Source: Oscillospiraceae bacterium (GTDB taxonomy: Bacteria; Bacillota; Clostridia; Oscillospirales; Oscillospiraceae). Taken from it: a DNA stretch of 53,634 bases. The position numbers and the translations under genes were made by a program. Every line of letters starts with the position of its first letter. Positions within the stretch are counted from its first letter, which is position 1. The stretch is from contig JAFVCD010000024.1 in NCBI GenBank assembly GCA_017479425.1, forward strand, positions 1-53,634. Reading direction: 5' to 3'. The notes beneath the pieces are model-generated. The model saw nothing but the letters and a program-made list of their open reading frames with translations, did no database searches and was not told where the DNA came from. Below are positions 1 to 53,634 of the stretch, one piece after another.

Positions 1-6
1 ATCGAA

Positions 7-90
7 CATATTTTGCGCTCTCTGAGCGCAAAATATGACGCCTGCGGGCCTGTTTGCGACGTGAAGGGGCCTCTTGGCCGGCCCCTTCAC
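7..90. repeat. Two tandem intergenic hairpins at window edge
   Basis: A perfect 14-bp inverted repeat (7-20 against 24-37, loop TCT) is followed 23 bases later by a second perfect 11-bp one (61-71 against 80-90). Neither is followed by a T-run on either strand, so they are not typical intrinsic terminators. The layout (tight hairpin, short spacer, GC-rich hairpin) resembles the pair at 11782-11848. The stretch from 1 to 169 holds no gene that I can support. Confidence 0.55.
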
Positions 91-140
91 AGATCCCCGC
101 CTTCTTTATCCAACGCTTTTTCCATTTTGTCTACAGTCTG

Positions 141-165
141 AGGGCGCGGGTTATTCCCGCGCCCT
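141..165. other. GC-rich hairpin 3' of wecB
   Basis: Perfect 10-bp inverted repeat (141-150, 156-165) with loop TTATT, lying five bases beyond the wecB stop codon on the minus strand. Its place suggests a transcript end or 3'-end protection for wecB. The minus strand shows no U-run after the stem, so it is not a textbook Rho-independent terminator. Confidence 0.45.
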
Positions 166-169
166 GAGC

Positions 170-1276
170 TTATATATTTGTCTTGCCCTTGATAAGAATA
201 TCCGCGATGCGCTTGGAGGCAAAGCCGTCGCCGTAGGGGTTTTCGGCGTTGCTCATCGCGTCATAGAGCTCCTCGTCGGTCAGGAGAGCCTTGAAGGCGC
301 GGTAGATGTTCTCCTCGTCGGTGCCGACGATTCTGAGCGTGCCGGCGGCGACGCCTTCCGGACGCTCCGTGACCTCACGCAGAACGAGCACCGGCTTGCC
401 AAGCGACGGAGCTTCCTCCTGAATTCCGCCGGAGTCGGTGAGTATCATATAGCTGCGCGCAAGGAAATTGTGGAATGCCATAACGTCGATGGGCTCGGTT
501 ATGCGTATGCGGTCGCAGCCGGACAGAGTATCCTCGGCGGCCTTGCGGACGAGGGGGTTGAGATGGACGGGGTAGAGCACCTTGACGTCCGGAAACTCCT
601 CTACGACCCTGCGTATTCCGCGGAAGATCGAATAGAGCGGCTCGCCCCAGTTCTCACGGCGGTGCGCGGTCAGAATAACGAGTCTCGAACCTTCTGCCCA
701 ATCGAGGTCGGGATGGCTGAAATCACCGACGACCGTGGTACCGAGTGCGTCGATCGCGGTGTTGCCGGTGACCCAGATCGTGTCGGGATTTTTGCCCTCC
801 TTGATTAGATTTGCGCGGGCGTTGACGGTGGGCGCGAAGTTGTATTTTGCGAGTATGCCGACCGCCTCGCGGTTGAACTCCTCAGGGTAGGGCGCACTGA
901 TGTCATAGGTGCGAAGACCCGCCTCTACGTGGCCGACGGGTACATTCATATAGAAGCAAGTGAGAGCGGCTGCGAAGGTAGTCGTCGTGTCGCCGTGGAC
1001 GAGCACAACATCGGGCTTTTCCTTCTCGATAACAGGGCGCAGACCCTCCATAACGCGCTCTGTGACCTCAAAAAGCGTCTGCCCCTGGTGCATAACGGCG
1101 AGATTGTAATCCGGTGTTACCTCAAAGGCATCCAGCACCTGCTGGAGCATTTCGCGGTGCTGACCTGTCACACAGACGACGGTCTCGACCTGACTGCGGC
1201 TCTTGAGTTCCTTGACGAGCGGACACATTTTTATCGCTTCGGGTCGGGTTCCGAATACAAGCATTATTTTTTTCAT
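170..1276 (-). CDS. wecB: UDP-N-acetylglucosamine 2-epimerase (non-hydrolysing)
   Basis: Interconverts UDP-GlcNAc and UDP-ManNAc in the cytoplasm, supplying ManNAc for wall teichoic acid or other surface polysaccharides. The N-terminus carries the family signature VFGTRPEAIKMCPLV. Later come HGDTTTT, GHVEAGLRT, the TAHRREN motif and the C-terminal TDSGGIQEEAPSLGKPVLVLR, which binds the nucleotide sugar in this GT-B fold family. The length of 368 aa is normal. The frame is open from ATG 1291, but the family normally begins MKKIxxVFGTRPEA, which favours ATG 1276. An AAGGGA lies just before 1291, so the longer start cannot be excluded. The gene stands alone, with its own promoter and a hairpin at its 3' end. 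No polysaccharide genes are adjacent in this window. Confidence 0.95.
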   Translation of the reverse strand: MKKIMLVFGTRPEAIKMCPLVKELKSRSQVETVVCVTGQHREMLQQVLDAFEVTPDYNLAVMHQGQTLFEVTERVMEGLRPVIEKEKPDVVLVHGDTTTTFAAALTCFYMNVPVGHVEAGLRTYDISAPYPEEFNREAVGILAKYNFAPTVNARANLIKEGKNPDTIWVTGNTAIDALGTTVVGDFSHPDLDWAEGSRLVILTAHRRENWGEPLYSIFRGIRRVVEEFPDVKVLYPVHLNPLVRKAAEDTLSGCDRIRITEPIDVMAFHNFLARSYMILTDSGGIQEEAPSLGKPVLVLREVTERPEGVAAGTLRIVGTDEENIYRAFKALLTDEELYDAMSNAENPYGDGFASKRIADILIKGKTNI

Positions 1277-1355
1277 ATTTTTTAAGACCATTCCCTTCGC
1301 AAAAGCTTAAGGTACAAAACCCTTTCTCACGAAAGTCCCAAATTTCCACAAATAA

Positions 1356-1384
1356 AGTATAGCATTATTCCGCGCAAAAAACAA
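1356..1384 (-). promoter_or_regulatory. Putative sigma-A promoter for wecB
   Basis: On the minus strand TTGTTT (1379-1384) and TATACT (1356-1361) are separated by exactly 17 bases. The site is about 75 bases upstream of the wecB start, and no other minus-strand gene lies between them. Confidence 0.5.
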
Positions 1385-1412
1385 CTTATATTTTCGGGCA
1401 ACTGCGTGTTGC

Positions 1413-1441
1413 TTGCATTTAATGTGAGTTCAATCTATAAT
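1413..1441 (+). promoter_or_regulatory. Putative sigma-A promoter for XRE/zinc-ribbon gene
   Basis: TTGCAT (1413-1418), a 17-base spacer and a perfect TATAAT (1436-1441) lie just upstream of the ATG at 1462. The predicted transcript start near 1448 leaves a leader of only about 14 bases, so the GGGGG at 1450-1454 would be close to the 5' end of the mRNA. Confidence 0.6.
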
Positions 1442-1461
1442 GCAAAAAAGGGGGCTTGCGT

Positions 1462-2226
1462 ATGAATACGAAGGATATAATCTACGGGCTGAGAACCAAA
1501 TCCGGCTTGTCGCAGGCGGAGCTTGCGGAAAAGCTTTTTGTATCGCGGCAGGCGGTCTCACGCTGGGAAAACGGCGAGACAGTTCCGAATACAGAGGCTC
1601 TGAAGCTGCTCTCGAGGGTGTTTGACGTCTCCATCAACACGCTTCTCGGGTCTCCGCGGCAGCTTATATGCCAATGCTGCGGAATGCCGCTCGATGATTC
1701 GATCCTCGGCAAGGACAGCGACGGAGCACTGAACGAGGACTACTGCCAGTGGTGCTATGCTGACGGCACTTACGTTTACAGCGATATGGACGAGCTGATC
1801 GACGTCTGCGCCGCAAACATGGCAGAAAACGGTTTTACGGACAGTGAGGCGCGGGCGATACTCCGGGAAAATCTCCCGAAGCTCGACTACTGGAAGCGAT
1901 ACGAGGAGCTTTCCGACAACGGCAAATTTGAGGAGTTCAAGCGCAAACTTATCGACGAGATAAATGAGCTCGGCATACCCGGTCTGCCGCGCCTTGAGAG
2001 GCTCAACGCTCTCGCGGGGAGCTATGTTAACCTCGAATACCGGCTTCCGGGCGGGCAGAGAGTGAAGTTTCTGAATGACCGCACGACCTATCTCGGTAAT
2101 CAGCTCGAATCGGAGTTCGACGGGGAAAGGTGCTTCGGAGTGCTTGCGAATATGGATTTTATTCTTATCTGCACCTATGAAAAAAACGGCGAGAATCCGG
2201 AGCTTGTCCTATATAAGAAGAGGTAG
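1462..2226 (+). CDS. XRE-family regulator with zinc-ribbon domain
   Basis: The N-terminal 65 residues form a Cro/C1-type helix-turn-helix (LSQAELAEKLFVSRQAVSRWENG). Residues about 70-150 look like the putative zinc-ribbon domain that often follows such regulators: CQCCGMPL, then a CQWC pair, giving four or more cysteines for a metal site. The C-terminal third (LPGGQRVKFLNDRTTYLGNQ and so on) has no motif that I recognise. It is probably a DNA-binding regulator that senses a metal, redox state or small ligand. I chose ATG 1462 because the GGGGG ribosome site ends 7 bases upstream; an in-frame TTG at 1456 is too close to it. The stop codon directly abuts the spoIIE stop from the other strand, with no gap and no terminator hairpin visible between the two genes. 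Target genes are unknown. Confidence 0.8.
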   Translation: MNTKDIIYGLRTKSGLSQAELAEKLFVSRQAVSRWENGETVPNTEALKLLSRVFDVSINTLLGSPRQLICQCCGMPLDDSILGKDSDGALNEDYCQWCYADGTYVYSDMDELIDVCAANMAENGFTDSEARAILRENLPKLDYWKRYEELSDNGKFEEFKRKLIDEINELGIPGLPRLERLNALAGSYVNLEYRLPGGQRVKFLNDRTTYLGNQLESEFDGERCFGVLANMDFILICTYEKNGENPELVLYKKR

Positions 2227-4512
2227 TTAAAGCGCCGCGACCTTGACCACGACGACGGTCATATCGTCGTCAAACTCAGTCTTGCGCTTTGCGGAGGCTA
2301 GAATTCTGTCGGCAAGCTGCTGAGGTGTGCCGGAGTGGGCGCGGATGCTCTCAATGAGCCAATCCTCGCCGGAGCCCTGAGTGATGCCGTCCGTGACCAT
2401 AATAATCTCATCACCTGAGGTAATTGAAAAGCTCGCGCTGTTTGACTTTTCTCCCGCGCTTATTCCGGTGGGGAAGAGGCTGGAGCCGAGCTTTTTTACG
2501 TTTTCGCCGCGCTTTAAGTATGAGGCGGGCGCGCCGCGCTTTGTGAGGGCAGCAGTACCGGAAAACGTGTCTACCGATAGGTAATCGACGGTTGAGGTTT
2601 CGACCTCGGCCTCGGATCGCAGGAACATCGCGTGCTCAAGGAGCCTAAGGCTCAGCTCCGGGGCGATTCCCGCGCAGGTAAAGCGCTTCATACTCCCTAC
2701 AACAGCGCTGCTGAGCTTCGCCGCCGCCTCGCCGGTACCCATTCCGTCGGAGATAACAAGGCAGAACGCTCCGGTATCTGTTTCAAAGCCGGAAAAGCTG
2801 TCGCCTGAAACGCGTGAGCCGCGTTTTGCCTGCACAGCAGCTCCCATGCTGACCGTGAGCGGCTCGGCTGAGAGCAGAATGAGCCTCGTCGGGTCAGTAC
2901 TCTCCGCCTCGCGCAGACGGCAGTCTACGCTTTTGCTTATCGCCTCGAGCCAATTCTCCTGCCTGCGGAGTTTCGGAAGGCTCTCGCTCTTTATTTCGAT
3001 TCGCAGTCTGCCTCGGCCCAGCCTGAACACCGCCGCCGAGCCGTCGATGCTCATCGCTGAGAGCGCGCGCACTACCTTGCGCTCGAGCGCAGGCTCGACC
3101 TTTATACCGCCGGAAAGCTCGCGCCCGAGACTTCTTATAACCTCTGCGACGTCGCCGTAGCGCCCGGCCGCAGAGAGGCGGTTTTCCTCGATTCCGGCGC
3201 GAAAGCGGCGCCTGAGGCGCAAGGCGCGCTCCTCGGAATTTATCTCGCTCGCAAGCCAGCCGATGCGGCTGCACCGCTCAGTGAGCCTGTCCGGAAAGTC
3301 GCCGGGTACGATGCGCCCCTCGCCCGTAAGCTTCGGCGTGAGGTGGTTGAGAATGTCGTAGGTGTCAGCGTAGTCGAGCTGCCAGCAGCGTATCTCGCTC
3401 TTGCACCCGCGGCATACGGTTTCGGTGGCGCGGTCGTAAACGCCCGCTGGGTCCTCAGCTGCGTCGCCGCGGCTCACGGCTCCGGCAGTGTCCGCGAGGA
3501 TCGTAAACGCTTCGGCGGATAGACTGATTCGGCGTGAGGTGTAGTCGCGCGCGCGGGAGAACCCGTAATTCGAGGCTCTGAGCGGGAAAATCGCGCCGAT
3601 TTTCGAGAGTATGTAATCTGGAACGAGCATAAAAACAACACTTGCCGCGAAGGCGTCGAAGAGCGGCTGAGCGGAGCGGGTAATGCTGAAGCTCCAGACA
3701 ACGCCGATCGCGTCGGCGCAGACGAAGCTCAGAAGGAAAATCAGCCGACCGGACTTTCGGAATATGCCGCCGAGTGTGGCGGCGAGAGCGTAGGTCATCG
3801 CAAAAACTCCGGCGGTGCCGGCCTGAAGATCCATCGCCGCGCCGAGCACGGTTGCGGCTATGCAGCCCATTCCAACGCCGGATTTGAACACAGCGATGAG
3901 AATAGCAAGCAGCGCGAGCGTGTGTCCTACGGATAGAACGCCGAAGATCATCGGCTCTGCGATGCCGGCAAATGCTGTTGCGGCGAGATAGCCGAGGCAG
4001 GCGAGGTGGCTCACTCGGCTTTCACCGGCTTCCGTGTAGCTCGAGAGAGCAACGCGGTAAAACAGTACGCTTCCGGCGCCGACGAAGCACTCTGTGAGAT
4101 AGAGCGCAGCGGCCCTTACCCCGAAGCCCTCGTCAAAGGCGTAGACAAAGCCGACGAGCGCGAAGGACACGAACGCGACTGCGAGAGGAAACCATTTAGA
4201 TTCCGCCGCCTCGGTGCTTCTGAGAGCAAGAAATGTTACCCGCACGAGCGCGAGAATAGCGAGATATTTCACCATCATCGGAACATCGCCGCTGAGCGCG
4301 TAGCCGATTGCCGCGCCGAAAAGACTCACAGCGCCGGCAGCACCGACCTTTGCGGAGGCGGCGAACGCCGCGCCGAAGGGTGAGAACGAGCCGAAGAGCC
4401 GAAGTGATGCCGTGGCGGCGGAGAGAGTGAACCGGAGAACAAGCTCCGCAGCCCTCGCCCTGTCGATTGGCCGGATGCGCCCTATGGCGCCGGAAAGTAC
4501 CTTTTGCAGCAA
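2227..4512 (-). CDS. spoIIE: Stage II sporulation protein E (PP2C phosphatase)
   Basis: SpoIIE is the membrane phosphatase that dephosphorylates SpoIIAA, releasing sigma-F in the forespore; it also associates with FtsZ at the polar septum. The 761-aa protein has many hydrophobic segments in the first ~330 residues, as in the family. A central regulatory region carries a short cysteine motif (CRGCKSEIRCW). The C-terminal PP2C/SpoIIE domain shows SDGMGTGEAA (Asp589), MVTDGITQG (Asp708) and the final FDDDMTVVV, the usual metal-binding aspartates. The start is TTG at 4512, with AAAGGG about 8 bases upstream. It is convergent with the XRE gene. Its presence shows that the organism belongs to an endospore-forming lineage. 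Confidence 0.95.
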   Translation of the reverse strand: MLQKVLSGAIGRIRPIDRARAAELVLRFTLSAATASLRLFGSFSPFGAAFAASAKVGAAGAVSLFGAAIGYALSGDVPMMVKYLAILALVRVTFLALRSTEAAESKWFPLAVAFVSFALVGFVYAFDEGFGVRAAALYLTECFVGAGSVLFYRVALSSYTEAGESRVSHLACLGYLAATAFAGIAEPMIFGVLSVGHTLALLAILIAVFKSGVGMGCIAATVLGAAMDLQAGTAGVFAMTYALAATLGGIFRKSGRLIFLLSFVCADAIGVVWSFSITRSAQPLFDAFAASVVFMLVPDYILSKIGAIFPLRASNYGFSRARDYTSRRISLSAEAFTILADTAGAVSRGDAAEDPAGVYDRATETVCRGCKSEIRCWQLDYADTYDILNHLTPKLTGEGRIVPGDFPDRLTERCSRIGWLASEINSEERALRLRRRFRAGIEENRLSAAGRYGDVAEVIRSLGRELSGGIKVEPALERKVVRALSAMSIDGSAAVFRLGRGRLRIEIKSESLPKLRRQENWLEAISKSVDCRLREAESTDPTRLILLSAEPLTVSMGAAVQAKRGSRVSGDSFSGFETDTGAFCLVISDGMGTGEAAAKLSSAVVGSMKRFTCAGIAPELSLRLLEHAMFLRSEAEVETSTVDYLSVDTFSGTAALTKRGAPASYLKRGENVKKLGSSLFPTGISAGEKSNSASFSITSGDEIIMVTDGITQGSGEDWLIESIRAHSGTPQQLADRILASAKRKTEFDDDMTVVVVKVAAL

Positions 4513-4544
4513 AATGATCGCCCTTTCAGATGTGTGATGGGGTA

Positions 4545-4577
4545 ATCATAATCTGCCGCAAAAGAAAATTATGTCAA
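4545..4577 (-). promoter_or_regulatory. spoIIE promoter with 21-bp spacer and 0A-like box
   Basis: On the minus strand TTGACA (4572-4577) and TATGAT (4545-4550) are separated by 21 bases, not 17. A 21-bp spacer is the known feature of the Bacillus subtilis spoIIE promoter, which sigma-A uses only with phosphorylated Spo0A. The -35 region overlaps TGTCAAA on the plus strand, 6 of 7 matches to the 0A box TGTCGAA. This agrees with Spo0A activation and is inferred from spacing and motif only. Confidence 0.65.
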
Positions 4578-4671
4578 ATTATCGCTTGAAAGAATAAGAA
4601 TTTAAAAAAATATCTACCAATTATGCGCGTAATTTGTTATAATTATTCGTATTATAAGGGAGAGTGATAGA

Positions 4672-5391
4672 ATGGAACATGTCCGGCATATAAAGGCGCA
4701 TTCGCGCGCTATTATATTCAAGGATCTCATGAATGTGCTGCTGAGCTCAGTGATACTTTTTGGAGTTCTGCTGCTTCTGGAGGAGCTGTATATGCGCCTC
4801 AGCGGTCTGCATCAGATGACCCATGAGCTTGAGGACGCGGTGCTGCACAACGACTTCGAGGCATTCCAAAAGGTCACGCTGCCGGAGATGCCGCTGGCTT
4901 CACGGATCATCGGCGCGGTGGTGTACCTGCTTACGATAGTCGTAGAGCTCGGCTACGAGGGCTATGCCCTCAGGCGCGCGAGAGGCGAGACGCCCAAGGC
5001 GTGGGACATTCTTCCAAAGGCGGAATTCTTCCTCAGACTGTACGTAATCTGGTTTTTGAAGGCCATCATAGTCGGTGCAGGACTTGCTCTCTTTATCGTT
5101 CCCGGCGTGTACCTCTTCTACGGTTACCGTCAGGCAGTATACATAATGTTTGACAATCCCGAGCTGGGAGCAATCGAATGTATGCGCCGCTCGCGCCTTA
5201 TGATGAAGGGCAGGAGAGTTCAGCTCTTCCTTCACGACGTTGCGTTTATCCTCTGGGATCTTCTGTGCGTGTTCTTCTCCCCGGCGGCTGTGTGGGTAAC
5301 GCCGTATAAGGCGATCGCTCACGCGCTCTTCTATACTGAGATAAGCGGCACTGAGCCCGTCATCGAGGTCGATGACAGCACGATTGAATAA
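4672..5391 (+). CDS. DUF975 family integral membrane protein
   Basis: A 239-aa polytopic membrane protein with hydrophobic stretches at about residues 20-38, 78-98, 127-150 and 180-205. The second half matches the DUF975 pattern: an amphipathic ALRRARG segment, then FIVPGVYLFYGYRQAVYIM, SRLMMKGRRVQLF and a tryptophan-containing last helix. The biochemical function of the family is not known. GGGAGAG at 4658-4664 acts as ribosome site. A TATAAT at 4638-4643 lies upstream but without a convincing -35. It is transcribed alone and ends at the perfect hairpin at 5396-5423. Confidence 0.7.
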   Translation: MEHVRHIKAHSRAIIFKDLMNVLLSSVILFGVLLLLEELYMRLSGLHQMTHELEDAVLHNDFEAFQKVTLPEMPLASRIIGAVVYLLTIVVELGYEGYALRRARGETPKAWDILPKAEFFLRLYVIWFLKAIIVGAGLALFIVPGVYLFYGYRQAVYIMFDNPELGAIECMRRSRLMMKGRRVQLFLHDVAFILWDLLCVFFSPAAVWVTPYKAIAHALFYTEISGTEPVIEVDDSTIE

Positions 5392-5395
5392 AGAT

Positions 5396-5423
5396 ATCCC
5401 CTTGAGAATGCTCTCAAGGGGAT
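5396..5423. terminator. Bidirectional terminator between DUF975 gene and tcdA
   Basis: Perfect 12-bp stem (5396-5407, 5412-5423) with loop ATGC, between two convergent genes. T-rich bases follow on the plus strand (TATTCTAT). It lies immediately past both stop codons. Confidence 0.75.
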
Positions 5424-5427
5424 TATT

Positions 5428-6159
5428 CTATCCGTAATTCTCGTTTCTCACGCCGGTGAGATCCTTAACTACCTCAGCGGCGATTATCAGCCCGACAACG
5501 CTCGGAACGAAGGAAACCGACCCCGGAGTGACGCGCTTAGCCTCACCGCTCTCGCGCTCGGGCTGTGGGATATCCATTGGTATTTCCTCGGAAAAGACGC
5601 ATTTAACGCCGGAAATGCCGCGCCTTTTGAGTTCCTTGCGCATTATCCGCGCGAGCGGGCATACGCGGGTCTTTTCAATGTCGGCAACCCGGAAGGCTGT
5701 CGGGTCGAGCTTGTTTCCGGCGCCCATGGAGCTGATTACCGGAACTCCCGCCTCCTTGGCGCAGCGGATAAGCTCAAGCTTGCCTGTTACTGTGTCGATA
5801 GCGTCCACAACGTAGTCATAAGAGGCAAAATCGAACTCACAGACAGTCTCGGGAAGGAAGAAGCAGCGGTGCTTTGTGACCTTACAGTCGGGGTTTATGG
5901 ATTTTATACGCGCCTCGGCGGCGTCGACCTTGTACTGACCGACTGTGTCACGGGTCGCAATTATCTGGCGGTTGAGATTTGACGGCGCGACGGTGTCGCT
6001 GTCAACTATGTCCAATGCGCCGATTCCGGCGCGGCAGAGAGCCTCGACCGCGTAGCCGCCGACCCCGCCGACGCCAAAGACTGCAGCGCGGCTTTTCTGA
6101 AGCTTTTTTACTGCTTCATCGCCCAGCATGAGGGCGGTTCTCGATAAAAACTCGTCCAT
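5428..6159 (-). CDS. tcdA: tRNA threonylcarbamoyladenosine dehydratase (ThiF/E1-like)
   Basis: TcdA (CsdL) uses ATP to convert t6A37 in ANN-decoding tRNAs into the cyclic ct6A form. The protein is 243 aa. It begins MDEFLSRTALMLGDEAVKKL and has the nucleotide-binding GVGGVGGYA (about 28-36), the DIVDSDTVAPSNLNRQ motif typical of E1-like enzymes, and DAIDTVTGK. The reading frame is open further upstream, but ATG 6159 is the conserved family start and it overlaps the stop of the preceding gene by one base. It is the last gene of the metY-mnmA operon. In Escherichia coli the enzyme works with the CsdA/CsdE sulfur-transfer pair, so its company here fits, although no cysteine desulfurase is nearby. 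Confidence 0.92.
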   Translation of the reverse strand: MDEFLSRTALMLGDEAVKKLQKSRAAVFGVGGVGGYAVEALCRAGIGALDIVDSDTVAPSNLNRQIIATRDTVGQYKVDAAEARIKSINPDCKVTKHRCFFLPETVCEFDFASYDYVVDAIDTVTGKLELIRCAKEAGVPVISSMGAGNKLDPTAFRVADIEKTRVCPLARIMRKELKRRGISGVKCVFSEEIPMDIPQPERESGEAKRVTPGSVSFVPSVVGLIIAAEVVKDLTGVRNENYG

Positions 6160-6473
6160 CACTGCGCCCCCAGAATATCGAGCGAATCGAGCGCCTCCTG
6201 ACCTCTTGCGGTCAGTGAAGCCGAGCCGCGCACGGCGCTTTCCGGATACGCGGAGTAGTCGCCGCCCTCGACGGGGACGGAGAGCTCGATATCGACAAGT
6301 CCCTTGAGCTGAAGCCACATCAGCGAGTCGGAATAATCCTCGTTCTCGAGAATAAGATATGGCGTGTCAAGATTTATGCGCCGCACTATCGGAAGAAACG
6401 GCTCTGTGCGGAAGAAATCGAGAAGGCACATTTCGCGCTCAGTAAGCTGAATTTCCCGCTTCGGGCAGCTCAT
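6159..6473 (-). CDS. Small hypothetical protein, winged-helix-like
   Basis: A 104-aa protein with no motif that I recognise firmly. The pattern ELTEREMCLLDFF...LQLKGLVDIEL...GSASLTARGQEALDSLD resembles winged-helix proteins in which a C-terminal LTxRGxEAL helix follows the wing, so DNA binding is possible but unproven. It overlaps mnmA by 4 bases (ATGA) and tcdA by 1 base, so it is translationally coupled in the operon and clearly a real gene. Its position between two tRNA-modification enzymes suggests a regulatory or accessory role there. Confidence 0.7.
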   Translation of the reverse strand: MSCPKREIQLTEREMCLLDFFRTEPFLPIVRRINLDTPYLILENEDYSDSLMWLQLKGLVDIELSVPVEGGDYSAYPESAVRGSASLTARGQEALDSLDILGAQ

Positions 6474-7597
6474 GCGCCCACCTCCTTTATCACACCGCCG
6501 CCGACGACGAGGTCACCGTCGTAGAAAACGGCGCTCTGACCGATTGTCATCGCCCTCTGCGGCTCAGAAAATTCAAGGCGCAGTCCTCCGCCGTCCGGGT
6601 AGACGGTCGCAGGCGCCTCACGCTGGGAATAGCGGGTCTTCGCGGTGACGGGAAGTCCCTCGGGCGGAATAGCCGCGACGGAGATGAGGTTGCAGTCCGT
6701 CAGTTTGCACACGCGGTGAAAGAGGAGACGCTCGTCGGTTGAAACGGTTACCGTGTTGCGCGAGGCGTCCTTTTCGATGACGTAGCACCGCTCGCCCATA
6801 GCGAGGTCAAGCCCGCGCCGCTGACCGACAGTGTAGTGAACTGAGCCGAGATGCGAGCCCAAAACCCTGCCATCCGGCGAAATATAGTCGCCCTTTGGGT
6901 ATTTTCCGCCCCTTCTGCGCTCCATGAACGCGGCGTAGTCGCCGTCAGGCACGAAGCAGATGTCCTGACTGTCGCGCTTGCGGGCGTTGATGTAGCCCTC
7001 GCGCTCAGCGATAGCGCGCACCTCGTCCTTCGTCATATTGCCGAGCGGAAACAGCACCCTCTGAAGGTCGGACTGCGTGAGGTTGTAGAGCACATAGCTC
7101 TGGTCTTTTTTGCTGTCGCGCGCCTTTCTGAGAAGCCAGCGGCCGCGCGCCTCGTCAAACTCCACGCGCGCGTAGTGACCGGTTGCGATATAGTTTAACC
7201 CGTGACTGTCTGCATAATCGCGCAGAGCGGAAAATTTCATAAATTTATTGCATTCAATGCAGGGATTCGGCGTTCCGCCTGCTTCGTAGACCGATATAAA
7301 GGGCTTTATTACACTCTCGTCAAACTCGCGCCGCAGATCGACCACCTCGTAGGGTATGTCGATGAGAATCGAAACGTCGTCGGCGTCGTGGATGTCCTTC
7401 TCGGAACAGCAGGTGCGGCCCTTCGGGTCGGAGAACTCCGGGTCAAAGAGCTTCATCGTCACGCCCGCGGTCTCATAGCCCGCAGAGCGGATGAGATACG
7501 CCGCGACCGAGGAATCCACCCCGCCGCTCATCGCGACAAGACAGCTTTTTTCTTGCACTCTATCACTTCTTTTTGCGTTTTTCCGGTAGTTTACCAT
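6470..7597 (-). CDS. mnmA: tRNA-specific 2-thiouridylase MnmA
   Basis: Installs the 2-thio group on wobble uridine 34 of tRNA-Lys, -Glu and -Gln, using ATP and sulfur relayed from a cysteine desulfurase. The PP-loop SGGVDSS sits at residues 24-30. The first catalytic cysteine lies in GGTPNPCIECNKFMKF and the second in DSQDICFVPDG. ATGHYAR and the C-terminal RYSQREAPATV segment are also typical. The length is 375 aa from ATG 7597, where the ribosome site is poor. An in-frame GTG at 7558 with AAGAAGTGA upstream would give a 362-aa protein starting just before the PP-loop and is a real alternative. It lies 24 bases downstream of metY and overlaps the next gene by 4 bases. Confidence 0.95.
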   Translation of the reverse strand: MVNYRKNAKRSDRVQEKSCLVAMSGGVDSSVAAYLIRSAGYETAGVTMKLFDPEFSDPKGRTCCSEKDIHDADDVSILIDIPYEVVDLRREFDESVIKPFISVYEAGGTPNPCIECNKFMKFSALRDYADSHGLNYIATGHYARVEFDEARGRWLLRKARDSKKDQSYVLYNLTQSDLQRVLFPLGNMTKDEVRAIAEREGYINARKRDSQDICFVPDGDYAAFMERRRGGKYPKGDYISPDGRVLGSHLGSVHYTVGQRRGLDLAMGERCYVIEKDASRNTVTVSTDERLLFHRVCKLTDCNLISVAAIPPEGLPVTAKTRYSQREAPATVYPDGGGLRLEFSEPQRAMTIGQSAVFYDGDLVVGGGVIKEVGA

Positions 7598-7621
7598 TTT
7601 TCCGGACTTTTGTAAAGTGTA

Positions 7622-8899
7622 TTACACCTTATCCAGAGCCTGCGCGAGGTCGGCAATAATATCGTCCGCGTGCTCGGTTCCGATGGAAAGTCGCACCGTT
7701 GCGGGCGTGATGTTCTGGTCCGCGAGCTCCTCTGAAGAGAGCTGTGAATGGGTAGTCGTCGCCGGATGGATAACAAGGCTCTTGACATCCGCGACGTTGG
7801 CAAGCAGGGAGAAGATCTCGAGCGAGTCGATGAAGCGGAATGCCTCCTCTTCGCCGCCCTTGATGTCAAAGGTGAAGATCGATCCTCCGCCATTCGGGAA
7901 ATACCGCTCGTAGAGCGTGTGGTCGGGGTGATCGGGGAGCGCCGGATGGCTGATTTTTGCGACCTTCGGGTGGTGCTCAAGGAAATACAGCACCTTTTTA
8001 GTGTTCTCGGCGTGGCGCTCAACTCGCAGTGAGAGAGTTTCGATGCCCTGAAGGAGCAGAAACGCGTTGAAGGGACTGATCGCCGCGCCGGTGTCGCGCA
8101 GCAGGATCGCGCGGATGTAGGTCGCAAGCGCCGCCCTTCCGGCGGCGGCTGTGAACGATACGCCGTGATAGCTCGGATTCGGCGCGGCGAGAGCCGGGTA
8201 TTTGTCCGCAGTCCATTCAAATGTGCCGCCGTCGACGATTATGCCGCCGAGGGTCGTTCCGTGACCGCCGAGGAACTTCGTCGCGGAGTGAACTACAACG
8301 TCCGCGCCGTGCTCGATCGGGCGGAAGAGATACGGAGTCGCAAAGGTGTTGTCGATGACAACCGGAACGCCGTGCGCGTGGGCGATAGCAGAGATCGCTT
8401 CGACGTCCGGTATGTCAGAGCTCGGGTTGCCGAGCGTTTCGAGATAGACGAGCCTCGTTTCAGGCTTTATCTCTGCCTCAAGCTCATCGAGCCTGTGCGC
8501 GTCTACGAACGTGGTGCTGATGCCGAGAGCGGGGAGCGTGTGGGCGAGAAGATTGTAGCTGCCGCCGTAGATCGTCTTCTGCGCTACGACGTGACCGCCT
8601 CCCTGCGCAAGCGCTTCAATGACGTAGCTCACCGCCGCGGCGCCGGAGGCGACTGCAAGCGCGGCGACGCCGCCCTCGAGCGCAGCCATACGCTCCTCAA
8701 GCACGCCCTGCGTGGGATTGGTCAATCTGCCGTAGATATTTCCGGCGTCACGCAGGCCGAAACGGTCGGCGGCGTGCTGCGAGTTGTTGAAAACGTAGCT
8801 CGCGGTCTGGTATATCGGCACACTCCTCGCGCCGGTTGCCGGATCGGGCTTTTCCTGTCCTGCGTGGAGCTGTAGGGTCTCAAATCTGTAGTTTGCCAT
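7622..8899 (-). CDS. metY: O-acetylhomoserine sulfhydrylase / aminocarboxypropyltransferase
   Basis: A cytoplasmic PLP enzyme of the Cys/Met metabolism family that makes homocysteine from O-acetylhomoserine and sulfide. The 425-aa length is right for MetY, which is longer than cystathionine gamma-synthase. Visible motifs are LHAGQEKPDPATGARSVPIY at the start, YGRLTNPTQ, EALAQGGGHVVAQKTIYGGS, VVIDNTFATPY and VHSATKFLGGHGTT, with the PLP lysine at about residue 208. AGGAGG precedes the ATG by 5 bases. It is first in the operon metY-mnmA-orf-tcdA and has a consensus promoter with an operator-like repeat just after the predicted transcript start. Confidence 0.93.
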   Translation of the reverse strand: MANYRFETLQLHAGQEKPDPATGARSVPIYQTASYVFNNSQHAADRFGLRDAGNIYGRLTNPTQGVLEERMAALEGGVAALAVASGAAAVSYVIEALAQGGGHVVAQKTIYGGSYNLLAHTLPALGISTTFVDAHRLDELEAEIKPETRLVYLETLGNPSSDIPDVEAISAIAHAHGVPVVIDNTFATPYLFRPIEHGADVVVHSATKFLGGHGTTLGGIIVDGGTFEWTADKYPALAAPNPSYHGVSFTAAAGRAALATYIRAILLRDTGAAISPFNAFLLLQGIETLSLRVERHAENTKKVLYFLEHHPKVAKISHPALPDHPDHTLYERYFPNGGGSIFTFDIKGGEEEAFRFIDSLEIFSLLANVADVKSLVIHPATTTHSQLSSEELADQNITPATVRLSIGTEHADDIIADLAQALDKV

Positions 8900-8916
8900 A
8901 GTAGGTTCCTCCTAAA

Positions 8917-8935
8917 ACATACTAAAAAAGTAGGT
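8917..8935 (-). promoter_or_regulatory. Possible operator at metY transcript start
   Basis: An imperfect 19-bp inverted repeat (7-bp arms ACATACT and AGTAGGT with one mismatch around AAAAA) lies at the predicted +1 of metY. ACCTACT/AGTA-type half sites are reminiscent of Rrf2-family cysteine regulators such as CymR. That resemblance is from memory and is only suggestive. Confidence 0.35.
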
Positions 8936-8942
8936 TAGTAGG

Positions 8943-8971
8943 ATTATAGAGCGGCGATGTCAAAATGTCAA
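8943..8971 (-). promoter_or_regulatory. Consensus sigma-A promoter of metY operon
   Basis: On the minus strand a perfect TTGACA (8966-8971), a 17-base spacer and a perfect TATAAT (8943-8948) lie 43 bases upstream of the metY start. This is a full consensus promoter, so regulation is probably by repression. Confidence 0.85.
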
Positions 8972-8993
8972 TATCGAAAAACGATAAATTATA

Positions 8994-9029
8994 TTGACTA
9001 CTTCGCTGAATTATGGTAAACTTACCATA
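8994..9029 (+). promoter_or_regulatory. Transport-operon promoter with overlapping palindromic operator
   Basis: TTGACT (8994-8999), 17 bases and TAAACT (9017-9022) form a plausible sigma-A promoter. A palindrome, TATGGTAAACTTACCATA (9012-9029, 8-bp arms around AC), covers the -10 and the region just after it, the right place for a repressor. The transcript would start near 9029, leaving about 95 bases of leader. No regulator gene is adjacent. Confidence 0.55.
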
Positions 9030-9126
9030 TCTATGTAATTTATTCCGCCGAGACGGGAACAAATGAGTCCGTCAAAGCGTCTGAAATGTGTAAACATAGG
9101 TTCTTTCTTTTTTCAGGAGGTACATG

Positions 9127-11703
9127 ATGAAGAATTTTACTCGCACGCTGGCACTCATTCTGGCGCTCGTAATGGTCATGGGCGCACTTTCCGGCTGCAC
9201 GCCGAAGAGTGACGGAGACCCGACAAAGCCAAATGAGAACACCCCCTCCGGACCGAAGCCGGAGGATAACCCTGCTATTTCCGACCCGGAGGGCTTCACC
9301 TACGTCGCAAGCTATTCAAAGCTCGATTCGGGCGAGGACGGAATGTATTACGACGTGCGTTACGCCGCCGGCAAGCTCTGGTACACCACCTCGGAGTATA
9401 TCAGCGACCCCGTCTACAATGAAAACGGAGATATGATCGGTGATAACGGATATACAAAGACTTATCTATGGAATATGGACACCGACGGAAGCAACATTAC
9501 GAAGCTCGAGGGCTTCGAGGCATACAAACCCGAGGAAGAAGGCTGGGACAACGCTTCGAGCTACATTCAGTCCATCGCCGACGCCGGCGACGGCAATATC
9601 TGGGTCGTAGAGAGCTATTACGCGAGCCGCAACACCGCTCCCGAGGGCGTTGAGCCCTACTCCGAGCAGTGGTACAACTATCAGGAGTACAAAAACGGCG
9701 CTATAATCGCAAAGCTCGGCCCGGACGGCTCTGCGCTTGCAACCATTGATTCGAGCGCTATCGCGCCCGAAGCGGATTACTTCTACGTCAATGGCCTCAT
9801 CCCGACGAAGGACGGCAAGCTTCTCGCCTTCAGCGATATGTCCTGTTATGTTCTGAGCACCGAGGGCGAGGTTGCCGGCGTGATTACGTCTGATAATTAC
9901 TTCGGCTCCGTTGTGGCCCTGCGCGACGGCACCATCGTCACACGCAGCTATGAGTATAATGAGCTTGACGGAACAGGCAAGGAAACGTGGAAGACCGTAG
10001 ATATCGAGAATTTCAAGCTCGGCGACGAGTACGACATCCCGTCCAAGGGCGACATCTATAACTACGTCACCGGCACCGGAGATTATGACCTCTATGGTAT
10101 GGGTCAGACCGGAATATACGGTGTGAAGATTGCCGACGGCACCTGCGAGGAGATCGTGAACTACATAAACAGCGATATCGATATGAGCGATATCGGCAAC
10201 ATCACCCCGCTTGACGACGGCACCTTCTTTGCCATTTCCTCCACCTGGAACGATCAGGGCATGGAGATGAGCATTGTCAATATCCACCCGGTCAAAAACA
10301 GCGAGATCCCGGTAAGAACCGTTCTCACCTTTGCCTGTATGTACTTAAACTACAACGTCCGCAGGCAGATCCTTAATTTCAACCGCAACAGCGATAAATA
10401 CCGCATCAAGGTCATTGATTACAGCCAGTACAACACGAATGACGATTATGAGGCGGGACTTACAAAGCTTACCACCGAGCTTCTTGCGGGCAACATCCCC
10501 GATATGTTCGATATAAATCAGCTCCCCGTAACCCGCCTTGCGGCGAAGGGCTATCTTGAGGAGCTTACACCGTGGATCGAGCAGGATACCGGCATCGGCG
10601 GCATGGCGGGACTTGTCGCGCCGATAATGAACGCCGTCAAGGACGCTGACGGAAAGCTCTGGTACACCGTTCCGACGGCATATCTCTCCACCGTTATGGC
10701 TCCGACGAGCCTCGTGGGCGACCTTGTCCGCACAAATCCCGACGGCAGCGTTTACTGGACGATTGCCGACCTTATGGAGGCTTACAAGCGTATGCCTCAG
10801 GGCGCGGACATCTTCTCAAGATACACAAATGCCTCCGATATGCTCAGTGAGCTCACAGGCTACATGATGGACGATCTCATAAACTGGTCGACCGGCGAGT
10901 GCAAGTTCGACTCTCCCGACTTCGTTGCAGCGCTCGAGTTCTGCAACCTCTTCCGCAAGACCCCGTATGACTGGGAGAAGGAGTACGACCCGAACGTTGA
11001 CGACTCCGACGCTTCCCGCTTCCGCGAGGGCAGACAGATGCTCTGGTCGACTCAGGTTAACGGCTTTACCGATTGGCGCCAGTACGACAGACTCTTTAAT
11101 GGCGCGACCTTCGTCGGCTACCCCGTTTCGAGCGGCAGCGGCAGCGCGTGGAATATCTCGAATAACGGCACGATCGCAATGAGCAGCCGCTGCTCCGATA
11201 AGGAGGGCGCGTGGAGCTTTATGCGCTACTTCTTCACCGAGGAGTTCCAGACAAATAACTACGGCATCCCGACTAACAAGGCTGTGTTCGACAAGATGCT
11301 CAATGACGCCTGCACCCCCCAGTACGAGGATAACTACGACGAGAACGGCAACGTTATCGGCAAGGTCGAGATACCGAAGGACTTTTACTGGTACGGCGAG
11401 GGCGACGGTGGCGTCTTTTATGCCGAGGATACCGCAGTGACCGCAACAAAGCAGGCAGGCACTATCACCGGCCCGAGCGAGCAGTACCCGGCGGACAGGT
11501 ATTTCTTCGCCATGACAGAGGAGGAGAGAGCAAAGATCGAGAGCGTAATGAACTCCACAACCCGCCTCGCCTCCGCCGATGAGAGCATCGTCACCATCGT
11601 TCTCGAGGAGGCGGCTCCGTACTTCGACGGCAAGCAGACCTCTCAGCAGACAGCCGACACCATTCAGAGAAGAATCAATCTCTACGTCAACGAGCAGAGG
11701 TAA
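9127..11703 (+). CDS. Giant lipoprotein: propeller-like domain plus solute-binding domain
   Basis: A lipid-anchored substrate-binding protein of a carbohydrate-type ABC importer. The signal peptide ends in the lipobox LSGC (Cys24 from this start), followed by a Pro/Asn/Lys-rich linker. Residues about 50-400 contain repeated blades with aromatic and DG turns (GKLWYTT, GNIWVVE, GKLLAFSD, GTIVTRS, GTFFAIS), which look like a beta-propeller. Residues about 410-858 match family-1 extracellular solute-binding proteins (LTKLTTELLAGNIPDMFDI, ARLAAKGYLEELTPWI, GKLWYTVPT). The total of 858 aa is about twice the usual binding-protein length. ATG 9127 is 6 bases after AGGAGG; the ATG at 9124 is only 3 bases away. 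It is first in the operon and is followed by two hairpins before the permeases. Confidence 0.85.
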   Translation: MKNFTRTLALILALVMVMGALSGCTPKSDGDPTKPNENTPSGPKPEDNPAISDPEGFTYVASYSKLDSGEDGMYYDVRYAAGKLWYTTSEYISDPVYNENGDMIGDNGYTKTYLWNMDTDGSNITKLEGFEAYKPEEEGWDNASSYIQSIADAGDGNIWVVESYYASRNTAPEGVEPYSEQWYNYQEYKNGAIIAKLGPDGSALATIDSSAIAPEADYFYVNGLIPTKDGKLLAFSDMSCYVLSTEGEVAGVITSDNYFGSVVALRDGTIVTRSYEYNELDGTGKETWKTVDIENFKLGDEYDIPSKGDIYNYVTGTGDYDLYGMGQTGIYGVKIADGTCEEIVNYINSDIDMSDIGNITPLDDGTFFAISSTWNDQGMEMSIVNIHPVKNSEIPVRTVLTFACMYLNYNVRRQILNFNRNSDKYRIKVIDYSQYNTNDDYEAGLTKLTTELLAGNIPDMFDINQLPVTRLAAKGYLEELTPWIEQDTGIGGMAGLVAPIMNAVKDADGKLWYTVPTAYLSTVMAPTSLVGDLVRTNPDGSVYWTIADLMEAYKRMPQGADIFSRYTNASDMLSELTGYMMDDLINWSTGECKFDSPDFVAALEFCNLFRKTPYDWEKEYDPNVDDSDASRFREGRQMLWSTQVNGFTDWRQYDRLFNGATFVGYPVSSGSGSAWNISNNGTIAMSSRCSDKEGAWSFMRYFFTEEFQTNNYGIPTNKAVFDKMLNDACTPQYEDNYDENGNVIGKVEIPKDFYWYGEGDGGVFYAEDTAVTATKQAGTITGPSEQYPADRYFFAMTEEERAKIESVMNSTTRLASADESIVTIVLEEAAPYFDGKQTSQQTADTIQRRINLYVNEQR

Positions 11704-11877
11704 CGTCGGCGTAAGCTTCATATCATGCGCTCTACCGCTGAGGGGCGCGGCAGAGCTTATTCATTACGCTGCGCCTCCTTTTCCACACAAAAGCATCGCT
11801 TTTGTGTGGATGGCAGGGGCTGGCAGGGGCGGGTCTCCGTACCCGCCCGATTACTGTGCAATACTAAAAGAAAGCAG
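11704..11877 (+). other. Intercistronic region with two stable hairpins
   Basis: No gene is seen between the binding protein and the first permease. A perfect 13-bp stem (11782-11794, 11798-11810, loop ATC) is followed by an 8-bp GC stem (11827-11834, 11841-11848, loop CTCCGT). A weaker imperfect stem lies at 11728-11755. None has a U-run, so they more probably protect the binding-protein mRNA or dampen downstream expression than stop all transcription. A mobile palindromic repeat is the alternative. Confidence 0.5.
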
Positions 11878-12840
11878 GTGAGCGTTATCGTTTCCCTGAA
11901 AGAAAAAATGGCGAGGAAGGCTCGCCTGAAGGAAATACGCGGTCCCATAACCGCAAATGAGCGGGCGGAGGGAGTGCTCCTGAAGCTCAAGGACGCGCTG
12001 TCCTCACTCCTGTTCTCCGGCCCGAGCTTTATCGGCGTGCTCATTTTCTTTATCGTACCCTTCGGCGTTGTAGTTTACTACTCGCTCATTCGCTCAAGCC
12101 TCAATCCGGAGTTTGTCGGGCTTGACAACTATCTCAATCTCATAAAAAACTCGACCTTCCAGACCGCCGCGAGGAACACGGCGATTTTCTCTGCGACTGC
12201 GGTTCCGCTCGCGGTGGTGCTGAGCCTTGTGCTGGCGCTGCTGCTCGACACGCGCATACCGCTCAAGAGCCAGTTCAGAACGTTCTTCCTCAGCCCGATG
12301 ATGGTGCCGGTGGCTTCAATAGTCCTCATCTGGCAGGTGCTTTTCAATCAGAACGGCGTTGTCAACGACGTGACTGCGCTCTTCGGCGCAGAGGCGATAG
12401 ACTGGTTCAAATCCGACCACGCGCCGCTCGTTGTTATTCTGCTCTTTCTGTGGAAAAACCTCGGCTACAACATGATACTCTTCATGTCGGCGCTGGCGAA
12501 TATCCCGACGGAGCTCCTTGAGGTCGCGGACGTCGAGGGCGCGAGCCCGCTTTATAAGTTCTTTGCTATAAAGCTCCGCTACCTCAGCCCGACGGTGCTT
12601 TTCGTTGCGATACTCTCGCTTATCAACTCCTTTAAGGTTTTCCGTGAGGTGTATCTGCTTACCGGCAACTACCCGTTCGATTCGCTCTACACACTCCAGC
12701 ATTTTATGAACAATATGTTCAAATCCCTCGACTATCAGAAGCTCTCCGCCGCGGCGGTCATGATGGCGATCGTAATGGTAGTCATCATCGCCGTTCTGTT
12801 CATCGTGGAGGATTGGTTCGGAAAGGACGTGGAGGGATGA
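11878..12840 (+). CDS. Sugar-type ABC transporter permease (MalF-like)
   Basis: One of two inner-membrane subunits of the importer. Its predicted ~320 aa has about six membrane segments. The EAA loop that contacts the ATPase reads IPTELLEVADVEGASPLYKFFAIKLRYLSP (about residues 210-240), typical of the carbohydrate uptake-1 family. The frame is open upstream to 11725 but that region is repetitive non-coding sequence. GTG 11878 (in AGCAGGTGAG) or ATG 11908 are the plausible starts; neither has an ideal ribosome site, so the N-terminus is uncertain. It overlaps the second permease by 4 bases (ATGA). Confidence 0.88.
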   Translation: MSVIVSLKEKMARKARLKEIRGPITANERAEGVLLKLKDALSSLLFSGPSFIGVLIFFIVPFGVVVYYSLIRSSLNPEFVGLDNYLNLIKNSTFQTAARNTAIFSATAVPLAVVLSLVLALLLDTRIPLKSQFRTFFLSPMMVPVASIVLIWQVLFNQNGVVNDVTALFGAEAIDWFKSDHAPLVVILLFLWKNLGYNMILFMSALANIPTELLEVADVEGASPLYKFFAIKLRYLSPTVLFVAILSLINSFKVFREVYLLTGNYPFDSLYTLQHFMNNMFKSLDYQKLSAAAVMMAIVMVVIIAVLFIVEDWFGKDVEG

Positions 12841-13718
12841 AGAAAAAGCATTACATCGGCAGGGCGATCACATTTATAGCCTGCCTCATCTTTGCTTTCG
12901 CGTTTCTTATGCCGACGGTGCTGACGATCACGAACAGCTTTATGACCGAGACCGAGATCGACGCAAACTACGGCGCGGTTTTCGGAACGGCAAACACCGG
13001 CAAAACCTACGTTTCCGAGAAGGTCAATCTGAAATTCATTCCGGACAAGGTGAGCTTTTCACAGTATATCACCGTGCTCTTCAAGAGTCCGGACTATCTC
13101 TTCAAATTCTGGAACAGCGTTATCCTCGTTGTGCCGATAGTCTTTTTACAGCTCGGCATCGCATCGCTTGCCGCCTACGGCTTCACACGCTGGCGTGGGA
13201 AAATAAGAGCGGCGATATTCTTCTTTTACGTCATCCTTATGCTGATGCCGTATCAGGTAACGCTTGTGCCGAACTACCTCGTTTCTGACTGGCTCGGCAT
13301 AATCAACACCCGCTCGGCGATAATACTGCCCGGCGCGGTGGCGCCGTTTTCCGTCTTTCTTCTGACGAAGTTTATGCGAAGAGTGCCGTATTCACTCATC
13401 GAGGCTGCGAAGATCGACGGCGCGAGCGAGTGGCACGTTTTCACAAAGATCTGCCTGCCTCAGTGCAGGGCGGCACTGTTCTCAATCGCAATTCTCGTTT
13501 TCATCGACTATTGGAATATGGTCGAGCAGCCGCTCATCCTGCTGGCTGATGAAACGCAGCAGCCCTTGAGCGTATTCCTCAGTAAAATAAACGCCGGCGA
13601 GGTCGGACTTGCCTTCGCCGTTGCTACGATATATATGGTGCCGACGCTGCTGCTGTTCCTCGGCGGCGAGGAATACCTCGTCGAGGGAATTGCGCATCAG
13701 GGCTCAGTAAAGGGGTAA
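12837..13718 (+). CDS. Sugar-type ABC transporter permease (MalG-like)
   Basis: The second membrane subunit of the importer, 293 aa with about six membrane helices. The EAA loop RVPYSLIEAAKIDGASEWHVFTKICLPQCRAAL is clear at about residues 182-214. A non-membrane insert (residues about 35-75, rich in Asn/Thr/Lys) follows the first helix and would face outside, as in MalG relatives. Translation is coupled to the preceding gene through ATGA at 12837, with GGAGGG immediately upstream. The next gene begins 4 bases after its stop. Confidence 0.9.
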   Translation: MKKKHYIGRAITFIACLIFAFAFLMPTVLTITNSFMTETEIDANYGAVFGTANTGKTYVSEKVNLKFIPDKVSFSQYITVLFKSPDYLFKFWNSVILVVPIVFLQLGIASLAAYGFTRWRGKIRAAIFFFYVILMLMPYQVTLVPNYLVSDWLGIINTRSAIILPGAVAPFSVFLLTKFMRRVPYSLIEAAKIDGASEWHVFTKICLPQCRAALFSIAILVFIDYWNMVEQPLILLADETQQPLSVFLSKINAGEVGLAFAVATIYMVPTLLLFLGGEEYLVEGIAHQGSVKG

Positions 13719-13722
13719 TACC

Positions 13723-15639
13723 ATGGAAGAAAAGAAGAATAAGAGAGGTTGGGTCAAGACGGCGGCGATCGTATTTCTGTCCGTTCTGCTTGTGCTGACC
13801 TTCTTCTCGAATACTATTATGAACGCGACTCTGCCGGAGGTTGCGATCCGCACCGTCACGAGCGGGTCGATAAACGTACAGATCCGCGGCACCGGCACCG
13901 TCAAGGCGACCGAAACCTATAACGTCACTGTTGATGAGAGCCGAAAGGTTCGGAGCGTAAACGTCAAGCTCGGCGACGAGGTATCTGTCGGCGACCTTAT
14001 TATGGTGCTCAGCGACGAGTCGAGCGAGGAGCTTGTGAACGCTGAGGCAGAGCTTAAGGAAGCCAAGCGCGTATACTATGAGACTGTAAACTTTGATACA
14101 AGCATCAGAGAAGCTACAAGAGATCTTAATGACGCTAAGGAGAATCTTGCCAAGGCTGAGAAGCTGCTTGCAAACGTAGCTGACTACGACGCCGCCGTTG
14201 CCGAAGCTGAAGCAAGATTAAAGGCCGCTGAAGAGGCAGTCAAGTCTGCTCAAACAGAAATAAATACAATCAATTCTCAGCTCAGCGCTCTATCAAAAGA
14301 GCTGAAAAAATATGATTCATCACTTGTAGACAAAGAAGTCAACGAAGAAAGCCTCGAGATTTTAAAAAACATAATGGCGACAGATTCCGAAAACGTCAAG
14401 GGTGCGCTTATAAAGCTTGAAATTGCAACCGATAACTATAAGTCGCGCTATGATGAGATTGTAAAAGAGGCGACGGATATAATAAAGCGCACCTCCGGCT
14501 ATAAGGCGCTGAGCGATAAGGCCGCACAGCAGCAGTATCTGGACGAGCGCCTGCAATACTACGTTGAAGAGGAATATGCGAAAATCAAGAACGGCACGAG
14601 CGAGCTTGTTCTGAAATGGAACAATACGACCGGCGAGTGGTACACCGACGCAGATTCCGAGCTTCAGAGCCTTTATGAGGAAGCCTATGAGGGTTATACT
14701 GAGGCAGTAAGCAACTACAACAAAGCTGTTGAGAACTATAAACTTTCTCAAGGCACAGAAATTCCGGACTTCATAGCCAAGTGTGAGGCAACTCTTAAGA
14801 CACTTGAACTTGCGACTGAGGATAAAGAAAACAAGGAAAAGGAAAAGAATGATGCCGAAACTGCACTTAGTGAGCTTAAGGATCTCGACCCGAGCGCTCT
14901 CACCAAGCTAAAGCGCGACGTTACCGACGCTCAGACAAACTACAACAAAACATCTTACGAATATTCGAATAAGCTTAATGACCAAAAGGCTCTTGTCGAA
15001 AAGCTCGAGGCTGAGGTCGCAAAATACTCCGGCGTACAGACCGGAACTGAGATCCACAGCGAAATTAACGGCGTAATCAAGCAGATCAACGTGTCCGCCG
15101 GCGCCAAGACCACGCCCGACAGCACTCTCGTAGCTATCGAGGTGCCGGACAGAGGCTACACCGCCGAGATGAGCGTGACCGTCGACCAGGCACAGCGCGT
15201 CGTGATCGGCGACAAGGCCGAAGTGCAGTCCGGCTGGTGGTGGGGCGGCAGAGATATTACCGCACGCCTCGTCGCTATCCGCACCGATCCGCAGACTGCA
15301 AGAACAAACCGCATTCTTGTGTTCGACATCTCCGGCTCCGACGTAAACTCCGGCGATACGCTGAACCTTACCATCGGCGAGCGCAGCCGCAGCTTCGACA
15401 CGATCGTGCCGAAGAGCGCGATGAGAAGCGACTCAAACGGCGACTTTGTTCTCATGGTAGTCGCGCGCCAGAGCCCGATGGGCAACCGCTACACCGCGCA
15501 GAGAATCGACGTAACCAAGCTCGCTGAGGACGATGTGAACGTAGCCGTTTCCGGCGACCTCAGCTATAACGACGCCGTTATAACCACCACTACCGCGCCC
15601 ATCTCAAGCGGTATGCAGGTAAGAATGGCAGGCAATTAA
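13723..15639 (+). CDS. HlyD/RND-type membrane fusion (periplasmic adaptor) protein
   Basis: A 638-aa adaptor of the kind that works with MacB or RND exporters, unusual inside a sugar importer operon. It has one N-terminal membrane anchor (about 10-32) and a first half-lipoyl/barrel segment (VRTVTSGSINVQIRGTGTVKATETYNVTV...VKLGDEVSVGDLIMVL). A very long Lys/Glu/Ala/Asn-rich coiled-coil hairpin spans about 100-440. After it come the second half-lipoyl part (IHSEINGVIKQINVSAGAKTTPDSTLVAIE), the beta-barrel and a membrane-proximal domain. Family adaptors are usually 350-450 aa, so the hairpin is greatly extended. The coiled-coil part is far poorer in G+C than its flanks. Three to four bases separate it from the permease before, 11 from the gene after. 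Confidence 0.88.
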   Translation: MEEKKNKRGWVKTAAIVFLSVLLVLTFFSNTIMNATLPEVAIRTVTSGSINVQIRGTGTVKATETYNVTVDESRKVRSVNVKLGDEVSVGDLIMVLSDESSEELVNAEAELKEAKRVYYETVNFDTSIREATRDLNDAKENLAKAEKLLANVADYDAAVAEAEARLKAAEEAVKSAQTEINTINSQLSALSKELKKYDSSLVDKEVNEESLEILKNIMATDSENVKGALIKLEIATDNYKSRYDEIVKEATDIIKRTSGYKALSDKAAQQQYLDERLQYYVEEEYAKIKNGTSELVLKWNNTTGEWYTDADSELQSLYEEAYEGYTEAVSNYNKAVENYKLSQGTEIPDFIAKCEATLKTLELATEDKENKEKEKNDAETALSELKDLDPSALTKLKRDVTDAQTNYNKTSYEYSNKLNDQKALVEKLEAEVAKYSGVQTGTEIHSEINGVIKQINVSAGAKTTPDSTLVAIEVPDRGYTAEMSVTVDQAQRVVIGDKAEVQSGWWWGGRDITARLVAIRTDPQTARTNRILVFDISGSDVNSGDTLNLTIGERSRSFDTIVPKSAMRSDSNGDFVLMVVARQSPMGNRYTAQRIDVTKLAEDDVNVAVSGDLSYNDAVITTTTAPISSGMQVRMAGN

Positions 15640-15650
15640 AGGACTATTCT

Positions 15651-16712
15651 ATGAAAGCATTTCTGTTAAAAAACAGAAAAATCGTGATTTCGGTGCTGAT
15701 AGCGCTCCTTTGCGTTATTCTGACCGGTGTGACGCTCGTGAGATATTTCTCGCTCGCCTCGCTTCTCCGAAGCCAGCAGGCGGCCGAAGCGTTCAAGGGC
15801 GAGAGCGATAAGCTCACCGCGCAGGTTAGCGCGTATTTCCCTGTGGGCGGCGGAATAACCTTCGAGGGAGTCTACTCCTTCCGTAACAATCTCGACAGTA
15901 AATACGTCGACGCGAGCATAGAAAAGCCAGCCGTCGGCGCAAACTGGAAGGACGGGTACTCCGCGAAAAGCTCAATCTCCGTCTCCGGCGCGAAGACGAC
16001 AACGGACTGCACGGTGTACGGCGTCGGAGGAGAGTACTTCTACTTCCACCCGCTTTACCTGCGCGACGGCAGCTATATCGCAGAGCCCGACCTTGTCCAC
16101 GACTGCGTTATCCTCGATGAGGAGCTTGCATGGCGCCTTTTCGGCGGCTTCGAGCTTGAGGGAATGACCGTCACCATTGGCGATAAGCCGTTCCGCATCG
16201 CCGGAGTTATCCGCCGCGAGGACGATTTTGCCACGAAGAGCGCGTATTCCGACGGCGCCGTGATGTATATGCACTATGACGCGCTGAATGAGCTTCAGGA
16301 GTCGAAGATCACGACCTATGAGCTTGTCGGCGTTGACCCCATCGACGGATTTCTGAAAAACATCGTAGCGGAGGGGTTTTCGGACGCCGCTGTTGTCGAA
16401 AACAGCGCGAGGTTTATGCCGCTGAATGAGCTTAATGTCCTGTCGCGTTACTTTACGCGCACTATGGTAACAGAGCCGGTAGTCTATCCCTATTGGGAAA
16501 ATGCCGCGCGCAACGTGGAATCTCGGCTTGCGCTGCTGCTCATTCCGGCGGCTGTGCTGCCGATCTATCCGATTGCTCTTGCAATCTACTGGGCGGTGCG
16601 CGGCATCAAGGCGGCAATTAGCGCACTGAAAACAGCAATCCCCGACGCGCTCGATAAAATCAGCGAGCGCCGATATGAACGCAGTATGAGAAAGAAGGCT
16701 AAAAATGGCTGA
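15651..16712 (+). CDS. Reduced MacB/FtsX-like membrane protein
   Basis: A 353-aa protein with one N-terminal helix (about 9-31), a large extracytoplasmic domain and one or two hydrophobic segments near residues 292-318, then a basic cytoplasmic tail. The outer domain resembles the periplasmic core of MacB-type proteins: CVILDEELAWRLFGGFELEGMTVTIGDKPFRIAGVI corresponds to the common segment in which a newly assigned residue pair precedes GxxxxIxGxxFxVVGV. Standard MacB/FtsX proteins have four helices and a C-terminal permease part; here the last three-helix unit is not seen. It overlaps the ATPase gene by 8 bases, so the two are made together. The function is inferred from family and context only. 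Confidence 0.7.
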   Translation: MKAFLLKNRKIVISVLIALLCVILTGVTLVRYFSLASLLRSQQAAEAFKGESDKLTAQVSAYFPVGGGITFEGVYSFRNNLDSKYVDASIEKPAVGANWKDGYSAKSSISVSGAKTTTDCTVYGVGGEYFYFHPLYLRDGSYIAEPDLVHDCVILDEELAWRLFGGFELEGMTVTIGDKPFRIAGVIRREDDFATKSAYSDGAVMYMHYDALNELQESKITTYELVGVDPIDGFLKNIVAEGFSDAAVVENSARFMPLNELNVLSRYFTRTMVTEPVVYPYWENAARNVESRLALLLIPAAVLPIYPIALAIYWAVRGIKAAISALKTAIPDALDKISERRYERSMRKKAKNG

Positions 16713-17811
16713 GGTCACACTTAAACACGTCTGGAAGGTCTATAAGGACAGCGGCGTTGAGGCTGTAAAGGACTTCAACCTCGAGATAAAGGATAAGGAA
16801 TTCGTAGTTTTCGTCGGTCCCTCCGGCTGTGGAAAGAGCACAACTCTTCGCATGGTCGCTGGACTTGAGGAGATATCCGGCGGCGAGATTTTCATCGGCG
16901 GCAAGAAGGTCAACAACGTTCAGCCAAAGGACAGAGATATCTCGATGGTTTTCCAGAACTACGCTCTCTATCCGCATATGTCGGTATTCGATAACATCGG
17001 CTTTCCGCTTCGTATGCGTCACTTCCCGCGCGCTGAGATAAAGCGCAGGGTAGAGGAGGCGGCGGATATCCTTGAGATACGCGACCTTCTGAAGCGAAAG
17101 CCGAAGGCTCTCTCCGGCGGTCAGCGCCAGCGCGTTGCGATCGGCAGAGCGATAGTGCGCGAGCCGCAGGTGTTCCTTATGGACGAGCCGCTCTCGAATC
17201 TCGATGCAAAGCTCCGCAATCAGATGCGCACCGAGCTCATAAAGCTCCGCGAGCGCATAAATACGACATTTATATATGTTACCCACGATCAGACAGAGGC
17301 GATGACCCTCGGCGACCGCATCGTAATTATGCACGACGGCGTGATAATGCAGGTCGGAAGCCCGAGCGAGGTGTTCAATAAGCCGGAAAATACCTTTGTC
17401 GCCGGCTTTATCGGAATGCCGCAGATGAACTTCCTCGATGGCGAGCTGAAAATCGGCGCAGAGAGCGCCTCGGTCACTGTCGGAGGCAAGGAGATCGCTC
17501 TGAACGCCGACCACTTCGAGCGCCTCAAGGCACACGGCGCAAGGAGCGGCAGGGTAACCTTCGGCATACGCCCAGAGCATTTCGAGATGAAGGAGGGCGG
17601 GATCGCTGCGAAGGCGGACGTCAGCGAGCTCACCGGCAGTACCTTGAACGTACACGCTAAGATCGGAGAGGCGGACGTTGTCGCGGTGGTGCAGATAGAT
17701 GAGGACGACGCCGAGCCGCCGAAGCCCGGAACGCCGATTTCCCTCGTTCCGGAGCAGAAGAGGATCCACATCTTCGACCCGGATACGGGCAAGAGCCTAT
17801 TATACGGATAA
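16705..17811 (+). CDS. MalK/UgpC-like ABC transporter ATPase
   Basis: Powers the importer: 368 aa, with a complete nucleotide-binding domain and a C-terminal regulatory TOBE/OB domain. Walker A GPSGCGKST lies at 38-46, the Q-loop MVFQNYALYPHM at about 81-92, the signature LSGGQRQR at 136-143, Walker B VFLMDEP at 156-162 and the switch histidine at 194 (YVTHDQTEAM). The C-terminal part includes FGIRPEHFE and FDPDTGKSLL, as in MsmK/UgpC proteins that serve several sugar importers. It is the last gene of the operon, followed by an intrinsic terminator at 17818-17845. It is the only ATPase here, so the adaptor and the MacB-like protein have no ATPase of their own. Confidence 0.94.
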   Translation: MAEVTLKHVWKVYKDSGVEAVKDFNLEIKDKEFVVFVGPSGCGKSTTLRMVAGLEEISGGEIFIGGKKVNNVQPKDRDISMVFQNYALYPHMSVFDNIGFPLRMRHFPRAEIKRRVEEAADILEIRDLLKRKPKALSGGQRQRVAIGRAIVREPQVFLMDEPLSNLDAKLRNQMRTELIKLRERINTTFIYVTHDQTEAMTLGDRIVIMHDGVIMQVGSPSEVFNKPENTFVAGFIGMPQMNFLDGELKIGAESASVTVGGKEIALNADHFERLKAHGARSGRVTFGIRPEHFEMKEGGIAAKADVSELTGSTLNVHAKIGEADVVAVVQIDEDDAEPPKPGTPISLVPEQKRIHIFDPDTGKSLLYG

Positions 17812-17817
17812 ATTCTA

Positions 17818-17845
17818 TCGGTCAGCAGATTGCTGGCCGATTTTT
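17818..17845 (+). terminator. Terminator of the six-gene transport operon
   Basis: A 9-bp stem with one G-T pair (17818-17826, 17832-17840) and loop AGATT, followed directly by TTTTT. It begins 7 bases after the ATPase stop codon. Confidence 0.85.
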
Positions 17846-17846
17846 A

Positions 17847-17875
17847 TTGCATTTTTCATTCTTGCAGAGTAAAAT
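17847..17875 (+). promoter_or_regulatory. Putative promoter of MATE gene
   Basis: TTGCAT (17847-17852), 17 bases and TAAAAT (17870-17875) lie right after the terminator and 31 bases before the MATE start codon. Confidence 0.5.
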
Positions 17876-17905
17876 AAACAGATAAAACTCGAAAAGGACA
17901 GAAAG

Positions 17906-19399
17906 ATGGACAAATCCCAGGTTTCCACAGCAATCGACGATCTTCCGTATGCAGACCCGACGGAAAATGAGATAAACGGCCCGGTGCGCCGTCAGAAGCC
18001 GCCGGAGAGCGTTTCGGAGGGACGCCTTTACCGCGATATCGTAATGATAGCGTGGCCGAGCCTCATCGAGCTGATCCTCACTCAGCTCACGAGCATGGCG
18101 GATCAGGCGATGGTCGGCGCTCTGCCCGGTGATGCGGGCGTTATGGCGATAGCCTCGGTCGGACTTGCGACACAGCCGAAGTTTCTCCTTATGACGATGG
18201 TGCAGGCGATGTGCGTCGGCTCGACGGCGCTGATCGCTCGCTTTCGCGGCCAGCAGGACAGAAGGCGCGCAAACGAGGTTTTCCGTCAGGCGCTTGTGCT
18301 GAATATTCTTATTTCTGCGCTCTTTATGACGGTCGGACTTTTCTTTGCCGAGTGGCTCATAACCTTTATGGGCGGCTCCGGCGATATCACCGAGGCGACC
18401 CTGCGCGACGGAATACGCTACTTCAACATTCAGATGTACGGCTTTGTGCCGCTCTGCCTCGGCTTTACCGTGACAGCGGCGCTTCGCGGCATCGGAGATA
18501 CGAAAATCCCGCTTGTCTACAATACGATCGCGAACATCGTCAACCTTATAATGAACTACGTTATGATCTACGGCCGCCTCGGCTGCCCTGCGATGGGCGT
18601 TGAAGGCGCAGCGTGGGCGACGATTATCGGCCAGACGGTCGCCGCGATCATCGCAGCGGCGGTTGTGCTGAGAAGGACGAGCTACATACACTTTGATTTC
18701 CGCGAGAGGTTCAGATTTGATAAGACTCTCATCGGCAACGTCGCTATGATCGGCGTTCCGAGCATGGTCGAACAGCTTTTCATGCGCGCGGGACTCATTA
18801 TCTACACCCGCACTGTGGCGGGACTCGGCGACCTCGTCTACTCTACGCATCTGATTTTAATGAGTATCCAGTCGATGACGTTTATGATGGGTCAGGCGTT
18901 TGCGAACGCCGCGACAACGCTGATGGGTCAATCCCTCGGCAAGCGGCGGTACGATATGGCGGCGATTTATATGAGCCGCACTCAGCGCCTCGGAATTATT
19001 ACAAGCCTCGCTATGAGCGCCGCACTGGTGCTGTTTAATGACGAAATAATCTCAATTTTCAACAAGACCCCGGCGGTCATCGCGACCGGCGCGCCGGTGC
19101 TCGTTATTCTCGCGGCGACACAGCCGTTCCAGTCGGCACAGTTCATTACAGCCGGAGGACTGCGCGGCGCAGGCGATACGCGCTATACGGCGCTCGTGTA
19201 CGCGATTACGGTGCTCGGCATACGCTCCGGTCTCGGACTTCTCTTTATGCGCGTGTTCAGGTGGGGTATCTGGGGCGCGTGGATCGCGCTCGTGTCCGAT
19301 CAGCTTATGAGGACTGTGCTTATGAGCCTCAGGTACCACTCCGGCAGGTGGAAGAGAATGGCGGCTGAGAGATTCAGAAAGGTGGATAACAAAGCATGA
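17906..19399 (+). CDS. MATE family efflux transporter
   Basis: A cation/drug antiporter of the multidrug and toxic compound extrusion family, 497 aa with twelve predicted membrane helices. The first 40 residues are a hydrophilic cytoplasmic tail. IAWPSLIELILTQLTSMADQAMVGAL starts the N-lobe. GGLRGAGDTRYT in the C-lobe and ALRGIGDTKIPL in the N-lobe are the duplicated family motifs. ATG 17906 follows AGGACAGAAAG. The stop overlaps the start of the uracil-DNA glycosylase gene by 4 bases. The substrate cannot be told from sequence. Confidence 0.92.
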   Translation: MDKSQVSTAIDDLPYADPTENEINGPVRRQKPPESVSEGRLYRDIVMIAWPSLIELILTQLTSMADQAMVGALPGDAGVMAIASVGLATQPKFLLMTMVQAMCVGSTALIARFRGQQDRRRANEVFRQALVLNILISALFMTVGLFFAEWLITFMGGSGDITEATLRDGIRYFNIQMYGFVPLCLGFTVTAALRGIGDTKIPLVYNTIANIVNLIMNYVMIYGRLGCPAMGVEGAAWATIIGQTVAAIIAAAVVLRRTSYIHFDFRERFRFDKTLIGNVAMIGVPSMVEQLFMRAGLIIYTRTVAGLGDLVYSTHLILMSIQSMTFMMGQAFANAATTLMGQSLGKRRYDMAAIYMSRTQRLGIITSLAMSAALVLFNDEIISIFNKTPAVIATGAPVLVILAATQPFQSAQFITAGGLRGAGDTRYTALVYAITVLGIRSGLGLLFMRVFRWGIWGAWIALVSDQLMRTVLMSLRYHSGRWKRMAAERFRKVDNKA

Positions 19400-19962
19400 T
19401 TAACGAGCTTTACGAAAGATGCTCAAAGTGCCGCAGGTGCGCCCTGTGGGAAACGCGTACAAATCTCGTGTTCGGCGACGGAAACCCAAACGCAAGCGTA
19501 ATGTTCGTCGGCGAGGGCCCGGGAGAGAATGAGGATCTGACTGGAAAGCCCTTCGTAGGGCGCGGCGGTCAGCTTCTTACCGATATGCTCGCCTATGTTG
19601 ACCTTGTGCGCGAGAAGAATTTTTACATTGCAAATATTGTCAAGTGCCGCCCGCCGAAAAACCGCGACCCGCTTCCGGAGGAGCAGAAGTCGTGTATTGG
19701 GTGGCTCGAGGAGCAGATGGGCATAATAAAGCCGAAAATCGTAGTCTGCCTCGGCAGGATCAGCGCGATGGCGCTTATTAAGCCGGATTTTAAGATAAGT
19801 CAGGAGCACGGTCTTGTGTTTGACAAGGGCGGTGTGAAGTATATGGCTCTTTTTCACCCTGCGGCTCTTCTGCGCGATCCGCGCAGGCGGCCCGAGACGT
19901 TTATAGACCTCAAAAATCTTCAGAAGCTCATTCTTGAGATAGCGCCTGAAACATATCGGTAA
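19396..19962 (+). CDS. Family-4 (iron-sulfur) uracil-DNA glycosylase
   Basis: Removes uracil from DNA arising from cytosine deamination or misincorporation. The 188-aa length is usual. The four cysteines expected to hold the 4Fe-4S cluster are visible: C12-x2-C15 near the N-terminus and C84-x15-C100 (KCRPPKNRDP...KSC). GEGPGENEDLTGKPFVGRGG is the catalytic-loop signature of the family and HPAALLRDP the C-terminal motif. It is coupled to the MATE gene by the ATGA overlap, although the two functions are unrelated. Confidence 0.92.
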   Translation: MINELYERCSKCRRCALWETRTNLVFGDGNPNASVMFVGEGPGENEDLTGKPFVGRGGQLLTDMLAYVDLVREKNFYIANIVKCRPPKNRDPLPEEQKSCIGWLEEQMGIIKPKIVVCLGRISAMALIKPDFKISQEHGLVFDKGGVKYMALFHPAALLRDPRRRPETFIDLKNLQKLILEIAPETYR

Positions 19963-20186
19963 ATATTTTTAAAAAAATCTGATTTTTAAAACTCTTGTAA
20001 TAATTTACTGTTTATTTCGTAAAACTTAGAGGATAATATAATAACCGTGAACAACAAATTCACCTTTTTCATTTTATCCTCTTTTTTTCATTGAAGAAAC
20101 CCCGACAAGGGGTTTCTTCATTTTTTATTCCCTTTTTTAAACCTTTGTGTTATACTTAAAATGAATAAAAATGGGGACAAGGTGCT
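19963..20186 (+). other. AT-rich intergenic region upstream of pcrA
   Basis: This 224-base gap is unusually AT-rich and holds no gene that I can support. A TATAAT-like hexamer occurs at 20037-20042 but lacks a good -35. The terminator at 20093-20119 closes whatever transcript crosses it. A short RNA between about 20045 and 20125 is possible but nothing in the sequence identifies one. A TATACT at 20151-20156 may serve pcrA, with a weak -35. Confidence 0.3.
20093..20126 (+). terminator. Intrinsic terminator upstream of pcrA
   Basis: Perfect 11-bp stem GAAGAAACCCC (20093-20103) against 20109-20119, loop GACAA, followed by ATTTTTTATT. It lies about 130 bases beyond the glycosylase stop. Confidence 0.85.
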
Positions 20187-22667
20187 ATGGACAGAGAAGA
20201 CTTCAAAAAGAGATTTATTAAAGCCCGCAGAGCCGCCATCGAGACGGACTTTTCGCGGCTTAACGATATGCAGCGCGAGGCGGTGCTGACCACCGAAGGC
20301 CCGCTTCTTCTGCTTGCAGGCGCCGGAAGCGGCAAGACTACGGTGCTCATAAACAGAATTGTCAACCTCATCCGCTACGGGCGCGGCTCCGACTGCGACT
20401 TCGTGCCGGACTGGGCGGAGGAATCGGATATAGAGGCGATGGAGAGCGGCAGAGCCGGAGCTGACCTTCTCGGCGTCGAACCCTGCGAGCCGTGGAGAAT
20501 ACTTGCGATAACCTTCACAAATAAGGCGGCGGACGAGCTGAAGGCGAGACTTCTCACCGCTCTCGGCGAGGAGAGCCAGGATATATGGGCTATGACTTTC
20601 CATAGCTGCTGTGTGCGAATTCTGCGCCGCCATATTGACCTCATCGGCTACGATAAGAGCTTCACGATTTACGATTCCTCGGACTCTCAGGCGGTTATGA
20701 AGCGCGTAGCGAAGGAGCTGGAGCTCGACGAGAAGATGTTCCCGCCGAAGCTCATTTTGTCTGCTATCAGCCGCGCAAAGGATGAGATGCTCTCGCCGGA
20801 AGACTTCGCCGCCGCGGCAGAGAAGAGCTTTGATTCCAAGCAGCGCCATTACGCCCGCTGTTACGTTGAGTACGAAAAGCGCCTCAAGGCGGCGAATGCC
20901 GTCGATTTCGACGATCTCATATTCCTCACCGTTCGCCTGCTCAGCGAGAACCGCGAGGTAAGAGAGTACTATCAGCGCTTTTTCCGCTATGTTCTCGTCG
21001 ACGAGTATCAGGACACCTCAATTTTGCAGTATAAGCTTGTTTCGCTTCTTGCGGGCGGCTGCAATAATCTCTGCGTTGTCGGCGACGATGACCAGTCGAT
21101 CTACAAATTCCGCGGCGCAACGATAGAGAATATACTCTCCTTTGAGAAATCCTATCCCGGCGCGCGTACAATAAAGCTCGAGCAGAACTATCGCTCTACG
21201 GCGCACATACTCGGCGCGGCAAATGCCGTAATCCGCAACAACCTCGGGCGCAAGGGCAAGGAGCTGTGGACGAACGCGGGCGACGGCGAAAGACCGAAGC
21301 TCTACGTTGCGATGAATGAGGATGACGAGGCGCAGTTTGTTGCAAACCGCATACTTGAGGCGGTGAGCGGCGGCATGAACTTCCGCGACTGCGCCGTTTT
21401 GTACCGAATGAACGCGCAGAGTAACCGCCTTGAATATGCTTTCAAAAGGCAGGGCATACCCTACAAGGTCGTCGGCGGTATGCGCTTTTTCGACAGAGCG
21501 GAGATCAAGGACATCACAAGCTACCTCGCCGCCGTACACAATCCGGACGATGATCTCAGGCTTCTGCGCATAATCAACAACCCGCCGCGCGGGATCGGCG
21601 CCGCGACCATCGAAACGGTGCGCTCCATAGCCTCAGTGGAGGGCAGGAGCCTCTCGTCGGTCATCGCAAACGCCGACCGATACCCGGAGCTGAAAACTCC
21701 GTCAAAGAAGCTTCTTAAATTCGCGGCGCTTATGGATGAGCTGCGCGAGAGCGCGGAGAAAATGCCGCTCGACGATTTTTATGACGAGCTGCTTAACAAA
21801 TCCGGCTACCTCGAATCGCTCGGCACGAATGACGAGGCGCTCGCGCGAATCGATAACCTCAAGGAATTGAAATCGAACATAATCGCGTATATGGAGAGTG
21901 CGGAAACGCCCACTCTCGCGGGCTTCCTCGATGAGATCGCGCTCTATACCGACCTCGACAGCGTTGAGAGCGGCGATAACAACGTCATAATGATGACGAT
22001 GCACGCGGCAAAGGGCCTTGAATTTCCGTATGTTTTCATAGTCGGTATGGAGGACGGCATCTTTCCGTCGCTCCGCTCCATCGGTGACAGCGAGGAGATG
22101 GAGGAGGAGCGGAGACTTTGCTACGTCGCGCTCACACGCGCGAAGGAGAAGCTGTTTCTTATCGCGGCGAAGCAGCGCATGATCTTCGGCAAAACAAGCT
22201 CAAATATGATCTCCCGCTTCGTTGACGAGATCCCCGAGGAGCACATCGAAAAGCCGGAGAATACTTATTCGCACCGGTATTCAGCGTGGGACGAGCCGGA
22301 CGACGAGCCATCCTACTCCTGGCAGCGCCGCGAGAAGCGCACCCCGGACGAGGGTACTTATTCCTGGCAGCGCCGTGAGAGACGAACAGACGAGAGTGTG
22401 GGCTACGGCGGATGGAGCGCGAGAAAAACGGAGGTCAGGCAGTACAAAAAGCCCGTTGAAGCTCCGAAAAAGACAGTCGAGACTCCGAAGGCGCCAGCTC
22501 TTATGGCGTTGGAGGTCGGCGACAGAGTTAAGCACAAGGCGTTCGGCGAGGGAACGGTTCTCGCGATAACGCCGATGCCGGGCGACGCGCTCGTCTCAGT
22601 GCAGTTTGGGGATAAGGAGAAGAAGCTGATGCTGAAAACTGCCGGCTCCTTCATGACTAAGATTTGA
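20187..22667 (+). CDS. pcrA: ATP-dependent DNA helicase PcrA/UvrD
   Basis: A superfamily-1A 3'-5' helicase for nucleotide-excision repair and clearing of replication and transcription conflicts. LNDMQREAVLTTEGPLLLLAGAGSGKTT carries the Q-motif and Walker A. DEYQDTS is motif II, GDDDQSIYKFRGA motif III, QNYRST motif IV, and VALTRAKEKLFL motif VI. The C-terminus (GDRVKHKAFGEGTVL) is the Tudor-like domain that binds RNA polymerase in Gram-positive PcrA. The total is 826 aa, longer than the roughly 740 of Bacillus because of an insert of about 35 residues between motifs I and Ia and a long basic linker with two copies of YSWQRREKRT-like sequence before the Tudor domain. The ATG follows GGGGACAAGGTG. 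Confidence 0.96.
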   Translation: MDREDFKKRFIKARRAAIETDFSRLNDMQREAVLTTEGPLLLLAGAGSGKTTVLINRIVNLIRYGRGSDCDFVPDWAEESDIEAMESGRAGADLLGVEPCEPWRILAITFTNKAADELKARLLTALGEESQDIWAMTFHSCCVRILRRHIDLIGYDKSFTIYDSSDSQAVMKRVAKELELDEKMFPPKLILSAISRAKDEMLSPEDFAAAAEKSFDSKQRHYARCYVEYEKRLKAANAVDFDDLIFLTVRLLSENREVREYYQRFFRYVLVDEYQDTSILQYKLVSLLAGGCNNLCVVGDDDQSIYKFRGATIENILSFEKSYPGARTIKLEQNYRSTAHILGAANAVIRNNLGRKGKELWTNAGDGERPKLYVAMNEDDEAQFVANRILEAVSGGMNFRDCAVLYRMNAQSNRLEYAFKRQGIPYKVVGGMRFFDRAEIKDITSYLAAVHNPDDDLRLLRIINNPPRGIGAATIETVRSIASVEGRSLSSVIANADRYPELKTPSKKLLKFAALMDELRESAEKMPLDDFYDELLNKSGYLESLGTNDEALARIDNLKELKSNIIAYMESAETPTLAGFLDEIALYTDLDSVESGDNNVIMMTMHAAKGLEFPYVFIVGMEDGIFPSLRSIGDSEEMEEERRLCYVALTRAKEKLFLIAAKQRMIFGKTSSNMISRFVDEIPEEHIEKPENTYSHRYSAWDEPDDEPSYSWQRREKRTPDEGTYSWQRRERRTDESVGYGGWSARKTEVRQYKKPVEAPKKTVETPKAPALMALEVGDRVKHKAFGEGTVLAITPMPGDALVSVQFGDKEKKLMLKTAGSFMTKI

Positions 22668-22677
22668 GGATTCAGAT

Positions 22678-23328
22678 ATGAGATACACAGTTGCCCTTTT
22701 TGATATGGACGGCACAATAAATAAAACAGACCCCGGAGTGAGGAACGGCTTTCGTTACGCTTTCAGTAAGCTCGGAAAGAGCTTTACCGAGGGAGTGGAA
22801 TGCAATGAGTTTCTCGGTCCGAGCATCGAGCATTCCTTTGAGTTCGTTTTCGGACTCGAGCCGGAGCTTATACCGGAAGCCGTGAAGCTGTATCGCGAGT
22901 ACTACTCCTCGACCGGCATAAACGAGTGCGAGCTTTACCCCGGACTGCGCGAGCTGCTTGCGAGGCTGAAAAATGAGGGCGTTACGCTTCTAACAGCGTC
23001 GTCAAAGCCCGAAAAGTTCGTGAGGATAATCCTCGATAACTTCGATATCGCAAAGTATTTTGACTATGCCGCAGGCGGCAGGCCGGAGCTCGGACTGAGC
23101 GACAAGATAGACGTCATCGAGCACGCGCTCGCGGAGGCGGGCGTGACCGACAGGACAAGGTGCCTTATGATAGGCGACAGAAAATATGATATCGAGGGCG
23201 GCAGGATGGCGAAAATCGACACCTGCGGCATACTCTGGGGCTACGGAGACAGACCGGAGCTTGAAGAAGCCGGAGCCGACTGGATAGCCGCGACTCCGGA
23301 GGAAGTGGGTGACATAATATGCTCTTAA
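22678..23328 (+). CDS. HAD-family phosphatase (phosphoglycolate phosphatase-like)
   Basis: A 216-aa cytoplasmic hydrolase of the HAD superfamily with an alpha-helical cap. The nucleophile motif is LFDMDGTINKT (Asp9, Asp11), motif II is TASSKPE with Lys shortly after, and motif IV is MIGDRKYDIEGG. GPSIEHSF between them lies in the cap. It is most like phosphoglycolate phosphatase or pyrophosphatase PpaX, but substrate choice in this superfamily cannot be read from motifs. It starts 10 bases after the pcrA stop and overlaps the next gene by 10 bases. Confidence 0.88.
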   Translation: MRYTVALFDMDGTINKTDPGVRNGFRYAFSKLGKSFTEGVECNEFLGPSIEHSFEFVFGLEPELIPEAVKLYREYYSSTGINECELYPGLRELLARLKNEGVTLLTASSKPEKFVRIILDNFDIAKYFDYAAGGRPELGLSDKIDVIEHALAEAGVTDRTRCLMIGDRKYDIEGGRMAKIDTCGILWGYGDRPELEEAGADWIAATPEEVGDIICS

Positions 23329-24431
23329 AACTGTGCGCGCCGACGCTTTTCGGCCTCGAGGGAATGACTGCGAACGAGCTCAAGCACCTCGGCTTCAAAA
23401 ACGTTGCCGCAGAAAACGGCAGAGTCAGATTTGAGGGCGACGAGCTCGGACTTGCAAAGGCGAATATATGCTCGCGCTTTTCGGAGAGGATACTTATCGA
23501 GCTTGCCCACTTCAAGGCGATGACCTTTGACGAGCTTTTTGAGGGTACAAAAGCGGCAAAATGGGAGACTTTTATACCAAAAACGGGACGTTTTCCGGTA
23601 AAAGGCTATTCCCTTAACTCCGCGCTCCACTCCGTTCCGGACTGCCAGCGCATCATAAAGAAGGCAATAAGCGCGCGCCTCGGGGGCAAGTACGGCCTTA
23701 CTTGGCTTCCTGAGAGCGGCGAGGAGTATCAGGTGCAGTTTTCCATTATGAAGGACGAGGTTTATCTATATCTCGACACCTCGGGGGTCGGTTTACATAA
23801 GCGCGGATACAGACCGGCGCAGGTGCAGGCGCCGCTGCGCGAAACGCTCGCCGCCGCGCTTGTAGATATGGCGGGCTACCGCGGCAGAGAGGACTTCTGC
23901 GACCCGTTCTGCGGATCGGGAACGATAGCGATAGAGGCGGCGCTCAGCGCAAAGCGCCGAGCACCCGGCATAAACCGCTCGTTCAGTGCGGAAAACTGGC
24001 ACGCGATTGATTATCGCGTCTGGACTGAGGCGAGGGAGGAGGCGCGGGCGCGCGAATTTCAGCGCGAGTACCGCATTTTTGCCTCGGATATCGACCCGGA
24101 GGCGATCGAGATCAGCCGCAAGAACGCCGCGAGAGCGGGCGTTGCGGATATCATCGACTTCTCAGTTGCCGACGCGACTTGGTTCCAACGCAGGACAGAG
24201 AGCGGAATAATCGTAACAAATCCGCCCTACGGCGAGCGTATGCTCGATGAAAAAGAGGCGCACAAGCTCGTACACGGCTTCGGACTTGCTATGAAGAAGC
24301 TCGAAAATTGGTCGGTGACTATAATCACAAGCGACGAGGAGCTTGAGCACCACTACGGCAGGCGCGCCGACAAGGTCAGAAAGCTCTATAACGGAATGAT
24401 AAAATGCGGAGCATATTATTTTAAGGGGTGA
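23319..24431 (+). CDS. THUMP-domain 23S rRNA (guanine-N2) methyltransferase, RlmL-like
   Basis: A SAM-dependent RNA methyltransferase of 370 aa. A THUMP-type RNA-binding region takes up about residues 60-155. The Rossmann domain follows: FCDPFCGSGTIAIEAAL binds SAM, DIDPEAIEISRKNAARAG is the acidic motif, and the catalytic motif is TNPPYGERM. It corresponds to the N-terminal half of E. coli RlmL and to Bacillus YpsC, which modify 23S rRNA. ATG 23319 lies inside the 3' end of the HAD gene and the stop overlaps a GTG preceding the next gene, so the three are probably cotranscribed. Confidence 0.9.
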   Translation: MLLKLCAPTLFGLEGMTANELKHLGFKNVAAENGRVRFEGDELGLAKANICSRFSERILIELAHFKAMTFDELFEGTKAAKWETFIPKTGRFPVKGYSLNSALHSVPDCQRIIKKAISARLGGKYGLTWLPESGEEYQVQFSIMKDEVYLYLDTSGVGLHKRGYRPAQVQAPLRETLAAALVDMAGYRGREDFCDPFCGSGTIAIEAALSAKRRAPGINRSFSAENWHAIDYRVWTEAREEARAREFQREYRIFASDIDPEAIEISRKNAARAGVADIIDFSVADATWFQRRTESGIIVTNPPYGERMLDEKEAHKLVHGFGLAMKKLENWSVTIITSDEELEHHYGRRADKVRKLYNGMIKCGAYYFKG

Positions 24432-24436
24432 AAAGG

Positions 24437-25360
24437 ATGAAGCACCTGTTTATTCTAAATCCCAAGGCGGGCTCAGACGAGGCAAAATCCGGTATTAAGG
24501 CGCTTATTGAGGAGAAGATGATCCAGCGCGGCGCTGAGTATGAGATATACTACACCACAGCTCCGATGGACGCGGCTGAGAAGGTCAGGCGGGAGGCGCT
24601 GAAGGGCGAGGAGCTGAGGGTCTATGCCTGCGGAGGCGACGGAACTATCTCCGAGTGCGCACACGGCGCGGCGGGGTTCTCTAACTGCGCTGTCACGCAT
24701 TTTCCCTGCGGCACTGGAAACGATTTTATAAAGAGCTTCGACGGCGATACAGAGCTGTTCCGCTCACTCGACGAGCTTATCGACGGCGCGGTGTTTCCGA
24801 TAGACCTTATTGACGTAAACGGGCGCAAGTGCCTCGATATAGCCTCCGTCGGCTTGGACGCGCGCATCGGCACAGACGTGCATAAGTATTCGGGACATCC
24901 CGTTTGGGGCAAAATTCAGGGCGGATATATCCCGAGCCTCGTTATGAATATTCTCAAGGGCATAAACTCTGAGTTTACGTTTGAAACCGAGGAGGGCGAG
25001 ATGAGCGGCAAATTTGCCCTCGCGTGCTGCTGCAACGGAAAATATTACGGCGGCGGTTTCAATCCGACCCGCACCGCTGTTGTGGATGACGGCGTGCTTG
25101 AGATTCTTATCATCAAAAAGGTAAACCTAATCCAGCTTGCGGCGCTTCTCGGCGACTACTCAGCGGGGCTTTACTACAAGCACCCGGACTTCATAAAGCA
25201 CATCGGCGGCACGCGCCTCAAGGTCACAGCGCCGCAGAAATTCGTCGTCAATATCGACGGCGAGGCGATGTACACGAAGGAGGTCACGATGAAGCTCATT
25301 CCGAAGGGCGTGAATTTCATCTTCCCGAAATCCTCGAATTTCGTCAAGGAAAGAACATAA
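24437..25360 (+). CDS. Diacylglycerol/lipid kinase of the YegS/DagK family
   Basis: A soluble or membrane-associated lipid kinase of about 307 aa that would phosphorylate diacylglycerol or a related lipid with ATP. It begins FILNPKAGSDEAK, carries ACGGDGTISEC (the GGDGT nucleotide motif), FPCGTGNDF, ASVGLDARIG and the C-terminal NIDGEAM. ATG 24437 follows GGGGTGAAAAGG; the GTG at 24428 overlapping the previous stop is possible but less likely. DgkB of this family recycles the diacylglycerol left by lipoteichoic acid synthesis. The gene ends at a bidirectional terminator. Confidence 0.9.
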   Translation: MKHLFILNPKAGSDEAKSGIKALIEEKMIQRGAEYEIYYTTAPMDAAEKVRREALKGEELRVYACGGDGTISECAHGAAGFSNCAVTHFPCGTGNDFIKSFDGDTELFRSLDELIDGAVFPIDLIDVNGRKCLDIASVGLDARIGTDVHKYSGHPVWGKIQGGYIPSLVMNILKGINSEFTFETEEGEMSGKFALACCCNGKYYGGGFNPTRTAVVDDGVLEILIIKKVNLIQLAALLGDYSAGLYYKHPDFIKHIGGTRLKVTAPQKFVVNIDGEAMYTKEVTMKLIPKGVNFIFPKSSNFVKERT

Positions 25361-25364
25361 AAGA

Positions 25365-25396
25365 AGCTCTCCCGACTAAAATCGGGAGAGCCTTTT
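25365..25396. terminator. Bidirectional terminator between lipid kinase and XRE gene
   Basis: Perfect 10-bp stem (25366-25375, 25382-25391) with loop CTAAAA, followed by CTTTT on the plus strand. The reverse strand also has A/T-rich flanks. It serves two convergent genes. Confidence 0.8.
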
Positions 25397-26169
25397 CACA
25401 TATACAGCTCGTTTACGTCGGCGCCGCGCAGGCTCGTGCCAACCCTCTCTGCAAGCGGAGCATACTCCGGCACCTCGCGGAAGAGGTCTATCACGCGCTC
25501 GAAGAGCTCGGAAAACCTCGCACCATCCTCATTCAGCGCTTCGCGCCGCCTGATCATCGCGCAGAGCGTCCATAGGCAGACGTCCTCGGTCTTTCTGATC
25601 TCGCCCTTTTGCGCCTCGCCCTCGAGAATCGCCGCCGCGATCTCGGTTTTGAGAAAATACAGCTCCGGCAGCCTTGAGAGATAGTGCTCCGCCATCCTCT
25701 GCTCGCCCGAAGCGCGGCATGAGAGCGCCAGAAGCCGCAGCACGTCGAGCCGTATCTCGTCGTCTGTACTGCTCTCTAAAAGCCGCTCGCCAAGCTCCAG
25801 CTTCTCACCCAGCCGGCTGTTCGGTATCACCATCAAAAGGCAGTTTAACAGCACCTCGTTATTCGGGTACTTTCTGAGCGCCTCGCGGTAAAACGCCTCC
25901 GCCTTTTCCGGCTCGCTTCTCAGCGGCACGGACTGGGTCACAATCGCGTCAACCTCGGCGTCGATGCGCCGGCGGTCGAAGTCCAAGAGATCGTCCACCG
26001 TAGTTTCGTAGAACGCCGCGAGTGCCGGAAGCATATCAATTTCCGGACTTGACGCGCCGGTCTCCCACTTCGACACCGCCTGCGGCGAGACGTTCATAAA
26101 CTCCGCCAGCGCCTCCTGCGTGAGCTTTTTCGATTTTCTGAGCGCTCTGAGCTTTTCTCCGATGTTCAT
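25396..26169 (-). CDS. XRE-family regulator with helical repeat domain
   Basis: A 257-aa protein with an N-terminal Cro/C1-type helix-turn-helix (LTQEALAEFMNVSPQAVSKWETG, about 18-40). A long helical C-terminal region follows (FYREALRKYPNNEVLLNCLLM, LSRLPELYFLKTEIAAAIL), typical of TPR-like peptide- or partner-sensing domains in such regulators. GGGAGG stands 9 bases before the ATG. An 11-bp inverted repeat flanks its -10 region, with one arm containing the ribosome site, which suggests autoregulation. Its targets are unknown; the nearest neighbour is the BlaR-like gene 90 bases upstream, on the same strand. Confidence 0.85.
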   Translation of the reverse strand: MNIGEKLRALRKSKKLTQEALAEFMNVSPQAVSKWETGASSPEIDMLPALAAFYETTVDDLLDFDRRRIDAEVDAIVTQSVPLRSEPEKAEAFYREALRKYPNNEVLLNCLLMVIPNSRLGEKLELGERLLESSTDDEIRLDVLRLLALSCRASGEQRMAEHYLSRLPELYFLKTEIAAAILEGEAQKGEIRKTEDVCLWTLCAMIRRREALNEDGARFSELFERVIDLFREVPEYAPLAERVGTSLRGADVNELYM

Positions 26170-26172
26170 TTA

Positions 26173-26212
26173 CATCGCCTCCCTTTGACTTGATTATAGA
26201 TGGGAGGCGATG
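26173..26212 (-). promoter_or_regulatory. Inverted repeat spanning XRE promoter and ribosome site
   Basis: CATCGCCTCCC (26173-26183) is perfectly repeated in inverse as GGGAGGCGATG (26202-26212), with 18 bases between. The spacer holds a perfect minus-strand TATAAT (26193-26198). The gene-proximal arm contains the GGGAGG ribosome site; the other arm lies upstream of the predicted transcript start. The pair would therefore act as two DNA half-sites, not as an mRNA hairpin. Confidence 0.55.
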
Positions 26213-26259
26213 AAAAATCCATATTAAAACAGTAGTGGATTTATAAACTGATAGTTGAA

Positions 26260-28578
26260 TTATTCTGCGACGCGAACGAGAATAGAGTCGGAGAGATAGC
26301 CCGAGCGCACCGTCAGCACTGCCTGACCCTTAGCGACGCCGGTTATCTTGCCGTCATCGACTGTGAGAATACTGTCATCGGAGCTTGACCAGGAGAATTC
26401 GCCGTCTGAGGAAGCAGAATCGCTCTCTGCGGTGAGAATGATCGTTTCGTTCTTGCGGATAGTAATCTCACGGAGCTGATGATCCTGGTTGAAAACTCCC
26501 GCCTGTTTGCCGTTATATGCAATGAACAGGTTTTCATCAAGTATTATTTCTCGCGCAAACACACTTCCGTCTTTGTTTATTACCGTAAGCAGATTACCTT
26601 CGGGATTGTATGTCACGCGCACGCCGTCAGCCGGAAACTCCTCCTCATATTTTACGGAAGCCGTTATGCGGCTTGTGATATTGCCGATTGCGACGGTTAG
26701 GTACATATCAGCTACCTCGTCGCTAAACTGCAAAAACTCGTTATACAGAGCGCCGCCGAAGGCACCGGAGGGGCGGGCTTCCAAGTCTTTGGTAATCAGC
26801 GAAGCGAGGAGATTATTTGCCGCGCGCTTGTACTTCTCCTCCAGAGTGTGCAGGCTTTCAAACACTGCAGAAGAGTCGGAAAGTGCCGCCCGATACAGCT
26901 CGTCAACTGAGCTGAAGGAGCTGCCGGAGGAAAGATTATACTCTTTAAGCGACGCCGCGACCATCGTATCATGATCGGGGAAAGTCAAATATTCCAGCAT
27001 GTCAGACACCGTTCCGCTGCGATATGGCTTTGAGCCGAGCGCATTGACAAGCCAGATTATTCTGTCCGAATTCTCGAGCCATCTGCGGATGAGCTCGTCG
27101 CTCGCTTTCGTGCCGTAAGAATCGTAGCAGTTGAGGTACATCACCAGCACCTGCTCGTCGGTGAGCTCGCCGATGCGCTTGTAATCCTCGGAGGGGTTGG
27201 TAAGGCCGTAATTATCCGGCGCGTACCACTCGGCGTTCTCTGTGCTGAGGTCGGCGTTTGCGCGCTCCTTCAGCTCATCGCGGTAATCTGCCGCTGTTTT
27301 GTGATTCTCATCAAGCTTGACATCAGATAGAATATCCGCAAGCTCGTCGCGGGTGTCAAAAAACTCGATATACGCCGTTCTGCCGCTGCCCGTGACCATC
27401 GCCGCCTTTGCGTCGCCGTAGATATATACGCCGGAGTAGGGGGAATACTCAGAGAGCATATAGACGATGAGATATTCCGTTCCGTCCTCGCCCTCCCGGG
27501 AGCCGAGAACCTCGTACTCAACTACGGCGTTCGTGCCATTGTGCGCGCGCATCAAAAGGTGCTCCTTGAGCGCGGCGACGGCGGCGCTCTCGGACTCGTC
27601 CGTGACCTCGGCAAGTTCTACCACGACCGGCTCCTCCACGACATCATTCTCATCATCCTGCTTTTCGCCCGGTATAAGCGCAGAGCAGGCGCAGAGCGTG
27701 AGCGCGAGGACTGCCATGGCGCAAACTGCCAGAATAGTTACTTTTTTGTAGTCTCTGATGGCGATAATGCGCTCTTTGAGCGCTTTTTTGTTCTCAACGA
27801 GCGTAGCCGCCGGAACGCGCACCGGAAGACGGGCGGCGGAAGCCATATAGATCAGCGTCTCGCCGTAGCGAACTCTGCCCACCTCGTCAAGCGAGCGGCA
27901 AACGGCCTCGTCACAGCTCATTTCACAGCTTCGGTCGAGGTCGCGGGAGATGAAATACACCGCGGGATTGAACCAGTGCAGACTTCTCACCGCCAGCATA
28001 AGCCACTTTATAACGAGGTCTCGGCGGCGCCAGTGCACCGTTTCGTGCGCCAGTATGAGGTCAAGCTCCTCGCGCTCGTAGTGCCGCTTCGGCAGAACTA
28101 TCATCGGGCGCAGAACCCCCACCTGCATCGGAGTTTCAGCGGCTTTTGAGAGATACACCTTGAGCCGCCCGCTCATCTGCACATACTCAAGTCCGCGCTT
28201 AAGCCTCCTCAAAAATACGAAATACGCCGCAACATGGTAGAGGAAAAATCCGGCGGCAACCGCGGCATAGGCGGGAACTATCAGACTATGCCAGTCAAAG
28301 CTTTTCTCCACCGGCGCGGCTTCGACCTCTGCCGGCACTTCGGTTATAATTACCGGTATGTCATAGGTTTCTATGACCGTATATGGCGTTGCTTCCGGCG
28401 CGCTATTCGGTATCACGCCGACCTCAAAGCCGACGGGTATAAGAAGCCGCAGAAGCACCGGAAGCCATATGTAATAGAGAAAAGATTTTGAGAGTCTTTT
28501 GCCGCCGAGCGCCTTTATGAGAAAGACGATTCCGGCGAGGACTGCGCCCTCAAGCGACACAAGAAGCAGCTTATCCAT
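26260..28578 (-). CDS. BlaR1/MecR1-like M56 membrane metalloprotease with Ig-like tail
   Basis: The sensor/antirepressor partner of the BlaI-like gene just upstream. The N-terminal ~300 residues have four membrane segments and a cytoplasmic zinc-protease domain with HETVH (178-182), followed by CDEAVCRSL. After the last helix (AVCAMAVLALTLCAC) comes a ~465-aa extracytoplasmic region. It is not a penicillin-binding sensor: no SxxK/KTG pattern is apparent. It ends in a bacterial Ig-like group-2 domain (FSWSSSDDSILTVDDGKITGVAKGQAVLTV). The total of 772 aa exceeds classical BlaR1 (about 585-600 aa). ATG 28578 follows AGGTGG and overlaps the blaI stop by 8 bases; an in-frame GTG lies at 28587. The ligand is unknown. 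Confidence 0.85.
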   Translation of the reverse strand: MDKLLLVSLEGAVLAGIVFLIKALGGKRLSKSFLYYIWLPVLLRLLIPVGFEVGVIPNSAPEATPYTVIETYDIPVIITEVPAEVEAAPVEKSFDWHSLIVPAYAAVAAGFFLYHVAAYFVFLRRLKRGLEYVQMSGRLKVYLSKAAETPMQVGVLRPMIVLPKRHYEREELDLILAHETVHWRRRDLVIKWLMLAVRSLHWFNPAVYFISRDLDRSCEMSCDEAVCRSLDEVGRVRYGETLIYMASAARLPVRVPAATLVENKKALKERIIAIRDYKKVTILAVCAMAVLALTLCACSALIPGEKQDDENDVVEEPVVVELAEVTDESESAAVAALKEHLLMRAHNGTNAVVEYEVLGSREGEDGTEYLIVYMLSEYSPYSGVYIYGDAKAAMVTGSGRTAYIEFFDTRDELADILSDVKLDENHKTAADYRDELKERANADLSTENAEWYAPDNYGLTNPSEDYKRIGELTDEQVLVMYLNCYDSYGTKASDELIRRWLENSDRIIWLVNALGSKPYRSGTVSDMLEYLTFPDHDTMVAASLKEYNLSSGSSFSSVDELYRAALSDSSAVFESLHTLEEKYKRAANNLLASLITKDLEARPSGAFGGALYNEFLQFSDEVADMYLTVAIGNITSRITASVKYEEEFPADGVRVTYNPEGNLLTVINKDGSVFAREIILDENLFIAYNGKQAGVFNQDHQLREITIRKNETIILTAESDSASSDGEFSWSSSDDSILTVDDGKITGVAKGQAVLTVRSGYLSDSILVRVAE

Positions 28579-28942
28579 TTTTGCCACCTCGCAGAGTCTC
28601 GAGAAGCTCGGCTACCTCGTCCTCAGTCAGCTGACCGTCGGAAACGAGGGTTGCGACAAGCTTTTTTGCGCTTCCGTCGAATATTCTGTCCACATAGCTC
28701 CTTGCGGAGAACTCGTTGTACTCGCGCTCGGTCACAACTGCGGCGTATTTTCCGCGCCCGACCTGCTTGATGGCCTCCTTCAGGCGCAGATTCCGGACTA
28801 CGGTCTTGACCGTCGGCTCCTTCCAGTCGAGCTTTTCGGTGAGCGCGGCGATAATTTCGCTGAGCCCCATCGGCTCGCCGGATGCCCACAGAAGCTTCAT
28901 CACCTCAAGCTCAGAGTCGACGATCCTTTCAGCGTTACTCAT
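28571..28942 (-). CDS. BlaI/MecI/CopY-family repressor (copy 1)
   Basis: A 123-aa winged-helix repressor that binds operator dyads as a dimer and is inactivated when its membrane protease partner is triggered. LEVMKLLWASGEPMGLSEII is the usual start of the fold and EPTVKTVVRNLRLKEAIKQ the recognition-helix region. The C-terminal GQLTEDEVAELLETL dimerisation helices are typical. AGGAGG precedes the ATG by 7 bases. It is divergent from the second BlaI-like gene and forms an operon with the 772-aa protease gene. Confidence 0.9.
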   Translation of the reverse strand: MSNAERIVDSELEVMKLLWASGEPMGLSEIIAALTEKLDWKEPTVKTVVRNLRLKEAIKQVGRGKYAAVVTEREYNEFSARSYVDRIFDGSAKKLVATLVSDGQLTEDEVAELLETLRGGKNG

Positions 28943-28962
28943 TATTTTACCTCCTTTCAGAA

Positions 28963-29016
28963 AGATTATTGCAATAATCTAATTAGAAGATTATCACAGT
29001 AATCTTTGCCTGTCAA
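28963..29016 (-). promoter_or_regulatory. Promoter and twin operators of the first BlaI/BlaR pair
   Basis: On the minus strand TTGACA (29011-29016), 17 bases and TAATCT (28988-28993) form a strong promoter. Two dyads occur: AAGATTA-N6-TAATCTT (28987-29006), covering the -10 and spacer, and the perfect AGATTATTGCAATAATCT (28963-28980) in the leader. Their centres are 25 bases apart. This fits BlaI-type autorepression. Confidence 0.75.
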
Positions 29017-29036
29017 GAGAATTATATAAAATCATA

Positions 29037-29084
29037 TTGACAAGCGTGGTTTATCGTGATAAACTTGGTTTACAAGGATAAACC
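29037..29084 (+). promoter_or_regulatory. Promoter and twin operators of the second BlaI/BlaR pair
   Basis: TTGACA (29037-29042), 17 bases and TAAACT (29060-29065) face the plus-strand genes. A perfect palindrome GTTTATCGTGATAAAC (29049-29064) lies across spacer and -10. A second dyad GGTTTA-N6-TAAACC follows at 29067-29084, centres 19 bases apart. The half-sites (GTTTA) differ from the AGATTA half-sites of the divergent pair. Confidence 0.75.
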
Positions 29085-29100
29085 AAAGGAGGAGCTTACT

Positions 29101-29472
29101 ATGGCGGATTTTGAGATTGGTGCAGTGCAGGAGCGTTTTGCGGATATTGTTTGGGCGAATGAGCCGGTGGGTTCCGGCGAGCTTGTCAAGATCTGCGAGC
29201 GTGAGCTGAACTGGAAAAAGCCGACTACATACACAGTCCTGCGCAAGATGTGCGAAAAGGGACTTTTCAAAAACGAAAACGGCGTCGTATCGAGCCTCGT
29301 TTCAAAGGAGGAGTTCTACTCGCGCAAGTCCCTTGACATCGTCTCTGAGAGCTACGATGGCTCGCTTCCGGCATTCATAGCGGCGTTTATAAGCCGCAGG
29401 GAGCTCACAAAAGCGGAGGCGGACGAAATTCAGCGCATGATCGATGCATTCAGAAGCGGTGAAAGAAAATGA
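29101..29472 (+). CDS. BlaI/MecI/CopY-family repressor (copy 2)
   Basis: A second winged-helix repressor of 123 aa, the same length as copy 1 but clearly diverged. VQERFADIVWANEPVGSGELVKICERELNWKKPTTYTVLRKMCEKGLF gives the helix-turn-helix and recognition helix. The C-terminal half (FISRRELTKAEADEIQRMIDAF) provides the dimer interface. The true start is ATG 29101 after AAAGGAGGAGC; the frame extends upstream through the operators. It overlaps the giant protease gene by 4 bases (ATGA). Confidence 0.9.
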   Translation: MADFEIGAVQERFADIVWANEPVGSGELVKICERELNWKKPTTYTVLRKMCEKGLFKNENGVVSSLVSKEEFYSRKSLDIVSESYDGSLPAFIAAFISRRELTKAEADEIQRMIDAFRSGERK

Positions 29473-32400
29473 GCGAATTCTTTTTAGGCGTTGTAAATCT
29501 CTCGATAACCGCAAGCTGGCTCATTTTAGCGGTTATTATCGCAAGGCCGCTTATGAAGCGCGCACCGAGATGGATAGTCTGCGCGCTATGGGCGCTTGTG
29601 GCGATAAGGCTGTGCCTGCCCATATCCATCGAGAGTAAGGCAAGTTTAGTGCCGAGCGTGGAAACCGTGCCGCAGAACGTAGAGATGATGCCATCCCCGC
29701 GTATAGACTCCGGCATACCGATAGTAAACGAGGCTATAAACCCTGCTATCGCAGAATCATCGCTTGCGCCTACTCCGGAGGCGAGCATGAATCCCTTACA
29801 GTTATGGGTACCGATTGCTTCGATCATATGGCTAATAGGCATAGCGGCGATGCTTGCCTATGCGATAATAAGTTATTTGAGAGTGCGAAAAACCGTTGCT
29901 GCGTCGATACCCGCGGGCGAGGGGGTGAGAGTATGCGACGATATTAAAAGCCCGTTCATTCTGGGCATATTCAACCCCATAATCTACCTGCCGTCGAAGC
30001 TGCCTATGAACACCGTGGAGCAGGTCCTGGCGCACGAGCGGGCGCATTTAGCCCGTCATGACCACTGGTGGAAGCCGTTAGGCTACGCGATTCTGAGCTT
30101 TTACTGGTTCAATCCTCTCTGCTGGGTCGCGTACATTCTCCTCTGCCGCGATATAGAGCTTGCCTGCGACGAGCGGGTCATACGCGATATGGACAGAGAG
30201 TCCGTCGCGGCGTACTCTCAGGCGCTCTTAGATTGCTCACTGAACCGCAGAGTTATCGCGGCGTGTCCGCTCGCTTTCGGTGAGGTGGGGGTCAAGGAGC
30301 GCGTTAAGGCGGCGCTGAGCTACAAAAAGCCCGCGTTCTGGATAATAATCGCCGCCGTGGTGGTGAGCATAGTCATCGCCGTGTGCTTCATGACTAACCC
30401 CTCCAAAAAGCTGGAGGGCAAGCTCGGTGTTTCGATGGATATGGCGGTGGCGGAGCATAACGATGACAAAGAGCGCGGGGAGTTCTTCACCTATTCGTCT
30501 AAGGTTTTCAAAATCGACAGTCAGCGAGGCAAAACCACGGTCTACGCCTGGGTACTGAGCGAGGGCTTCAGCTATGAGGACGGCGAGGTGATCACGCTCT
30601 ACGGCTCGAGTGTACCGGTTGCGGTCACGTTCGACACGTCGGATAACAGCGAGAGCGGCACCTATCCGGTGCTTGAATACTGGGTGCCGCGCGACGGAAG
30701 CTACTACGCCGAGGACATCAGGGCGAAGTACCCGGCATCAATCCAAGCTGAGGCGATGAACGGGGACAGCTTCGTAGGCGATATGAAGCTTGAGAACTTC
30801 AACGCGGCGTATGATTACTTCATCGGCAATCCTAAGGACGGCAACGGCGTGTTCAAGCTCACAAAATGGACTGCCTCGAGCGCGAGGGCGTTCAATCAGT
30901 TTGTGCGCGAGGGCGATTTTGAGCTGAGCAAGGCGCAGATAAATGTGCTCATCGAGAGAGCAAACGGCATAAAGCGGCTCGTTAAGAGCGGCGAGTACGC
31001 GGGCTTTACTCCGGGCTATCAGATAAGCGTGAAGCTCAGCGGTCTTACTAAATATTCGCATTACGAATATGTCTACTTTAACGGCTACTCCGCCGAGCGG
31101 GATATGGTGGAGGTCATATTCAATAACGAGCGCTATGTGGTCGAGGACAGCCTCTTTGCCGCGTACCTGCGGAGCGTGACCTCGGGCGGGGCGGCGCTTG
31201 CCTGCGGCACATATAAATACAACGACTCCGCGCTCACTATAAACTCTGACGGCACGGCGCAGCTCATATTCTCGCCGATTTCAAGCTATATCTATATCGG
31301 AAACTACTCCGTAGACGGCGACAGACTTGACGTCGGCGGGTATATCTTCACCATAACGGACGAGGGACTTAGGTTTAACGCTGACGAGAGCCCGGAATAC
31401 GTCTGGGGCGGCTTCTTCCGCGACGGGAGCATTTTCAGACTCGACGCAGAGCCGGAACGGTTCCTCGGATGGGCGTATAAGGCGATCCTCGACGGCACGA
31501 AGAGCTTTATTGCCGCCGATACCGGAAAAGAGGCTTCTATCGGCGACTATGCGCCCTCGGGCTACGCCCTCGTTGACCTCGACCGCGACGGCGACGATGA
31601 GTGCGTTCTGTATCTTTCGAGCCAGCGCAGAGGCTCAACTTCGAGCTCATATGCGGTGCTTTACGAATACGGCGGGGAATACTACTGCGCGGCGCTAAAC
31701 TATATCTCCGCCATCAAATCCGACGGCACGATACTGCTCACCGAAGGCTCGGCAAACCGCGCGATCTTCAATGAAACCGGCTGCGCGCTCAAATCCAAGG
31801 CGTGGCAGGAGGGCGGCAAATACTACCTCGAGGACAACGGCGAGGTTAGCCGGAGGGTTTATGAAAACTACATGGGCATTCAGCGGGCGAAGGATGACGC
31901 GAAGCGGTACAGCCTTGTTGAAAAGAGTTATTCCACCCGTATCGTCAGGGGCGGGTACGTCGACAGCGCGGGCAAGTGGCTCGCGTTCAATTCCGATAAG
32001 CTTGCAATCAGCTCCGTCAGGCACCTGCCGATAAGGAGATTTGACACAAAAGAGCAGCTTGATAACAACGTGGAAAAGTACGGCTTTACTGAGGGCGTCA
32101 GCGAGGCGCTTTCAAAGTACAACGAGGCGTTTTTTGCCGAAAACAGCCTCATAACAGTGTGCTTCGACGCGGGCAGCATCGACTTCCGCTACGATGTGGA
32201 GTCCATAGCTTTGGAAGGCGGCAGCTTTTTGCTGAGTGTCTGTCAGACGAATGCGCCGGAGAGCTACAATTCCGCAATACAGAGCTGGTTCGTTATCTGC
32301 GAGGTGCCGGATGCTGACCTCGCGCTTGTCAAGGACTACGACGCTGTTATGACCTACCGCGCTCCCACGACGTTGGAGCTTCCCGAAAAGTACCGCAACT

Positions 32401-33800
32401 CGGTAATGGTAATAGGCTCTGATTTCTACTATAAGCCTACCTGGGAGTGGAGTGTGACATCCTCCGGAGCAGACTCTGGGCTTACGGGGTGGCTTGCCTC
32501 CTTCACCGTCTATTCTGAGGAGGAGTACCGCGCGAGCGTGGCGGGCGATATGTCCGGCGTTACGCTTTTCGGCTGGAGCGGCAGCGCGTGGTACGCTCTC
32601 CGCCAGCCGACGGATGTGACATTCGAGAGGGGCGATTTAGCCGAGTTCGAGGAGATTCAGGAGTGGTTCTGGAGGGAGGGAATTACAGAGTTCCTTAAAG
32701 AACACCCCGGTATAATTCCGGTGAAGCAGACTAATACCCTCGTCGATATTAACCTTGCGCGGGCGGCGTACGGCAATTTCGGCGAGCCGGAGGTGGAGTA
32801 CGGCGGAAAGAGCGTCGGCAAGGCGGGCGAAATACCGGGCTTTTACAGCGCTCTCAACATTATAAAGCGCTATTATTACGTCGTCGGCAGCGCGGTGGCG
32901 CCTGATACCGAGCCGGTAACGGTAAAGGTCAGCGGCTCGAGGCTCGATTTCTGGCAGGGTACGAATATCGTGCGCCTTTCGGACGGTAACAATGTGCAGA
33001 CCGTAGAGCTTGCGGCGTGGAACGGCAACACAGCGCCGGCGGGAGATTACGTGTTCTCTCTTATTGAGAGCGGCAGAAGAGCAATCGCAGGGCTTGCCGA
33101 TAATCAGTCCGGCGCGAAGATTCGGTTTAACCTCGACAAAACCGCTTATTTTGCCGACAGTGTCCCGACCGCTGGAGGCTTTGCGGGGCAAATCGCAGCT
33201 CACACATACGAAACCTCATCAGCCACGCCCAAAACCGACCCGCAGGACGTGCTTATAGAGCTTTCGGACGGTACGAAGCTCATATTCTATAAGTCTGACG
33301 AGTGGAAGGTCAGAATAGACGGTGGATTATATGAGGCGGAGGAGAATAAATACGAGTGGTCGCCCTATGACCTCGCAAGACAATGGCTCGACTATTGTGA
33401 GCTTGCGACAATCCCGGTCGTCGACTATGTTTCAAGCTTTATAACTGACCCATCGACTGCGGCGCGGGCGGTGGTTACGAACGCGTATGCCGACAGAGAG
33501 TTTCTCTCGGAGGGCAGCATGTTCAAGCTTAAGGACGGCGTGACCGTGCGTATCACTGAGGTAAACAGCTTAGATAACGACGTATATCAATTCATCGCGG
33601 AGATATTCTATGTTCCGGATGGCGAGAGAGCGCTGAGCCACCTCAATCCAGACGACGCAGGAACCTATGAAAACTACGTTGCAAGTGGCAGAGAGCCGCT
33701 CGTTGAGGAGCCGCCTGAGGGCACGCTCGTGATGCACCGCGTGGGCTACGTCAAGAAAACCGATACCGGCTGGCGCGGCGAAATAACCGGCACCGGATAA
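29469..33800 (+). CDS. Giant BlaR1-like M56 membrane protease/sensor
   Basis: A 1443-aa partner of the preceding repressor. The N-terminal ~310 residues have four membrane segments and an M56 zinc-protease domain: HERAH at 189-193, then CDERVIRDM near residue 238 as the third zinc ligand region. After the last helix (FWIIIAAVVVSIVIAVCFM) about 1130 residues face outside. They look like several beta-rich modules: a WVLSEGFSYEDGEVI-type segment, GTYKYNDSALTINSDGTA (found in some M56 tails), a calcium-binding-like DLDRDGDDE loop, and two modules that I do not recognise. No penicillin-binding motifs are visible. BlaR1 is normally about 600 aa. A perfect terminator follows at once. The signal sensed is unknown. 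Confidence 0.85.
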   Translation: MSEFFLGVVNLSITASWLILAVIIARPLMKRAPRWIVCALWALVAIRLCLPISIESKASLVPSVETVPQNVEMMPSPRIDSGIPIVNEAINPAIAESSLAPTPEASMNPLQLWVPIASIIWLIGIAAMLAYAIISYLRVRKTVAASIPAGEGVRVCDDIKSPFILGIFNPIIYLPSKLPMNTVEQVLAHERAHLARHDHWWKPLGYAILSFYWFNPLCWVAYILLCRDIELACDERVIRDMDRESVAAYSQALLDCSLNRRVIAACPLAFGEVGVKERVKAALSYKKPAFWIIIAAVVVSIVIAVCFMTNPSKKLEGKLGVSMDMAVAEHNDDKERGEFFTYSSKVFKIDSQRGKTTVYAWVLSEGFSYEDGEVITLYGSSVPVAVTFDTSDNSESGTYPVLEYWVPRDGSYYAEDIRAKYPASIQAEAMNGDSFVGDMKLENFNAAYDYFIGNPKDGNGVFKLTKWTASSARAFNQFVREGDFELSKAQINVLIERANGIKRLVKSGEYAGFTPGYQISVKLSGLTKYSHYEYVYFNGYSAERDMVEVIFNNERYVVEDSLFAAYLRSVTSGGAALACGTYKYNDSALTINSDGTAQLIFSPISSYIYIGNYSVDGDRLDVGGYIFTITDEGLRFNADESPEYVWGGFFRDGSIFRLDAEPERFLGWAYKAILDGTKSFIAADTGKEASIGDYAPSGYALVDLDRDGDDECVLYLSSQRRGSTSSSYAVLYEYGGEYYCAALNYISAIKSDGTILLTEGSANRAIFNETGCALKSKAWQEGGKYYLEDNGEVSRRVYENYMGIQRAKDDAKRYSLVEKSYSTRIVRGGYVDSAGKWLAFNSDKLAISSVRHLPIRRFDTKEQLDNNVEKYGFTEGVSEALSKYNEAFFAENSLITVCFDAGSIDFRYDVESIALEGGSFLLSVCQTNAPESYNSAIQSWFVICEVPDADLALVKDYDAVMTYRAPTTLELPEKYRNSVMVIGSDFYYKPTWEWSVTSSGADSGLTGWLASFTVYSEEEYRASVAGDMSGVTLFGWSGSAWYALRQPTDVTFERGDLAEFEEIQEWFWREGITEFLKEHPGIIPVKQTNTLVDINLARAAYGNFGEPEVEYGGKSVGKAGEIPGFYSALNIIKRYYYVVGSAVAPDTEPVTVKVSGSRLDFWQGTNIVRLSDGNNVQTVELAAWNGNTAPAGDYVFSLIESGRRAIAGLADNQSGAKIRFNLDKTAYFADSVPTAGGFAGQIAAHTYETSSATPKTDPQDVLIELSDGTKLIFYKSDEWKVRIDGGLYEAEENKYEWSPYDLARQWLDYCELATIPVVDYVSSFITDPSTAARAVVTNAYADREFLSEGSMFKLKDGVTVRITEVNSLDNDVYQFIAEIFYVPDGERALSHLNPDDAGTYENYVASGREPLVEEPPEGTLVMHRVGYVKKTDTGWRGEITGTG

Positions 33801-33801
33801 T

Positions 33802-33832
33802 AAAAAACGCACCCGGGGCGGGTGCGTTTTTT
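33802..33832 (+). terminator. Terminator of the giant sensor gene
   Basis: Perfect 13-bp stem AAAAAACGCACCC (33802-33814) against 33820-33832, loop GGGGC, with the T-run forming the 3' arm. It starts one base after the stop codon and is symmetric enough to work in both directions. Confidence 0.9.
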
Positions 33833-34004
33833 GCTGAACACATAGCAGCTTGCCGGAGATTTGAAGCTCTATGCGCCCCTTATGAAGGAGCTTGAGGGAA
33901 TTACGTATTACTATCTTTGCAGCGCCGTGACTTCCCTCCTCGCGGCGCAGCCGCTGCGGCCTACGCTAAAAATGTGCCACCGGCACATTTTCTTCACGCT
34001 GCGG
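33833..34004. other. Intergenic region with terminator of the DUF2461 gene
   Basis: No gene is seen. A perfect 10-bp stem (33969-33978, 33982-33991, loop ACC) read on the minus strand is followed by TTTTTAG-like bases, and would end the DUF2461 transcript 14 bases after its stop. The part 33860-33960 is GC-rich and carries internal near-repeats (GCTGCGGC twice), which may be the remnant of a dispersed repeat. Confidence 0.5.
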
Positions 34005-34673
34005 CTACCACTCTACTCTCACGGAGTTCTCAACGAGAAATCTGTAAATATCCGCTGTGGACTTAAAGTCCTCGCGCAGTCTCTCCTCGAGAGAGTCCGA
34101 GAACATGATGTCAAACTCCGTCGGGGAAGTTAGCGCGATGTGCTTCTGATCGAGCCAGAGACGCTTTTTTTCGGGGTAGTCGGCGTATGGACTGCGCTTG
34201 TAGCGCTCGCCCTGCATCGTGAACGCGCTCTGCCTTCGATAGGCGCTGTCAGCCTTCTTCCACAGCTTATCGTCCCCGATGACGCGCTGCCGGATGTTTT
34301 TCATCGTTTCCGGCGGGGTATAATACCACCCGAGCCCCCAATTACAGCCCATCGGGGATATCTCAAACCAATACCCCGGCCAGCCGTGGTACTTCTCGCG
34401 CTGGAACATAAACCACATATTCTCGCGGAATACTCCGGTGTCCTGCGTAAAGCGCGTGTCGCGCCAGAGCCGCGAGAGGCTCTTGCCCATCTTCGGTATG
34501 CACATGAACTCGGGGTCTATTTCGAGCATATCCGGCACGAGGGCGCCAAATAGCTCCGCCATCGGGTCGAGCACAAGGCGGTCGAAGTCGGCGCGGTGAG
34601 CCTTGAACCATTCGCGGGAGTCGTTGAGTCTGTTTTCCATCAAAAAATCCAGAGAAGCCTGAGTAAACGGCAT
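34005..34673 (-). CDS. DUF2461 family protein
   Basis: A 222-aa soluble protein matching the DUF2461/TIGR02453 pattern. It begins FTQASLDFLMENRLNDSREWFKAHRADFDRLVLDP, followed by SRLWRDTRFTQDTGVFRENMWFMF and a late YKRSPYADYPEKKRLWLDQKHIALTSPT. No enzymatic function is established for the family. AGGTGA stands 7 bases before ATG 34673. The promoter overlaps the divergent mutS2 promoter. It is transcribed alone. Confidence 0.8.
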   Translation of the reverse strand: MPFTQASLDFLMENRLNDSREWFKAHRADFDRLVLDPMAELFGALVPDMLEIDPEFMCIPKMGKSLSRLWRDTRFTQDTGVFRENMWFMFQREKYHGWPGYWFEISPMGCNWGLGWYYTPPETMKNIRQRVIGDDKLWKKADSAYRRQSAFTMQGERYKRSPYADYPEKKRLWLDQKHIALTSPTEFDIMFSDSLEERLREDFKSTADIYRFLVENSVRVEW

Positions 34674-34695
34674 TATATTTCACCTCACGGCGGGT

Positions 34696-34739
34696 ATTTT
34701 ATCACAATTATTGCCAAATGTGCAAGAATATATTATAAT
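34696..34739. promoter_or_regulatory. Overlapping divergent promoters for DUF2461 gene and mutS2
   Basis: Plus strand: TTGCCA (34711-34716), 17 bases, TATAAT (34734-34739), toward mutS2. Minus strand: TTGCAC (34720-34725), 18 bases, TAAAAT (34696-34701), toward the DUF2461 gene. The two cores interleave, so polymerase can probably use only one at a time. Confidence 0.65.
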
Positions 34740-34764
34740 AGGAAATCGAAAAGAGGTGAGTGCC

Positions 34765-37131
34765 ATGACACTCTATGAAAAGTCGCAGAATATACTGGAA
34801 TTGCCGAGGGTGCTCGGTATGCTCTCTGACTGCGCCGTCTCGCAGGGCGCTAAGGAGGCGTGCCTCGCGCTCAGCCCGTCGGACGATAAATACGAGGTGG
34901 AGCGCAGACTCCTTGAGACCGACGATGCGAAGAGAATGATGGTCATATACGGCTCGCCGTCCTTCTCCGGCGTGCAGGACGTGCAGGACGCCTTAAAGCG
35001 CGCGAACGCGGGCGGTATGCTCAATACGACCGAGCTGATGCGTATCGCTTCGGTGCTGAGAAGCGCCAGGGAGGCTCTTGCCTACGCCTCCGGCGATGAG
35101 GGCGGCGGAGGCTCCGTCGGGGCGCTGTTCAGCGCACTGAGGGCGAATAAGTACCTCGAGGAGAAGATAACGAACTCCATAATCGGGGAAAACGAGCTTG
35201 CCGATTCCGCATCCCCGGCGCTGTCGGATATACGCCGCCAGATGCGCGTGGCGGGCGATAAGGTGCGTCAGGCGCTCCAGAAGATAATAACCTCGCCATC
35301 TTATCAGAAGGTGCTGCAGGAGCCGATAATCACCGTCAAGAACGGGCGATATGTAGTGCCGGTCAAGGCGGAGCACAAGGCATCCGTCCCGGGTCTTACG
35401 CACGATGTGTCAGCCTCCGGCGCGACGCTTTTCATTGAGCCGATGAGCGCCGTCAAGGCGAACAACGAGATACGCGAGCTCCTCAGCAAGGAGGAGCGGG
35501 AGATAGACCGCATTCTTATGGAGATGAGCGCCGAGGCGAGCGACTTCTCCGAGGATATACTGCGAAACTACAACGTCCTTATAGAGCTCGACCTCGTCTT
35601 TGCAAAGGCGAAGCTCAGCTACAAGCTCGAGTGCGACAGACCTGAGATAAGCGAGAAGGGCGAAATAAATCTCATAAAGGCGCGCCATCCGCTGCTTGAC
35701 CGGAAGAGGGCTGTGCCGATAGACGTCGCCCTCGGCGGCGCGTATGATACACTCGTCATTACCGGCCCGAACACCGGCGGCAAGACGGTGTCGCTCAAGA
35801 CCATCGGGCTTATGTGCCTTATGGCGGAGTGCGGGCTGCACATCCCCGCCGCCTTCGGCTCAGTCGTGCCGCTGTTCAGCAAGATACTTGCGGATATAGG
35901 CGACGAGCAGTCTATAGAGCAGTCGCTCTCGACCTTCTCAAGCCATATGGTGAACATCGTCGGCATATTGGAGGAGTGCGACGATACGACCCTCGTCCTC
36001 TTTGACGAGCTGGGCGCCGGTACAGACCCCGCTGAGGGCGCGGCGCTGGCTGTCAGCATAATCGAGTACGCGCGCCGTTTCGGAACGCATATCGCCGCCA
36101 CCACGCACTACGCAGAGCTGAAAATCTACGCTATGACTACTGCGGGGGTCATGAACGCGAGCTGTGAGTTCGACGTTGCGACCCTCAAGCCGACCTATCG
36201 CCTGCTGCTCGGCGTACCGGGCAAGTCCAACGCCTTTGCCATAAGCGAAAAGCTCGGCATACCGAGTGAGATAATAACTGACGCGCTCTCGAGAATGGAC
36301 TCCGGAGATAAGGACTTTCAGGAGGCGCTCGCAAATCTCGAAAAGGCGAGGGTGGAGGCTGAGGACTACCGCGCTGAGATAGCGCGCGAGGCACAGAGGA
36401 TAAAGGCCGACTCCGCCGCCTCCGAGAAGCTGCGCCGCGAGCTCGAGGCTGAGCGCGAGAAGATAACGAAAACCGCAAAGCGCGAGGCTGAGAAGATAAT
36501 CTCCGACGCCCGCGACTCTGCCGACGCCGCCTTCCGCGATATCGAAAAGCTCAGAAAATCCGTCGCCTCCGATACGGACTGGCAGAGGCTCAATGACGCC
36601 AAGAGCGAGATTCGCCGATCACTGAATGAAGCCGACGAGCGCATAGGCGAGCGCGAGGAGGCAAAGCCGAAGAGCTCCAGACCGGCTCAAAGGGGCGACA
36701 CTGTTGAAATTGTCTCCATCGGCACAAGAGCCGAGGTCATAGAGGTAAACAAGGACGGCACTCTCGTTTTGCAGGCGGGTATTCTTAAGGTAAACGCCAA
36801 GCAGGATGAGGTCAGAGTGCTCGAGGGTGAAAAGGTGAAGATACCGAAAAAGCCCGGCAAGGTCGTGACCCCGATGAGCGTGGAAAGCGGCAGAAGCGAG
36901 ATAGACCTCCGCGGAATGATGACCGACGAGGCGGTGATAGCCGTAGAGCGCTTTATCGACACGGCGCAGATGCGCCATATCGAGGAGGTGCGCGTTATCC
37001 ACGGCAAGGGCACCGGAGCCCTTCGCGCCGCCGTTCAGAATATGCTGAAGCGCAATCCGCAGGTCAAGAGCTTCCGCCTCGGAGTCTACGGCGAGGGCGA
37101 AAACGGCGTGACGATAGTGACTCTGAAATGA
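34765..37131 (+). CDS. mutS2: MutS2 (endonuclease / ribosome-rescue ATPase)
   Basis: A MutS paralogue of 788 aa that lacks the mismatch-recognition domain and ends in an Smr nuclease domain. It limits recombination in some bacteria and splits collided ribosomes in Bacillus. The core and lever helices come first, then the ATPase with Walker A GPNTGGKT at 334-341, LFDELGAGTDP (Walker B) and the TTHYAELK segment. A long charged coiled coil follows at about 520-625. The KOW-like linker is VEIVSIGTRAEVIEV and the Smr domain has IDLRGMMTDEA and VIHGKGTGALR. Start ATG 34765 follows AGAGGTGAG; the upstream open frame is promoter sequence. Confidence 0.95.
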   Translation: MTLYEKSQNILELPRVLGMLSDCAVSQGAKEACLALSPSDDKYEVERRLLETDDAKRMMVIYGSPSFSGVQDVQDALKRANAGGMLNTTELMRIASVLRSAREALAYASGDEGGGGSVGALFSALRANKYLEEKITNSIIGENELADSASPALSDIRRQMRVAGDKVRQALQKIITSPSYQKVLQEPIITVKNGRYVVPVKAEHKASVPGLTHDVSASGATLFIEPMSAVKANNEIRELLSKEEREIDRILMEMSAEASDFSEDILRNYNVLIELDLVFAKAKLSYKLECDRPEISEKGEINLIKARHPLLDRKRAVPIDVALGGAYDTLVITGPNTGGKTVSLKTIGLMCLMAECGLHIPAAFGSVVPLFSKILADIGDEQSIEQSLSTFSSHMVNIVGILEECDDTTLVLFDELGAGTDPAEGAALAVSIIEYARRFGTHIAATTHYAELKIYAMTTAGVMNASCEFDVATLKPTYRLLLGVPGKSNAFAISEKLGIPSEIITDALSRMDSGDKDFQEALANLEKARVEAEDYRAEIAREAQRIKADSAASEKLRRELEAEREKITKTAKREAEKIISDARDSADAAFRDIEKLRKSVASDTDWQRLNDAKSEIRRSLNEADERIGEREEAKPKSSRPAQRGDTVEIVSIGTRAEVIEVNKDGTLVLQAGILKVNAKQDEVRVLEGEKVKIPKKPGKVVTPMSVESGRSEIDLRGMMTDEAVIAVERFIDTAQMRHIEEVRVIHGKGTGALRAAVQNMLKRNPQVKSFRLGVYGEGENGVTIVTLK

Positions 37132-37186
37132 GCAACTTGACGAAAAATCTGTCACAAATCGCCGAAATTATGTTCACTATTCAATA

Positions 37187-37215
37187 TTGAAGAAATAATC
37201 CAACTTTGGTATAAT
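37187..37215 (+). promoter_or_regulatory. Promoter of the HPr-like gene
   Basis: TTGAAG (37187-37192), 17 bases and a perfect TATAAT (37210-37215) lie 47 bases before the start codon. The gap after mutS2 (37132-37261) is otherwise AT-rich and empty. Confidence 0.7.
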
Positions 37216-37261
37216 CTTAACGGATAACCATTTCCGTCTTTAATGAGGAGGATAAACGCCG

Positions 37262-37525
37262 ATGTTTTCTAAAGAAGTCGTTGTTATGAATCAGGTTGGT
37301 CTCCGTGCGAGACCGGCGACCTTCTTCACGCAGAAGGCTAACGAGTTTAAGTGCAGTGTCTGGATTCAGAAGGATGAGCGCAAGGTAAACGCCAAGAGCC
37401 TTCTTGGTGTTCTCTCCCTCGGTATCATAAAGGGCACTAATATCACCATCGTTGCTGACGGCGAGGATGAGGAAAGTGCGGTTGAAACTCTCTGCGAGCT
37501 CATCAGCCATGATTTCGCTGAGTAA
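37262..37525 (+). CDS. HPr-family protein with Arg at position 15 (Crh-like)
   Basis: An 87-aa protein with the HPr fold. In PTS HPr the EI-phosphorylated residue is His15 in GLHARPA. Here the segment reads GLRARPA, codon CGT, so His15 is Arg15. The regulatory site targeted by HPr kinase is intact: Ser46 in NAKSLLGVLSLG at exactly the right place. Bacillus Crh also lacks His15 (it has Gln) and acts only through Ser46-P as a CcpA cofactor. This protein therefore probably cannot pass phosphate to sugar permeases and may act in catabolite control. It has its own promoter and terminator and no PTS genes nearby. GAGGAGG precedes the ATG. Confidence 0.9.
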   Translation: MFSKEVVVMNQVGLRARPATFFTQKANEFKCSVWIQKDERKVNAKSLLGVLSLGIIKGTNITIVADGEDEESAVETLCELISHDFAE

Positions 37526-37550
37526 TCAATACCACAAACATAAGAAAATG

Positions 37551-37587
37551 ACCCTCTGTTTCATAATCTGAAACAGAGGGTTTAAAC
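37551..37587 (+). terminator. Terminator after HPr-like gene
   Basis: Perfect 13-bp stem (37551-37563, 37569-37581) with loop TAATC. The following TTAAAC is a weak U-run, so some read-through into uvrC is possible; no separate uvrC promoter is evident. Confidence 0.7.
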
Positions 37588-37610
37588 TATTGATAAGGAA
37601 GGAGGAGCTT

Positions 37611-39458
37611 ATGGACATCACCGCCCTCAGGGAAAAGGCGAACGCCCTGCCTATGAAGCCGGGTGTATATATCATGCGCGACAAGGATAACGAGGTAATC
37701 TACGTCGGAAAGTCGAAGCTCCTCAAAAACCGCGTTTCGAGCTACTTCCACGGCACTCACAACGCAAAGACCGAGGCGATGGTCGCAAAGGTATGCGATT
37801 TTTCGATAATCGTAGCGACAAGCGAGATGGAGGCGCTGCTCCTCGAAAACTCGCTTATAAAGTTCCACAAGCCGCACTATAACATACTTCTAAAGGACGA
37901 TAAGGGCTACCCCTTCGTCCGCCTCGACCTCAAGAGCGAATACCCGCGCTTTTCCGTAACAAACAGGCGCGAAAATGACGGCGCGGAGTACTTCGGACCG
38001 TTCGGCTCTCGGGGCAGCACCTTTGCCGCGATAGACGCCATGCGAAAGGCACTGAAGCTGCCGGACTGCTCGCGCGTTTTCCCGCGAGATATCGGAAAGG
38101 AGCGTCCCTGCCTCAACTACCACATGGGCACCTGCGACGGCTACTGCCTGCCCTCTGTGCCGCAGTCGCAGTACCGGCGCGAGATTGACAAGGCCGTGAT
38201 GATACTCAAGGGCAAGACCCGCGACCTTGTGGATTCAATGGAAAAGGATATGTTCGAGGCCGCCGAAAACCTCCGCTTTGAGGAGGCGGCTGAGCTCCGG
38301 GACAGAATAAATGCCATACGAAATCTGGAGGAAAAGCAGCACGTCCTTATGAAGGGCACTTCTGACACCGACGCCGCCGGCTTTTACCGCGGCGAGGCAA
38401 AGAGCTGCTTTGTCGTTCTGCACTATGTTCGCGGTCAGCTTCTCGGCAAGGATATGGAGCTGCTCGACGAGCCGGTCGAGGACACCGCAGAGGCGCTCTC
38501 GAGCCTTGTGCGGCAGTATTATATGACCTCGGACGAGATACCGGGCGAGATAGTGCTGACTGAGGATACCGGCGATATGGACGAGATCGCGGGCTATCTC
38601 ACGGAGAAGGCGGGGCGAAGCATCACGGTTCTCTTACCGCAGCGCGGAGTGCGCCGCGATTACCGCGAGGCCGCCCTCAGAAACGCCGAGGAGGAGGTGC
38701 GCCGCGCCACTACAAAGGCCGAGCGAATTTCAAAGACATCGCAGTGGCTTATGGACTCCCTCGGACTTGACTCTCCGCCGAGCCGCATCGAGTCCTTCGA
38801 TATATCGAACACCGGCGCAGACGACATCGTCGCCGGAATGGTGGTTTTCAAGGACGGCAAGCCCCTCAGAAACGCATACAGAAAGTTTAAGATAAAGACC
38901 CTCGAGAATGGCACTCCGGACGACTACGCCTCGATGCGCGAGGTGGTGGAGCGGAGATTGCAGCACTATAAGGACGGCGACGAGAAGTTCTCGCCTCTGC
39001 CCGATCTCTTCCTCATAGACGGCGGCGCGGCCCACGCGCAGTGCGCCCTTGACGCGCAGAAGAAGGTGGGAGTCTTTGTTCCGACCTTCGGAATGGTCAA
39101 GGATGACCGCCACCGAACGCGCGCACTCATTACCGCCGCAGGCGAGGAGATAAGCATGGAGGCTTTTCCGGCGGTGTTCGCCTTTGTCGGCGCGATACAG
39201 GAGGAGGTGCACCGCTATGCGATCACCTTCCACAGGCTCAGCCACAGAAAGAGCGTTAAAAAATCGAAGCTCGACGCGATACCGAATGTCGGTGAGAAAC
39301 GCAAAAACGATCTCTACAAGTACTTCGGAAGCATGAAGGCGATGAGCGAGGCAAGCGTGGACGAGCTTATGAGAGTGGTGCCGCGAAACGCCGCGGTGGA
39401 GGTTTACAAGTATTTTCACAGCGAAAATAATGCAAAAGTGGAGGATGAGAACAGTTGA
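37611..39458 (+). CDS. uvrC: UvrABC excinuclease subunit C
   Basis: The nuclease of nucleotide-excision repair, making both incisions around bulky DNA damage. It has 615 aa. The GIY-YIG domain opens with PGVYIMRDKDNEVIYVGKS. The UVR motif that contacts UvrB is in the segment AAENLRFEEAAELRDRI. The RNase H-like nuclease follows, with SFDISNTG and LFLIDGGAAHAQ carrying its aspartates. The C-terminal helix-hairpin-helix is LDAIPNVGEKRKNDLYKYFGS. ATG 37611 follows AAGGAGGAGC, giving a family-typical start. It overlaps rsmD by 4 bases. Confidence 0.97.
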   Translation: MDITALREKANALPMKPGVYIMRDKDNEVIYVGKSKLLKNRVSSYFHGTHNAKTEAMVAKVCDFSIIVATSEMEALLLENSLIKFHKPHYNILLKDDKGYPFVRLDLKSEYPRFSVTNRRENDGAEYFGPFGSRGSTFAAIDAMRKALKLPDCSRVFPRDIGKERPCLNYHMGTCDGYCLPSVPQSQYRREIDKAVMILKGKTRDLVDSMEKDMFEAAENLRFEEAAELRDRINAIRNLEEKQHVLMKGTSDTDAAGFYRGEAKSCFVVLHYVRGQLLGKDMELLDEPVEDTAEALSSLVRQYYMTSDEIPGEIVLTEDTGDMDEIAGYLTEKAGRSITVLLPQRGVRRDYREAALRNAEEEVRRATTKAERISKTSQWLMDSLGLDSPPSRIESFDISNTGADDIVAGMVVFKDGKPLRNAYRKFKIKTLENGTPDDYASMREVVERRLQHYKDGDEKFSPLPDLFLIDGGAAHAQCALDAQKKVGVFVPTFGMVKDDRHRTRALITAAGEEISMEAFPAVFAFVGAIQEEVHRYAITFHRLSHRKSVKKSKLDAIPNVGEKRKNDLYKYFGSMKAMSEASVDELMRVVPRNAAVEVYKYFHSENNAKVEDENS

Positions 39459-39994
39459 GAGTCATTACAGGTACGGCACGCGGCAGAAAGCTTAAGGAGC
39501 CCGCCGATATGCGTATCCGCCCCACGACCGATATGGTCAAGGAGTCGATCTTCAATATAATCCAGTTTCAGGTCGAGGGAGCGAGAGTGCTCGACCTCTT
39601 CGCCGGTACGGGTCAGCTCGGCATCGAGGCGCTTAGCCGCGGAGCGGAGGAGTGCGTTTTCATCGACTCAAGCCGCGAGAGCCTCAAGCTCTGCCGCGAA
39701 AACGTCGAGTCCTGCGAGCTTGGCGCGAGGGCGAAATTTACGAATACCGACGCCATGAGCTATCTTAAGAGCGGAGAAAAATTCGATATAGTCTTTCTCG
39801 ACCCGCCGTATGATACGGATCTGCTGGAAAATGCCATAAAAAGCGCCGTTATGTTTGACATTTTGCGCGAAAATGGTATAATGGTCTGTGAGAGCCGGAA
39901 GGATAAGTCCCTGCCCGACCCTGAGCGCGAGGGCTACTCCAAGCGCGAGTATAAATACGGAAAGATAAAACTTACTGTTTTCAGGAAAGGATAA
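39455..39994 (+). CDS. rsmD: 16S rRNA (guanine966-N2)-methyltransferase RsmD
   Basis: Methylates G966 in the 30S head. It has 179 aa. RVITGTARGRKLKEP is the conserved N-terminus, IRPTTDMVKESIFNII follows, VLDLFAGTGQLGIEALSRGA binds SAM and FLDPPYDTD is the catalytic motif. The start is TTG 39455, overlapping the uvrC stop, which is consistent with the conserved first residues. In most Clostridia coaD follows; here the coiled-coil gene follows directly. Confidence 0.95.
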   Translation: MRVITGTARGRKLKEPADMRIRPTTDMVKESIFNIIQFQVEGARVLDLFAGTGQLGIEALSRGAEECVFIDSSRESLKLCRENVESCELGARAKFTNTDAMSYLKSGEKFDIVFLDPPYDTDLLENAIKSAVMFDILRENGIMVCESRKDKSLPDPEREGYSKREYKYGKIKLTVFRKG

Positions 39995-40128
39995 GGCTGA
40001 AACAAGCTTCAACCTTATTGAAATCAAAGCCGTTTTTCTCGCCGCAGAGCGGCAACCGAAAAACATGGCGCTTTATAGCCATTCCTTTTATGGCTGTTTT
40101 GTGCCTTCAGAATTTGCGAAAGGAATGG
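39991..40128 (+). other. Structured leader upstream of coiled-coil gene
   Basis: The 144-base gap after rsmD contains several stems. The first (39991-40001 against 40008-40018, one mismatch) begins in the rsmD stop. The second is a two-tier hairpin (40032-40038 with 40058-40064, inner 40041-40044 with 40050-40053). The third is AGCCAT/ATGGCT (40077-40082, 40090-40095). CCATTCCTTT (40079-40088) can also pair perfectly with AAAGGAATGG (40119-40128), which contains the only ribosome-site-like sequence; that pairing excludes the third stem. It looks like a possible two-state leader. No known riboswitch class was recognised. Confidence 0.4.
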
Positions 40129-40138
40129 TCATACAAAA

Positions 40139-40645
40139 ATGGAAGAGAACACCACCGGAGTGCAGGAGCTCATCGATATGCTCTACAATATGATCCAGGA
40201 TGCCTGGGGACTTCCTCTCGGCGCGGAGCGCTGCGTTATCGAGCGCGATAAGGCGCTTGATCTCCTGGAGGAAATAAAGGCCAAGCTTCCGACTGAGCTC
40301 AGCGAGGCAAGAAGGCTTGTCAGCGCGAGAAGCGAGTTCATCGGCAACGCCAAGCGCGAGGCTGAGAGCATGAAGAAGGTTGCTGAGGAGCGCGCGCGCC
40401 ACATGGTAGAGGAGCAGGAGATCGTCCGCGCCGCCAATGAGCGCGCAAAGCAGGTCACCGACGCCGCCGACAGCCGAGCCGCAGAGCTTCGCAACGTCGC
40501 CAATCAGTACGCAGACGATACCCTCCAGCGCACCGAGGAGGCAATCAATGAGGCGCTCAATGAGGTCAGACAGGCGAGAGCGCGTTTCAGGAGCGTTTCC
40601 AATCTCAATACTAATCCTATGAGCGGTATAGTTCCGGAAGAATAA
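40139..40645 (+). CDS. Coiled-coil protein, F-type ATPase subunit b-like
   Basis: A 168-aa soluble, highly charged protein. The N-terminal VQELIDMLYNMIQDAWGLPLGAERCVIERDKALDLLEEIKAKLP resembles the small Clostridia family usually annotated only as ATPase or V-type subunit H-like and found next to rsmD/coaD. Residues about 55-155 form a continuous coiled coil rich in Ala, Glu and Arg, followed by a short tail. No catalytic motif is present. The start lies 14 bases from AAAGGA, a long gap; AGGAG at 40164-40168 with an in-frame ATG at 40178 is an alternative but would remove conserved residues. The gene ends at a strong terminator. Confidence 0.75.
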   Translation: MEENTTGVQELIDMLYNMIQDAWGLPLGAERCVIERDKALDLLEEIKAKLPTELSEARRLVSARSEFIGNAKREAESMKKVAEERARHMVEEQEIVRAANERAKQVTDAADSRAAELRNVANQYADDTLQRTEEAINEALNEVRQARARFRSVSNLNTNPMSGIVPEE

Positions 40646-40663
40646 GCTAATTAAATAATTATC

Positions 40664-40705
40664 AGAGAGCCCTTTTCCGACTTGGAAAAGGGCTCTCTTG
40701 TGTTT
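40664..40705 (+). terminator. Strong terminator before the dcw cluster
   Basis: Perfect 15-bp stem (40664-40678, 40684-40698) with loop GACTT, followed by TGTGTTTT. It insulates the division and cell-wall cluster from the upstream genes. The remaining bases to 40792 are AT-rich and hold no gene. Confidence 0.9.
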
Positions 40706-40792
40706 TAAATACGCACCAACCACAATATGTAGTAATGCGACAGAACACCAGAAAAATGCTGAAAAAAACCTCTTTTTTTCCTAAATTTATGC

Positions 40793-40857
40793 TTGCTTTT
40801 TCGGTGCTGTGACCTTATAATAGTGGTACACGGTGGTGAGAAGTGGTGCGAAGTGCA
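40793..40857 (+). promoter_or_regulatory. mraZ (dcw) promoter with MraZ-box repeats
   Basis: TTGCTT (40793-40798), 17 bases and a perfect TATAAT (40816-40821). Right after the -10, GTGGT occurs at 40823, 40833 and 40843 with a degenerate fourth copy (GTGCA) at 40853, a strict 10-base period. MraZ is known to bind short direct TGG(T/G)-containing repeats with 10-base spacing upstream of its own gene, so this is the expected autoregulatory operator. Confidence 0.85.
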
Positions 40858-40891
40858 CCAAAATCCCACGATTTTACGAGGAGGTGGAGAG

Positions 40892-41308
40892 ATGACCGGC
40901 GTTTACAGACATAATATCGACGCGAAGGGTCGTCTTTTCATACCCGCAAAGCTCCGCGAGGAGCTGGGCGATACCTTCTACGTAACGCTCTCAATGGAAA
41001 AATGCCTCTCGGCGTATTCTGAGGAGAGCTGGTCGCGCTTTACCGATAAGATCAAGGAGATGCCGCGCTCGAAGCAGATCAAGATGCGCCCGCTTTTCTC
41101 CCACGCGGCAAAGTGCGAGCTTGACACACAGGGCAGAATACTTCTTCCTCAGGCCCTCAGAGATTTCGCAAACCTTGAAAAGAATGTCGCCGTCGTCGGC
41201 GCCGGCGAGTGCGCGGAATTCTGGAACGAGGATGCATGGAACGAGATCGATGCGATCGAGACTACGCCGGAAAATATCGCGGAGGTCTTTACGGAGCTTG
41301 ATTTCTGA
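40892..41308 (+). CDS. mraZ: Transcriptional regulator MraZ
   Basis: A 138-aa ring-forming, AbrB-fold DNA-binding protein that controls the dcw operon. Two swapped-hairpin repeats are seen: YRHNIDAKGRLFIPAKLREELG near the start and CELDTQGRILLPQALRDFANLEKNVAVVG in the second half. Each has the DxxGR(I/L)xxP(A/Q)xLR signature. ATG 40892 lies 7-8 bases after AGGAGG. The frame open upstream is only promoter and operator. Its stop shares one base with the rsmH start. Confidence 0.97.
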   Translation: MTGVYRHNIDAKGRLFIPAKLREELGDTFYVTLSMEKCLSAYSEESWSRFTDKIKEMPRSKQIKMRPLFSHAAKCELDTQGRILLPQALRDFANLEKNVAVVGAGECAEFWNEDAWNEIDAIETTPENIAEVFTELDF

Positions 41309-42228
41309 TGGAAAAGCACATACCGGTTCTTTTGAACGAATGTATTTCCAATCTTGAAATAAAGTCCGACGGGATTTATGTGGATGGAACGCTCGGGCGG
41401 GGCGGCCATTCGGAAAGGATTGCCGAGAAGCTGCAGACAGGCAGGCTCATCGCCATTGACCGCGATGAAACGGCGATCCGCGAAGCGGGCGAGAGGCTCG
41501 CACCCTTCGGCGATAAGGTTAAGCTTGTAAAGGCTAATTTCCGCGATATCGGCGCAGTGCTTGATTCGCTTTCAATCGATAAGGTCGACGGAATGCTCTT
41601 CGACCTCGGTGTTTCAAGTCCGCAGCTCGATGACGGCAAGCGCGGCTTCAGCTATATGGCTGACGCGCCGCTTGATATGAGGATGGACAGAGATGAGGCG
41701 CTCTCGGCTTGGAACGTTGTAAACGAGTGGAGCGAAGCTGAGCTCGGGAGAATAATCCGTGACTACGGCGAGGAGCGCTACTGGCGCTCGATTGCCGAGA
41801 GGATAGTCCGCGCAAGGCCGGTGAATACGACTCTGGAGCTTGTGGACATAATCAAGAGCGCGATGCCTGCAAAGGCGCTGAGAGAAAAGCAGCACCCGGC
41901 AAAGAGAACATTTCAGGCGATAAGGATCGCGGTGAACGACGAGCTCGGCGCGCTTGCCGATATGCTCGATACTGCGATGGAAAGGCTCAAGTCCGGCGGA
42001 AGATTGTGCGTGATAACCTTTCACTCACTTGAGGATAAAATCGTAAAGAGTGCAGTAAAAAGCCGCGAGGACGGCTGCACCTGCCCGCCGGAATTTCCGG
42101 TATGCGTCTGCGGATTCAGACAGACGGTGCGAAGAGTAACAAAAAAACCGATAGTTCCCACCGATGAGGAGCTTGAGATAAACCCGAGATCGCGCAGTGC
42201 GAAGCTGAGGGTAATTGAAAAACTGTAA
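41308..42228 (+). CDS. rsmH: 16S rRNA (cytosine1402-N4)-methyltransferase RsmH
   Basis: Methylates C1402 of 16S rRNA; it is the usual second gene of the dcw cluster (formerly mraW). It has 306 aa. HIPVLLNECISNLEIKSDGIYVDGTLGRGGHSERI binds SAM, LFDLGVSSPQLDDGKRGFSY is the family motif, KRTFQAIRIAVNDEL follows, and ITFHSLEDKIVK is close to the C-terminus. A cysteine cluster (CTCPPEFPVCVCGF) occurs near the end, as in many Clostridia and Bacilli homologues. Confidence 0.97.
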   Translation: MEKHIPVLLNECISNLEIKSDGIYVDGTLGRGGHSERIAEKLQTGRLIAIDRDETAIREAGERLAPFGDKVKLVKANFRDIGAVLDSLSIDKVDGMLFDLGVSSPQLDDGKRGFSYMADAPLDMRMDRDEALSAWNVVNEWSEAELGRIIRDYGEERYWRSIAERIVRARPVNTTLELVDIIKSAMPAKALREKQHPAKRTFQAIRIAVNDELGALADMLDTAMERLKSGGRLCVITFHSLEDKIVKSAVKSREDGCTCPPEFPVCVCGFRQTVRRVTKKPIVPTDEELEINPRSRSAKLRVIEKL

Positions 42229-42242
42229 GGGAAGAGCGCATT

Positions 42243-42821
42243 ATGGCACAGACTGAAACAAAACTTAACATCAATGCAAACGGATACTTTGAGTCTGTCG
42301 CCTATGATATGTACGGGGCTTACGGCAGCGCGGCACCTCAGGAGATCCCCGAAACTGCCGCAGAGCGCGACAGAAAGGTAAGAGAGAGCGCAGATGAGCG
42401 CAGAAGAGCCGCAGAGCGCAACGAGGCGATAAGCAGGGCTAAGGAGGCGCAGGCAGTTTCCGCGTTTGCGGTCGTCGGATATGTTGTGGCGGCTGTTGTT
42501 CTCGTGTTCATGCTTCTGAGCTACGTCCGCCTCACTGAGGTCAGCACCGAGATCACAAATCTCAAGAAGGAAATAGCGCTTCTCGAAACCGAGCAGACAA
42601 AGCTCTCTGTCGAGTATGAAACGACATTCAACGTCAACCGCGTAGCCGAGTACGCAACCGGTACGCTCGGCATGACAAAGCTCACCGACCGCAACACCCA
42701 CGTTCTTAAGATGGAGCACGATAATAAGGCTGAGGTTCTGAACGCCGATGATTCCGAGGGCTTCGGAATAATCCGCGCGGCGAGAGAATTCGTATCCGAG
42801 CTCGCCGAATATTTCAGATAA
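42243..42821 (+). CDS. ftsL: FtsL-like cell-division protein
   Basis: A bitopic septal protein of 192 aa. The long charged cytoplasmic N-terminus (about 70 residues) is followed by one membrane helix (VVGYVVAAVVLVFMLLSYVRLTEV, about 77-100) and a leucine-rich extracellular coiled coil (ITNLKKEIALLETEQTKLSVEYE). FtsL forms a complex with FtsB/DivIC and DivIB that activates FtsW-FtsI. The sequence of this family drifts fast, so the call rests on topology and on position between rsmH and the PBP gene. Confidence 0.85.
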   Translation: MAQTETKLNINANGYFESVAYDMYGAYGSAAPQEIPETAAERDRKVRESADERRRAAERNEAISRAKEAQAVSAFAVVGYVVAAVVLVFMLLSYVRLTEVSTEITNLKKEIALLETEQTKLSVEYETTFNVNRVAEYATGTLGMTKLTDRNTHVLKMEHDNKAEVLNADDSEGFGIIRAAREFVSELAEYFR

Positions 42822-42862
42822 GAAAGCCATAACATTAAGTAAAAAACATTGAGGTCCTGCAA

Positions 42863-45208
42863 ATGGCGAATACCGGTACTGAAAAGAAAAAAATAACGGT
42901 CGACAGACCGAATAAGACTATGCTCCGCCGCACACTGATTCTTTTAGCAGTGTGCGGCATAGTTGCATTTATTATCCTTGCCGGGAGACTTGGATATATT
43001 ATGCTCTATCAGCACGAATACTGGGAGGAAAGGGCGATTTCCCAGCAGACGCGCGAAACGACGGTAACTGCAAACCGCGGCGGCATCTATGACAGAAACG
43101 GCAACGCCCTTGCCGTTTCTGCGAGCGCATACAACGTCTTTATATCACCCTACGAGATAAACAAATACGGCGAGAGCGCGGATTACATCGCCTCTGAGCT
43201 CAGCCGTATTCTCGGCATAAGCTACACCGACGTCATTGAAAAGAGCCGCGACACCAAGAGCTGGTACAAGACCGTTGCAACGAAAATCAGCTCCGATGAA
43301 GCCGACCTCGTCCGCGAGTTCATCAAGGAGGGACCGAGCCACGACGCCGAAGGCAAGGAGCAGAATGGACTCAAGGGAGTCCATATAGAGAACGATTCCA
43401 AGCGCTTTTACCCTTACGGCTCGCTTGCCTGCCATATCGTCGGCTTCGTCGGAAGCGAGAACTACGGCCTTGAGGGACTTGAAAACTACTACGATAAGTA
43501 CCTTGAGGGCACCGACGGCACGGTAGTGCGTATGCAGTCCTCCAACGGCGTTGAGATGCTCTACGGCAGCTATGAAAACTACAACGACGCAATCGACGGC
43601 GCGACGATATACTCTACAATCGACGTCACCGTTCAGGGAATCGCGGAGAAGTATCTGCGCGAGGCAATAAAGGAAAACTACATCCGCGACGGCGGCATGG
43701 TCATTGTGGAAAACGTCAAGTCCGGAGAGATCCTTGCGCTTGCGAACGCGAATGAGTATGACCTCAACTCCCCGTGGGATATCTCCGATGAGATGCGCGA
43801 GGCGCTGGGCCTCATTCCGGACGAGGCTGAGCGCAGAAGTGAGCTTGCAACGCTTCAGCTCGAGCAGTGGAGAAACAGAGCCGTTTCCGATACCTACGAG
43901 CCGGGCTCTGTTTTCAAGATAATCACCATGGCGGTCGGACTTGAGGAGGGAGTTATCAGCGAGAGCGACAACTTCTACTGCGGCGGAAAGCTCACCGCGG
44001 ATCAGGTGCCGGGCCGTAAGACCGACCTAAACTGCTGGAAGCACGCAGGTCACGGCGATCAGAATCTGAAGCAGGCGGCTCAGCACAGCTGCAACGTCGC
44101 CTTTGTAAACATCGGCTTCAAAATCGGCGCTTCGAGGTTTTACGATTACATTGAGGCATTCGGACTATGGAACAAGACCGGAATCGACATATCCGGCGAG
44201 ACGTCAAAGGGCGCGTGGTGGTCGCGCGACAGCTTCACAAAGCCCTACGATAAATCCTCGCTTGCGGCGGCTTCCTTCGGACAGACCTTTACGGTAACGC
44301 CGATTCAGATGATCAACGCCGTTGCTGCGAGCGTAAACGGCGGATACCTCATGGAGCCGTATGTTGTCAGCGATATAGTTGCTGAGGACGGCGAGGTGGT
44401 TTATCACAAGGAGTCGACAGTAGTCCGACAGGTCATCAGTGAAGAAACCTCCAAGACCGTCAGAGAGATACTTGAGGCGGTTGTCGGCGAGCCCGAGGGC
44501 ACCGGAAAGAACGCCTACGTTCCCGGCTACCATGTCGGCGGCAAGACCGGAACAACTACTAAGACTGTTATTCAGGCTGAAACGAACGAGAAAGTATATA
44601 TGGTTTCCTTCTGCGGAGTAGCGCCCTGCACAGACCCCGAGATCGCAGTGCTCGTAGTGCTCGATAACCCCGCGCCGCAGTCCGAGAGCGGTATCTACAC
44701 CTCCGGCGGCGTTATGGCTGCGCCGGTAGTCGGCAAGATAATGAGCGAGATACTCCCGTACCTCGGCATCGAGGCTGACTATCAGAACGGCGAGGAGGAG
44801 TACATCGACGTCAGGACTCCGAAGGTCGTCGGCGACGATATGAGAACCGCGAGATCGAAGCTTGCGGAAAGAGGCCTTTCCTTTACGATAATGGGCGAGG
44901 GCAATACAATAGTCGATCAGCTCCCCGCGGCGGGCAGCGAGGTCGCAGTCGGAACGAAGGTCATCCTCTTTACCGAGGAGGCGCACGTTGACTCCGAGGT
45001 TGCGGTGCCGGATCTTACTAATCTCTCGAGCGCCGCGGCTATGCGAATACTCAACAACGCGGGCCTCTTCATGGACAGCGCGGGCGCGCTTCCGACAAAT
45101 GACAAGATAAAGGTTTCCAAGCAGTCGGTGCCGGCGGGAACGCTTGTGCCCTACGGCAGCGTTATAAACGTAACGCTTGTTGATAACACCGAGCTTGGTA
45201 TGTATTAA
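42863..45208 (+). CDS. spoVD: Class B penicillin-binding protein with PASTA domains (SpoVD/FtsI)
   Basis: A septal or spore-cortex peptidoglycan transpeptidase of 781 aa. It has one N-terminal membrane helix (about 22-46) and a dimerisation domain with NRGGIYDRNGNALA. The transpeptidase motifs are complete: SVFK (Ser349), SCN (409-411) and KTG (561-563). Two C-terminal PASTA domains run from about 655 to 778. The PASTA tail and gene position match SpoVD of Bacillus. As the only class B PBP in the cluster it may serve vegetative division (FtsI/PBP2B), sporulation, or both. Confidence 0.95.
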   Translation: MANTGTEKKKITVDRPNKTMLRRTLILLAVCGIVAFIILAGRLGYIMLYQHEYWEERAISQQTRETTVTANRGGIYDRNGNALAVSASAYNVFISPYEINKYGESADYIASELSRILGISYTDVIEKSRDTKSWYKTVATKISSDEADLVREFIKEGPSHDAEGKEQNGLKGVHIENDSKRFYPYGSLACHIVGFVGSENYGLEGLENYYDKYLEGTDGTVVRMQSSNGVEMLYGSYENYNDAIDGATIYSTIDVTVQGIAEKYLREAIKENYIRDGGMVIVENVKSGEILALANANEYDLNSPWDISDEMREALGLIPDEAERRSELATLQLEQWRNRAVSDTYEPGSVFKIITMAVGLEEGVISESDNFYCGGKLTADQVPGRKTDLNCWKHAGHGDQNLKQAAQHSCNVAFVNIGFKIGASRFYDYIEAFGLWNKTGIDISGETSKGAWWSRDSFTKPYDKSSLAAASFGQTFTVTPIQMINAVAASVNGGYLMEPYVVSDIVAEDGEVVYHKESTVVRQVISEETSKTVREILEAVVGEPEGTGKNAYVPGYHVGGKTGTTTKTVIQAETNEKVYMVSFCGVAPCTDPEIAVLVVLDNPAPQSESGIYTSGGVMAAPVVGKIMSEILPYLGIEADYQNGEEEYIDVRTPKVVGDDMRTARSKLAERGLSFTIMGEGNTIVDQLPAAGSEVAVGTKVILFTEEAHVDSEVAVPDLTNLSSAAAMRILNNAGLFMDSAGALPTNDKIKVSKQSVPAGTLVPYGSVINVTLVDNTELGMY

Positions 45209-45231
45209 TGTACGAAAGGACGTGCGGCGTA

Positions 45232-46683
45232 ATGAATATTAAAGAACTTCTCTGCGGGATAGAGATTGCCGGCGCTGAAACTCCGGACGCGCTCGAAATA
45301 AGCGGAATCACCAACGACTCCCGTAAGGTGCAGGAGGGGTTTGCCTTCGTCGCTGTCAGAGGCTACGAGTCAGACGGGCATAAATTTATCCCGGCCGCTG
45401 TGAAAAACGGAGCCGCTCTCGTCATCTGCGAGGAAAAGCCGGAGGAAAACGTACCATACGTAATCGTCAGCGACTCCCGCGCATGCGAGGGACTGATTGC
45501 CGCGAATTTCTACGGAAATCCCCAGCGCTCTCTCAGAATGATCGGCGTCACCGGTACTAACGGTAAGACGACGACAACAAATCTCATCCGCAATATGATT
45601 ATCGGCGCGACCGGCGACAGGGTGGGACTTATCGGAACAAATCGCAACATCGTCGGCGATGCGGAGGAGCCGGCTGAGCGCACTACCCCGGACTCCATCG
45701 AGCTTATGCAGCTCCTCAGAAGAATGGTCGACGCCGGGTGCAAATGGTGCGTCATGGAGGTTTCGAGCCACGCGCTGTATCTCGGCAGAGTGAACGGCAT
45801 ACGCTTCTCCGTCGGCGCGTTTACAAATCTTACGGAGGATCACCTCGATTTCCACAAGACTATGGACGCCTATGCCGAGGCGAAGACAAAGCTTTTCAAA
45901 ATCTGCGACAAGGCTGTCATTAATCTCGACGACGAGTACTCAGAGCTTATGATCTCCGCAGCTGAGTGCCCGGTCTACACCTTCTCGGCTGTTCGCAACG
46001 ACGCCTCGCTCACCGCGAAGGATATCCGCCTCAATAACGACGGAATCGCCTTTGCCTGCCTTACCGATATGGGTATTCAGAAGGTAAAGCTCGGCATCCC
46101 GGGACTTTTCAGCGTGTACAACGCGCTCACGGCGCTCAGCGTTGCGATAAACCTCGGACTCGATGAGGATAAGTGCATAGAGGCTCTCGCCGCAACGAAG
46201 GGCGTTCTCGGCAGAGCGGAGATTGTGCCGACAGACACGGACTACACTGTTATGATCGACTATGCCCACACGCCGGACGCGCTTGAGAACATACTCAAGA
46301 CCGTTCGCGGCTACGCTAAGGGCAGAGTGATACTGCTCTTCGGCTGCGGCGGAGACAGAGACGCCGCGAAGAGACCGATAATGGGTGCGATAGCTGCTAA
46401 GCTTGCCGATCTCGTCGTGGTAACAAGCGATAACCCGCGCACAGAGGAGCCGATGAGCATAATAAACGCTATCCTCGAGGGCATGAAGGGCTCAAAAACG
46501 CCTGTTAAGGTCATCGAAAACCGCCGCGAGGCGATCGCCGCCGCGCTGAAGCTCGCGCAGGCGAACGATATCGTTATCCTTGCCGGAAAAGGTCATGAGG
46601 ACTATCAGATAATCGGCAAGGAGAAGCACCATTTTGATGAGAGGGAGGTCGTCCGCGACATCCTGGAGGGAGAGAACAAATGA
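45232..46683 (+). CDS. murE: UDP-MurNAc-tripeptide synthetase MurE (meso-DAP type)
   Basis: Adds the third residue to UDP-MurNAc-L-Ala-D-Glu. The 483-aa protein has the Mur-ligase layout: GITNDSRKV near the N-terminus, the ATP site GTNGKTTTTN at about 108, EVSSHAL and HTPDALENIL. The substrate motif is DNPR at 400-403, the signature for meso-diaminopimelate rather than lysine. I chose ATG 45232 because it gives the family N-terminus; the frame also opens at ATG 45208, which overlaps the spoVD stop. Its own stop overlaps the mraY start by 4 bases. The gene murF, normally next, is missing here. Confidence 0.96.
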   Translation: MNIKELLCGIEIAGAETPDALEISGITNDSRKVQEGFAFVAVRGYESDGHKFIPAAVKNGAALVICEEKPEENVPYVIVSDSRACEGLIAANFYGNPQRSLRMIGVTGTNGKTTTTNLIRNMIIGATGDRVGLIGTNRNIVGDAEEPAERTTPDSIELMQLLRRMVDAGCKWCVMEVSSHALYLGRVNGIRFSVGAFTNLTEDHLDFHKTMDAYAEAKTKLFKICDKAVINLDDEYSELMISAAECPVYTFSAVRNDASLTAKDIRLNNDGIAFACLTDMGIQKVKLGIPGLFSVYNALTALSVAINLGLDEDKCIEALAATKGVLGRAEIVPTDTDYTVMIDYAHTPDALENILKTVRGYAKGRVILLFGCGGDRDAAKRPIMGAIAAKLADLVVVTSDNPRTEEPMSIINAILEGMKGSKTPVKVIENRREAIAAALKLAQANDIVILAGKGHEDYQIIGKEKHHFDEREVVRDILEGENK

Positions 46684-47669
46684 TCCTGAAGCTTGTTTGG
46701 GCGTTCGTGGGCGCTATGCTGGCGGCAACCGTCACCGGCAGCTTCCTCGTTCCGTATCTCAGAAAGAAGAAAATGGGGCAGTACATCCGCGAGGACGGCC
46801 CCACATGGCATAACTCCAAGGCTGGCACGCCGACCATGGGCGGCATAATGTTCATCACCGGCATAGCCTTTATACTCATAGCCGGCGGCATCGGCGATGC
46901 CCTCGAGGGCGACTGGAGATTTTTCATAATCTTCGGATTCTCGCTCATTTACGCCGCCATAGGCTTTCTCGATGACTATGAAAAGCTCAAAAAGAAGCAG
47001 AATCTCGGCCTGACGACAATTCAGAAGCTTGCGCTTCAGATCGCCGCCGCGATACTGCTTATAATGCTCCTGCGTATTCAGGGGCATCTCAGCTCAAATC
47101 TCTACATCCCGTTTTTTGACGTGAGCTTTATAATGCCCGACTGGCTCTATCTTGTTTTTGCGCTGTTTGTCATCGTCGGAACGGTCAACGCCGTCAACAT
47201 CACCGACGGAATCGACGGCCTTGCCGCGGGAGTTACGCTTCCGGTGGCGCTCTGCTATGCCGCGCTCGCGGCGGCGTGGGGCTTCAGCTCGGTCGGAATG
47301 TTCGGCGCCGCGCTTGCGGGCGGCCTTGTCGGCTTCCTCATTTTCAATTTCTACCCCGCGAAGATTTTTATGGGCGACACGGGCTCGCTCTTTCTCGGCG
47401 GAGCCGTCTGCGCGACTGCGTTCTGCCTCGATATGCCGCTCGTTCTTATTCCCCTCGGACTTGTCTATATCTGGGAAACTCTGAGCGATATAATTCAGGT
47501 GGTATATTTCAAGCTCACCCACGGAAAGCGCTTTTTCAAGATGGCGCCCTTCCACCATCACCTTGAGCGCTGCGGCTGGAAGGAGACGAGAATCTGGTTC
47601 GTCTTTACCGGCGTATCAGCAGCGCTCGCAATTCTGACCTTCTTCGGAGTCGTCGGAAGATATCACTGA
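46680..47669 (+). CDS. mraY: Phospho-N-acetylmuramoyl-pentapeptide transferase MraY
   Basis: Transfers phospho-MurNAc-pentapeptide to undecaprenyl phosphate, making lipid I at the inner membrane. It has 329 aa with about ten membrane helices. GTPTMGGIMF, FLDDYEKLKKKQNLGLT (catalytic Asp pair), VNITDGIDGLAAG and FYPAKIFMGDTGSLFLGG, with the terminal HHHLE motif (FHHHLERCGWKETRI), are all present. Confidence 0.97.
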   Translation: MILKLVWAFVGAMLAATVTGSFLVPYLRKKKMGQYIREDGPTWHNSKAGTPTMGGIMFITGIAFILIAGGIGDALEGDWRFFIIFGFSLIYAAIGFLDDYEKLKKKQNLGLTTIQKLALQIAAAILLIMLLRIQGHLSSNLYIPFFDVSFIMPDWLYLVFALFVIVGTVNAVNITDGIDGLAAGVTLPVALCYAALAAAWGFSSVGMFGAALAGGLVGFLIFNFYPAKIFMGDTGSLFLGGAVCATAFCLDMPLVLIPLGLVYIWETLSDIIQVVYFKLTHGKRFFKMAPFHHHLERCGWKETRIWFVFTGVSAALAILTFFGVVGRYH

Positions 47670-47687
47670 TAAAAAAGGAGCACCGCT

Positions 47688-48935
47688 ATGGCGCGATATG
47701 ACAACAAAAAAGATAATACCGCGGCAGGCGTTGCGGAAAAGCAGCCGAGAAGAAGAGAACCGAGGGTAACACTCCGCGAGAGAATTTCAAGCGCGGAGAG
47801 GCGCGGCCCCATCGATATGCCGTTCTTCATTCTTGTGCTGATGATCCTCGCTATCGGAGTTGTGATGGTTCTCTCATCGTCCTTCGCGCGTTCCTACTTC
47901 CTCCGGGCGGACCACGACGCGGTGCACTTCTTCCGCAACCAGCTCATATTCGCCGCCGCCGGAGTAGTGGTTATGCTGCTTGTGTCGATAGTTCCCGCAA
48001 ACTGGTTCAGACGGTACAGCGGTATGCTGCTGCTCATAACTGTGATCGTGCTTATCGCCGTGCTTATCCCGGGCATCGGCCAGGTGCGTAACGGCGCCCG
48101 ACGCTGGATCGGAATCGGTGACACTCTGACCTTCCAGCCCTCTGAGATCGCAAAAATCACTGTTATCATCTATTCCGCGCACCTTGCGTGCCTGTATAGA
48201 GATCATATGAAGACCTTTCGCTGGGGCACGCTTCCGTTCGTTGTTCTGATCGGCGGTCTTGCGGGACTCGTTATGCTTGAGCGCCACTTCTCCGGAACTA
48301 TCATCGTCGGACTTGTAGGCGTGATAATGATGTTCGCCGCCGGCACCAATATTCTTTATCTCGGCGGACTTGCCGCGGCAGGCGGCGCAGGACTTGCGGG
48401 TCTGATTCTTCTCACCGGCTATTCCTCCGACCGCGTTTCGGCGTGGCTGGATCCGTTTGCGGATCTGCAGGGCGGCGGCTGGCAGATCGTACAGTCGCTC
48501 TACGCCATCGGCTCCGGCGGCTTTCTCGGAGTCGGACTCGGACAGTCGAGGCAGAAATACCTCTACCTGCCCGAGAGCTATAACGACTATATCTTCTCGA
48601 TCGTCTGCGAGGAGCTCGGATTTATCGGCGCAACGCTCGTGCTTATGCTTTTCGCTCTGCTTATATGCCGCGGCTACTGGCTTGCGCTCCACGCTAAGGA
48701 TCGCTTCTCGTTCCTTGTTATCACCGGCATTACGAGCCTTGTCGCCATTCAGACGATTCTCAACATCGCCGTTGTAACGAACACTATCCCCGCAACCGGC
48801 ATTTCACTGCCGTTCTTTTCCTATGGCGGCACTGCGCTTCTTCTGCAGCTTGCCGAGATGGGCGTAATACTGTCGCTCTCGCGCGATATTCCGATGCGTA
48901 AGGCGAAAAAGAGCGAGGAGGCGGAGGAGAAATGA
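47688..48935 (+). CDS. ftsW: SEDS glycosyltransferase FtsW/SpoVE
   Basis: A polytopic SEDS-family peptidoglycan polymerase that works with the class B PBP encoded upstream. It has 415 aa with a basic cytoplasmic N-terminus and about ten helices. ARRWIGIGDTLTFQPSEIAK and GSGGFLGVGLGQSRQKYLYLPESYNDYIFSIVCEELGF are the family's most conserved stretches, and IPATGISLPFFSYGGTAL closes the protein. Its pairing with a PASTA-type PBP suggests SpoVE, but no second copy is visible here to separate the division and sporulation roles. AAAAAAGGAG precedes the ATG. Confidence 0.95.
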   Translation: MARYDNKKDNTAAGVAEKQPRRREPRVTLRERISSAERRGPIDMPFFILVLMILAIGVVMVLSSSFARSYFLRADHDAVHFFRNQLIFAAAGVVVMLLVSIVPANWFRRYSGMLLLITVIVLIAVLIPGIGQVRNGARRWIGIGDTLTFQPSEIAKITVIIYSAHLACLYRDHMKTFRWGTLPFVVLIGGLAGLVMLERHFSGTIIVGLVGVIMMFAAGTNILYLGGLAAAGGAGLAGLILLTGYSSDRVSAWLDPFADLQGGGWQIVQSLYAIGSGGFLGVGLGQSRQKYLYLPESYNDYIFSIVCEELGFIGATLVLMLFALLICRGYWLALHAKDRFSFLVITGITSLVAIQTILNIAVVTNTIPATGISLPFFSYGGTALLLQLAEMGVILSLSRDIPMRKAKKSEEAEEK

Positions 48936-50053
48936 AGTTCATCCTTGCCTGCGCCGGAACGGCCGGACATATAAACCCCGCGCTCAGCATTGCGGAGGCG
49001 ATAAAGGAGCTATGGCAGGACGCTGAGATAATGTTTATCGGCGCCGGAAGACCGATGGAAAACCGCCTCATTCCCGAGGCCGGCTATAAAATCGAAAATA
49101 TCCGTATCGAGGGCTTCTCGCGCTCCATGAGCCTCGACGGAATTAAAAAGAACCTCAAAAACGTAAAAAACCTCGTTATGAGCCCGCGCGAGGCGGGAAA
49201 AATCATAGACGAGTTCAAGCCGGACTGCTGCATCGGCACCGGCGGCTACGTCTGCTATCCCGTTATGAAGGCGGCGCATAAGCGCGGTATTCCGACGGCT
49301 CTGCACGAATCAAACGCCGTCCCGGGGCTTGCAAATAAGCTCCTTGACGGCACGGTTGACCGCATCATGGTCGCGTTCAAGGGCACCGAGGGTGCGTATA
49401 AGCACCCGGACAGAGTTGTTTTTACAGGCACCCCGATAAGGGGCGAGTTTGAAACCATCACCCGCGAAAAGGCGAGAGCAGAGCTTGGAATACCCGCAGG
49501 CGCTAAGGTCGTAACCTCGTTCTGGGGCAGCCTCGGAGCCGCGGGAATGAACGCGAAGATGGTGGATTTCATTAAGAAAAACGCCGAAAAGCGCGCGTTT
49601 TACCACATCCACGCCACCGGCGGAGGCAAGGAAGGCTTTGACGGCTTCAAGGAAAAGCTCTATAACGCCGGGCTTTTCAATTACTCAGATTACCTTGACC
49701 TAAGACCGTATATAAACGATATGGGGCGCGTATTTGCCGCCTCCGACCTTGTCATCTGCCGCGCGGGAGCGTCTACGCTCGCGGAGCTTACTGCCGTAGG
49801 CAGAGCGTCGATCCTTGTTCCGAGCGAGATTGCTAACATCAAGCAGGATGAAAACGCGCTCATGGTCGAGCGTGCGGGCGGCGCGAGGATGCTGAGAGAA
49901 AAGGAAACAGACGGCGCGAGGCTCTTTGACGAGGCTTTCGCTCTGCTATCTGACAGTGAAAAAATCGCACAGATGGAAAAGGGCGCCGCTTCGATCGGCG
50001 CGCCGGACTCCAAAAAGCTTATTGAGAAAGTAATTCTGGACATACTGAAATAA
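48932..50053 (+). CDS. murG: UDP-GlcNAc:lipid I transferase MurG
   Basis: Adds GlcNAc to lipid I, forming lipid II at the cytoplasmic membrane face. It has 373 aa and the GT-B fold. LACAGTAGHINPALSIAEAI is the N-terminal G-loop region, GTGGYVCYPVMKAAH follows, and FTGTPIRGEF and VICRAGASTLAELTAVGRASILVP include the UDP-GlcNAc site. It overlaps ftsW by 4 bases. murD, usually between mraY and ftsW, is absent. Confidence 0.96.
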   Translation: MKFILACAGTAGHINPALSIAEAIKELWQDAEIMFIGAGRPMENRLIPEAGYKIENIRIEGFSRSMSLDGIKKNLKNVKNLVMSPREAGKIIDEFKPDCCIGTGGYVCYPVMKAAHKRGIPTALHESNAVPGLANKLLDGTVDRIMVAFKGTEGAYKHPDRVVFTGTPIRGEFETITREKARAELGIPAGAKVVTSFWGSLGAAGMNAKMVDFIKKNAEKRAFYHIHATGGGKEGFDGFKEKLYNAGLFNYSDYLDLRPYINDMGRVFAASDLVICRAGASTLAELTAVGRASILVPSEIANIKQDENALMVERAGGARMLREKETDGARLFDEAFALLSDSEKIAQMEKGAASIGAPDSKKLIEKVILDILK

Positions 50054-50069
50054 CAATTTCGAGCATAAA

Positions 50070-50108
50070 GCATAGTATGACCCGTAAAGAAACGGGGGGA
50101 TACTATGC
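50070..50108 (+). promoter_or_regulatory. Hairpin over the murA translation start
   Basis: GCATAGTAT (50070-50078) pairs perfectly with ATACTATGC (50100-50108). A second 5-bp stem (50081-50085 with 50092-50096, loop AAAGAA) stacks inside it. The 3' arm contains the murA ATG (50105-50107), and the GGGGGGA ribosome site (50094-50100) is partly within the fold. Initiation of murA would need opening of this structure. Confidence 0.6.
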
Positions 50109-51361
50109 AGGAGCTTCTGATAACCGGCGGCAGAAGGCTGTCGGGAGAGATAACGATAAGCGGCGCAAAGAACGCCGTTTTACCGATACTTGCGGCGAGC
50201 CTCATCTCGGGCGGGGTGACGATAATAGAGAACGCTCCGCGCCTTTCGGACGTGGAAAGCTCGCTTGAAATACTGCGGATGCTCGGCTGTGAGGCGAGAT
50301 GGTCGCAGGGGAATCTGTACATCGATTCAAAAAACGCGGCGCGATGCCGAATACCGGCGCCGCTTACGGGAAAAATGCGCTCGAGCGTCATATTTCTGGG
50401 CGCTCTTCTGGCCCGCTTCGGCTCTGCTGTGATAAGCGCGCCGGGAGGCTGTGAGCTTGGAGCAAGACCTGTTGACATTCATCTTCGGGCGATGAGAGCG
50501 CTCGGCGCGAGCGTTTATGAGCTCGCGGGAGATATCTACGCCGCGTGCGAGGCACCGCGGGGAGGATTTATATCGCTTCCGTTCCCGTCTGTGGGAGCGA
50601 CTGAGAATGCGATGATACTCGCCGCCTCGGCAAAGGGCGTTACGGTCATAAAAAACGCCGCGCGGGAGCCGGAAATACGCGACCTTGCAGATTACCTCCG
50701 CGCGCTCGGCGCTGGAGTTTACGGCGCCGGAACGTCGAATATAACGGTTTCCGGCAGGGAGGACTTCAATAAAGAGGTCGTCCACCGGGTGATACCGGAC
50801 AGAATAGAGGCGGCAACCTATATGGCGTGCGTCTGCGCCGCGGGAGGGAGTGCCGCGTTCAAGGGTATAAGAGAGGACGATATGCGCTCTGTCCTTGAGG
50901 TGTTCCGCGCGATGGGCGCGGAGATAAAGACCTCGGGCGATGAGCTTGCGATAGCGGTAAACGGGCGGCTCAGTAGTCCGGGAAGCATAATAACCGCGCC
51001 TTTTCCGGGCTTTCCGACGGACGCTCAGCCGCCGGTCTGCGCCGCGCTTTCAACCTGCGGCGGAACGACTGAGATAGCGGAGACAATTTTTGAAAACCGC
51101 TTTTCCTACGCGCCAGAGCTGCGAAAAATGGGCGGAAGCATAAAGGTCACCGGCACTCTTGCGGTGATTAACGGAGTGGAAAGGCTGCACGGAGAGCGCG
51201 TCTGCGCGCGAGACCTTCGCGGCGGCGCCGCACTTATGGCTGCCGCGCTCGGCGCTGAGGGTGAGAGCCGCATCAGCGGGCTTGAGCACATCAAAAGAGG
51301 TTACGCAGACCCCGAGGGAGCGCTTAAAGCGCTGGGAGCGGAGGTCTTACTGATACAATAG
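50105..51361 (+). CDS. murA: UDP-GlcNAc 1-carboxyvinyltransferase MurA
   Basis: Catalyses the first committed step of peptidoglycan synthesis, adding enolpyruvate from PEP to UDP-GlcNAc. It has 418 aa and the inside-out alpha/beta barrel. ISGAKNAVLP holds Lys22-Asn23. The loop APGGCELGARPVD holds the catalytic cysteine (about residue 116), the residue that fosfomycin modifies, so the enzyme should be of the normal Cys type. The start is fixed by the family N-terminus MxxLxIxGGxxLxG. Its place between murG and divIB, where murC/murB or ddl often stand, resembles the arrangement in some Firmicutes. Confidence 0.95.
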   Translation: MQELLITGGRRLSGEITISGAKNAVLPILAASLISGGVTIIENAPRLSDVESSLEILRMLGCEARWSQGNLYIDSKNAARCRIPAPLTGKMRSSVIFLGALLARFGSAVISAPGGCELGARPVDIHLRAMRALGASVYELAGDIYAACEAPRGGFISLPFPSVGATENAMILAASAKGVTVIKNAAREPEIRDLADYLRALGAGVYGAGTSNITVSGREDFNKEVVHRVIPDRIEAATYMACVCAAGGSAAFKGIREDDMRSVLEVFRAMGAEIKTSGDELAIAVNGRLSSPGSIITAPFPGFPTDAQPPVCAALSTCGGTTEIAETIFENRFSYAPELRKMGGSIKVTGTLAVINGVERLHGERVCARDLRGGAALMAAALGAEGESRISGLEHIKRGYADPEGALKALGAEVLLIQ

Positions 51362-51370
51362 GAGAAAGAA

Positions 51371-52111
51371 ATGGCAAAGAAGAAAAGAAAAACCGGCTCG
51401 CTGAGCGTCTATATTCTCGTGGTGGTAGCGCTTACCGTGATCGCTCTTATAGTCGCGCTCGGCGCCTTCTTCAAGGTCTCTGAGGTGTACGTCTCCGGCG
51501 TCAGAATGCACGAGACGAACGAGGTCGTCGAGGCGTCCGGCATTCGCATCGATGAGAGCATATTCTTCCTCAATGACTCGGCAATCGCGGCGAGAATCAA
51601 AAACGCGCTCGCATACGTCGAGGGCGTAAGGGTTGTGAAGAGTCTGCCAGGCACCGTTACGCTTGAGATCAGCGAGAGCTATCCCGTGGCGTGCGTAGCC
51701 TTTGAGGGAGACCTCTATATCGTTGACAGGAATACGAAGATACTCGAAAAAACCACCGTAGACAAGCGCGAAAGCTACATCGAGCTGCGCGGAATAATCC
51801 CGATAATGCCGAAAGAGGGCGATACCATCGCTCTCGGCGCCGAGAACGCTGTAAAGAGCCAGTATCTGCGCGATACGCTCTCAGGCGTTATGAAGGCTGA
51901 GATCTACGGCGATATAAGCTGGATGGATTTCTCAAATATCAGCGCCATAACCTTCCGGTATAAGAACAGATTTACGGTCGATATCGGCAAAGGCGACAAG
52001 ATCGACGACAAGCTCTGGCTCGTAGGCAAGATAGTTGAGCAGCATCCAAGTCCGGATAAGGGCAGAATCGATGTTTCAAACCCCACGGAGGGGCACTATA
52101 TTGGTGAATAA
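51371..52111 (+). CDS. divIB: Cell-division protein DivIB/FtsQ
   Basis: A bitopic septal protein of 246 aa with a short basic cytoplasmic end (MAKKKRKTG) and one membrane helix (about 11-36). A POTRA domain (FKVSEVYVSGVRMHETNEVVEASGIRIDESIFFLN...LPGTVTLEISESYPVACV) and a beta domain follow. It would form the divisome core complex with FtsL and a DivIC protein. It starts 9 bases after the murA stop with GGAG upstream. Confidence 0.92.
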   Translation: MAKKKRKTGSLSVYILVVVALTVIALIVALGAFFKVSEVYVSGVRMHETNEVVEASGIRIDESIFFLNDSAIAARIKNALAYVEGVRVVKSLPGTVTLEISESYPVACVAFEGDLYIVDRNTKILEKTTVDKRESYIELRGIIPIMPKEGDTIALGAENAVKSQYLRDTLSGVMKAEIYGDISWMDFSNISAITFRYKNRFTVDIGKGDKIDDKLWLVGKIVEQHPSPDKGRIDVSNPTEGHYIGE

Positions 52112-52175
52112 AATGGCTCACAAGGCGTATTATTTCGGTTGAATTACAAAAAATAACGAAAAATAGGAATTTTAC

Positions 52176-52204
52176 TTGACCGAAATAAAAATTGAGTATA
52201 AAAT
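52176..52204 (+). promoter_or_regulatory. ftsZ promoter
   Basis: TTGACC (52176-52181), 17 bases and TAAAAT (52199-52204). It lies in a 169-base AT-rich gap between divIB and ftsZ that contains no ftsA and no other gene. It suggests that ftsZ is also transcribed apart from the rest of the cluster. Confidence 0.65.
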
Positions 52205-52280
52205 AGAAAAGTGATTTTGGAAAATAAGGTAGATTGTCGAATAATGGCAGTCTCTGCAAAAGAATACAGGAGGAAAAGAT

Positions 52281-53396
52281 ATGCCTACAAACAGAGCCAT
52301 TGAACCCGGATCCGATAATGTAGTCAATATAAAGGTAATCGGCGTCGGCGGCGCCGGAAATAACGTTGTCAACCGCATGGTAAAGACCGGCTCCAAGGGC
52401 GCGACCTTTGTTTCACTCAATACCGATAAGCCCGCACTCAGCCTCTCCGCAGCCGATGAGAAGGTTCAGATCGGCGAGAAGCTCACCCACGGTCAGGGCG
52501 CAGGCTCCAACCCTGAGGTCGGCAAGAAGGCCGCTGAGGAGAGCCGAAACAACATCGCAAAGGTTCTCGAGGATACCGATATGGTTTTCATCGCCGCAGG
52601 TATGGGCGGCGGCACCGGTACCGGAGCCGGCCCCGTAGTTGCAGAGATCGCCCGCGAGCAGGGCATTCTCACCGTCGGCGTAGTCACCAAGCCCTTCAGC
52701 TTTGAGGGCAAGCGCCGCATGGATCAGGCGAATGAGGGTATCGCAAACCTTCTCACGAAGGTCGACGCGCTTCTTATCATCCCGAACGATCGCCTCAAGC
52801 ACGCGACCGATCAGAAGCTCACCTTCCAGAACGCATTTGAGATCGCTGACGACGTTCTTCTTCAGGCCGTCAACTCCATCTCTGACCTTGTAACGAATAC
52901 AGGCTTCATTAACCTGGACTTTGCCGATGTAACCGCTATTATGAAGGACGCCGGCTACGCTCACATGGGCGTCGGCCACGCCGCAGGCAAGGGCAAGGCT
53001 GAGGAGGCGGCAAAGAGCGCTATCTCCAGCCCGCTTATGGAGACCAGCATCAACGGCGCCCGTGGAGTTCTCATCAACATCACCGGCTCCACCGATATCG
53101 GACTTGACGATATCGAGGCCGCAGCTTCCCTCGTTCAGGAGGCCGCTCATCCCGATGCTAACATCATCTTCGGCGCGTCCTTTGACGAGAATATGGATGA
53201 TGAGATCCGCGTAACGGTCATTGCGACCCGCTTTGATGAGAAGCCCACTAACAGCTACAAGAATCCGGAGAAGCCCGCCGCCCGCTTTACCGAGGCAGGC
53301 GATAAGAAGGAAGCCGCTCAGGCTGAGGATGCCTCCGCCTCCGCAGCCGGTGAGGACGATCCCTTCAACGAGATATTCAAGATTTTCAACAACTGA
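52281..53396 (+). CDS. ftsZ: Cell-division GTPase FtsZ
   Basis: The tubulin-like protein that forms the Z ring. It has 371 aa. [13 protein letters not shown] (about 21-33) and the tubulin signature GGGTGTG (109-115) bind [13 protein letters not shown] and [22 protein letters not shown] are typical. A variable Ala/Pro/Glu-rich linker follows about residue 325, and the end [13 protein letters not shown] is a slightly unusual conserved C-terminal peptide (family: D(I/V)PxFL/I). AGGAGG stands 7 bases before the ATG. An IS3-type element begins within 40 bases of the stop. Confidence 0.97.
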
Positions 53397-53434
53397 TCTG
53401 AAAAAATATAGCCCCCGCGGTCATCTGACTGAAG

Positions 53435-53454
53435 TGAACCCCAAAAGTTAGACA
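53435..53454. repeat. Terminal inverted repeat of IS3/IS150-type element
   Basis: TGAACCCCAAAAGTTAGACA begins with TG and matches the general pattern of IS150-subgroup ends (TG-ACCCC-AAA-GTTAGAC). It lies 8 bases outside the transposase stop codon, as expected for the right end of the element. The other end is outside the window. Confidence 0.8.
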
Positions 53455-53462
53455 TTTTAAAA

Positions 53463-53634
53463 TTAGGCGACCTGAAGGGTCTGGTATCTGTGTTGAGCAG
53501 GTGTCAGGCCCTTTAGTTTTAGCTTGATCCTGCGATTATTGTAGTAGTCGAGGTAGTCAACGAGCTCAGACTTGAAATGCTCCAGGGAGTCAAATTTCTG
53601 GAGATAGAGCAGCTCTGACTTGAGCAGACCGAAG
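53463..53634 (-). CDS. IS3-family transposase OrfB, C-terminal fragment (cut by window)
   Basis: The last 56 residues of an OrfB (DDE) transposase are encoded. LLKSELLYLQKFDSLEHFKSELVDYLDYYNNRRIKLKLKGLTPAQHR shows the typical end of the rve integrase core, with E in FKSE(L) and the closing YYNNxRxKxKLKGLTPxQ. The stop codon is TAA (53463-53465). The rest of the gene lies beyond position 53634. No frameshift is seen in the visible part. Confidence 0.88.
   Translation of the reverse strand, partial: FGLLKSELLYLQKFDSLEHFKSELVDYLDYYNNRRIKLKLKGLTPAQHRYQTLQVA

Follow-up and report, generated by a model that had tools for sequence, protein, structure and literature searches.

Importers of the CUT1/MalFGK2 type, among them UgpABCE, GlcTUV and the cellodextrin transporters of Clostridium thermocellum, combine two BPD_transp_1 permeases with a MalK-type ATPase carrying OB/TOBE domains and a lipoprotein solute-binding protein (SBP). 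These complexes are not known to include an HlyD adaptor or a MacB core. The MacAB(-TolC) and YknWXYZ exporters are built from an HlyD-type adaptor and a MacB periplasmic core domain encoded by adjacent genes. The window analyzed here (the whole stretch of 53,634 nucleotides, from Oscillospiraceae bacterium contig JAFVCD010000024.1) resembles both groups, harboring at positions 9124-17811 six open reading frames (ORFs), all on the + strand, that encode in 5' to 3' order an SBP lipoprotein, permease 1, permease 2, an HlyD-type adaptor, a MacB-like protein and a MalK/UgpC-type ATPase. A literature search found no description of such an importer-adaptor system. The operon is best explained as an importer with a built-in adaptor, whose core may be shared by several receptor lipoproteins, most of them with an extra N-terminal domain; since the arrangement recurs in related bacteria, a genuine import machine of a type not yet described is probable. 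The features are as follows:

9124..11703, + strand: SBP lipoprotein, 859 aa (ORF, alignment, profile searches)
11908..12840, + strand: permease 1 (CUT1, UgpA/GlcT-like), 310 aa; BPD_transp_1, E 2.1e-16
12837..13718, + strand: permease 2 (CUT1, MalG/GlcU-like), 293 aa from the family-consistent ATG; BPD_transp_1, E 6e-15
13723..15639, + strand: HlyD/MFP-type adaptor, 638 aa; HlyD_3, with NCBIfam RND_mfp below cut-off
13750..13827, + strand: adaptor membrane helix with flank, residues 10-35 (conservation analysis)
14011..15048, + strand: adaptor residues 97-442, lying between the two half-lipoyl stretches and presumed to be an alpha-helical hairpin
15651..16712, + strand: MacB-like protein, 353 aa; MacB_PCD, E 1.3e-9, residues 68-215
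16485..16520, + strand: family signature YPYWENAAR..E, just 5' of helix 2 of the MacB-like protein (alignment)
16705..17811, + strand: MalK/UgpC-type ATPase, 368 aa; ABC_tran, OB_MalK and TOBE_2, NCBIfam UgpC
17817-17841, + strand: intrinsic-terminator-like hairpin followed by a T run (terminator-like site search)

The ORF list and domain searches agree with the place, common strand and families given for the six genes in the preliminary description. The open frame of permease 1 begins at 11725, but its start is most likely the ATG at 11908, which gives 310 aa as in relatives and leaves about 204 bases after the SBP gene. With family-consistent starts, the two permease genes overlap by 4 bases, and gaps of 4 and 11 bases separate permease 2 from the HlyD gene and the HlyD gene from the MacB-like gene. 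The 8-base overlap described between the MacB-like and ATPase genes was borne out (16705-16712), as was the end at a terminator: the T-run hairpin at 17817-17841 has the longest stem listed among the 15 terminator-like sites of the region, where shuffled sequence would give 10.7. A promoter-like match at 8994 was discarded as being at chance level (7 observed vs 6.6 expected).

Domain searches identified complete importer parts that are ordinary in sequence, in line with the carbohydrate-type importer described previously: two BPD_transp_1 permeases, a MalK-type ATPase and, at the level of the family profile, a sugar-type SBP. The ATPase matches UgpC with 469 bits (cut-off 432) and has the Walker A and Walker B, LSGGQ and H-loop motifs as well as the OB and TOBE regulatory part. 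Of the two EAA loops claimed for the permeases, that of permease 2 (EAAKIDGA) stands, while permease 1 has none by the strict pattern and only a degenerate form, EVADVEGA, read by eye. The SBP begins with a hydrophobic stretch and a lipobox-like Cys25 that is invariant in 47 alignment rows, and its C-terminal CUT1-type SBP domain (approximately residues 400-859, from about 10321) lies behind an extra N-terminal domain. The window SBP alone had no Pfam SBP match and an E value of 4.9e-8 against CbpC (PDB 7x0o), which the family profile matched at 2.9e-34 over positions 425-791; SBP_bac_1 was found in 35 of 47 family members. From weak matches, the extra domain is probably a beta-propeller: the family profile matched propeller proteins at positions 207-259 (E about 2e-8), and Reg_prop and PQQ_2 were found in five and two of the 47 members, respectively.

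The MacB-like protein is laid out as helix 1, a MacB_PCD core, helix 2 and a short tail, with these two helices as the predicted membrane helices, and the signature residues P280-A286 are invariant in 62 rows. Its solved relatives are the cores of MacB and YknZ, and its profile homology to exporter MacBs is confined to the extracytoplasmic core. Domain searches found neither an FtsX domain nor an ATPase part in it, and the FtsX coupling motif E.G.R...GA occurs in 0/62 MacB-like proteins vs 12/12 exporter MacBs. Hence, the earlier 'MacB-like' label fits the extracytoplasmic core and not the transport part. Since the FtsX part and the coupling motif are gone, the protein is no exporter permease, and a working MacB exporter was rejected; with the motif absent and homology restricted to the core, a MacB-type ATPase cannot drive it in the known way. 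No such ATPase was found in the operon, as had been stated before, the sole ATPase being of the MalK/UgpC type. Of the 15 exporter regions L219-L233, 13 have an ABC ATPase of 229-259 aa next to the adaptor. Type I secretion (HlyBD) was likewise not indicated, no exporter-type ABC protein with a fused membrane domain being present among the six proteins.

The HlyD_3 match confirmed the 638-aa adaptor described between permease 2 and the MacB-like protein; it consists of one N-terminal membrane helix, two half-lipoyl stretches and a barrel, and a profile search placed MacA, EmrA and HlyD as its solved relatives. The region between the half-lipoyl stretches, 210-466 aa long among 51 family members, is presumed from the MFP family and coiled-coil matches to form an alpha-helical hairpin. 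The membrane helix is the best conserved segment, with a mean majority fraction of 0.83 vs 0.30 in the hairpin region, and contains an FFSN motif in 19/20 and 4/4 hybrid adaptors of two types and in 0/15 exporter adaptors. A third hybrid type (L208, L209) is without FFSN. The second type (L210, L216-L218), distantly related to that of the window, has the P1-P2-HlyD-MacB order paired with a MalK-type ATPase. The assumption that weak phylum-wide MacB matches are all plain exporters was rejected, as three of 18 fetched regions and one other belong to this second type. The HlyD tree was a quick, unrooted one with SH-aLRT support only.

Rarity of such clusters, or scattering of the two middle genes, had been named as evidence against the system; we found the opposite, with the gene set conserved as one unit across related loci. 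The MacB-like gene was present, always in single copy, in 42 of 150 family genomes, and was single copy in all eight genomes of a further check. The best 80 of 238 MacB-like relatives were kept as loci (L071-L150), and the HlyD gene adjoins the MacB-like gene in 79 of them, the 80th (L092) being cut by a contig end. All 60 loci of this set with more than 6 kb 5' of the MacB-like gene, nearly all from Oscillospiraceae-type metagenome-assembled genomes, have the order P1-P2-HlyD-MacB; before recovery of five cases hidden by the ORF-overlap filter, the counts were 60 for HlyD, 58 for permease 2 and 57 for permease 1. The order P2-HlyD-MacB was found in 32 of 33 uncut regions of L031-L070, the remaining one (L068) having the same genes in a different order; these 40 regions and the 80 loci lie partly on the same contigs and are thus non-independent samples. 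Alignments A1-A3 comprised the window plus 36/40 regions, 61/80 loci and 50/70, respectively, and A4 the window plus 46/59 SBPs, the other rows being removed before counting. Core-type permease 2 was found once per genome in 9/9, scoring 486 bits or more, whereas no second match exceeded 193 bits. The distribution is patchy: 108 of the 150 family genomes had no MacB-like match, and two genomes of the same genus (100% and 99% complete) are without the system.

The SBP family was present in 42/42 MacB-like-positive genomes among the 150, a count left uncorrected for ancestry, which indirectly supports the earlier idea linking the adaptor/MacB-like pair to the giant lipoprotein. In G065 the SBP match covers the binding domain only, and G028, G057 and G114 have an SBP without a MacB-like match. 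At 55 of the 60 loci an SBP is present, and the five genomes whose core has none beside it carry 4-21 matches each elsewhere, of which 1 to 6 per genome span the whole profile. No permease, HlyD or MacB-like match adjoined any of the 28 SBP ORFs in 20 regions picked around further SBP copies; five of these regions are shorter than 9 kb and end at contig ends. As core-bearing genomes also contain other CUT1 permeases (5 to 18 permease matches per genome, counting all kinds), the extra SBPs could serve those instead. The SBP N-terminal domain co-varies with HlyD beyond the permeases (mirror-tree partial r 0.43; 46 of 47 complete loci, L123 being dropped for a wrongly picked permease), a figure that is only suggestive because shared ancestry was not removed.

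With moderate confidence, we interpret the operon as encoding one conserved ABC-type import machine that has a second layer outside the cytoplasm. The two CUT1-type permeases and a MalK-type ATPase, operon-encoded or shared from elsewhere, would form the energized importer. The adaptor would be anchored by its conserved membrane helix packing against the permeases, and the MacB-like protein, its transport part lost, would keep the adaptor positioned above the importer, just as the MacB core does with MacA, so that the two would form a collar or stalk reaching into or through the thick cell wall. Receptors, with the probable beta-propeller fused to a sugar-type binding domain, would dock on the collar and deliver ligand to the permeases, and one core would serve several receptors, some encoded far away. 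The ligand is most likely an oligosaccharide or a fragment of cell-wall type. The physical complex, its ring or stalk shape, the inward direction, core sharing and the substrate are inferred.

The alternative that fares best is an ordinary sugar importer in which the adaptor and MacB-like protein are passive, anchoring or spacing the receptor in the wall without a transport role. It agrees with the ordinary importer parts and with the median identities: the permeases reach 73% and 67%, whereas HlyD and the MacB-like protein are at 39% each and the SBP domains at 25% and 41%, the far weaker conservation expected of a loosely constrained accessory. We nevertheless consider it unlikely, given that the adaptor membrane helix is so conserved, the pair is never missing from the 60 cores, and there is no known case of an HlyD or MacB core serving purely as an anchor.

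Neighboring proteins were scanned (54/88 upstream, 66/128 downstream and 58/80 beside SBPs), and no consistent sugar-use genes near cores or SBPs appeared among the families listed (the first 25 of 53, 80 and 110); these listed families are mostly housekeeping, so they do not indicate the substrate. GH25 lysozyme-type domains were observed in 3/66 downstream neighbors, and FtsX and MacB_PCD in 3/58 and 2/58 SBP neighbors. Upstream, HisKA (8/54) and Response_reg (4/54) place histidine-kinase genes near some cores, which would suit an FtsEX-like mechanical or signaling machine in which ATP moves the outer layer and controls wall enzymes or a sensor kinase, with the SBPs as sensors. FtsEX with SweC/SweD is a precedent. 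Two reports also point this way, describing a sensor SBP with a two-component system in a related Clostridium (CuaD; PMC10384115) and a blocked pocket in CbpC (PMC9601137). However, it is precisely the mechanical part of FtsX type that the system lacks, CUT1 permeases with a MalK ATPase are known as transporters only, and the majority of scanned neighbors are not kinases; we regard this reading as quite improbable.

An outward-running core, that is, an importer fold turned by the adaptor into an exporter or glycan secretion machine, is very unlikely: adaptors of the HlyD type are, apart from this system, known from outward transport, and the solved relatives are MacA, EmrA and HlyD, but an SBP at the locus, or elsewhere in the genome for the other five, fits uptake. 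The preliminary description had also considered a machine converted to another task; no export task is indicated, as the transport part of MacB is gone. A separate exporter made of the HlyD/MacB-like pair, borrowing a MacB-type ATPase and merely co-transcribed, draws on families that are those of MacAB exporters and on ATPases that may exist elsewhere in the genomes, but is disfavored as highly improbable by the missing FtsX membrane part and coupling motif, the fixed linkage to permeases in 60/60 loci and the repeated pairing with a MalK-type ATPase in the distantly related type.

Extending the import-machine reading beyond this locus, we tentatively suggest a new class of wall-spanning Clostridia importers, in which a MacA-like adaptor joins a MacB core, stripped down, in an outer collar for docking, and up to about 20 scattered receptor lipoproteins share one core; at least two clearly separate sequence types, and perhaps a third, have the pairing. 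HlyD/MacA-family adaptors are known as export parts. If a conserved importer does use one, the annotation of adaptors and MacB cores, labeled 'efflux' in many genomes, would change, and monoderms would have a device comparable to the tubes on diderm transporters. Sharing of one core by the receptors would explain the many binding proteins in small-genome gut Clostridia.

Among known systems, MCE-type importers (Mla, Mce1) are alike in having a tube or collar on an ABC importer, a comparison of working mode and not of membership; their permeases differ, and a domain search found no MCE domain in the six proteins. FtsEX with SweC/SweD is reportedly an ABC core with additional membrane co-factors acting outside, whereas the system in the window is without FtsX and has a MalK-type ATPase and an SBP. 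Among solved structures, CbpC from transporter C of C. thermocellum is closest to the SBP domain; its PDB entry has 438 residues, without the extra N-terminal domain. According to PMC9601137, CbpC bound no sugar tested in one study, while an earlier study reported binding. Unlike MacAB and YknWXYZ, the window operon has CUT1 permeases with MalK in place of an FtsX membrane domain, coupling motif and MacB ATPase. The ATPase is often encoded outside the cluster, as in CUT1 importers such as C. thermocellum transporter B (PMC9601137). In contrast to those importers, the HlyD adaptor and MacB core are fixed members here, and the SBP is extended by an additional domain at its N-terminus.

The six genes run in the same direction, as the preliminary description had it and as the ORF calls bore out, and the protein families it had named were confirmed by Pfam and NCBIfam. 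The features of the operon are as follows.

9124–11703, forward strand: solute-binding lipoprotein (SBP), ORF call
11908–12840, forward strand: permease 1, open frame from 11725
12837–13718, forward strand: permease 2, ORF call
13723–15639, forward strand: HlyD-type adaptor, ORF call, Pfam/NCBIfam
15651–16712, forward strand: MacB-like protein, ORF call, Pfam/NCBIfam
16705–17811, forward strand: MalK/UgpC-type ATPase, ORF call, Pfam/NCBIfam
17817–17841: terminator-like hairpin, 3' of the ATPase gene

The window's MAG (1.77 Mb, 44 contigs, 84% complete) has as its closest named relative an Oscillospiraceae MAG from goat reticulum, with 98% identity in the MacB-like protein in a one-genome-per-species scan. 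A SpoIIE gene in the window fits a spore-forming monoderm. Two BlaR1-type M56 peptidase proteins lie close together on opposite strands (26263–28587, reverse; 29469–33797, forward); the latter has 1443 aa, and M56 is its only recognised part.

With high confidence, the gene unit is real and conserved. The one-genome-per-species scan by the WENAA signature yielded 238 relatives, and the best 80 were kept, and one record among these carries a strain name, that of Maledivibacter halophilus M1 (Clostridia, Peptostreptococcales). Counts of preceding genes use the 60 of these 80 loci with more than 6 kb upstream of the MacB-like gene: permease 1, permease 2 and HlyD precede it in 60 of 60, while the SBP lies inside the locus in 55 and an operon-type ATPase in 22. 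Among loci of the best 80 of 238, the median gap was 1 base between HlyD and the MacB-like gene and −1 between the latter and the ATPase gene, where one follows. In importers of this type the ATPase is frequently a shared one, as PMC9601137 states for C. thermocellum and others. The MacB-like profile matched 42 of 150 family genomes, one copy each; in G003, a plain protein search also picked up a 40-aa MacB-like fragment, located on another contig. HlyD was found in 44 family genomes, 41 of them MacB-like carriers, the mismatches being G003 (at a contig end), G056, G057 and G078. The system is patchy, since no MacB-like match was found in two same-genus genomes that are 100% and 99% complete. 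A phylum search of 398 genomes gave strong MacB-like matches in four, the window's own, G288, G463 and G290, and all four have the whole arrangement.

Profile–profile alignment of the MacB-like family to exporter MacBs was confined to the extracytoplasmic core (E 9.8e-17, window-family positions 54–264). The MacB-like protein has two predicted membrane helices; across the family, a simple hydropathy count gives two in 42 of 62 members and three in 20. The signature YPYWENAAR..E lies just before helix 2. FtsX gave no match in the MacB-like protein, and the coupling motif E.G.R...GA is present in 0 of 62 members as against 12 of 12 exporter MacBs. The adaptor has two half-lipoyl stretches and a barrel, as in the MFP family, with 346 residues between the stretches in the window and 210–466 in 51 members. 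If this region were a two-armed hairpin, as in the MFP family, the upper limit for the window's arms would be roughly 26 nm (0.15 nm for each of 173 residues), a length that could in principle span a thick wall. The best conserved adaptor segment is residues 10–35, a membrane helix and its flank (mean majority fraction 0.83, versus 0.30 for the hairpin region), and such conservation is unusual for a simple anchor.

By profile comparison (E 2.9e-34), the SBP domain has its nearest match in C. thermocellum CbpC; in PMC9601137, the CbpC mutant is described as growing normally, and one study found the tested sugars unbound and the pocket blocked, an earlier study having reported binding. The N-terminal part of the SBP matches propeller proteins (E ~2e-8, ~50 positions), with Reg_prop in five and PQQ_2 in two of 47 members, and looks like a beta-propeller, an assignment of moderate confidence. 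With E values no higher than 1e-30, SBP-family matches occur in all 42 MacB-like-positive genomes, the match in G065 covering the binding domain only, and in three further genomes (G028, G057 and G114) with no MacB-like match; a short contig of G057 carries permease 1, permease 2 and HlyD. The co-occurrence of these families across genomes greatly exceeds chance expectation (hypergeometric p ~1e-32, ancestry uncorrected).

At least two SBP matches over nearly the whole profile occurred in 15 of 45 genomes, and up to six among the matches listed, with no more than six candidates scored per genome. Some extra copies flank the core (both permeases, HlyD and MacB-like); others lie on different contigs. 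Twenty regions picked around further SBPs in 10 genomes held 28 SBP ORFs, 25 of them of at least 640 aa, and no permease, HlyD or MacB-like gene was found beside these 28, five of the 20 regions being shorter than 9 kb (contig ends). A stronger test was the prediction that genomes whose core has no SBP beside it would carry SBPs elsewhere, and this held in all five, which account for five of the 60 loci. Their SBP matches, with those over the whole profile in brackets, numbered 17 (5) for L117, 4 (2) for L127, 21 (6) for L143, 7 (1) for L147 and 4 (1) for L149, counts in which pieces of one gene may be scored separately; the highest, 21, belongs to genome G551. There was one MacB-like gene per genome in 8 of 8 (these five and three others) and one core-type permease 2 in 9 of 9, the window's genome included. 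Other CUT1 permeases in those genomes are far less core-like (at most 193 bits versus at least 486 for the core); they could serve some SBPs, which speaks against sharing of the core. Three very large related proteins (1148–1166 aa; L197:3439–16285) adjoin two SBPs, and the one scanned in detail has an FtsX end; a YafQ match at this locus is probably spurious. MacB_PCD was found in two and FtsX in three of 58 SBP-neighbour proteins.

A second hybrid type occurs at four loci (L210, L216, L217 and L218) of G299, G351 and G494, in two families other than the window's, in the order permease 1, permease 2, HlyD (388–403 aa), MacB-core protein (471–480 aa), MalK-type ATPase and SBP (459–498 aa, without the extra domain). 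Its MacB-core protein has several additional helices, no FtsX match, and the coupling motif in 0 of 4. L210 is flanked by D-Ala-D-Ala carboxypeptidase and glycosyltransferase genes. A looser variant, perhaps a third type, was found in G078 and G056 of the window's family (L208:3880–12170 and L209:1581–9263), comprising HlyD, a MalK-type ATPase, a single permease gene (405 aa) and a protein whose likeness to the MacB core is weak at best. The FFSN motif in the adaptor's helix segment is present in 19 of 20 window-type, four of four second-type, none of two third-type and none of 15 exporter adaptors. In a quick, unrooted adaptor tree each hybrid type formed one group (support 97, 100 and 100), and the exporter adaptors made up a further, weakly supported group (40). 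Given the second and perhaps third types, it is more than a one-lineage accident that an adaptor and a MacB core are paired with a CUT1 importer.

The substrate-moving and ATP-using parts are importer parts, receptors were present in every carrier tested for them, and the parts that make MacB a transporter are absent. In the simplest reading, this would be an importer whose outer layer is now built from the adaptor and MacB core; confidence in such a machine as a whole is moderate, and it may work inward. The SBP N-terminal domain co-varied with HlyD and MacB-like (partial r given permeases 0.43 and 0.38, reached by 0 of 300 label shuffles; ancestry not removed), in keeping with the outer-layer reading. 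Median identity is 73% and 67% for the permeases, 39% for HlyD and MacB-like, and 25% and 41% for the SBP domains; strongly conserved permeases with less conserved outer parts suggest that the passage is of a single kind and the receptors vary. The neighbour families listed point to no substrate. Some cores have two-component genes nearby (HisKA in eight and Response_reg in four of 54 upstream proteins scanned, counts pooled over loci), and ORFs matching histidine kinases and response regulators in length precede the SBP gene at L102, L114, L119, L120, L122, L125, L126, L130 and others.

No earlier description of such a system was found in searches of the open-licence PMC literature; one may exist elsewhere. 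The window system is not a member of MacAB, since neither of the two defining features tested, an FtsX membrane domain with the coupling motif and a MacB-type ATPase in the operon, was found. Its likeness to the CUT1 importer lies in the core of the machine, and its likeness to MacAB in the outer layer.
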